A program made the position numbers and the translations under genes. Positions 1-35,414 of a stretch of 35,414 nt of DNA are shown in pieces. The notes beneath the pieces were generated by a model, which worked only from the letters and a program-made list of their open reading frames with translations, was not told where the DNA came from and ran no database searches. This DNA comes from Acidithiobacillus sp. (GTDB lineage: Bacteria; Pseudomonadota; Gammaproteobacteria; Acidithiobacillales; Acidithiobacillaceae), in contig NZ_JAGDWX010000015.1 of assembly GCF_023256195.1 (NCBI RefSeq), forward strand, positions 1-35,414, written 5' to 3'. The stretch's first letter is position 1, and the number at the start of each line of letters is the position of its first letter.

Positions 1-63
1 CTCAGCCAAGCGGATCGCCAAGCCTTTGCTAATGCGCTAGATCGGTTGCTGGCGCGTGGGTGA
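1..63 (+). CDS. C-terminal end of an unidentified protein (partial)
   Basis: Frame 1 is open from the first base to a TGA at 61-63 and encodes 20 residues rich in Leu, Ala, Arg and Asp (LSQADRQAFANALDRLLARG). The pattern suits a C-terminal amphipathic helix, as found in MarR-type regulators among others, but 20 residues cannot identify a family. The gene would run towards the pel operon end and converge with the epimerase gene. Most of it lies outside the window. The alternative is a chance open frame. Confidence 0.4.
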   Translation, partial: LSQADRQAFANALDRLLARG

Positions 64-111
64 TGTGGCTTACTTAGCGCACTGTGAGGTGTTTCGGGTG
101 GGAACAGTGGG

Positions 112-129
112 CGCTTTGCAGCAAAAGCG
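112..129. terminator. Weak hairpin between converging genes
   Basis: CGCTTT at 112-117 pairs with AAAGCG at 124-129 around a six-base loop. It lies in the 131-base gap between a plus-strand gene end at 63 and the minus-strand epimerase end at 195, where a terminator serving both directions would be expected. The stem is short and no long T-run follows on either strand, so this is only a candidate. Nothing else is visible in the gap. Confidence 0.25.
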
Positions 130-194
130 GCGGTTCGCACAGTGTTATATACCAAGCCAGATTTTTATGAGACCAGACAACGGAGGGAGCGCGC

Positions 195-1169
195 TCAGCT
201 AGGAAACGCGTGAAACGCGCTTGATGATATCGCTTCGTCAGGAAATCCATTCTCTTGCTTTACACTTCGCAAGCCGTCTTCAAGAGAGACGATTGGGTCG
301 ACAAGATTTTTTCTCATACGACTAATATCCGCCTGAGAGCGACGAATATCGCCATCCACACTCGGAACCCAATGAATCTCAGCAGGCCTGTCGTTCATGG
401 CAATGAGCGTCTCAGCCAAGTGTAGAATCGTGCAGGTCTGCCCACCAGCTACATTGACAACACCATCCACGGATTTGGTCAACGCAACCAAATTGGCTCT
501 CGCCACATCCGAGACGTGAATGAAGTCCCGTTCCTGCAAGCCATCCCCGCGTACAGTCAACGGCACCCCACGACGTAACTGGTCGATGAAACGGGAGATC
601 ACTCCACTGTAGGGGGAATTGGGATCTTGGCGTGGCCCATAAACATTGAAATAACGCAGACCGAGCTGCGAAAGCCCGTACATCCTGCCGTAGAGCTCGG
701 CGTAGAGCTCATTGCTGTATTTTTCTAAGCCGTAGGGGGAGATGGGACGAATGGGACCGTATTCGTGCAGGGGCAAAATCTCAGGATCCCCATAGACCGC
801 CGCCGACGAGGCATAGACCACCCGTGCACCCCGTTTGCGAGCCGCTTCCAGAACACGCACAAAGCCGACAATATTCTGTTCACAGGAGTAAACGGGATTC
901 TCGACGCTGCGTTGTACCGAGACTTGGGCAGCGAGGTGGAGGACCGCTCGCACATTGTCGAAAGCGGGCTCCAGCCGATTCGAATCCTCCACGCTTCCGG
1001 CGATAACCTCCAGACGAGGGGCACCATCGGGTAGGTTCTCTCGGCGTCCCGTCGAAAAATTATCCAGTACCCGTACTTGGTAACCCTCCTGCAGTAGCAA
1101 ATCGACGGTGTGGGACCCAATGAAGCCGGCTCCCCCGATCACCAGAATCACGCCCGCATCATTTTTCAT
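195..1169 (-). CDS. pelX: PelX-like NAD-dependent UDP-hexose/hexosamine 4-epimerase (SDR family)
   Basis: This extended short-chain dehydrogenase/epimerase has 324 residues from the ATG at 1169. The nucleotide-binding motif GGAGFIG lies at residues 12-18, and the catalytic set is visible as SSAAVYG near 121-127 and YGLEK with Tyr146 and Lys150. An ATG at 1175 is in frame, but AAGGA sits well placed before 1169, so I prefer the second start. The gene begins 8 bases after the pelG stop and is the last gene of the pel operon. Family knowledge: PelX is a UDP-GlcNAc C4-epimerase linked to many pel loci that provides UDP-GalNAc for Pel. The context makes that role likely here. Sequence alone cannot exclude UDP-glucose or UDP-glucuronate as substrate. 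Confidence 0.8.
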   Translation of the reverse strand: MKNDAGVILVIGGAGFIGSHTVDLLLQEGYQVRVLDNFSTGRRENLPDGAPRLEVIAGSVEDSNRLEPAFDNVRAVLHLAAQVSVQRSVENPVYSCEQNIVGFVRVLEAARKRGARVVYASSAAVYGDPEILPLHEYGPIRPISPYGLEKYSNELYAELYGRMYGLSQLGLRYFNVYGPRQDPNSPYSGVISRFIDQLRRGVPLTVRGDGLQERDFIHVSDVARANLVALTKSVDGVVNVAGGQTCTILHLAETLIAMNDRPAEIHWVPSVDGDIRRSQADISRMRKNLVDPIVSLEDGLRSVKQENGFPDEAISSSAFHAFPS

Positions 1170-1177
1170 ATCCATCC

Positions 1178-2548
1178 TTATCTCACTCGCACAAACGTCA
1201 GATAATCAATTCTTCTCAAATCCCGGGCCAATAGGTATAACCCAAGAACATCGGCCACAAAGAGTGCGCCAAGAAATCCCAGACCGTAAAAGAAGGGGCC
1301 AAGCAACAAGGTCACCCAAGTAAAGAAAAAATTTCCGAGCAAGAAAATCATGGCGAGCAGGACACTGCGGCCACGCAGATCCAGGTAGAAATACACATTC
1401 AACAAGCTCATCAGGAGCAACTGCAGACTTACGCCGATAACATCAAATTGGAAAATCCGCGCGTAACTTTCGGAGTACCCCAAGAGGGCAAGCAAAGGTT
1501 GGGTGAACGCAAAGGCCAGCAACACGGTGATCCCTTGAGTCTTGGCAATATCCCAAAGCCCAGCGCGGGTAGCGAGGATCATGCCCAGCTTGGCGCTGCG
1601 CAATTCTCCATAGGTTCCGCCCTCGACAATGGCGCGATTATAGGCGTCGTAGGCCTCGACGAAATCGGTTTCCAATCGGAACAAAAAGACCGCTAAACCA
1701 GGAACGATCAAGAGGTAGCTCAGGAATATGGGGACGTCGTAAATTGGGGAGGCGCGCAACGGCCCGATGACCGCCGCGCTGGTGCTGGGGTAAAACCAGA
1801 ACCAGAACTTGTCGACCCAGACTGCTAGATTGAAGGCCGCCCCCACCAGAGATAGCGACCAGAACAGACGATTAGCTTGGCGTTCTGGCCACTGTAGAAA
1901 GCCGGGGAATTGCCGCATGACCAGGATCCCGAGGCCGAGCAGCAGGACCAGTTGACCGATAGTGAAGGCTAAAAGGTAGCCATCTAATCCGTACTGTCGG
2001 CCCAAGGGCAGACCTAGACCGACCACCAGGGTATACGCCAACAAATACCCGATCACGAGCGCTTTGTAGTCTTTCAGGCTGGTTCCCATGATGGTCAGTA
2101 CCCATACCCCACAGAGTTCGACGAAGGCGACCCCCATGAGGATTTGGTAAAGAGTGGGCGTTCCGCCAAAGAAGAAAAATAATACGGCCGCTGCAAAAAG
2201 GGCACCGGGGAGAGTTGCCACTACCACCATAGTGAGCAGAATGGTCACCACGGAACGCTTTTGACGCGCGAACAACATATCGGCAATATAGCGGGTAAAT
2301 AATAGTTGTAAGGGACCGGTAAAAATCAAAGATACCGAAATTAGATAGGTGACCGACACCTGAAACTGGATGATCGGGCCGTGCGCGGGGGGAGCGCCAA
2401 CGGCAAGAAATCCCAGGAGGAGGATACCAAAGATAGAAAGCAACCAAGGCCCCGAAGAAACCAGGCCGGCATAGCCATAAGCCTCAGCCATGGCGAGGTA
2501 GCTCTTACGCTGCAGAATACGTCGCAACTCGAAACCGATGCCGGCCAT
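1178..2548 (-). CDS. pelG: PelG, inner-membrane flippase-like component of Pel synthesis
   Basis: This is a polytopic membrane protein of 456 residues with about 12 hydrophobic segments. It opens with the characteristic PelG start MAGIGFELRRIL. The frame is open further upstream to 2659, but that extension lies inside pelF and is arginine-rich and non-membranous, so the ATG at 2548, two bases past the pelF stop, is the credible start. PelG belongs to the MOP/PST exporter-like group and forms the inner-membrane Pel synthase/transport complex with PelD, PelE and the cytosolic glycosyltransferase PelF. It is expected to carry or support passage of the growing chain across the inner membrane. Length and gene order match the family. 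Confidence 0.93.
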   Translation of the reverse strand: MAGIGFELRRILQRKSYLAMAEAYGYAGLVSSGPWLLSIFGILLLGFLAVGAPPAHGPIIQFQVSVTYLISVSLIFTGPLQLLFTRYIADMLFARQKRSVVTILLTMVVVATLPGALFAAAVLFFFFGGTPTLYQILMGVAFVELCGVWVLTIMGTSLKDYKALVIGYLLAYTLVVGLGLPLGRQYGLDGYLLAFTIGQLVLLLGLGILVMRQFPGFLQWPERQANRLFWSLSLVGAAFNLAVWVDKFWFWFYPSTSAAVIGPLRASPIYDVPIFLSYLLIVPGLAVFLFRLETDFVEAYDAYNRAIVEGGTYGELRSAKLGMILATRAGLWDIAKTQGITVLLAFAFTQPLLALLGYSESYARIFQFDVIGVSLQLLLMSLLNVYFYLDLRGRSVLLAMIFLLGNFFFTWVTLLLGPFFYGLGFLGALFVADVLGLYLLARDLRRIDYLTFVRVR

Positions 2549-2550
2549 AT

Positions 2551-4047
2551 CTACTCCGTCAACGCCTGGGTGAAGAGTTGTCGATACTGGCCAAACATTT
2601 GCTCTTCCCGATACTGGCTTTCTACCCGGGCAATGGCGTTTTGACTGCAACGATCCCAACGCTCCTCGTCGTCGAGGAGCGCAATGATCGCACTGGCCAG
2701 GGCCTTGGGATCGGCAATGGGGACAATGATTCCGGCGGGTCGCTCTCCTTCCGCAGATGTATCCCCATAGAGCAGCTGCCGGCAGGAACCAACATCGGTG
2801 GACACGACGGGCACACCGGCGGCAAAACTCTCCAGCACCGAAAGGGGCAATCCCTCGCTAATGGAGCTGAGAATCGTGAGCCGTACCGCGGCCAACACCT
2901 CCACCACCGAGCGAAAACCGAGAAAACGCAAGCTCTCCTGCAGACCGAGATGCGCCGCCAAAACCTGACATTCGGCGAAGTACTCTTCGTCTTCCTCCGT
3001 TGGTCCCACAACCCAACACTGTGTTGCCCGTCCCTGTTGCCGTAGTAGCGCAGCAGCCCGAATGAAGGTCTTGATGTCTTTGATGGGTACCACGCGCCCA
3101 ATCAGCGCGATCACATCCTGTCTCTCAGAAAATGGCCGCCGTGCTGGCACCAAGGTCTCCACACCAATACCGTTAGGAATGGTGCGCAGTTTTTCTTGCG
3201 GCGCGCCACCTGCCAACTGCAAAGGAATCACTCCGGTGTATAAATTGACGATGTGCCGAGCCTGTTGATAAGCAAGTCTGCCGAGAAATTCAAAAAAATG
3301 GATCCAGAGTTGACGTAAGTAATGAATTTGTCCTGGTCGACGCAGAAATTCTTCATCCTCCTGGATCCAGCGAGCCATGAGAAGATCGATACGGCGCTCC
3401 TTGGTATAGATACCATGCTCAGAAATGATCAATGGCCGATTTTGGCGAGCCGCCAAGAGCGCTCCTAAATAGCCCGCATAGCCCGTTGATGGAGAAAGAA
3501 AGATTTTTGCCCGCGGCGCCGCCTGCAAAGCGGACTGCAAATACCACAAGGGCGTGTGCATACCGCGTATCGTCCAGAAATAATCGACAAAGGGAGGTTG
3601 ATCGGGAATTTCGGCATACCGCTGCAAAAAATAATCCCAGATAGCGGGTGAATGGAGAAATTCTGCGTGGCTGACGCCAAAATTCTCGGCCAGACCATAG
3701 TTCTCCAGCGGGCAGACTTCACCCTGCAAACAGGCTCGCATCTGTACGTGGGCGTGGTGCAGCTGTTCTACATCCAGCCTAAGTTTGCCTGGGCTAACCG
3801 CAGGTGGTTGATTGCCCTCGTCATACAGAAAATATTCGGCAAAATAATTGACATTCTCCGGTAGCGCATACGGCTGGCTGCGGCCGTAGTCGGTTTTTGC
3901 ACTACCAAGAAAAATAATGCCGAAAAGATATTCTGGGAAACCCTCTATGATGCGCTTGACCCAGGACGAAACGCCACCACGCACGTAGGGAAAGGTGCCC
4001 TCCAATAGCAGCAAGATATCCGTAGAGTTCGCCTCTTTGCGATCCAT
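2551..4047 (-). CDS. pelF: PelF, GT4-family glycosyltransferase (Pel polymerase)
   Basis: This 498-residue protein is a cytosolic GT-B glycosyltransferase. The N-terminus carries the PelF signature LLLEGTFPYVRGGVSSW, where the acceptor-side glycine-rich loop lies. The C-terminal donor domain contains RVVPIKD and then SEGLPLSVLESFAAG, the E-x7-E region typical of GT4 enzymes. PelF uses UDP-activated hexosamine to build the Pel chain on the inner face of the membrane, in complex with PelD, PelE and PelG. The ATG at 4047 overlaps the pelE stop by one base, so translation is probably coupled. Length is as usual for PelF and no key segment appears lost. Confidence 0.95.
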   Translation of the reverse strand: MDRKEANSTDILLLLEGTFPYVRGGVSSWVKRIIEGFPEYLFGIIFLGSAKTDYGRSQPYALPENVNYFAEYFLYDEGNQPPAVSPGKLRLDVEQLHHAHVQMRACLQGEVCPLENYGLAENFGVSHAEFLHSPAIWDYFLQRYAEIPDQPPFVDYFWTIRGMHTPLWYLQSALQAAPRAKIFLSPSTGYAGYLGALLAARQNRPLIISEHGIYTKERRIDLLMARWIQEDEEFLRRPGQIHYLRQLWIHFFEFLGRLAYQQARHIVNLYTGVIPLQLAGGAPQEKLRTIPNGIGVETLVPARRPFSERQDVIALIGRVVPIKDIKTFIRAAALLRQQGRATQCWVVGPTEEDEEYFAECQVLAAHLGLQESLRFLGFRSVVEVLAAVRLTILSSISEGLPLSVLESFAAGVPVVSTDVGSCRQLLYGDTSAEGERPAGIIVPIADPKALASAIIALLDDEERWDRCSQNAIARVESQYREEQMFGQYRQLFTQALTE

Positions 4048-4952
4048 CAGGAAACCTTCCCTTGCCAGAAGCGGTACGAAGACCCGTAGCGTGGGGAAAT
4101 CGAAAGTTCCGGATGGTGGCGATACACCTCTCGTACGGCACGCAAATCCCGACGCAGATAGTGTGCAGCAGCCTGATGGGGAGCGAGGATTGCCGTATCT
4201 ACTCCTTCCTGCTGGGCAGCGTCGAAATATCTGAGGGCCGCATCGGGCTGCCCGTCTTCCAAGGCTCGGAGACCCAAGAGTAAGGGCGGGGCTTCCAGTG
4301 CATTTTCCTTGTCTGCGGAACGATCCGCGGTGCTGACACCGTCAAGGCGGACCTTCGGCTCTGCCACTTCCTGTGATACGGAATGTTCGATATTCCAACG
4401 CAACCAAGCCAGATACTCCCGCAACCTTCGGGACAAGGGGCCCGTGGGCTGGGCGGCGATGCGTCGCTGCAGGTCGACGAGCATTTCGGTATCTTCCTGC
4501 TCGCGCTGGTCCAGAGCGGCGTAGGCCAGAAGGCGAACCTCTTCGGCCTCATCGCGCAGGGCGCTGCGCAGCAGGCGCAGTTGCTTCGCAAAACGAGAAC
4601 TCATGACCTGCGACAGAGCCTCTACCCGTTGCTGGGTATCTCGCGCTCCTTGCAAGCGAGCGGTAATGGCACCGGGAGCGACTGGCGATGGTCGCAAACG
4701 AAAATCCCTAGCCGGGGGCGGTAAGAGAATGGGTTCCACCTCGGCTTCGTGGATTCGCTGCGCCACGGAGCGCAAAGCAAAGGCATAGACCAGGGTCAAG
4801 ACCGCACCGATGAAGGGCAGTGCCAAACACAGCAGGGCAAAGAGGAGTGCGGCCAGACGCCGGCCCTTGCGGTCGACGACGGGCACCAGGTAGCTAGCCA
4901 GGAGAATCGCCAGCACCGAGATCAGTAGATCGCTCAGAAGCCAGCGCATCAT
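4047..4952 (-). CDS. pelE: PelE, membrane protein with TPR-type C-terminal domain
   Basis: From the ATG at 4952 this is a 301-residue protein with two hydrophobic segments at about residues 5-22 and 32-55. A long helical, soluble region follows, whose last third has the repeat pattern of TPRs (ALEDGQPDAALRYFDAAQ and neighbours). That is the PelE layout: two membrane helices and a cytoplasmic TPR domain that helps hold PelF, PelD and PelG together. The frame is open to 5057, but the extra N-terminus lies inside pelD and is Cys/Arg-rich. GGAG lies eight bases before 4952. A second ATG at 4949 directly follows. The start overlaps the pelD stop. Confidence 0.88.
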   Translation of the reverse strand: MMRWLLSDLLISVLAILLASYLVPVVDRKGRRLAALLFALLCLALPFIGAVLTLVYAFALRSVAQRIHEAEVEPILLPPPARDFRLRPSPVAPGAITARLQGARDTQQRVEALSQVMSSRFAKQLRLLRSALRDEAEEVRLLAYAALDQREQEDTEMLVDLQRRIAAQPTGPLSRRLREYLAWLRWNIEHSVSQEVAEPKVRLDGVSTADRSADKENALEAPPLLLGLRALEDGQPDAALRYFDAAQQEGVDTAILAPHQAAAHYLRRDLRAVREVYRHHPELSISPRYGSSYRFWQGKVS

Positions 4953-6232
4953 GGACACCACTCCAACCAGCGTGCGAGCTGTTCTGCAGCAGGTCGAGCA
5001 TCGACCGGAACAAAGTCGGCGCGCAAAAAGGCGGTTTCCCAAAGGTTCGCACAGCATTTCAGCAGTTCTGCCTCCACCCTTGCTCGTTGCCCTTCGGCGG
5101 CGCTGGTGCCGGCAAAGGGCAGCAAGAATAGAACCAAGAGATGCCCTTCACCCTCATGGACCCAGAAGATATCCAGGCCGCGGCGCAGATTCTGAATGCG
5201 GCGAACGATCTCCTGGGCCTCTCGACCGGCGCGAAACAGATAACGCTGACAAGTGCCGACCTCCGGCACGATCGCCGCGAGGCTGCGTAATTGCAAAAAA
5301 TCTGCAGCAAAATCGACCGGGCAATCCGGCCAACGGGACAAGATCTCCTCGGCACCTCGGCGCGCATCCCGATAGTTGCACAGATATTGAAAGAAGACCT
5401 CGATGATCTTCATGCTTTCGAAGGTGATAGCAAAAAAGCTCATGTCTTCGATGCAGAGCAGATCGCGGTCCTGTCCCTGCCCGCCGTGGATATGCACACT
5501 CAAGTAATGGTGAATGCGCTCCAGTTCCAGCTCTGCCAGTTGCTGACTACGCCCTTCGGCCAGGGCGGCGCGGGCTACCGGATCGGCGCCATCCCATTCC
5601 ACTACAGGTCCCAGGGCGGCCAGTCGGCGCGGCCGAAACTCCCCTGCCTCCCAACGGTACCAAGAGGCCACCTGTACGCCGGCCAACTGATTGAGAAAGT
5701 AAAGAATCTTTTCAAGCACCGGCGCGTCGAAGCCGCCTGGTCGCTGACGCAGATCGTCGCGCAATTCCTGCAAGGCACTCCGCACGGAAACGGGCTGATA
5801 TAGTAAGCTTTGTTCCAGACGATCCAGAGAGGTACGGGTTACGTAGAGATCATCGGCCAGCTGACGCAGGCGGGTAGCGGTGATTTCCTCCTGCAAGGCG
5901 CGCCCGGCCTCACGCCGCGCCCAGTGGGAGGCGTACTCGGCGGCGATGAGGGTTACCAATAGGGTGCCGGCGGCATCGGGGAGCAAAATATCCCTCGGAT
6001 AGGGATGCCACAGGTTGGCTGCGGCAAGAGTCAAGGTAGCCAGGGCTCCCGGCAGGAATTCGTAGCGCAGGGCGATGAGCAAGGGCACGAGCAACAGCCA
6101 AGGAAAGGGTTGCTGCAGTAGCAACGGATCCTGCGGCACCAGAAAATGGGTGAGCAGCAGGGCCAATACTGGCAAGAGGATCGCCTCCAGCCAGCCTTCG
6201 CCACGCCGCGGGATCGCTGTCAGCACCCTCAT
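4949..6232 (-). CDS. pelD: PelD, c-di-GMP receptor of the Pel synthase
   Basis: This 427-residue protein begins at the ATG at 6232, just after the pelC stop. Four hydrophobic segments occupy about residues 15-100. A GAF-like region follows, and then a degenerate GGDEF domain lacking the active-site motif. RGLD at 351-354 fits the RxxD inhibitory site that binds c-di-GMP in PelD. Arg383 and Arg385 lie at nearly the distance of the third binding arginine known from Pseudomonas PelD (Arg367, Asp370, Arg402). PelD switches on polymer formation when c-di-GMP binds. The frame is open upstream to 6427, but that extension overlaps pelC and is not membrane-like. Binding-site assignment is from motif and spacing only. 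Confidence 0.93.
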   Translation of the reverse strand: MRVLTAIPRRGEGWLEAILLPVLALLLTHFLVPQDPLLLQQPFPWLLLVPLLIALRYEFLPGALATLTLAAANLWHPYPRDILLPDAAGTLLVTLIAAEYASHWARREAGRALQEEITATRLRQLADDLYVTRTSLDRLEQSLLYQPVSVRSALQELRDDLRQRPGGFDAPVLEKILYFLNQLAGVQVASWYRWEAGEFRPRRLAALGPVVEWDGADPVARAALAEGRSQQLAELELERIHHYLSVHIHGGQGQDRDLLCIEDMSFFAITFESMKIIEVFFQYLCNYRDARRGAEEILSRWPDCPVDFAADFLQLRSLAAIVPEVGTCQRYLFRAGREAQEIVRRIQNLRRGLDIFWVHEGEGHLLVLFLLPFAGTSAAEGQRARVEAELLKCCANLWETAFLRADFVPVDARPAAEQLARWLEWCP

Positions 6233-6234
6233 GC

Positions 6235-6771
6235 TCAGCGCGCCAGAGCCCGATCCAAGAGGCGCTGGATCAGGCGTTGGGCAATGCCGCCGGTACCGCC
6301 ACGCCCGAGGCTGCCGCCGTGGGCACTGCCAACACCGCTCCACACCACTCGATCGTTGGCCACATCTACCACCCACAGGGTCATGGCGACTTCGGGTTCG
6401 GCGTTGATACCGGCACGGTAGGTCCACTCATCCACACTTCCTGCCAGGGCGTAACGGGCGCCATTACTGCGCGCCGCCGCCAGAGCACTGGCGTACTCCT
6501 GCTTCCAGTTGCCACCGAGCAGATCCTGGGTGCGGGTATCGATCGGCAGCGTACCGACCACGCGTTGCCCATCACTTTGCAGAATTCCGGCGGCCAAGGC
6601 GGCGGCGCGGGCATTGGCCATGGGTGTTTCGGTGTTGTTGGCAAAAGGTAGCACAGCCCACGCCACATCCCGCACCTTGGGCAAGGGTTTCGCCGTGCGC
6701 AGGTCCATACCGGCACAGCCCGAAAGCAGCACCAAAAATCCTACCGAAACCAGCAGCGATCGCCATCTCAT
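6235..6771 (-). CDS. pelC: PelC, outer-membrane lipoprotein of the Pel export machinery
   Basis: This is a 178-residue lipoprotein. The N-terminus is a short basic stretch, a hydrophobic core and the lipobox LLSGC, giving a lipidated Cys near residue 19. The mature part has the mixed alpha/beta look of PelC, with segments like WAVLPFANNTETPMANARAAALAAGIL. Family knowledge: PelC forms a dodecameric ring on the periplasmic face of the outer membrane around the PelB barrel. A GTG at 6777 is in frame, but GAGGGAG lies eight bases before the ATG at 6771, so I chose the latter. The gap to the preceding pelB barrel gene is 18 bases, the widest break inside the operon. Confidence 0.9.
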   Translation of the reverse strand: MRWRSLLVSVGFLVLLSGCAGMDLRTAKPLPKVRDVAWAVLPFANNTETPMANARAAALAAGILQSDGQRVVGTLPIDTRTQDLLGGNWKQEYASALAAARSNGARYALAGSVDEWTYRAGINAEPEVAMTLWVVDVANDRVVWSGVGSAHGGSLGRGGTGGIAQRLIQRLLDRALAR

Positions 6772-6789
6772 CGTCACGACTCCCTCTGT

Positions 6790-8304
6790 TCAAAAATAAA
6801 AGCGGTATCCCATCTTGAAAATCTGTTGATTGATGGCCAGACCATTGCCCCCCTGCCCCTGGGAAAAGCCAATGCGCAAACGATCGGGCCCAAAAACCGG
6901 TGTACTGACCCCCGTATCGAGCTGGTACTGAATACCGTAGCGGGTATTGTCGTAGACACTTACTGCTAGGTACGGTGTCCAATTGCTGTCGATGGCGCGC
7001 TCCCACTGCCCCCACTGCAGCCTCACACCAACATCGCCATAACTCCCGGGCAGTACGGAGTCGATGTTGCGCGCGCTTGGCGCGAGGGTTTGTGCGACGA
7101 CACCTTCGATCTGGCTGTTGCGATGTAGATCGTGATAGTCGACGAAGGGTCCCAGCTGCAGCTCCCATGGGCCCAGGCCATGACGCCATGACAACGACGC
7201 CTCGCCAAAAAGATCGGAGCCCAGATCGACCCCGTCTTGGCCTTGGTATTGCCGCCAGCCAGCGCCAACTCCCGCCATCCACGAACCCAGCTGCTGCGTC
7301 AATTGCCATTCGATGCGGTTGGACATGCCCGCCACAGCCAGGGCTGGACTTTGCAGGCTGCGATCGTGGTAGGCCAAAGTGCCGGTAAGGCTCCGCGTTG
7401 CCGACCATTGCCAGCGGCCCTGGAGGTTCAGGGTCAGGTTATTACGCACTCCTTGGTAACTGCCGATGAGCCCTTGGATGTCCCAGTCGGGATGCTGCCA
7501 GTACAGACCAATCGCCTGACGCTGACTCCAGCCCGGCACAGATAATAACTGTGCCGAACTCGACGCCGACTGGCGCAAGGCGTCGGCATCAAGCTGTATC
7601 CCCCAAGCATTACCGAGGGCGAGGCGACCGCGTAGGTGCGGACCAATCTGGCTCAGGCCATTGAAACTCTGCCAAGAGCCCGAGAGGTCCGCATAGCTTG
7701 CACTTTTGCGCACGGCCTGCAGATATTCCCGCCGCAGACGCCAATCGTAAGGATTTATCTCCATCGCCGCCAAGGCGTCCTTGCGCCCCTGGGCGTATTG
7801 TCCCAGATCCATTTGCGCCTGCAGACGATCGCGTACCGGTAGGCGCTCCGGATGTTGCAGCAACTTCGCCATTTCTTGCCCATCGTGACGGTGCAGGGCC
7901 AGGCTCAGCTTTGCCCAATCGGGTGTGGGTTGCGGATTGTTCTGGATGAGGACTTGTGCCAGTCCCCAGTAGCCCTGGGCCAAGGCCCAGGAGATGGCGG
8001 GCAAATAGTCGCCACGTTTTGCCTCCGCAAAGAGCACACGACGAGTAGCATCACCAAGACTGGGCGAAGACGATAGGCTATCGGCCAAAGTACGTAGTGG
8101 ATCGTTGGCAAAGGGCGATACCGCCGAAGGCGTCGGCACGTCCGCCGCCCTTTCGATGGCGGTCGAGGAAATCGGGGCATCCGCCGAGACCGGGCCGACT
8201 GGCGTCGGATCGGTGGTCGATTCCGCGGCCAATACGCCGGGGGCGTAGCACAGCACGCCCAATCCAGAAACCAGAAAAAAACCATAATACTCGCGCCGGC
8301 TCAT
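6790..8304 (-). CDS. PelB segment 3: exported protein with C-terminal outer-membrane beta-barrel
   Basis: This 504-residue protein has its own signal peptide (hydrophobic core at about 8-25, cleavage near VLA-AES) and a Pro/Ser/Thr-rich linker. A helical stretch to about residue 210 has TPR-like repeats (ALHRHDGQEMAKLL, LGQYAQGRKDALAAMEINPY). The remaining 290 residues consist of alternating polar/aromatic strands. It ends in YRFYF, the aromatic C-terminal signature of outer-membrane barrels. This corresponds to the last TPRs and barrel of the usual single PelB. The start codon overlaps the previous gene's stop as ATGA, indicating coupled translation. Its separate signal peptide argues that the split is functional, not a sequencing error. 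Confidence 0.82.
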   Translation of the reverse strand: MSRREYYGFFLVSGLGVLCYAPGVLAAESTTDPTPVGPVSADAPISSTAIERAADVPTPSAVSPFANDPLRTLADSLSSSPSLGDATRRVLFAEAKRGDYLPAISWALAQGYWGLAQVLIQNNPQPTPDWAKLSLALHRHDGQEMAKLLQHPERLPVRDRLQAQMDLGQYAQGRKDALAAMEINPYDWRLRREYLQAVRKSASYADLSGSWQSFNGLSQIGPHLRGRLALGNAWGIQLDADALRQSASSSAQLLSVPGWSQRQAIGLYWQHPDWDIQGLIGSYQGVRNNLTLNLQGRWQWSATRSLTGTLAYHDRSLQSPALAVAGMSNRIEWQLTQQLGSWMAGVGAGWRQYQGQDGVDLGSDLFGEASLSWRHGLGPWELQLGPFVDYHDLHRNSQIEGVVAQTLAPSARNIDSVLPGSYGDVGVRLQWGQWERAIDSNWTPYLAVSVYDNTRYGIQYQLDTGVSTPVFGPDRLRIGFSQGQGGNGLAINQQIFKMGYRFYF

Positions 8305-9944
8305 GGCTGCGCTCTCGACTGCCTGCGCTCCAGCTCCTCATAACTCCGCCAGGCAGCCACGCGACGCTGCGACCAAGCCAAGCCTGGGCTACCGCTTTCT
8401 GCCCAGAGACCCGCCTGCTGCAGGAGTGCCTGCGGCGTGTCGTTCTGCGCCGTGCTTTTGCTCCCATACACGTAGAGTGCTGCACGATACTGCCCAATGC
8501 GCTCCAACACACTGGCGACAGCGTCCCGCAGCCCCGGTGCCGGGTGTAAGGTATCGCCCACCAAAAGAGCGCGTAAGGCTGCAATGCGATCATGGTCGAT
8601 GAGCATCCATAGCAGATTGCTCTGCGCTATTTCGTCTTCGGGGTTGAGGCGCAAGACCTCGGCGTAAGCGCGACCGGCACGATCGTAATCCCCCTGGGAG
8701 CTTGCCCATTGCCCCACGGCCATCCAGTACGCGGGATAGTTGCGGATACCATCGGGGTCTTTGGGTGGGATCTCTTGCAGCAGGGTGCCGAGTTTATGCC
8801 ACTCCTGTGCGACGCCGGCGTAGTAGACGGCCTCAAAGTAGAAAAGCGGTAGGTGGTAGCGATGCCAGCCTTGCTCCGCGACATGCATGGCCGCCCGGGC
8901 GTTTTCCTTCCCGCTCAGCAGGACCAAGCGTTGCAGATCGTACTGGCTGGCAGCTCCGAGTAAATACAAGGTTTTCTCTGCCGCAAAGGCGGCTCGGTCG
9001 TTGTGTATTTCCCAGGCGAGCAAGGCATAGAGCTGCCAGAAGGGGACATCGTCAAGATTTGCCGAGGCGCGCGCCTGCTCAAGGGCCTGAAAGGCAAGAC
9101 GATAGTTACCCTGCATCGACAACAGTCGCGCCTCTTCCACCGCAAGGTGCGGAGTCGATCCGTAGAGTTGCACGCTGCGCTGCAGAGCCGCCAGGCTCTG
9201 GTGCACCTGTCCCAGTTGGTAGCTGAGGTATGCTTTTTGTTCGAGAAGATAGCGACGCGGGCCGCCGCGCCGTAGGGCAGCATCGATATCGGCCAAGGCT
9301 TTATCGGGCTCTCCCAACTCGCCGTAGGCAAAAATCAGCGCCTTCCAATCGGTGTCACCGAGGGTACCGGCGCGAGCAGCGGGGCTGAGAAGCTGGACCA
9401 CCAGATCCGGGCGCGACAAGCCCACCGCGAGGGTAACGGCCTGGCGGGTGGCCGCTGCGTCCCCATGTTGGGCGAGCCAAGTCCATTGGGTCAAGGCCTG
9501 ATCCCGCTGTCCCAGCCACAAAGAGACCTGGATCAGTCGCTGGCGCCATCGGCGATCCTCTGGACGTTGCAGAACCGCTGTATACGCTAAGCGATAGGCC
9601 TCCTGCAAGCGATGGGTCTCTAAAAAGGCGCGGTAAGCCAGATCATAAAGCTGGGCGGAGTACGCACTGGGGAAGGGTTGCACCGCAATGGGCGGCTTGT
9701 ACCAAGAAGGAGAAACGCCGCCCTGGTCCAGATATGCCATGCCCTTGCCCGTCTTCTGACTCTGCTGCAGATCCGCCGCAAAGGCATTGGCATCTTTTTT
9801 GTGCTTCAGGTAGTTGGCTCGCCACTGGGCGTCCTCGGCGGCGAGGCTTCCAGGTGCCTTCCACCAATCTTGTGGAACGCTGGGACTGGCGTGCGCCAGT
9901 ACCGGTAAACAGAGCCAGCAGAGTATAGTGGTCGCTCGCTTCAT
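8301..9944 (-). CDS. PelB segment 2: exported periplasmic TPR protein
   Basis: This 547-residue protein has a clear cleavable signal peptide (MKRATTILCWLCLPVLAHA, cut after AHA). It is otherwise almost all helical, with many TPR-like units such as LGEPDKALADIDAALRRGG, LGQVHQSLAALQRSVQLYG and QGDYDRAGRAYAEVLRLNPEDE. No barrel strands or membrane helices are visible. By position and content it equals the middle TPR solenoid of PelB, which in Pseudomonas binds PelA and guides the cationic polymer. The ATG overlaps the stop of segment 1 as ATGA and is preceded by AGGGA at a good distance. It is therefore read as a separate, newly initiated chain. Confidence 0.82.
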   Translation of the reverse strand: MKRATTILCWLCLPVLAHASPSVPQDWWKAPGSLAAEDAQWRANYLKHKKDANAFAADLQQSQKTGKGMAYLDQGGVSPSWYKPPIAVQPFPSAYSAQLYDLAYRAFLETHRLQEAYRLAYTAVLQRPEDRRWRQRLIQVSLWLGQRDQALTQWTWLAQHGDAAATRQAVTLAVGLSRPDLVVQLLSPAARAGTLGDTDWKALIFAYGELGEPDKALADIDAALRRGGPRRYLLEQKAYLSYQLGQVHQSLAALQRSVQLYGSTPHLAVEEARLLSMQGNYRLAFQALEQARASANLDDVPFWQLYALLAWEIHNDRAAFAAEKTLYLLGAASQYDLQRLVLLSGKENARAAMHVAEQGWHRYHLPLFYFEAVYYAGVAQEWHKLGTLLQEIPPKDPDGIRNYPAYWMAVGQWASSQGDYDRAGRAYAEVLRLNPEDEIAQSNLLWMLIDHDRIAALRALLVGDTLHPAPGLRDAVASVLERIGQYRAALYVYGSKSTAQNDTPQALLQQAGLWAESGSPGLAWSQRRVAAWRSYEELERRQSRAQP

Positions 9945-10801
9945 GAGGATTTCCCTGCCTGTTCTGGTCGCAGGAGCTCGCTATGCAGCCATTGTGCCGC
10001 CAAAGCCGGCTGCCCCGCTGCCATGGCGAGTCGGGACATGAAGAGGACCACTTGGCGATCCTGCCAAAGCTCCGGCCTGCGGGCGAGCAGTACCTGGCAA
10101 CGAGTCAGGGCAACGGCGGCACCTGCTCCACCCTGCAGCCACTGCCCGCCCTGAAAAAGGAGGGCTTTCTGCCGCGCCGGATCGGGGGTTTTCGCCGCCA
10201 GATCGAGCAAGATCTGTCCCGCTGCAGCGGCATCTCCGCCAGCCGCCAAAGCCTTGGCCGCCTGCCACTGGCCCTGCATGGAAAAGCTTGGATCGGCTTT
10301 GGCGGCTGCAATCCAAAACTTGGCGCTCAGTCGGTACGCGCCGACGGCAAAGGCATCTTTGGCCAATGAGCGCAGTTCTGGGGGCGTCCAGCCCCCAAGC
10401 TGCAGCAGGCCATCCAGCAAGGGAAGCAGTCCGGCCTCCGCTCGCTGACGTGCTGGCGACTGGGGAGGGATGGCGAGGGCCTGGGTGCGGGCAATCCGCC
10501 ACTGGAGCAGCTTCGCCTGACGATAGAGGGGATTTTTCGGATTCTTCAGAATGGGAGCGAGCTGCTCTTCGGCCGCGCGGTACTGCCCACTCTGCAGCAT
10601 CAAGGCCGCACTCTGGATTTGCGCGCGGGCATCACCGGCGGACTCGCTGAAGGCCAGGCGCCCATGCCAGCCATACTGCCAAGCTACCGCGAAAATTACG
10701 GCAACGACCAGCACGCCGAACAAAAGAAGGCTTGCCGGTCGAAAGAGGCGCATACGCACCTCGACATCGGGCTCAGGGGCAATGGACATCAATGCGAGCA
10801 T
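9941..10801 (-). CDS. PelB segment 1: membrane-anchored TPR protein
   Basis: Up to 286 residues. One strong hydrophobic helix (LLLFGVLVVAVIFAVAW, about residues 26-42) follows basic residues and has no cleavage site, so it looks like an inner-membrane anchor with a periplasmic C-terminus. The rest is Ala/Leu/Gln-rich helix with TPR spacing (LQSGQYRAAEEQLAPIL, LAMAAGQPALAAQWL). It corresponds to the N-terminal part of PelB. The first ATG (10801) overlaps the pelA end by 29 bases. ATGs at 10789 and 10753 are alternatives, the last lying outside pelA, and no Shine-Dalgarno sequence decides. No catalytic motif is present, as expected for a scaffold. Confidence 0.75.
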   Translation of the reverse strand: MLALMSIAPEPDVEVRMRLFRPASLLLFGVLVVAVIFAVAWQYGWHGRLAFSESAGDARAQIQSAALMLQSGQYRAAEEQLAPILKNPKNPLYRQAKLLQWRIARTQALAIPPQSPARQRAEAGLLPLLDGLLQLGGWTPPELRSLAKDAFAVGAYRLSAKFWIAAAKADPSFSMQGQWQAAKALAAGGDAAAAGQILLDLAAKTPDPARQKALLFQGGQWLQGGAGAAVALTRCQVLLARRPELWQDRQVVLFMSRLAMAAGQPALAAQWLHSELLRPEQAGKSS

Positions 10802-13589
10802 GGTGCGCAGGACTCTGCACTTGGCCGGAACCAGTCACGGTAGCGGCTTTGCCATTGACACGGACTTGGCAGGCCTGGACATTGGCGAGTTGTAGCTGCA
10901 ACGGCACGGTACCGAGCAACCGCGCAGAAAAGCCATGGTTATTCTGCTGGTAGTCGGCAATGGCCGCATTGGCGCTTACGATAAATGGTTCTTTTGGCGG
11001 CGTGGACTGCAGGGCAAGATATACGGAATCCTGGCCGTCCATGTGTACATACCAGCGACCGTTGGGTGTGGCATCATAGCCGGCTATTCCCTGGCTCTTG
11101 TGCAGGTCGGGATAACCCAGCTCTTTGGGCATCCGCAATTCTTGCAGGGCCTGGGCGCCACCAATCCAAAAACCATCTCCCTGACGAGCTATGCGTATGG
11201 TAAAGAAGTTGTTGGCGATCTTCGCGTAATCGGCGACGAAAACAGGGGTAATGGATTGCTTCAGCACCCAGTCGTAGACCTTTTCCAGCGCAGAGAGAGA
11301 CGCGAGCTTTGTCGCTGTATACCAGTGGGTATAGATATCGATGGGCTTCAACCGATGCGGCTTATTGGTCATCTCGAAGGTTTGAATGACATTGATGTAC
11401 CCCCAATAAGGGCCGTGCCACTGGTTGGTGAAGTAGTCTTCATTGGCATCGGGGGCAAAGACCTGCAACCATTTGCCGCGGAAAATGCCGATGGGCGGAA
11501 CAGCGGTAATGCTGGGGTCTTTCTTGCTGATGTAACTGGCACCGCCATTGATGTTTTCCAGCCCCGCTTGGTAGGCCAAGCCTACCACCTGGGCGTCGGG
11601 TTCGCAGTCACCCGACCATTGATCGATCACCACCTGCTTGCCCGGTGGCGCCAAATGCTTGTCGATCCATTTGGCCGCTCCCACCGCCTCCATATACGGG
11701 CTGAACTTGTACCCCGGTACTGGCAGATTGATACCCGGGAAATTCTTTCCCGCCTCGATAGCAGGCCAGTTGAAGGGGTGCGACCACATGTGCGAGCCAA
11801 TCTCGACATAGGGCAAACGGAAAATCTCACGAGCCACTTGGGTACCCAAGGGCGCAAGGGCGGGATAGAGCCCGCGATCTCCCGGCAAGAGGTCGCCAAC
11901 GATGATGGAACCGGTGAAAGGCAGCTGGTATTTTTTGAGAATCCGGTCCATGTAGACCTGACCGGCAATATGATAAGGGGGGAAGTCAGCGCGGCTCACA
12001 AAACCATCGCCATCGGTGTGGGCCATAAAGAGACGCCGACCACTCTCGGTGGTGGTATCCGGCACGGGCATCTCGGGCAGACGAAACGCTTTCCGATAGA
12101 GGGTGAAGGGGTCAATCAGCCAACGAGTATCTTTGTTGGGCAGGGTCGTGATGATATACGGACTGAGCGCGTAGCCGCCCCAAGGCGTAATGGCCGCGGC
12201 ATCTTCGCGGGCACCACTGCTATCTTGCAGTTGCAGCCACACCTGGCTCCCTGCCGGGGCTTTGGTAGCGAGAAAGTCTCGCGGGTTCGGGGTGATGGAC
12301 ATCTCGTAGTTCATTGGCGTCGCAGCGTGCAAGAGACGCACGGACGCCGTGTCAACGGAGCTGGGCGCGGCCATCCCCAACGCCTGAAATGCCTTGGCGT
12401 CGAGGTCGTTTTGGAAATCTCCCAGCAGCAGGATGGGAATTCCCTGCGCCTTGGCTGCAAGGATCCAGTTGGAAAGCGCGGCGACATCATCCACCGGGTC
12501 TCCGTCGCTCCAGAAGATAACCCCCGCATATTCCCCCGGAACTGGGGCGGGCGGCATACCTTGGGACAGACGCCGGAATTCCGGGATGTAGCCAAGATAT
12601 TCCAGAGGCATGACGCCGTTAGCGAAGGGGGTGCTGTACTGTTCTGGCTGGGTGCTGTTGTAGAGAATCAGCACCTTACGCGGCATGGGCTCGCGTAGCC
12701 CAGCGCCAACTGCCGTGAGTTCGGGATTGCTGACATAGGGAATGAAACCCGCTTGGCGGATCCGTTCTGCATCTTCCCACCAACCCTTCCGGTTCAGGGA
12801 CGTCGGCATATAATCGACGACGATCACTGGTAGCCCATAGCCCTGCGCTTTGTGTAGCTCCCGTACCAAGGCCGTGCGCTCCGCCTCCGGGACTTGAGTA
12901 TAACGGTGATCTGCCTGACTCCAACTCTGATACAAGGACTCCGCCAGCACTCCAACAAGATCCTGATGGATCTGCGGGAGCACCGCAAAGCCGCGATTGG
13001 CGATGAGCTTGGCATTGGGATGTGCGGCCTTGATGGCCTGAATCAGGTCCACCAGCCCCTGTTCTTGCGCGCCGCGCGCTGCACCCTGGGTAACGGACTC
13101 ATACGAATCCAGGGTATCGAGAAAAAATCCGCGGTAGCCCTGTGCCCAGATGGGGTCGACTACCTGCTGCAGCAAATACGTTCGGCAACTGGCCTTGGCC
13201 AAATCGATGATCTTACCGCCCCAATGGGGATTGCTACCCAAAACACAGTCGGTTGGCAACTGTGCATAGCGGGAGTCACCGGGGACCGTCTCACCGACAC
13301 TGACATAGGAAAAGACTTGCTGTCCGGGAAAATCGCTGGGCAGACGCTGCTCGCCCGGATTGACGATGAGCCAGTCGAAGTCGTGAAAGGCCACCGGAAC
13401 CGGCCCCGAACCATAGTAGAGGCCGACACTGGGCAGCGCATTCTGGGGTGCCGCCCAGAGCAAGGGCGTCCAAGAACAAAGCACCAAGATTGTCAAAAGA
13501 GAAAGCCAACGCCGTGTGATCAATGCCAACCCTCGTATATCTTCAAAAGGACATGCAGACCCTAAACGACGTTTTCTCATAAATCGCAC
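10773..13589 (-). CDS. pelA: PelA, periplasmic Pel deacetylase and glycoside hydrolase
   Basis: This 938-residue exported protein has two enzymatic parts. The N-terminal GH166 hydrolase carries FFLDTLDSY (Asp158) and VLAESLY (Glu217), matching the known Pseudomonas PelA catalytic region around Glu218. A linking domain follows (VLILYNSTQPE onwards). The C-terminal polysaccharide deacetylase has HTDGDGF (Asp526, Asp528) and EIGSHMWSHPF with His600 and His604, positions equal to the Pseudomonas metal ligands. PelA removes acetyl groups from Pel and can cut it. The start is uncertain: GTG at 13589 or ATG at 13580, neither with a good ribosome-binding site. The signal peptide's hydrophobic core starts only near residue 28 (cleavage near LWA-APQ), so the n-region is long. 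This is the first gene of the operon. Confidence 0.94.
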   Translation of the reverse strand: MRFMRKRRLGSACPFEDIRGLALITRRWLSLLTILVLCSWTPLLWAAPQNALPSVGLYYGSGPVPVAFHDFDWLIVNPGEQRLPSDFPGQQVFSYVSVGETVPGDSRYAQLPTDCVLGSNPHWGGKIIDLAKASCRTYLLQQVVDPIWAQGYRGFFLDTLDSYESVTQGAARGAQEQGLVDLIQAIKAAHPNAKLIANRGFAVLPQIHQDLVGVLAESLYQSWSQADHRYTQVPEAERTALVRELHKAQGYGLPVIVVDYMPTSLNRKGWWEDAERIRQAGFIPYVSNPELTAVGAGLREPMPRKVLILYNSTQPEQYSTPFANGVMPLEYLGYIPEFRRLSQGMPPAPVPGEYAGVIFWSDGDPVDDVAALSNWILAAKAQGIPILLLGDFQNDLDAKAFQALGMAAPSSVDTASVRLLHAATPMNYEMSITPNPRDFLATKAPAGSQVWLQLQDSSGAREDAAAITPWGGYALSPYIITTLPNKDTRWLIDPFTLYRKAFRLPEMPVPDTTTESGRRLFMAHTDGDGFVSRADFPPYHIAGQVYMDRILKKYQLPFTGSIIVGDLLPGDRGLYPALAPLGTQVAREIFRLPYVEIGSHMWSHPFNWPAIEAGKNFPGINLPVPGYKFSPYMEAVGAAKWIDKHLAPPGKQVVIDQWSGDCEPDAQVVGLAYQAGLENINGGASYISKKDPSITAVPPIGIFRGKWLQVFAPDANEDYFTNQWHGPYWGYINVIQTFEMTNKPHRLKPIDIYTHWYTATKLASLSALEKVYDWVLKQSITPVFVADYAKIANNFFTIRIARQGDGFWIGGAQALQELRMPKELGYPDLHKSQGIAGYDATPNGRWYVHMDGQDSVYLALQSTPPKEPFIVSANAAIADYQQNNHGFSARLLGTVPLQLQLANVQACQVRVNGKAATVTGSGQVQSPAHHARIDVHCP

Positions 13590-13666
13590 TAGAAATAGCG
13601 GCAGATTTCAACCAAACCCAAGTCTGCTAACAGCCTGTCCCGGCCACAGCCGAGCCTATCCATCAG

Positions 13667-13695
13667 AGAATACCCCAACTTAACGTCTGTCTCCA
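13667..13695 (-). promoter_or_regulatory. Candidate sigma70-type promoter of the pel operon
   Basis: On the minus strand TGGAGA (13695-13690) and TATTCT (13672-13667) are separated by 17 bases. Each matches its sigma70 consensus in four of six positions. It lies in the 152-base gap between the PhzF-family gene and pelA, about 78 bases before the pelA start, and is the only gap before the long pel run. Such matches occur by chance, and no operator could be recognised around it. Confidence 0.3.
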
Positions 13696-13741
13696 GTCTG
13701 ATTCAGCCGCATCACGCGGTCTCGGCCCGGCGGCCATTCGT

Positions 13742-14551
13742 TCATAGCGCCTCATGGACCTCTGGCAATCGAATCTCTCCCACCATGAAAGTAGCCGCAG
13801 CACCCGTGAGAGTGACGTGATCAAGTGCAACACCACAATGAATTTCACCGCCACGCTGAGAAATCTGCCGCGCATTGAGCATGGTTTTCCCCAGTCTTTT
13901 TGCCCAATACGGGGCAAGTGCGGTGTAGGCCGAGCCAGTAACAGGGTCTTCGGGAACCCCGACTTTCGGTCCAAAGAATCGTGCGACAAAATCGCAGTCT
14001 TTTCCCGGGGCGGTAATGACCACACCGCGCAGATCCAGGCCCAGCAACACAGTCATATCGGGATGGATAGCGCGAATCTGCGCTTCGTCGCGAAAAAGCA
14101 CGACATAGTCGTCGCCCGCCAGCACCGCGAGAGGCTTTTGCCCTAATGCATTTTCCATCAACGGGAGCGTTTCTACTAGATGCAGGGGCCGAAGCGGGAA
14201 ATCCATGGAAATCCGGCCTTCAGGCATTTTTTTGACCCGCAATATGCCACTACGGGTGTCAAAGGCAATCTCGTCTCCAGGAAATCCGCGTTCCTGAAAG
14301 AGCACATGTGCTGTTGCCAAGGTGGCATGGCCGCACAAATCTACTTCAACAGCTGGTGTGAACCAGCGTAAATAGAAGGTACCGGAGCTTTTCGCCGGGA
14401 CATAAAAGGCGGTCTCGGAGAGGTGGTTTTCTTCTGCAATGGCTTGCATCACTGCCTCGGGAAGCCATTGGTCCAGAGGAACAACGGCCGCCGGATTACC
14501 GGAAAAAACCTGACGACTAAAGGCATCGATTTGGTACTGCATCAGCTTCAT
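13742..14551 (-). CDS. PhzF-family isomerase/epimerase-like protein
   Basis: This 269-residue protein has the whole PhzF pattern. YQIDAF, SGNPAAV and HLSETAF with Glu46 (equal to PhzF catalytic Glu45) come early. VDLCGHATLATAHVL follows near the end of the first lobe, and EDPVTGSA lies in the second lobe. The family folds like diaminopimelate epimerase. Only a few members make phenazines, and most, such as YddE-like proteins, have unknown substrates, so no phenazine role is implied. There are no other phz genes here. The ATG at 14551 has AAGGG eight bases ahead. A GTG at 14560 is in frame. It follows the damaged acetyltransferase gene by five bases, so the two were probably co-transcribed. 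Confidence 0.88.
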   Translation of the reverse strand: MKLMQYQIDAFSRQVFSGNPAAVVPLDQWLPEAVMQAIAEENHLSETAFYVPAKSSGTFYLRWFTPAVEVDLCGHATLATAHVLFQERGFPGDEIAFDTRSGILRVKKMPEGRISMDFPLRPLHLVETLPLMENALGQKPLAVLAGDDYVVLFRDEAQIRAIHPDMTVLLGLDLRGVVITAPGKDCDFVARFFGPKVGVPEDPVTGSAYTALAPYWAKRLGKTMLNARQISQRGGEIHCGVALDHVTLTGAAATFMVGEIRLPEVHEAL

Positions 14552-14556
14552 GGTAT

Positions 14557-15060
14557 TCACCCTTTGAGGAATCGCATCACTTTTACCTCGACCACATAAT
14601 TGGGATCCATTCGAACAGCCTCTGGAGCCATTACGAAATCCGAAAAGCCAAGCGAACGGTACAGAGCTCGCACCCGCTGGTTTTGCTCCAGAGCGGTCAG
14701 ATGAGTGTATCGTAAATCATCGATGTCTCGTGTCCGGGAGAGTGCCCCTTGTAACAGCGACTTACCGAAGCCACGGCCAGCCGACTTCTGCGTAACGAAC
14801 ATGCGGAAAAGTGGCGTCTTGTGCCGCAACTTCACACCGCGATCCCGCTCCAAACTGACAATTCCGACCCGTGCATGTTTCTCGAAAACACCCAAGGTGA
14901 AGCTGGCTTCCTCTCCTCGCGTGGGAATCCCTGCGGGGACATCGTTTCCTGTGGCCATGCAGAAATATTGTCCATATGGTTGCAAGACATCCCGCCAGAG
15001 TAAACTTTAAGCAGCATCGTCATCCTGCCGTAATTCTCGAATGAGGGGTGCACAGATCAT
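14557..15060 (-). pseudogene. GNAT acetyltransferase interrupted by an early in-frame stop
   Basis: An ATG at 15060 has AAGGG seven bases upstream and starts MICAPLIRELRQDDDAA, the usual GNAT opening (IRxLxxDD). Codon 18 is TAA (15009-15007). The same frame then continues with SLLWRDVLQPYG and the rest of a GNAT fold, including FRMFVTQKSAGRGFGKSLL, the acetyl-CoA loop, and NQRVRALYRSLGF. With the stop read through, length would be 167 residues, normal for the family. Translation could restart at the ATG at 14985 to give 142 residues without the first strand and helix. I therefore call it a nonsense-mutated gene. A base error at 15007-15009 is the alternative. Confidence 0.7.
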
Positions 15061-15182
15061 TTCTTTGCCCTTATCTGAGCGCGCAAATACGCAGCGTTCT
15101 AGACCATACCGACCCTATAACTGAATGGTTGCATGCAAATTCTCTCCCGGTTTTACAACTCAGGACATTAATCAGGTAAGCA

Positions 15183-15425
15183 TTACGCTACGCTTTCATT
15201 GCTGATATTGTCAGCAGTCCGATTGGGAAATGATATCTCCAAGACAACACATCTCACATCTGCCTTAAATGGCCCACGAAATTCTCCCGCTGGCCTACTG
15301 GCATAGTGTCCCGATTCCAGCCACATATCGAATGCCGCATCGTGGAGACGGCCACTGATAATAAAACACCTCCTCAGGGTATTGGTGTGCCCCCCGAAGC
15401 TGTTGTATCGGCATCGGGAAGACAC
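15183..15425 (-). pseudogene. Fragment resembling the C-terminal part of a metallo-beta-lactamase-fold cyclic-nucleotide phosphodiesterase
   Basis: The open frame ends with VVLEISFPNR followed by TADNISNESVA and a stop. This resembles the EVSFPN segment of class II cAMP phosphodiesterases of the metallo-beta-lactamase fold, preceded there by a strand-helix like IISGRLHDAAFDMWLESG. No zinc-binding HxHxDH motif lies upstream in any minus frame, and the usual C-terminal continuation is lacking, so at best this is a remnant. AGGAGG at 15374-15369 lies within it, but no normal start codon follows at the right distance in this frame. The resemblance is from memory of the family and is weak. Confidence 0.3.
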
Positions 15426-15571
15426 TACGCCAATTTGGTGTATTCGCCAGAAATCGGATCTGGCACCACGCGCAGTTCGTCGGCCATCTGTTCAAGCTCC
15501 CTGATGGGTGTCCGGCGTCCCTTCCCGGATGGACCCAGGGCTCTACCGTATGTAACCGTAGATTTGATCAC
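15425..15571 (-). CDS. Small ORF (48 aa) behind a perfect Shine-Dalgarno sequence
   Basis: A GTG at 15571 is preceded by AGGAGG (15583-15578) with a six-base spacer, the best ribosome-binding site in this stretch. The frame gives 48 residues ending in TAG at 15427-15425. The second half is acidic/amphipathic (RELEQMADELRVVPDPISGEY) and the first half basic. I do not recognise a family. It could be a small regulatory protein or antitoxin-like partner, or the start of a longer gene lost by mutation, since the region downstream looks decayed. The next frame opens exactly at its stop, at GTG 15425. Confidence 0.4.
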   Translation of the reverse strand: MIKSTVTYGRALGPSGKGRRTPIRELEQMADELRVVPDPISGEYTKLA

Positions 15572-16113
15572 TCGTTTCCTCCTGTGTAGAACGAACTAGA
15601 TTGAGGGAAGTATATAGAATGCAGCAGAAAGTTCTTGCGTAACTAGCCGAATATGTAGGTTATCGTTGCTATTAGTGCGTAAATACAATAAAAAACATCT
15701 ATTTATTGGCCACCAAAAATCGTGGGTCCTAATTGACCGATAGGGACCGTCAAGAACACGGTCTGTTCTGGTGATACCATTTGCTTTCCGCTGCTGAATG
15801 TCCGCTTCCAGTCTTGAGCCGTCGTTCAGGTCGACCCCAAACACCCCTACTTATCAAAGGCTATCCCAACGGGATAGCCGTTTCCAGCCTTCAACAGCTG
15901 CTCCACCGGACAAAATGATCCACTGGAGACTTGATGACAACACTTGCCAGAGCAATGCCACATCCATGACCAAAACCCCATGGTACAAGCTGCAGGCCGT
16001 AGACGCCCTGCGGGTTCGCGTCCTGTATATGTGCCATTCCACCACCCGACGCCGCACACAAGTACAGTCAACAACCAGGGAATATGTTCGGCATTCCACG
16101 GTGAGCACCGAGT
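15572..16113. other. AT-richer intergenic stretch without a recognisable gene
   Basis: About 540 bases separate the 48-residue ORF from the TPR-like gene. The part from about 15600 to 15720 is visibly AT-rich compared with the rest of the window. Short open frames exist on both strands (for example minus 15844-15596 and plus 15798-16163), but none has a convincing ribosome-binding site, domain or codon pattern. The one clear structure is the hairpin at 15859-15879. The composition suggests acquired or decaying DNA. No transposase, inverted terminal repeats or target duplication were seen. Confidence 0.5.
15856..15883. terminator. Perfect 9-bp hairpin, probable bidirectional terminator
   Basis: GGCTATCCC (15859-15867) pairs perfectly with GGGATAGCC (15871-15879) around a three-base loop. 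An A-run precedes it and GTTT follows on the plus strand, and TTT follows on the minus strand. It lies 235 bases after the stop of the minus-strand TPR-like gene, so it may end that transcript. The T-runs are short, so an attenuator, a REP-like element or protein binding to the inverted repeat remain possible. Confidence 0.5.
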
Positions 16114-17331
16114 TCATCCACCATCGCCCAGCGGGCGGACGAGGTCGCGGTAGTGCGGATTGACCCCCTGCCAGATCTGCGCGGGTTCCGGCACTTCATA
16201 CTGGCAGCGCCACGTCTCCAGTTGTTGCCAATTGGGGCGGCTCGCCAGCAGATCCCACAGAGGGTGCGGTCCAAGGAGCTTGCCGGCAGCTAGCAGGCGA
16301 GTGCGCAGATCGCGGCCGGCGTTGCCGGAGGCGAAGAGTACCAGGAACAGGTACAGGAGCCAGCGAGCATAATCTTGCAGCAGGCCTTCGTTGTGCAGAA
16401 TACGCAGGAGCTCGGACTGCACGCCAAGATTGCGAGGGTGGCTGAGGACTTCGGCGGTCATACGTTCGTAGAGCGCGGCAAAGGCTTCGGCGTTGAAGGC
16501 GGGATCGAGCCCGCCGGCGTCGTCCTCCAGGAGGCCGGCGCCACCCATGGTGGCAAGGACCTGACGCTCCCGGGGGCTCATCTGTATCGGTGTCATGGCA
16601 ATAGCGGCCAGGGCCATGGCACGCTCGGGGTCCTCGATCTGCGCTACCGCCGCTGCCAACAGATCGCCGCCTCGGTCCACGAAATCCCAGGTGAGACGAG
16701 ATAGGCGGCCACCTTTCTGGACGACCGCGCGGTTCGCGTCCAGCTGGTTGCGCTTCCACAGTCGGGCGCGTTTTTCGGCGGCGCTTTCCTTGCGCAGCTC
16801 TTCTTTTTTGATGATGCCTTGGATGTCGTCGCCAATCCCCTGGAATTGATTGCAGAAGGTGATGAGTTCGAAGTTGCTGGGGTCCATGCGCAGGGCCATC
16901 AGGCCCCATCCCGCCAGGAAGCTCTCGGGATATCCCGCGCTCTGCAGGTGCTTCAGGATCTCGATGCTCTGGCCAAAGTCCTGGGCCTGGGTGGCCGCAT
17001 CCACGGCATTGCGGGCCACCTTGAGCTGCAGGGATTTTCCTTCATCGAAAGGAGTTCCCGCCCCTGTGGTCTCCAGCCACCAGCGATATAAGGGCAGAGC
17101 TTCGGAAAAGCGTCCGTAGGTCCAGTAGACGTCCGCCTCGGCGAGCAGATCTTCGACGGCGATCTCCACGTTTTCCTGAAACGTTGGCGAGACGGCACTG
17201 GATGCCGGCGAGGGTGCGGCGGGCGCAGGCGGCGGCGTTGCGGCGCGGAGCCCTCCCGGGGCACCCGGCGCAGGTACCCGCTCGCGCTCCGGCGCTTGCG
17301 ATTTCTTCTTTCCGAAACCGAACAGAGCCAC
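16114..17331 (-). CDS. TPR-like protein of unknown function (405 aa)
   Basis: The protein starts with a short basic MALFGFGKKK and a Pro/Ala-rich linker (about 20-50). A helical unit VEDLLAEADVYWTYGRFSEALPLYRWWLE follows, which has the look of the TPR unit found at the C-terminus of FimV-like proteins. The rest is helical and Ala/Leu-rich, with a charged middle (KKEELRKESAAEKRARLWKR, about 174-195) and a hydrophobic stretch WLLYLFLVLFASG near 330. There is no signal peptide, so it is probably cytosolic or membrane-associated. The start is a GTG with GGGAGG just upstream. It stands alone between noncoding stretches, so context gives no function. I cannot name a family with confidence. Confidence 0.75.
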   Translation of the reverse strand: MALFGFGKKKSQAPERERVPAPGAPGGLRAATPPPAPAAPSPASSAVSPTFQENVEIAVEDLLAEADVYWTYGRFSEALPLYRWWLETTGAGTPFDEGKSLQLKVARNAVDAATQAQDFGQSIEILKHLQSAGYPESFLAGWGLMALRMDPSNFELITFCNQFQGIGDDIQGIIKKEELRKESAAEKRARLWKRNQLDANRAVVQKGGRLSRLTWDFVDRGGDLLAAAVAQIEDPERAMALAAIAMTPIQMSPRERQVLATMGGAGLLEDDAGGLDPAFNAEAFAALYERMTAEVLSHPRNLGVQSELLRILHNEGLLQDYARWLLYLFLVLFASGNAGRDLRTRLLAAGKLLGPHPLWDLLASRPNWQQLETWRCQYEVPEPAQIWQGVNPHYRDLVRPLGDGG

Positions 17332-17554
17332 GCCACCTCCCGTGTGAGGTCCGTCATCGGATTCGCCCGCCCATCCGCACGCGCGTCCTGCATTCGAGCT
17401 AGGACGATGCAGAATGGGGCTATCCGAACGTCATCCCAAGCCCGCAGCCGTATTCGGGCGACCATCAACGCGACGGCGGCAGAGACAGAGGAAATTTAGT
17501 CGAACTTTGGCGAAGGCGCAGAATGCAGCGCCGTGCTGGGGAAGCTAGCTGCGC

Positions 17555-19081
17555 TCAAGGGGTGCGGCGGAGGCGCCACCAGGCCAGCGCCAGTAGAGCC
17601 GAGGAGAGCAGAAGCAAGGGCCAGGAGCCCAGACGTCCATAGGGAGTACGTCCGGCCATGGGCTGGATCACGCCGTCGAGTCCGGCCTCGATGAATTGGG
17701 GCAGACTGGCAAGTACCCGACCATTGGGGGCGATGACAGCGGTAATCCCGGTATTGGTGGCGCGCAGATCGGGTTTTTGCTCCTGCCGGGCCTGCATCGC
17801 TGCCATCTGCAGGCTTTGCGCCGAGGCAATGCTGTGACCGTACCAGGCATAATCGCTGATATTGAGCAGAAAACTCGCGCCCTCCACCACGCCCTTGCGC
17901 ACATCCCGAGAGAAGGACTCCTCATAGCAGATGCTCATACCGGCTTTCTGCCCGTCCACCGGCAGGACCGAGCTGCCCACTCCCGGCGTGAAGCTGCCGA
18001 GTCCCGGCAGAAAATCGTGGACGATGGGACCGAGAATGGCTGGAAAAGGAATGTATTCGCCAAAGGGTACCAGATGCTGCTTGCGGTACCAGCGCAGGGG
18101 GTCGTGCCCGTGGATTTCCATGGCGGCATTGTAATATTTACCGTGGCTGGACTCGGGAATGCCGATGATGAGGGTGGCGTCATGCTCGGCGGACCAATCC
18201 TGGAGGTGAGCGATGAGGCCAGGGATCTCCGTCTGAAAGATGGGGAAGGCCGTCTCCGGCAGGGCGATGAGCTGGGTTCCGGGTGGAGAGGCGGCGATGA
18301 GTCGAGCGTAGCGGGTCAGGATGGCATCGATCCGCTCTGGGTTCCATTTCTCGGAGATGGGGATATCGCCCTGCAGCAGCCGGAAATGGAGCGGTGATCC
18401 TTGCGGATGGGTAAAGCGGACGGTCCCGGCGAAGAGCGCCAAGGCAAAGATCAGGAGCACGGTGGAGATGGCCGCCCACAGGGCACGGACGTCCCGGCGC
18501 TGCGTCCAGGCCCAGGCGGCCGTTGCCGCGACCACTGCGGTGGCGAGGCCGACGCCGTATTGACCGAGCCAAGGGGCAAGTCCGCCGAGAAAACCCTCCG
18601 TCTGGGTATAACCGGTGGCAAGCCACGGGAAGCCCGTAGCAAAACGGGAACGAGCCCATTCGGACAGAATCCAGAGTACCGGCACGGCCAGCCAGCGCGC
18701 CGGCCCTGGAAAGAAACGGTGCGCAAGTCCCAGAGCCAGAGCCGGATAGATGGCGCAGTACGCCGCCAAGAGTCCGACCAGGGCACCCGCCAGAATCCAG
18801 CTCATATGGGCAAAATTGTGCAGGGTAATGGCAATCCAGTAGGTGCCTGCGGCAAAGGCGGCGAAGCCGAAGAGGTAGCCCATGGCCGCCGCCGATTTGG
18901 CGCTGCGGGCGCCAGCGCTCACCAGAAAAAGTCCCGCCAGCAGCAGAAAGGCCAGAAAGGAATAATCGAAGGGTGCAAAGGCCAGGGGCCAGAGGGCGCC
19001 CATAAACATAGCCAGGAGCAACCGCCAGACCAAGCCCGGTCTTGCCTCACCCGGCACTGCTACGCTTGCGCTTGCCGCCAT
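17555..19081 (-). CDS. lnt: Apolipoprotein N-acyltransferase
   Basis: This 508-residue inner-membrane enzyme transfers an acyl chain to the N-terminal cysteine of lipoproteins, the last maturation step. Several membrane helices fill the first 220 residues. The nitrilase-like periplasmic domain follows, with the triad Glu276 (LIALPETAFP), Lys334 (WYRKQHLVPFGEYIP) and Cys385 (MSICYEES), matching E. coli Glu267, Lys335 and Cys387. One membrane helix closes the protein. An upstream in-frame ATG at 19174 would overlap corC and add a basic stretch. The ATG at 19081 has a purine-rich AAAGGGGAA site and gives the normal length. PelC in this window would be a substrate. Confidence 0.95.
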   Translation of the reverse strand: MAASASVAVPGEARPGLVWRLLLAMFMGALWPLAFAPFDYSFLAFLLLAGLFLVSAGARSAKSAAAMGYLFGFAAFAAGTYWIAITLHNFAHMSWILAGALVGLLAAYCAIYPALALGLAHRFFPGPARWLAVPVLWILSEWARSRFATGFPWLATGYTQTEGFLGGLAPWLGQYGVGLATAVVAATAAWAWTQRRDVRALWAAISTVLLIFALALFAGTVRFTHPQGSPLHFRLLQGDIPISEKWNPERIDAILTRYARLIAASPPGTQLIALPETAFPIFQTEIPGLIAHLQDWSAEHDATLIIGIPESSHGKYYNAAMEIHGHDPLRWYRKQHLVPFGEYIPFPAILGPIVHDFLPGLGSFTPGVGSSVLPVDGQKAGMSICYEESFSRDVRKGVVEGASFLLNISDYAWYGHSIASAQSLQMAAMQARQEQKPDLRATNTGITAVIAPNGRVLASLPQFIEAGLDGVIQPMAGRTPYGRLGSWPLLLLSSALLALAWWRLRRTP

Positions 19082-19127
19082 CCCGTTCCCCTTTCCCGAG
19101 GTCTGCACCCTCTCCGATGGTCTGACA

Positions 19128-20006
19128 TCAGGAAGGTTCCGCAGGCGTGGTCGCTTCGGTCGTCCGCGCTTCACGCGGGAGACTGAGGCGCAGGATCTGC
19201 ACGCGCTTGCGATCGGCCCGCAAGACCTCGAGGCGCAGTCCCCCCACCATCACCACCTCCCCTACCCGCGGTACGTGCCCCAGACGATTGCTCAACCAAC
19301 CGCCCAGGGTATCGGCATACTCGTCGTCCAACTCCGCGTGGAACTGGGCATTGAACTCCTGCAGGGTGATGACGGCATTGACGAGAAAGTCACCGTCCTC
19401 GCGCGGTACCACCATCACATCCTCTTCGATGTCGTACTCGTCCTCGATTTCGCCGACGATGATCTCCAGCACGTCCTCGATGGTGATGAGTCCCGCCACC
19501 CCGCCGTACTCGTCCACCACCAGAGCCATGTGGTGACGACCGGTACGGAACTCGTAGAGCAGGTGATCCAGGTGCTTGCTCTCGGGGATGAAGGTGGCGG
19601 GCCGCAGCAGATCCGTCAAGCGCGGAGGTTCCGGACTTTGGCCGCAGGCGCGCAGAAGGTCCTTGGCCAGCAAGATGCCGCGCACATCGTCGCGATCGTT
19701 GCCCACCACCGGAAAGCGGGAGTGGCCCACTTCCACCACCCGCGCGATGATCTCGGAGATGGGCAGATCCAGCTCGATCACTTCCATCTGGGCACGGGGA
19801 ATCATCACATCCCGCACGCTGAGCTCGCCCATCCGAAAGATGCCATCCACCATACGCGCGGCTTCGGCATCGATGATCTGGCGCTCGCCGGCTTCACGGA
19901 TGAGGTCCAGGAGGGTGTCCTGATCTTCCACATTGCCGCGCAGGGACTGGGTGAAACGCGCCCACCAGCTGCGGGAGCGCTCCGGACTACTTCGGTCTTC
20001 ACTCAT
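19128..20006 (-). CDS. corC: CorC/HlyC-type CBS-domain protein
   Basis: This 292-residue cytosolic protein has a CBS pair (about 65-190; MIPRAQMEVIELDLPI, VVDEYGGVAGLITIEDVLE) and a C-terminal CorC/HlyC domain with the end pattern GEVVMVGGLRLEVLRADRKRV. It lacks the DUF21 membrane domain of larger relatives. In enterobacteria CorC is linked to Mg/Co efflux, but its biochemical role in the ybeZ-ybeY-corC-lnt cluster is not settled. The ATG at 20006 overlaps the ybeY end by eight bases. The longer reading from 20093 lies within ybeY and was rejected. The stop is 46 bases before lnt. Confidence 0.93.
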   Translation of the reverse strand: MSEDRSSPERSRSWWARFTQSLRGNVEDQDTLLDLIREAGERQIIDAEAARMVDGIFRMGELSVRDVMIPRAQMEVIELDLPISEIIARVVEVGHSRFPVVGNDRDDVRGILLAKDLLRACGQSPEPPRLTDLLRPATFIPESKHLDHLLYEFRTGRHHMALVVDEYGGVAGLITIEDVLEIIVGEIEDEYDIEEDVMVVPREDGDFLVNAVITLQEFNAQFHAELDDEYADTLGGWLSNRLGHVPRVGEVVMVGGLRLEVLRADRKRVQILRLSLPREARTTEATTPAEPS

Positions 20007-20502
20007 GGTCGGGGTTCTGATATGGGTCGGCCACACCCATTTGGGCCAGCAACTGGGTCTCCAGCGCCTCCATGCGCGCGGCTTCGGCGGCATCCTCGTG
20101 GTCGTAGCCGAGGAGGTGGAGGGTGCTGTGGATGAGCAGGTGACGGTAGTGATCCCGGGGCCGTTTGGCCTGCTCCGCCGCCTCCTGCAACACGACCAAC
20201 GGGGCCAGGACGATGTCCCCCAGGAAATCCTGACGATAGGGACCGGACTGCCGTGGCGCAGGAAAGGACAGACAGTTGGTGGGCTGGGGCCGCTGCCGGA
20301 ACTGGCCGTTGAGTTGGGCCATGGCCTGAGCGCCGACGAAAGCGAGACTCAGGCCAACGATGCCGGTTTCGCCCAGCCGCGGCGAGGGTACCGTCAGGGC
20401 GGCGGCGATGGCCGCGCGGCAACTGCGCTGTCCCGGCGGTGGCGGCAGGCCGGGCTCGAGGCTCTCGTCGACGCGGCGGGACAAACGCAAGGTCGGCGTC
20501 AC
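19999..20502 (-). CDS. ybeY: YbeY, endoribonuclease for 16S rRNA maturation and ribosome quality control
   Basis: This 167-residue protein has the metal-binding signature H-x3-H-x5-H, seen as HSTLHLLGYDH near residues 125-135, with TNCLSFPAP upstream in place of the usual TDVLSFP. Family knowledge: YbeY is a zinc-dependent RNase acting on the 16S rRNA 3' end. The usual HG at the motif start is HS here, and Asp of TDVLSF is Asn, both small departures. The start is a GTG overlapping the ybeZ stop (GTGA), so translation is coupled. The first 40 residues are Pro/Arg-rich. Its position between ybeZ and corC is the standard one. Confidence 0.92.
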   Translation of the reverse strand: MTPTLRLSRRVDESLEPGLPPPPGQRSCRAAIAAALTVPSPRLGETGIVGLSLAFVGAQAMAQLNGQFRQRPQPTNCLSFPAPRQSGPYRQDFLGDIVLAPLVVLQEAAEQAKRPRDHYRHLLIHSTLHLLGYDHEDAAEAARMEALETQLLAQMGVADPYQNPDHE

Positions 20503-21491
20503 GAGGACGACTCACGATCGCGATCGTAGGCCTCGACGATACGGGCCACCAAGGGATGGCGGACGACGTCCACGCTCTGAAAAAAGACCATCTCCACCCC
20601 GGACATTCCGCGCAGGATCTCCACGGCTTGCACCAGACCCGAGGGCTGGCCGCGCGGCAGATCCACCTGGGTCACATCGCCCGTGACCACGACCTTGGCA
20701 CCGAAACCCATGCGCGTGAGGAACATTTTCATCTGTTCGGGCGTCGTGTTCTGGGCCTCGTCCAGGATGACGAAGGCTTCGTTGAGGGTGCGCCCGCGCA
20801 TGTAGGCCAAGGGAGCGACCTCGATGACCTGACGCTCCATGAGCTTGCTCACCTTCTCAAAGCCCAGCATCTCGTAGAGGGCGTCGTAGAGGGGGCGCAG
20901 GTAGGGATCGACCTTTTCGCTGAGGCTACCGGGCAAGAAGCCCAGCCGCTCTCCGGCCTCCACCGCCGGACGCACCAGCAGCAGGCGCTGTACCGACTCT
21001 CGACTCAAAGCCTCCACGGCGGCCGCCACGGCCAGATAGGTCTTGCCCGTTCCCGCCGGGCCGATGCCAAAGGTCAGATCGTTACGGCGGATGGCCTCCA
21101 GATAGCGGCGCTGGCGCACCCCGCGCCCGTGGATGACCCCTTTGCGCGTCTGTACCCCGGCACCGGCATCGCCCGCCTGGGTCGCCTCGGCGTCCAGCCG
21201 CGCCCCCTGGATGCTGTGGTGCACCCACTGGGCCGTGAGGCTGCGGCCCTGGCGCGCCTGTTGGTAGAGTTGCAGCAACACCTGCTGTGCCGCCTGCACC
21301 GCTTCGGCCGGACCGCTGATGTGAAAGTGGCTGCCCCGGGGCAGGATCAGCACCCCCAGCTGCGCCTCTATCTGCTTGAGATGGGCGTCCAGCTGGCCCG
21401 CCATTTCCGCCAGCTGGGTCGAAGTCGCCAGGTCGGCGATGAACTCGGCGTGAGCTGTGGCGCCGGTACTGGGGGGCTCCGTTGCTGCCAT
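20499..21491 (-). CDS. ybeZ: PhoH-like ATPase YbeZ
   Basis: This 330-residue P-loop protein has a KH-like N-terminal segment (about 45-80). Walker A GPAGTGKT is at about 144-151, Walker B VILDEAQN near 240, and the conserved RPAVEAGERLGFLPG and LPRGQPSGL motifs are present. PhoH-like proteins have RNA-related ATPase activity and YbeZ works with YbeY. The ATG at 21491 overlaps the miaB stop by one base and the end overlaps ybeY, so the three form one translated unit. Length is typical. Confidence 0.95.
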   Translation of the reverse strand: MAATEPPSTGATAHAEFIADLATSTQLAEMAGQLDAHLKQIEAQLGVLILPRGSHFHISGPAEAVQAAQQVLLQLYQQARQGRSLTAQWVHHSIQGARLDAEATQAGDAGAGVQTRKGVIHGRGVRQRRYLEAIRRNDLTFGIGPAGTGKTYLAVAAAVEALSRESVQRLLLVRPAVEAGERLGFLPGSLSEKVDPYLRPLYDALYEMLGFEKVSKLMERQVIEVAPLAYMRGRTLNEAFVILDEAQNTTPEQMKMFLTRMGFGAKVVVTGDVTQVDLPRGQPSGLVQAVEILRGMSGVEMVFFQSVDVVRHPLVARIVEAYDRDRESSS

Positions 21492-22852
21492 CAGCCCGCC
21501 AGACGGGCAGCCGCGGACGGCACCATCTCACCCCGCAGGCTGTTGGCCAAGGCAGCGGTGATCCGCAGAGGCAGCATCCGACCGCTGAGATTGGCGGGTC
21601 CGGCGAAGTTTACGGAGCGGTTGCAGGAAGTCTTGCCCGTCCACTCACGCGGGTCACGGCGCGAGGGGCCAGTGACCAGGACTTCCTGAACCGTTCCCAC
21701 CAGCGCCTCGCTATAGGCCCGGGCCAGACCGGTGATCCGCCCCTGCAACACCGCCAGACGTTCGTCCTTGATCCCCTCGGGCACGCTGTCCTTGAGCTTC
21801 AGCGCCGGCGTATTGGGGCGGGGACTGTATTTGAAGGAGAAAGACTGATCGAATCGCACCGCCTCGATGAGGTCCAGGGTGGCTGCGAAATCGGCGTCCG
21901 TCTCCCCGGGGAAACCGACGATGAAGTCGGAGGAGATACGGATGTCGCTGCGCGCCGCTCGCAGTCGCTCGATCTTGTCGAGGTAGCTGTCCACGCTATG
22001 CTTACGGTGCATCCGCCGCAAGATCCGATCGGAGCCACTCTGCACCGGCAGGTGCAGATGCGCGGCCAGAATCGGGATATCGCGGTGAGCGGCGATGAGA
22101 CGATCGTCCAGATTGTTGGGGTGGGACGTGGTATAGCGTAAGCGCAGCAGGCCGGGAATGCGCGCCAGACGCTCCAAGAGTTCGGCCAGATCGCCCTCGC
22201 CGATGAGGCCGGTGGCGCCCCGGTAGGCGTTGACGTTCTGTCCCAGCAGGGTCACCTCGCGCACGCCCTGATCCACCAGCTGCCGTACCTCGCGGACGAT
22301 ATCCGGCATGGGCCGGCTGAATTCGCGGCCGCGGGTATGCGGTACCACACAGAAGGTACAGAACTTGTCGCAGCCCTCCTGGACGGTGACGAAGGCCGTG
22401 GGGCCCTCACGGCCCGGACGCTGCGGCAGGCGATCGAATTTTTCCAGCTCAGGAAAGCGCAGGTCGACCTGCGGTCGGCGCTCCGCAAGGCGGGCATCCA
22501 ACATATCGGCCAGACGATGCAGGGTCTGCGGACCGAAGACGATGTCGACGAAGGGGGCGCGCCGCCGCAGGGATTCCCCTTCCTGACTGGCGACACAGCC
22601 GCCCACGGCGATGATGACCTCCGGACGACTTTCCTTGTAGGGGCGCCAGAAACCCAGCTGGGTGTAGACCTTGTCTTCGGCTTTCTCGCGAATGGAACAG
22701 GTGTTGAGCACCAGCACATCGGCCCGGTCGGGATCGTCCACGAGCTCGAGACCGTGGCTGGCGGCCAGCAGATCGCCGATGCGCTCCGAGTCGTACTCGT
22801 TCATCTGGCAACCGAAGGTCTTGATATATAAGTACCGCAATGATCGTCTCAC
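21491..22852 (-). CDS. miaB: tRNA-2-methylthio-N6-dimethylallyladenosine synthase MiaB
   Basis: This 453-residue radical-SAM methylthiotransferase adds the methylthio group to i6A37 of tRNAs. The N-terminal cluster-binding cysteines are Cys15, Cys52 and Cys86 ([34 protein letters not shown]). The radical-SAM motif is Cys161-x3-Cys165-x2-Cys168 ([17 protein letters not shown]). A TRAM domain follows with [12 protein letters not shown]. The start is GTG at 22852, as no ATG lies before the conserved N-terminus, and the ribosome-binding site is weak. It is 70 bases downstream of selO and leads the ybeZ-ybeY-corC-lnt run. Confidence 0.96.
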
Positions 22853-22922
22853 GCCGCTACCCGAAAACAGATGATAGGGGCCGTGCCGATACTTGACAAG
22901 GGCGCGTCACCGGCGGAAACGC

Positions 22923-24455
22923 TCAGGTACCGCAGAAGGTACGATAGGGGCCCCACTCTGCCGGCATGGGCTGGCTGTAGCGAAAACTGTCGGCGCGGGC
23001 TGTGAAGGGATCCTGCAGACGCTCCAGCAGTGCCCGAAGGGGCCCGAGATCCTGATCGAACTGTGCCGCTGCCAGGGCCTCTTCCACGAGGTGGTTGCGC
23101 GGGATGTAGATGGGATTGCAGGCATCCATACGCGCGGCCAGCTGCTGCGGATCCTCGTTACGACCATCGATGTACCGATGCCATTGCTGCAGCCAGGGGT
23201 CCCAGCTGGCGGGCAAGGGCGCGAGGCCCAGGGCGCGCTCGTCCGTGCCCCGCAGGTGCGCGGCCAGGCGCCGAAAGGCCAGCGTAAAGTCCTCCCCCTC
23301 CGCCTGCAAGAGCTCCAGAAAGCCGCGGATCAAGGACTCCACGCCATCGTCCGTCGGCGCCGCTGATGCCAGTCCGAGCTTGGCGGCAAAACGCCGCTGC
23401 CACTGCTCTGAAAAAACCGCAGGGAAGCGATTGAGTTCGGCCGTCAGCAGGGCGATGGCCTGTTCCTCGTCGGCATCGTTCACCAGAGGCACCAGACACT
23501 CGGCCAGACGCACCAGATTCCACTGGGCAATGCGCGGCTGCTCGCCATAGGCGTAACGGCCCTGGTGATCGATGGAGCTGAACACCGTGGCGGGATCGTA
23601 ACGGTCCATGAAGGCGCAGGGCCCGTAATCGATGGTCTCGCCGGCGATGCTCATGTTGTCGGTGTTCATGACGCCGTGGATGAAACCGACCGCCTGCCAC
23701 TGGGCGATGAGCTCGGCCTGGCGCTCCAACACCCGCCGCAGTAGCGCAAGGTAGGGGTTGGGGTCCTCACTGAGATCCGGATAGTGACGATCGATGGTGT
23801 AGTCGGCCAGATCCTTCAGTCGTGCCAAATCGTCCCGTATGGCCAGATACTGAAAGGTACCGACGCGGATGTGGCTGCGCGCCACCCGGCTGAGCACCGC
23901 GCCCGGCAAGGGACGCTCCCGCTGCACCGCCTCACCCGTAGCCACCACGGCCAAGGCTCGAGTACTGGGGATCCCCAGAGCGGTCATGGCTTCACCCATG
24001 AGGTATTCCCGCAGCATCGGTCCGAGCACCGCCTTGCCGTCGCCGCCACGGGCATAAGGAGTTGCCCCGGAACCCTTGAGGTGCAGATCCCAGCGTTGCC
24101 CCGCGGGATCGCGGATCTCGCCCAGGAGCAGGGCGCGGCCATCGCCCAGCTGCGGGTTGAAGTGGCCGAACTGGTGCCCAGCATAGGCCAAGGCAATGGG
24201 ACGGGCACCGGGGGGCAGCCGCCGGCCTGAGAGGAACTCCGCCAGGGCCGACTCCTCCATTTCGCCAAGGCCCAGTTGCGCTGCCAGCGCCCGGTTGAAG
24301 AGCACGAGTCGTGGCGCCGGCACCGGCGCCGGCTGCCAGGGCTGATAACAGCCGGGCAGACGTTCGGCAAAACTGTGTTCAAAGGCGAGGGACCAGTGGG
24401 GATCGGCGGCAGACATGGCAAAAAGACTCACTCCGTGACCAAGCCGCTCAACCAT
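22923..24455 (-). CDS. selO: Protein adenylyltransferase SelO (YdiU family)
   Basis: This protein of up to 510 residues has a pseudokinase fold that transfers AMP to Ser/Thr/Tyr of target proteins and is linked to redox stress. Seen: LAYAGHQFGHFNPQLGDGRA near 90-108, LKGSGATPYARGGDGKAVL at 126-144, and GFIHGVMNTDNMS with Asp266 followed by DYGPCAFMD at 276-284, the metal and catalytic region. The C-terminus is TFCGT. A cysteine replaces the selenocysteine of eukaryotic members, as in most bacteria. The start is uncertain: ATG 24455, or ATG 24416 giving MSAADPHWSLAFEHSF, which fits the family better. Neither has a clear Shine-Dalgarno sequence. Confidence 0.94.
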   Translation of the reverse strand: MVERLGHGVSLFAMSAADPHWSLAFEHSFAERLPGCYQPWQPAPVPAPRLVLFNRALAAQLGLGEMEESALAEFLSGRRLPPGARPIALAYAGHQFGHFNPQLGDGRALLLGEIRDPAGQRWDLHLKGSGATPYARGGDGKAVLGPMLREYLMGEAMTALGIPSTRALAVVATGEAVQRERPLPGAVLSRVARSHIRVGTFQYLAIRDDLARLKDLADYTIDRHYPDLSEDPNPYLALLRRVLERQAELIAQWQAVGFIHGVMNTDNMSIAGETIDYGPCAFMDRYDPATVFSSIDHQGRYAYGEQPRIAQWNLVRLAECLVPLVNDADEEQAIALLTAELNRFPAVFSEQWQRRFAAKLGLASAAPTDDGVESLIRGFLELLQAEGEDFTLAFRRLAAHLRGTDERALGLAPLPASWDPWLQQWHRYIDGRNEDPQQLAARMDACNPIYIPRNHLVEEALAAAQFDQDLGPLRALLERLQDPFTARADSFRYSQPMPAEWGPYRTFCGT

Positions 24456-24532
24456 GACAGAGATGGGCCGCGTCGCACAAGGGGCTTACAGGACTCTCAA
24501 CGCCAGCGCTGCACGGATGCTATGCTAGCACC

Positions 24533-24664
24533 ATGATGCTCCGTTTTCGGGCCCATCCAGAGCTGCGCTCGCGGCGCGGCCGCAGGGGTTTGCGCACGCG
24601 GTCGCGAGGATTGCGGGCGATCTTCGAGGAATCCGTCCTGTCCCCGACGGCGGGCCGCGCGTGA
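24533..24664 (+). CDS. Possible 43-residue ORF overlapping the DUF445 start
   Basis: A double ATG at 24533/24536 opens a frame of 43 residues, strongly basic (many Arg), ending in TGA at 24662-24664. Its stop overlaps the GTG start of the DUF445 gene as GTGA, a typical coupling arrangement. TATGCT at 24521-24526 resembles a -10 box placed so that transcription could begin at or near the ATG (leaderless). No Shine-Dalgarno sequence is seen. High GC makes Arg-rich frames common by chance, so this is tentative. Confidence 0.25.
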   Translation: MMLRFRAHPELRSRRGRRGLRTRSRGLRAIFEESVLSPTAGRA

Positions 24665-25950
24665 ACACCGCTGCGCCGAGGACGACCCCGCTGCGCCGCA
24701 GCCGTCGCATTGCCCTGGCCCTGCTGATTGCGGCCACGCTGCTTTTCCTTTTTTCGGCCTGGCAGGGCATGCGTGGTCCCTACGCCTGGACCGGCGCCTT
24801 TGCCGAAGCCGCCATGATCGGCGGCCTGGCGGACTGGTTTGCCGTAGTCGCCCTGTTCCGCCATCCCCTCGGGCTGCCCATACCGCACACGGCGATCCTG
24901 CCTCGCCAGCGCGAGCGCCTGAGCCGACGTCTCGCGTCCTTCATCCGCGGTCAGTTCCTGCAGACGGAGGCACTCGTCCAGATTCTTGCGCGGCAGAAAC
25001 CCGCCGCCAGTCTCGCCCGCTGGCTGCGCAGCCATCGCCATCGGCATCTGCTGGCGCAACAGCTGCTGTCTCTGCTCCAGCGGGGCCTCGATATGGGTAG
25101 CATCGAGCCGTTTCGCAGTGCTCTGCGCGCTGCCATCGGTCGGCAACTGCAGGCGCTGGATCTGGGGCCATGGCTCGGCAGGCTAATGCAGATGCTCACC
25201 GACCATGGTCGCCACCAGGAGCTGCTGGACGAAGGCATCGACCAATTGCAGAGCTGGCTCTCCCGTGAATCGGTGCAGGAACAGCTGGCCCAACAGATAG
25301 AGACCCTTCTGCAGCGCGCCTATCCCACCCTGTTCTCGTGGCTTGGCAGCGTAGTGGATCCGAGCAATCTTTCCCACCATCTGTCCCGCAACCTCGTGCG
25401 CGCCCTGCACGAGCTTTTGACGGAGATCAGCGTCGATCCGCAACACCCACGGAGGCTGGCCTTCGATGCCTGGGTCGCGCGCACCGCCACGCGTCTGCAG
25501 CAGGACCCGGGCTGGCGTGCCGACATCCAGCACTGGCAACAGCAGATCCTGGACGATCCTGCGGTGCTGAGCTACGTCGACGCCATCGTGCTGGATCTGG
25601 GGCATTGGCTCGAGAGCGATCTTGGCTCGCCCCAGTCGCGCCTGCGTCGTACCCTCATCGGCCTGCTCGGACAGGTCGCGCACTGGCTCGAGACCCAGGA
25701 AAGCCTGCGCACGGCCCTGGACGCCTATCTGATGGACAGCGCCCGATCGCTGGCACCGGCGGTCCAGGAAAACCTGCAGCAACACATCATCGCCACCATC
25801 GACGCCTGGCCCACTGCCGACATGGTGCGGCTCCTGGAGGACGGTATCGGCAGCGATCTGCAGTACATCCGCATCAACGGGACCCTGGTGGGTGGCTGTG
25901 TCGGGGTGCTGATCCACGCCACCGCGCTCTTGATCGTGGGCGGTCCGTGA
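24661..25950 (+). CDS. DUF445 family membrane protein
   Basis: This 429-residue protein has an N-terminal hydrophobic segment (about 17-35), the family signature GLADWFAVVALFRHPLGLPIPHTAI (about 55-79), and a long helical, Gln/Leu-rich middle. A C-terminal hydrophobic helix follows (GTLVGGCVGVLIHATALLIV) after the conserved IRINGTLVGG. The layout suggests two membrane anchors with a coiled intervening domain. The family is found in many bacteria and its function is not established. The GTG at 24661 is the first start consistent with the N-terminal helix. The gene is divergent from selO and overlaps the end of a possible 43-residue ORF. Confidence 0.88.
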   Translation: MNTAAPRTTPLRRSRRIALALLIAATLLFLFSAWQGMRGPYAWTGAFAEAAMIGGLADWFAVVALFRHPLGLPIPHTAILPRQRERLSRRLASFIRGQFLQTEALVQILARQKPAASLARWLRSHRHRHLLAQQLLSLLQRGLDMGSIEPFRSALRAAIGRQLQALDLGPWLGRLMQMLTDHGRHQELLDEGIDQLQSWLSRESVQEQLAQQIETLLQRAYPTLFSWLGSVVDPSNLSHHLSRNLVRALHELLTEISVDPQHPRRLAFDAWVARTATRLQQDPGWRADIQHWQQQILDDPAVLSYVDAIVLDLGHWLESDLGSPQSRLRRTLIGLLGQVAHWLETQESLRTALDAYLMDSARSLAPAVQENLQQHIIATIDAWPTADMVRLLEDGIGSDLQYIRINGTLVGGCVGVLIHATALLIVGGP

Positions 25951-26167
25951 CGGCCTTGTACGGACCACAGTGCATTCCATGCATCACGGCAACTGCCCCC
26001 AAGGGGCCGAAATGCCGGCGCAGAATTGGACGAATTCGGCCACCACCCAGCCTACTTGCGCAGGGAAAGGCCGCCGCGGCGGAGAGTTGGCAGATTGCGG
26101 GGTCGGGAACGAATCCTGCAGGCTGCTGCGCAAAGGTCGATGGGATTCCCCGAAAAAGGAGGTTCAC

Positions 26168-26494
26168 ATGAAACGTCTCATGCTTGCTCTGCTTGCTTCC
26201 AGCGCACTGGTGTGGAGTCTTGGCGCCGTGGCCGCCACCGCTGCCGAGGCGCAGCAGGCCATCAACAGTGCCAAGGCCGCCATGGCCAAGACCGAAGCCA
26301 TCCACTATCAGTGGCTTGCCACACCCAAGCTACTCGAGGAGGCCGAGGCAGCCGACAAGGCCGGCAAGTACGACGAGGCCGTAGCCAAGGCCGAGCACGC
26401 CCAGAAACTGGCGGAGTTGGCCTACGAACAGGGTGAATCGCAAGCGAAGAAGTACGGCGTCCGCCTCACCAAAGAGGGCGTCAGCCTCGACTGA
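26168..26494 (+). CDS. Small periplasmic protein resembling SoxXA-binding protein (SoxK-like)
   Basis: AGGAGG lies five bases before the ATG at 26168, and the 108-residue product has a signal peptide (MKRLMLALLASSALVWSLGAVAA). The mature part is two helices of Ala/Lys/Glu repeats: AQQAINSAKAAMAKTEAIHYQW, then LLEEAEAADKAGKYDEAVAKAEHAQKLAELAYEQ. This pattern is very like SoxXA-binding proteins, which attach to the SoxXA cytochrome in thiosulfate oxidisers. No sox gene is in the window, so the role is inferred from resemblance alone. A generic periplasmic helical protein is the alternative. Its last 14 bases overlap the end of murI on the other strand. The 217 bases before it hold no recognisable element. 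Confidence 0.7.
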   Translation: MKRLMLALLASSALVWSLGAVAATAAEAQQAINSAKAAMAKTEAIHYQWLATPKLLEEAEAADKAGKYDEAVAKAEHAQKLAELAYEQGESQAKKYGVRLTKEGVSLD

Positions 26495-27305
26495 GGGGAC
26501 GGATGCGGGTGTCCTGCACCCGCTCCTGAAGCTGTACACCGCGGCTGGCCAGCCAGTCGCGGGCGAGTTTCTTCTTGCGATCTGCATCGGCGCTGAACTC
26601 CAGGCGGATGCGGGCGCTACGGGGCAGTGCCCCGGGTAACGGGGCTTCCGTGCCGAAGAGCCGACGCCACAAGTGCCGCGCCACGCCGTCGTTGCCATCG
26701 TAGACTCGGCAGTCGGGTCCCGCCCACTGGCGAAACTCCCTTTCCAACCAGCAGTAGTGGGTGCAGCCCAGCACCAGGCCACTCGGCTGCAGTTCCTCGA
26801 AATGCGGGTACAGGCGCTCGCGCCAATAGTTCTGGGCCGCGATACGCCAGTCTGACGCCTGTCCCTCGACGATCTCCATCAGCCCGGGACAGGCCACCGG
26901 CCGTACCCGCCGGGCGCTGTCGATGCGCTGCAGCAGAATACGCAATTTGTCGCCCGTCACCGTCAAGGTCGTCGCCAGCAGCAGCACGGGTCCCTCCTCT
27001 GTATCCAGGGCTTTCTTGATGGCTGGCTCGAGGCCCAGGATGGGCACCGGCGACTGCTCTCGCAAGGGTGCGGCGGCAGCGCTGGTGGCGGAGTTGCAGG
27101 CAAGGACGACGGCATCCACCCCCGCCGTCAGGAAGCGCTGGTAGGCTTCGGCCGTCCACTGGCGCACGAGCGCAGGGTCCTTGTCCCCATAGGGCGCGTG
27201 GGCCACGTCCCCGAAGAACCGATACTCTGCCTCGGGCAGATAGCGCAGACACGCCAGCAGAGTGCTCAGACCGCCGAGACCAGAATCAAAGACACCGATA
27301 CGCAC
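26481..27305 (-). CDS. murI: Glutamate racemase
   Basis: This 274-residue enzyme makes D-glutamate for peptidoglycan. FDSGLGGLS (Asp7, Ser8), the first catalytic cysteine in LACNSAT (Cys70) and the second in LGCTHYCWL (Cys181) are all present with normal spacing. The start is a GTG at 27305, directly before the conserved VGVFDSG-type beginning. No good ribosome-binding site is seen. The 3' end overlaps the small SoxK-like gene on the opposite strand by 14 bases. The C-terminal 40 residues are basic and less conserved. It lies 99 bases after the ROK kinase gene and may be co-transcribed with it. Confidence 0.95.
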   Translation of the reverse strand: MRIGVFDSGLGGLSTLLACLRYLPEAEYRFFGDVAHAPYGDKDPALVRQWTAEAYQRFLTAGVDAVVLACNSATSAAAAPLREQSPVPILGLEPAIKKALDTEEGPVLLLATTLTVTGDKLRILLQRIDSARRVRPVACPGLMEIVEGQASDWRIAAQNYWRERLYPHFEELQPSGLVLGCTHYCWLEREFRQWAGPDCRVYDGNDGVARHLWRRLFGTEAPLPGALPRSARIRLEFSADADRKKKLARDWLASRGVQLQERVQDTRIRPLSRG

Positions 27306-27404
27306 GGTCAGAACGCAGCACCCCAGGTAGGGCCCGGGACCGGGGGCCGGACACTCGCCGATCTCTTTCGTGGCACGGAGGGCGCGACCCGAGGCGCTGC
27401 CCGT

Positions 27405-28352
27405 CTAGGGACGCCGCGGATCGTCATTGGCCAACAGTGCAGCGCCGCGCATGCCGGCAAGGTCATCGTTGTTGCCGCGCCTGACCTCGACGGAGCCGCG
27501 CAGGGCCGGGATCAGATCCTGGTCCAGACGCTGGAGAAAATCGTCCGCGAAACAGTCCCAGGCAGCGCTGAGCCCTCCACCTACCCGCAGCAGACCCACA
27601 TCGGCCACCTTGAGCACGTGGGCCAGCGCCTGCCCCAGACACTGTCCCGCCCGGGCAAAGGCGGCCCGCCCCTCAGCGTGCCCGTCGCGCGCCATCTGGG
27701 CAATGACGGCGGGCTCCGGCGCCGTACCCGTGGCTTCCACGTAGCTGGCCTGCACGCCGCGCGCCGAGGCGTACTGTTCGAGGCAGCCCTGATTGCCACA
27801 GCCGCAGCGCCTCCCCCCAGGGACCACGATCAGGTGACCGATTTCCATGGCGGCACCGTGGGCACCGCGCCAGGGCCGGCAGTGGTGTACCCAGCCGCCA
27901 CCCACGCCCGTACCCAGACCGACATAGAGGAGGTCCTGCAGCTCCGGGTGGGCCTGCCGCTCCTCCCAGAATTCGCCGTAGGCGGCGGCATTGGCGTCGT
28001 TTTCGGCAATGACCCGCAGGCCCAGGCGCTGCGCAAGCTCCGATTGCAGTGCAAAATTTTCCAGTTGTGGGATATTGGGAGACTTGAGCAGCACCCCGTC
28101 GTGATCAACGAAACCCGGGAAGGCGAGACCCACGCGCGCCACCTCGGGAAAGTCGGGCAGCAATTCGTGGATACCCTCGGCCAGGGCAGTGAGCACGATC
28201 TCGCGGGCGGCGGCGCTGTCGCTCGCTGCCTCACAGCGCTGCCGCAGATCCACCTCACGTCGCGTGCAGCGCAGGCACTCCGCGCCCTGGAACACACCGA
28301 AGCGCAGATTGGTGCCGCCGACATCGACGCCGATACAGAGTTTATCCGCCAT
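27405..28352 (-). CDS. ROK-family glucokinase-like sugar kinase
   Basis: This 315-residue protein has the ATP-binding DVGGTNLRFGV (9-19), catalytic Asp119 in ENDANAAAYGE, and the GLGTGVGGG phosphate loop. The ROK zinc site is His173 (EIGH) with CGCGNQGCLE (183-192). Family members phosphorylate glucose or related hexoses with ATP. As the last gene of glgC-GH57-GH57-ROK it most likely phosphorylates glucose released during alpha-glucan remodelling. Other hexoses or N-acetylhexosamines cannot be excluded. The ATG overlaps the end of the upstream GH57 gene by 11 bases, with AAAGG nine bases before it. Confidence 0.9.
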   Translation of the reverse strand: MADKLCIGVDVGGTNLRFGVFQGAECLRCTRREVDLRQRCEAASDSAAAREIVLTALAEGIHELLPDFPEVARVGLAFPGFVDHDGVLLKSPNIPQLENFALQSELAQRLGLRVIAENDANAAAYGEFWEERQAHPELQDLLYVGLGTGVGGGWVHHCRPWRGAHGAAMEIGHLIVVPGGRRCGCGNQGCLEQYASARGVQASYVEATGTAPEPAVIAQMARDGHAEGRAAFARAGQCLGQALAHVLKVADVGLLRVGGGLSAAWDCFADDFLQRLDQDLIPALRGSVEVRRGNNDDLAGMRGAALLANDDPRRP

Positions 28353-30351
28353 GGCCTTGCACCTTTCCCGTCAGCACACAGGTCCACTCCTGACCCAAGG
28401 CCACGGACCATTGTAGATCCAGTACCAGCGCCTGCATGATGCGCTCAAAACCGGCCTCGGACTGGGAGATACTCCAATGCGGGCGCACCTGCCAGGCGAC
28501 AGGCCGGTCCACCCGCAGTTCCAGACGCCCCTGCAGGACATCGTCCTCGATGGCGACAAGGCTCGCGGAGCTGCCTTGCGCCGGCGTGCCCAGACCGCCC
28601 TGGAGAATGTCGTCCACCAGCAGCCGACCGCCGGGACCGTCGCAACTGGGCATGGCGAGATAGAGCCGAGTGCGAAAGGGTATCTCTCCACTCCCCGCAT
28701 CCTGGGGCGTGAGACGATAATCCACCTGCAGGACACCGCGCCGCAGCTGATAAGCCTTGTGCACCAGGTGACTCGGTGCGGCGCTGGCGACGAAGCGCAG
28801 GCCCTTGTTCTCGCCCTCGATGCGATACTCGAGGCGGACATCGCCCAGACGATCGATGAAGCTCTGACAGGGAATATCGTCAAAAACCAGGTCCTCGACA
28901 CCGATCTGGGTCTTGAAACTCACCCGGTCGTGGGCCGAGACGATACCGCCGTGCTCCGGTGCCACGGTGCTCGCGCCCTGGCGAATCTTCTCGTAGTAGG
29001 CCTCATCCCGTCGTGCCAAGGTGTCGGCAAAGTTGTGACGGCGACCATAGTGGTCCCACTCGACAATGCTCGCGAAGGGCTCGGGAGCGACGATGATCTG
29101 GGCCTCTGCATCGTGGCAGAGCCACTCTTCGCGACCGTCCAGATCGATATCCAGGGCCGTAAGGGTCGGTCGTTTCTGCACTCCATCCAGCAGGGATTCC
29201 AGGGTGAGCAGAGCGTGATAGACGGCGCGACGCAGGTGCGGCAGGTAGATGCCACCAAAAAGCCCATGCCAGTAGGCGTCGTTGGCCTGCGCCGCGTGCA
29301 GGGCGGCGCGCATGGCCGGACTCTGCCGCCGCTTGGGCAGAGCGTGGAAGCGGGCCGACAGCTGCAGCATCCGCTTGTGCATCCAGTTGCCCTCGGGATA
29401 GCGGCTCAGGAAATTCTTCCAGATGCCACCGCGGATCAGGGCCTTGCGTTCCCCCAGACGGCCGGCATCGCGCTCCTGGTGGAGCAGGGCTTCGTACTGG
29501 TGCGCCGCCGCCGGCGGCAAGGTCCAGGCATTCATCTCCGAGTAGGAAACGGTGGGCAGGTAGACGATCCCGAGGGGTCGCTGCTGTGCCAGGAAGTCTC
29601 GATAGTGCGTGGGAACGATGCCTTCGTGGGCAAGTGCCCCCTGAATGAACTGCTCCAACCAGCCGCGGCCATAGACCCAGTCGTAGGTCTCCGGCCAGAG
29701 TCCGAACTTTTCGATGTCGTCGAAATAAATGGCCGCCTGTCCCGCACGGCCGCCGATCTCTGCGATGGCCTGGCCTGCCTCGGAAAAGGGCAGAAGGTAG
29801 CGCAGGCGCTCGGCAATGGGAAAAACATCGATGGCCTGGCCGTTTTCTTCCGTGCGGTAGAAGCCCCCCAGCGCCTCAGACGCCACCCCGGCGCAGAGGA
29901 AATGGTAGTCGTCTACCATCACGTAGCGGATACCGGCATCCACCAGGGCTGGCACCACACTGGGATCCCAGACCCGCTCCGTGAGCCAGGCGCCCTGTGG
30001 ACGCACGCCAAAGGCCTGCTCCAGACGTTCGCTCATGGCCTCCACCTGCTCTACCCGGTCCAGGTAGGGAATAGCCGCCAGCACGGGCTCGGTATCGCCG
30101 GCACCCACCAGCTCCGTCTGGCCCCGCGCGACCATGTCGATGAGCAGGGTCGTGGTGGCCGGGTGATGCTCCAGCATATATCCCAGCAGCCAGCCGCTGA
30201 TGTGGACGGCAAAGGGGAATTCGGGATAGCGCGACAGCACCTCGAAAAATGGGTGATAACAGCGCGCCACGGCGTCGTCGATGACCTCGGGGAAGTTGCC
30301 GATGGGTTGGTGGGCGTGGACTCCCAGGAGCAAGGGGGTGGCAGGGGGCAT
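28342..30351 (-). CDS. GH57 4-alpha-glucanotransferase-type enzyme
   Basis: This 669-residue protein starts with GVHAHQPIGNF (metal/substrate His), followed by AWLTERVWDP with the probable nucleophile Glu125 and YFDDIEKFG with Asp211/212 as acid/base. These match Glu123 and Asp214 of Thermococcus litoralis 4-alpha-glucanotransferase. The C-terminal half is beta-rich and fits the accessory domains (DUF1925/DUF1926 type) of that subfamily. It would move maltooligosaccharide units between alpha-glucans in the cytosol, since no signal peptide is present. AGGAG lies five bases before the ATG, which follows directly on the stop of the next GH57 gene. Alpha-amylase activity is possible instead. Confidence 0.9.
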   Translation of the reverse strand: MPPATPLLLGVHAHQPIGNFPEVIDDAVARCYHPFFEVLSRYPEFPFAVHISGWLLGYMLEHHPATTTLLIDMVARGQTELVGAGDTEPVLAAIPYLDRVEQVEAMSERLEQAFGVRPQGAWLTERVWDPSVVPALVDAGIRYVMVDDYHFLCAGVASEALGGFYRTEENGQAIDVFPIAERLRYLLPFSEAGQAIAEIGGRAGQAAIYFDDIEKFGLWPETYDWVYGRGWLEQFIQGALAHEGIVPTHYRDFLAQQRPLGIVYLPTVSYSEMNAWTLPPAAAHQYEALLHQERDAGRLGERKALIRGGIWKNFLSRYPEGNWMHKRMLQLSARFHALPKRRQSPAMRAALHAAQANDAYWHGLFGGIYLPHLRRAVYHALLTLESLLDGVQKRPTLTALDIDLDGREEWLCHDAEAQIIVAPEPFASIVEWDHYGRRHNFADTLARRDEAYYEKIRQGASTVAPEHGGIVSAHDRVSFKTQIGVEDLVFDDIPCQSFIDRLGDVRLEYRIEGENKGLRFVASAAPSHLVHKAYQLRRGVLQVDYRLTPQDAGSGEIPFRTRLYLAMPSCDGPGGRLLVDDILQGGLGTPAQGSSASLVAIEDDVLQGRLELRVDRPVAWQVRPHWSISQSEAGFERIMQALVLDLQWSVALGQEWTCVLTGKVQGHGG

Positions 30352-32058
30352 TTAGTCTCCTTGATGATGACTACGGCGCATGGTGCCTCCCGCTTCCGCC
30401 GGCGCCCCGCCCTGGCTGATGGGCTGGTCCAGCTCCGCTGGCGGGGCCAGCCTGAGGAGACGATAGAGCTCACGCAGGTGCGCGCGATAGAGCGCATCGA
30501 AATCGCGCACGGACTCCGCGGGATTGTAATCCCCGAACCACCAGAACCAGTCCGAGCCCTCGCACAGCGCCAGCTGCTTGAGGACCCGCCCCTGCTGCTC
30601 CGGCGTCAGTGCGGAGAGCTGCTGATCGACCGCCTTCTTGGCACTGCAGAGCAGATCCCAGGCGCGATTCTTGGCGGGGTCACCGATCCAGGTGGAGAAA
30701 CTGCCGTAGACCCAGCTCCCGGCAGCCAGCTGCGGCAGGACGGTGCAGGCCTGCGGATGATCGCGCCGGAAATCCCGGAAGGTACAGAGCTGCAGATGGG
30801 GATGGTTGGCCAGGGCACGGTAGAGCTCGGAGAGGAAATAGTAGCCGTTGTAGGGGTAGTACTCCCAGGCATTTTCCCCATCGAGGATGATGCTCACCAC
30901 CGGGAAAGCCTGATCCTCCGTCTGCCGCCAGATGGCCTCGAGACGCTGGACGAAATCGGTGACGGCATCGTGGCCAAACCAGCTCTTGTAATCGAAGCCA
31001 ATGGCATCGGACAGGGCATCGTCGCGGAAGAACAGCCAGGGACCGTCGCCCCGCAGGCGGTAGGGACGATAGAGATAGTCGTGACGCTCGCGGGCGGGCG
31101 CGTCGCCACGGTCGCTACGGCTCAGGCTACGGGCGAGGATGCCCTCACCGGTGGCAGTCCACTGCACACCCTTGCGGCCCAGAATCTCGACGAAGGCGGC
31201 AGAGATCCCGCCCTCGGCTGGCCACAGTCCTTGCGGCGCCACCCCAAAATCCTGGCGGTGGCGGTCCAAGGCGGCGTCTAGTTGCCATTGCACGCGTTCC
31301 TCGCCACCAGGGTAAGCGGGGCACTGGGGCAGATGGGCATCGGGCTCGCCGTCCCGGGCGACGGTGAAATCCAACAGCAAGGGAGCGATGGGGTGCTCAT
31401 AGGGAGTCGTGGAGATCTCGATGCGACCACTCTCGGCCAGCGCCCGATAGCGGGGCAGGAGCCCCGCCAGCAAGTCGCCGATGCAGTGCAGCAGATTTTG
31501 CCGATCCTCCCAGCTGTAACCCGAGCCCTTGGCCATGAGCTCCTGAATCAGCGGCGTCTGTCGCCGCACCGTCTCCCCGGTCCAGGCCAGGTGGTACCAG
31601 ACCACGAGATCGGCCACGTACTGCACCGAGAGATAGTCCACCATCTCGCTGGCGTCCTGGCGGATGAACTGCCAGAGCTCATAAAGGCGGCGGTAGCCCG
31701 GAAAGGGGTGGAGCATGTGTTCCGGATCGAGCCGGAAACACTGTTCCAGCAGGTAGTGGCGGACTTCCGGCACGAGATCCTTGAGATCTTCGGTGGCCAG
31801 GACCCGCAGCAAAGGGTCGCGGAAACGGCCCTCGGCGAATTGCTGGACATAATCCTGCAACTGTTCCACCAGCACCGGGACGAAGTTGAACACCGCCCGC
31901 GCCATGGGGTTCTCCTCCAGGTGCGCCACCATGTCGGTGTAGTCCTTGCAGGCGTGCAGATAGGTCCAAGGGAAACGATACTCGCCGTCGCCATCCCGAT
32001 AGTCGGGCTGATGCATGTGCCAGCAGAGGATGACGTGCAGGGCCCGGGCAGGTGGCAT
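30352..32058 (-). CDS. GH57 family glycoside hydrolase (alpha-amylase/pullulanase-like)
   Basis: This 568-residue cytosolic protein has the GH57 motifs ILCWHMHQPDY (near 10-20), GLWPAEGGIS with probable nucleophile Glu282, and SIILDGENAWEYYPYNG with Asp393 as likely acid/base. It lacks the additional domains of the neighbouring GH57 protein, so the two are different subfamilies and not a recent duplication. Relatives include alpha-amylases and amylopullulanases, and the exact bond specificity cannot be read from the motifs. It lies 3 bases downstream of glgC and directly abuts the next GH57 gene, so it belongs to the same operon. The C-terminal tail (after about 540) is unstructured. Confidence 0.88.
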   Translation of the reverse strand: MPPARALHVILCWHMHQPDYRDGDGEYRFPWTYLHACKDYTDMVAHLEENPMARAVFNFVPVLVEQLQDYVQQFAEGRFRDPLLRVLATEDLKDLVPEVRHYLLEQCFRLDPEHMLHPFPGYRRLYELWQFIRQDASEMVDYLSVQYVADLVVWYHLAWTGETVRRQTPLIQELMAKGSGYSWEDRQNLLHCIGDLLAGLLPRYRALAESGRIEISTTPYEHPIAPLLLDFTVARDGEPDAHLPQCPAYPGGEERVQWQLDAALDRHRQDFGVAPQGLWPAEGGISAAFVEILGRKGVQWTATGEGILARSLSRSDRGDAPARERHDYLYRPYRLRGDGPWLFFRDDALSDAIGFDYKSWFGHDAVTDFVQRLEAIWRQTEDQAFPVVSIILDGENAWEYYPYNGYYFLSELYRALANHPHLQLCTFRDFRRDHPQACTVLPQLAAGSWVYGSFSTWIGDPAKNRAWDLLCSAKKAVDQQLSALTPEQQGRVLKQLALCEGSDWFWWFGDYNPAESVRDFDALYRAHLRELYRLLRLAPPAELDQPISQGGAPAEAGGTMRRSHHQGD

Positions 32059-32061
32059 GGG

Positions 32062-33372
32062 CTATCTCACAAAGTGCAGCTGCTGCCCCAGCGATTCCGG
32101 GGTAATGAGGGTGACGCCACCGGGGGTGCGATGAAAACGCCGGGCGTCTTCCACCGGATCCTCGCCCACCACCAGTCCCGGCGGAATGATGGCGCCCTTC
32201 TCCACCACCACCTTGCGCAGCCGCGCACCTTCGCCCATGCGCACGTTGGGCAGGATCACGGAATCCTCCACCAGCGTGTTGCCGTCATTGACGCGCACGT
32301 TGGAAAAGAGCAAAGAACGCCGGACGGTGGCGCCGCTGATGATGCAGCCCCCGGAAACCAGGCTGTCCAGGGCGACGCCACGTCTGCCCTCATCATCGAA
32401 GACGAACTTGGCGGGCGGCAACTGTTCCTGATAGGTCCAGATGGGCCAGCGGCTGTCGTAGAGGTCGAGGTCCGGTGTCACGTGCACGAGATCGATGTTC
32501 GCTGCCCAGTAGGCATCGATGGTGCCCACATCGCGCCAATAGCAGCGTTGCGGATTGCCGCTGCCGGCACTGGAGATGCAACTGTGCCGGAAACGGTGGG
32601 CGATGACCCGATAGCGAGGCACCATGTAGGGGATGAGGTCGTGGCCGAAGTCGTGGCTGGACTGGGGATCGTCGGCGTCGCGGATCAGCTGCTCGTACAG
32701 GAAATCGGTATTGAACACGTAGATGCCCATGCTCGCCAGGGCACGATCGGCTTGTCCGGGGATGGGCACGGGGTCGTTGGGCTTTTCCGTGAAGGCGACC
32801 ACCCGATCCTCGTGATTGACGGACATCACGCCGAAGCTGCGGGCCTCCTCGAGCCCTACCTCGATGCAGGCCACGGTCATGTCGGCCTGGGTCTGTACGT
32901 GCTCCGCCAGCATCTGCCCGTAGTCCATCCGGTAAATGTGGTCGCCCGCCAGGATCACCACATAGCGGGGCCGATGGGCCCGCAGGATATCGATATTCTG
33001 GAAGATGGCATCGGCAGTGCCTTTGTACCAACCGGTGTTCATGCGCTGCTGGGCGGGCAGGATCTCGATGAATTCGCTGAATTCGCCGCGCAGAAAACCC
33101 CAGCCCAGCTGCAGGTGACGGATGAGGCTGTGCGCCTTGTACTGGGTCAGCACGCCCACCCGGCGGATGCCGGAATTGATGCAGTTGGAAAGGCAGAAAT
33201 CGATGATGCGGAATTTACCGCCGAAAGGTACCGCCGGCTTGGCCCGCCAGTCCGTCAGCGGTCCCAGGCGGCTGCCGCGGCCACCGGCGAGGACCAAGGC
33301 CAGGGAGTTTTTGGTGAGATTACTGACGAAACGCGGGGAGTTGGCCACACCGGTGATTCCATCCTCAGACAT
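32062..33372 (-). CDS. glgC: Glucose-1-phosphate adenylyltransferase (ADP-glucose pyrophosphorylase)
   Basis: This 436-residue enzyme makes ADP-glucose for glycogen synthesis. The N-terminal pyrophosphorylase motif [29 protein letters not shown]-type region (split here around 25-52), [29 protein letters not shown] and CIEVGLEEA are typical. The C-terminal left-handed helix carries hexapeptide turns ([15 protein letters not shown]). Length fits bacterial GlgC. The start has GGAGGAGG upstream. It heads the glgC-GH57-GH57-ROK operon. TATACT at 33412-33407 could serve as a -10 box, but no convincing -35 was found. No glycogen synthase gene is in the window. Confidence 0.96.
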
Positions 33373-33467
33373 GATAGCCCTCCTCCCGTGGCGACACCCT
33401 ACGCACAGTATAGCCCGCGTTGCCGATCCTCAGACGCGATGCGTCCATCACCGCAGCCGCACGACAC

Positions 33468-33481
33468 ACCGGAATATTCCG
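33468..33481. promoter_or_regulatory. Perfect 14-bp palindrome between divergent genes
   Basis: CCGGAATATTCCGG is fully symmetrical and lies in the 219-base gap between glgC (minus) and the methyltransferase gene (plus). A dimeric repressor or activator could bind it, and its place about 100 bases upstream of each start suits a shared operator. No known binding consensus was recognised and it occurs only once in what I inspected. The rest of this gap holds nothing else I can name. Confidence 0.3.
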
Positions 33482-33591
33482 GATCACGTTAACCGAAGAG
33501 CGAGGAACCTGGCAAGGCCGGCGGGAAGACGCCCGCGCCGCCGTCGTGCTAATCTAGATGCGCACACAAGGCGGCAAGTCCGAGGACGAGC

Positions 33592-34173
33592 ATGAGCACA
33601 CCCACCAGCAGACCCGGCTTCTGGCACTTCACCCGCGAATTTCTGCGCGACCCCCGCGCCATCGGCGCCGTTTTCCCAAGCTCACCCTACCTTGCGCGCA
33701 AGATGGCGGGCCTGGTTCCCGCGGGCGACGGCTTCGTTCTGGAGCTGGGCCCCGGGCTTGGACCCGTTACCCGTGCCCTCCTGGAGCGCGGCGTCGCGCC
33801 GGCGGACCTCATCCTGGTGGAGCGCTCCCCACGCATGGTCGCCCACCTGCGGCGCCGCTTCCCCGGAGTGGAGGTCATCGAAGGCGATGCCGCCCGTCTG
33901 GAGGACTACCTCGGTGCACGAGGCACCGCCCGTGCCATCGTTTCCAGTCTGCCGCTGCGCAGCATGCCGGCCTCGGTGGTTCGCCAGATTCTCGACCAGT
34001 TTCCGGGGATCAGCCGCCCGGGCACCGTGTTCATCCAGTTCACCTATCATCCCCGGAGCTCCTGCCACAGCATCATCCCCCAGGTGTTCGAACACGACGG
34101 TGGCCACTTTGTCTGGCGCAATCTGCCACCAGCACGGGTCGACAGTTTCTCCCTCAGGCACCTTCCTTCCTGA
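33592..34173 (+). CDS. PmtA-like class I SAM-dependent methyltransferase
   Basis: This 193-residue protein has SAM-binding motif [12 protein letters not shown] (residues 49-60), the acidic loop ILVERSPRM, and IEGDAARL. The N-terminus [23 protein letters not shown] is the stretch shared by phospholipid N-methyltransferases of the PmtA type and related rRNA-dimethylase-like proteins. The most likely role is stepwise methylation of phosphatidylethanolamine, but the substrate is not proven. GAGG lies six bases before the ATG. The gene is divergent from glgC and its last 20 bases overlap the end of the cation exporter gene on the other strand. Confidence 0.82.
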
Positions 34174-35152
34174 GTCCGACGCCGGGGGCCTCGGCCCAGC
34201 GCCGCAGCGGGTGCAAGGGTAACTCCGGCTGCAAGGTGACGTGCTCGATACCGAAGCGCTCCGCCAGCAGTTCTCGCTCCCGCTCCAGAATCTCCGGCCA
34301 GCCCGCGAGTTCACGCAGCTGCAGGTGTGCCGACAATGCCAGACGCTCGCTGCTGATGGCCCAGATGTGCAGATCGTGCACAGAATCCACGCCCGCCACC
34401 GCCGCCATGGCCTTGCCCACCGCTTCCAGCTCCAGCCCGCGCGGGGTGCCCTCCAGGAGCACGTGGACGGTCTCGCGCAGCAGGCGCAGGCTGGAAACGA
34501 GGATGAGCGCGCTGATGAACAAGGACAGTATCGGATCGATGGGATCCCAGCCGGTGCTGACGATGACGATACCGGCGACGATAGCCGCCAGGGAGCCCAG
34601 GAGGTCACCGAGCACGTGCAGCAGGGCGGCCCGCTGATTGAGGGAATGTGCGCCCTTCATCAGCAGCAGGGCAATGGCAAGGTTCAGTAGAAGACCCAGG
34701 GTAGCGACGACGATGACCACGGGTCCATCCACCACCTCCGGATGCAGTAGGCGACGTACGGCCTCGACGCTGATGGCCGAGACGATACCCAGCATCAGCA
34801 GGACATTGAAGACTGCCGCCAATACCTCCACCCGTCCCAGACCAAAACTGTGGCGCGGCGACGGCGGGCGTTGTCCCAGGCGCGCCGCCAGCAGCGCCAT
34901 GGCCAGCGCCACGGCATCGGTGAGCATGTGCCCGGCATCGCCCAAAAGCGCCATGGAGTCGGCACGCCAACCCGCCACCGCCTCGACGGTGGCGTAGCCC
35001 AATATCAGCAGCAGGCTCCAGAGCAGGGCGCGACCGCTCCCCGCCGCGGCATGCCCGTGGTGATGATCGTGGCCATGGTGATGGTGGGAATGGCCAGCAC
35101 CGCCGGCCGGCGCCGCGCCCACAGACGGCATTGACGTGGAGGATCGAGCCAC
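34154..35152 (-). CDS. Cation diffusion facilitator (zinc-type) efflux protein
   Basis: This 332-residue membrane protein has six predicted helices. A His-rich tract at 21-34 precedes helix 1. The transport site is His75/Asp79 in GDAGHMLTDA (helix 2) and His179/Asp183 in HVLGDLLGS (helix 5). The HxxxD pairs are typical of zinc-type members such as ZitB and CzcD. The C-terminal cytosolic domain contains GVDSVHDLHIWAISS. It should export Zn(II), possibly Co(II) or Cd(II), in exchange for protons. The GTG at 35152 has GAGGG six bases upstream, better than the ATG at 35131. It converges on the methyltransferase gene with a 20-base overlap. Confidence 0.92.
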   Translation of the reverse strand: MARSSTSMPSVGAAPAGGAGHSHHHHGHDHHHGHAAAGSGRALLWSLLLILGYATVEAVAGWRADSMALLGDAGHMLTDAVALAMALLAARLGQRPPSPRHSFGLGRVEVLAAVFNVLLMLGIVSAISVEAVRRLLHPEVVDGPVVIVVATLGLLLNLAIALLLMKGAHSLNQRAALLHVLGDLLGSLAAIVAGIVIVSTGWDPIDPILSLFISALILVSSLRLLRETVHVLLEGTPRGLELEAVGKAMAAVAGVDSVHDLHIWAISSERLALSAHLQLRELAGWPEILERERELLAERFGIEHVTLQPELPLHPLRRWAEAPGVGLRKEGA

Positions 35153-35278
35153 GAGTGTCCCTCAGACCGTGCAAGAGATCGTCATTGTCGCCGCTTCTCC
35201 AAGGTCGCACCAGGGCCACCTCGCGCCGGCACAAAGCCCGATTGACCCTTTGGGCAAAAGTCTGGAATATCCGAGGCC

Positions 35279-35414
35279 ATGAGATCCCATCTCGCCCCTC
35301 GCCGCCACGGACCGCAAGGGCTCTGGCCCTGGTTATCCCTGCCAGCCTCCCTCACCGCCGCCCTGCGTCGCGCCTACGGATCGGACCCGCGCTGGCCGCG
35401 CGCCGAGCTGCTGG
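35279..35414 (+). CDS. ubiC: Probable chorismate pyruvate-lyase, N-terminal part (partial)
   Basis: An ATG at 35279 opens a frame to the window end, 45 residues. GLWPWLSLPASLTAALRRAYG resembles the N-terminus of UbiC (WL..xxSLTxxL), which converts chorismate to 4-hydroxybenzoate for ubiquinone. The active-site residues lie beyond the window, so the name is provisional. TTGACC (35242-35247) and GAATAT (35265-35270), 17 bases apart, are a weak promoter candidate close to the start. GAGG lies just before the ATG with short spacing. Confidence 0.6.
   Translation, partial: MRSHLAPRRHGPQGLWPWLSLPASLTAALRRAYGSDPRWPRAELL

Follow-up and report, generated by a model that had tools for sequence, protein, structure and literature searches.

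In the window, by which we mean the whole 35,414-nucleotide stretch of Acidithiobacillus DNA analysed here, the Pel exporter PelB is likely to be complete and functional as three proteins, B1, B2 and B3, that arose by stepwise fission at domain boundaries and would hand the polymer along a non-covalent relay. PelB has so far been drawn as one chain that bridges both membranes and serves as a rail for the polymer. PelB occurs in nature as one, two or three proteins, and this series, together with two re-fusions in the three-part clade, implies that the rail need not be covalent; and a single chain across both membranes is probably not needed for Pel export.

Three pelB genes in the pel operon

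The pel operon is a minus-strand run from 13589 to 195, in the order pelA, B1, B2, B3, pelC, pelD, an ORF at the pelE position, pelF, pelG and an epimerase gene. The first gene, pelA (10773..13589), encodes a periplasmic Pel deacetylase/hydrolase of 938 aa with a GH114 match; the protein is 82% identical to that of its nearest relative and has profile matches to PelA in all relatives. A sequence-only reading of this DNA had placed three ORFs of 286, 547 and 504 aa between pelA and pelC, and we find exactly these, all on the minus strand. The pelC-like lipoprotein gene that follows (6235..6777, minus strand, 180 aa) was recognised by its lipobox LLSGC, its position, a weak LpoB-like match and profile matches to the gene at the same position in relatives. 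Further down the same strand lie the gene for the c-di-GMP receptor PelD (4949..6427; PF16963 PelD_GGDEF, E 1.2e-28), a 336-aa ORF (4047..5057) that has no Pfam match and is assigned to pelE by position only, the glycosyltransferase gene pelF (2551..4047; DUF3492 and Glycos_transf_1), pelG (1178..2659; PF16933, E 1.8e-135) and a gene for a WcaG-like NAD-dependent sugar epimerase (195..1175; PF01370, E 1.6e-63). An epimerase gene downstream of pelG has been reported for A. caldus and A. thiooxidans (PMC4331095, PMC5852609). The three ORFs are thus accompanied by pelA, pelC, pelD, pelF and pelG, with pelE present by position. The genome, whose 37 contigs total 1.98 Mb at 99.99% completeness, holds one PelB-type barrel. 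Elsewhere in the window, at 28342-32058, two large minus-strand ORFs of 669 and 568 aa without an NCBIfam match stand beside glgC.

The domains of PelB are distributed over three ORFs, each with its own start and targeting signal, the signal peptides and the membrane helix being judged from hydrophobicity and AxA sites. pelB1 (9941..10801, minus strand) encodes a membrane helix and N-terminal TPRs. Its true start is most likely an ATG that lies 17 bases ahead of the pelA stop codon (MSIAPEPD..., 10789), which gives 282 aa and is preferred because a start near that place is conserved in relatives; on the same comparison the first ATG of the 286-aa ORF was judged less likely. Hydropathy marks a strong hydrophobic segment near the B1 N-terminus, SLLLFGVLVVAVIFAVAW (10679..10732, minus strand), which is predicted to be an uncleaved helix and probably anchors the protein in the inner membrane. 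pelB2 (8301..9944, minus strand, 547 aa) encodes a TPR solenoid, equivalent to PelB TPR ~7-19, behind a predicted signal peptide, MKRATTILCWLCLPVLAHAS, that has an AxA-type end, with no lipobox cysteine where cleavage would occur. pelB3 (6790..8304, minus strand, 504 aa) encodes a signal peptide, a linker, an alpha-rich portal and a 16-strand barrel. For this third protein the sequence-only reading had named a signal peptide and a barrel ending in YRFYF; the barrel is borne out by PF24604 (6796..7707, minus strand) and by the end ...MGYRFYF, but the description has to be widened to take in the portal at residues ~67-199.

Both junctions are 4-base ATGA overlaps on the minus strand, as had been read from the letters: the B1 stop overlaps the B2 start at 9941..9944, and the B2 stop overlaps the B3 start at 8301..8304. 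The ribosome-binding site claimed as good at the first junction does exist before B2 (gcagggaaatcctcATG), but its strength is only moderate; in the window sequence there is no obvious ribosome-binding site upstream of B3.

Correspondence to the single-chain PelB

We aligned profiles made from the window proteins and their relatives to the full PelB of PDB 9h80. A profile of B1 and intact N-termini matched PelB 71-278 (E 3.3e-16), the B2 profile matched 298-726 (E 1.5e-63) and the B3 profile matched 781-1187 (E 2.7e-33), so that between them the three proteins account for all ordered domains of the Pseudomonas chain. Single B3 and B1 sequences searched with phmmer against the PDB gave nothing useful, whereas the profiles did match. 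B2 has TPR family matches (TPR_15, E 7e-45) and also matches the 5WFT fragment of PelB. B3 carries Pfam PF24604, 'PelB, C-terminal beta barrel domain' (E 1.8e-52), and an origin of B3 in another barrel family is ruled out by this match and that to 9h80.

In P. aeruginosa PelB an inner-membrane helix occupies residues 1-36, TPR1-19 span 69-726, an alpha-rich region begins at 727 and the barrel spans 876-1193 (PMC12022489). Because the published TPR limit of 726 agrees with the matches of B2 and B3, the second cut falls at the boundary between the TPRs and the alpha-rich region; the first, judging from repeat length, appears to fall between repeats near TPR6/7. The parts of PelB that contact PelA, 332-436 and TPR9-15 (PMC12141448, PMC12022489), lie entirely within the B2 match, and docking of PelA by B2 is predicted from homology. 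PelC contacts the TPR/stalk of PelB from residue 803 on (PMC12141448, PMC12022489), and this docking region for the PelC ring lies within the B3 match, as does the equivalent of the conserved gating tyrosine Tyr1103, Y422 in B3. In the cryo-EM work, PelB 762-1193 placed behind a foreign signal peptide assembled correctly with PelC (PMC12141448); that construct is nearly a man-made B3.

The structure models, all of single chains, agree with this partition. The B2 model has a confident TPR solenoid from ~90 to 540, with pLDDT >90 over most of it and an uncertain N-terminal extension, and Foldseek returned generic TPR solenoids only. In the model of the fused protein of A. ferrianus, a member of the same clade in which B2 and B3 form one chain (see below), a solenoid runs to 521 and is followed by a low-confidence linker at 522-549, an alpha-rich region at 549-663 and 16 strands. 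This linker, predicted to be disordered, is the exact site of the former B2/B3 junction. The cut thus lies between domains, where the chain is flexible, and both folds can remain intact when the parts are separated. The portal and barrel of the A. ferrianus protein match PelB 9h80_M with Z 34.3 over 374 residues, against 24.6 for PgaA and 23.3 for BcsC.

P. aeruginosa PelB (PDB 9h80, 5WFT) therefore has the same ordered domains in the same order, with a matching portal and barrel fold, but as one chain of 1193 residues, whereas the window encodes three proteins with their own targeting signals and an extra N-terminal segment in B2. That segment was delimited by alignment at 9660..9875 on the minus strand (WWKAPGSL...YLDQGGVSPSWYKPP), corresponds to residues 24-95 of B2 and has low confidence in the models. 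Its ~70 residues (WWKAPGSL...YLDQGGVSPSWY) are conserved across the three-part clade and absent from two-part relatives in the alignment, and the segment could be a candidate docking element.

Among known exporters, BcsC (cellulose; PDB 6tzk, 9b8a) and PgaA (PNAG; PDB 4y25) also combine TPRs with a 16-strand barrel and are the next-best structural matches, but they are single chains that work without PelC on other polymers. In the alginate system AlgK, a TPR lipoprotein, and AlgE, a barrel, are separate proteins too and are thought to form a complex with a modifying enzyme (PMC9734138). AlgK, however, is attached to the outer membrane as a lipoprotein and shows no piece-by-piece homology, and AlgK/AlgE has no inner-membrane TPR piece (PMC9734138); B2, for its part, is not predicted to be a lipoprotein.

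Distribution and history of the split

The barrel is present in 19 of 29 genomes of the same family, and the family loci that lie on one contig are all three-part save one. We find the three-part arrangement in 19 non-redundant loci, isolates and complete chromosomes included. All 19 have a B1/B2 overlap of -4 (ATGA or GTGA) with a signal-peptide-like N-terminus. At the B2/B3 junction the overlap is -4 in 14 of the 19 and mostly -8 in the others, which are A. thiooxidans-type members (-8 or +7 in L060). Comparison of the window with its nearest relative shows purifying selection (dN/dS 0.06 for pelA, 0.16 for B1, 0.07 for B2 and 0.11 for B3), although dS is near saturation and the values are rough. 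B3 of the A. thiooxidans-type loci L060 and L063, with their -8 overlap, does not enter the dN/dS results. A chance arrangement is excluded, because homologues occur in independent assemblies and dN/dS is 0.06-0.16. The proposal that PelB is divided into three coupled, separately targeted proteins is thereby supported, the same split recurring in independent assemblies; we also checked whether the close relatives all have an intact single-gene PelB, and they share the split.

The pelB loci covered by name here are those of close relatives of the A. thiooxidans strain used in the pelD study, such as A. concretivorus and A. sulfurivorans. The A. thiooxidans work, with a pelD mutant and Pel-dependent biofilm (PMC5852609, PMC7825692), indicates that Pel is made in the genus Acidithiobacillus. 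One metagenomic locus (L024, genome G027, 1-4331) has B3 in two frames and pel genes 89-96% identical to those of the window; its genome is 69% complete and assigned to another genus of the family, which suggests recent transfer or a binning error.

Architectures were assigned as single, two-part or three-part by HMM mapping over family loci, class and phylum samples and 80 named loci, a sampling without Aquificota and other thermophiles. The 93 non-redundant loci with a usable PelA comprise 36 single, 38 two-part and 18 three-part loci and one of undetermined architecture; two of the 38 are re-fused members of the three-part clade. A PelA tree (midpoint root, quick search) groups the three-part operons and the two re-fused members in a single clade (SH-aLRT 100). 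This lies within a larger clade that also takes in two-part relatives (99), and single-chain PelB stands further out. The likely direction, on this tree, is from single to two to three parts. The two-part form, B1 followed by a B2-barrel protein, occurs in Rhodoferax, Curvibacter, Rhodanobacter, Geobacteraceae, an Acidiferrobacter MAG and others, and its distribution on the tree needs more than one change. It has the same first cut and mostly the same 4-base overlap (28 of 42 two-part loci), but keeps TPRs and barrel in one chain. This form, an inner-membrane TPR protein beside a secreted TPR-barrel (L046-L136), is common in Gammaproteobacteria (in the GTDB sense) and Geobacteraceae; the first cut is therefore older and wider than the three-part lineage.

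Four three-part loci, in MAGs, probably lie outside the order, judging from MiaB, which is 59% (L064-L066) and 57% (L074) identical to that of the window, compared with 70-71% within the order and 79-80% within the family. The operon has probably moved between lineages, unless these bins are mixed. At another locus (L137, genome G742) a 658-aa barrel frame stands beside a 338-aa PelA fragment, a degenerate or truncated pel locus.

In two members of the three-part clade B2 and B3 have been joined again. A. ferrianus MG (L073) lacks ~200 bases present in three close relatives; with this deletion B2 has lost its end and stop codon and B3 its start, its signal peptide and its linker, and a single open frame of 968 codons now runs on from where B2 begins. 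In the MAG TL1-5.bin26 (L057) the frame likewise runs through B2-B3, and the core of the signal peptide is gone. Because the signal is lost in each, both look like fusions rather than errors. Both retain the B2 extension. Covalent linkage of B2 and B3 is thus tolerated, which weakens the idea that separateness is required.

Fission of pelB is already in print: a figure legend of Bundalovic-Torma et al. 2020 (Fig. 5 iii) mentions 'pelB fission' in 'aquatic thermophilic species' (PMC7112194). In the portion of that paper available to us this is a single legend phrase that names neither Acidithiobacillus nor the number of pieces, the cut points or the targeting signals, and the three-part features described here are absent from that text; the review 'The Matrix Revisited' may also discuss split PelB.

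A proposed non-covalent relay and its alternatives

We propose that the N-terminal helix keeps B1 in the inner membrane, where the first TPRs of B1 would receive the polymer from PelDEFG. B2, exported as a soluble TPR solenoid, would present the PelA-docking surface at which deacetylation takes place. B3, in the outer membrane, would hold its alpha-rich portal within the PelC ring and release the deacetylated, cationic polymer through its barrel. The three would associate end to end without covalent bonds and be produced together by coupled translation. We infer their physical association, their use at 1:1:1 and the path of the polymer by homology to P. aeruginosa. The earlier suggestion, a channel of several proteins whose middle subunit is a soluble TPR protein, remains the best reading of the anatomy. 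The split also displays the limits of the modules for polymer uptake (B1), PelA-dependent deacetylation (B2) and PelC-ringed exit (B3). It supplies B1, B2 and B3 as modules that are already separate and can each be expressed alone for reconstitution, and it opens the membrane-bridging model to direct test.

An unlikely alternative is that the middle TPR protein is a free adaptor that serves, or shuttles among, several B1 and B3, with subunits exchanged and present in unequal numbers; the TPR protein and PelA would then form a free periplasmic module that docks to the inner- and outer-membrane pieces through the lineage-specific N-terminal extension, possibly tuned to an acid periplasm. B2 is indeed predicted to be soluble and separately secreted, and its extension, which could dock, is found only in the three-part clade. 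The 4-base overlaps, however, favour matched synthesis, and the two re-fusions fix B2 and B3 at 1:1 while keeping the extension.

B1 and B2 might instead have moved to another role, leaving B3 and PelC alone to export the polymer. Although the barrel and portal of P. aeruginosa form a stable complex with PelC on their own (PMC12141448), B1 and B2 keep their place in the gene order across the clade and always occur with pelA and the barrel, the PelA-docking segment is conserved in B2, and we consider this very unlikely.

It is more improbable still that a single PelB continues to be made from the three genes, by programmed frameshifting or by reinitiation-coupled readthrough at the ATGA overlaps. 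One shift per overlapping junction would suffice, and fused forms do exist in two relatives. Yet in almost every member the overlaps coincide exactly with signal-peptide-like starts, which would be pointless in a fused chain, and neither junction in the window shows an evident slippery heptamer. Moreover, the B2/B3 frame relation varies between clades: overlaps of -4 and -8 imply different frame relations, so no conserved frameshift could yield one chain.

Assembly error or a decaying pseudogene is scarcely credible: the contig belongs to a contig-level draft and the L024 MAG has B3 in two frames, but the same junctions recur in the 19 non-redundant loci, isolates and complete chromosomes among them, dN/dS is low and the rest of the pel operon is intact.
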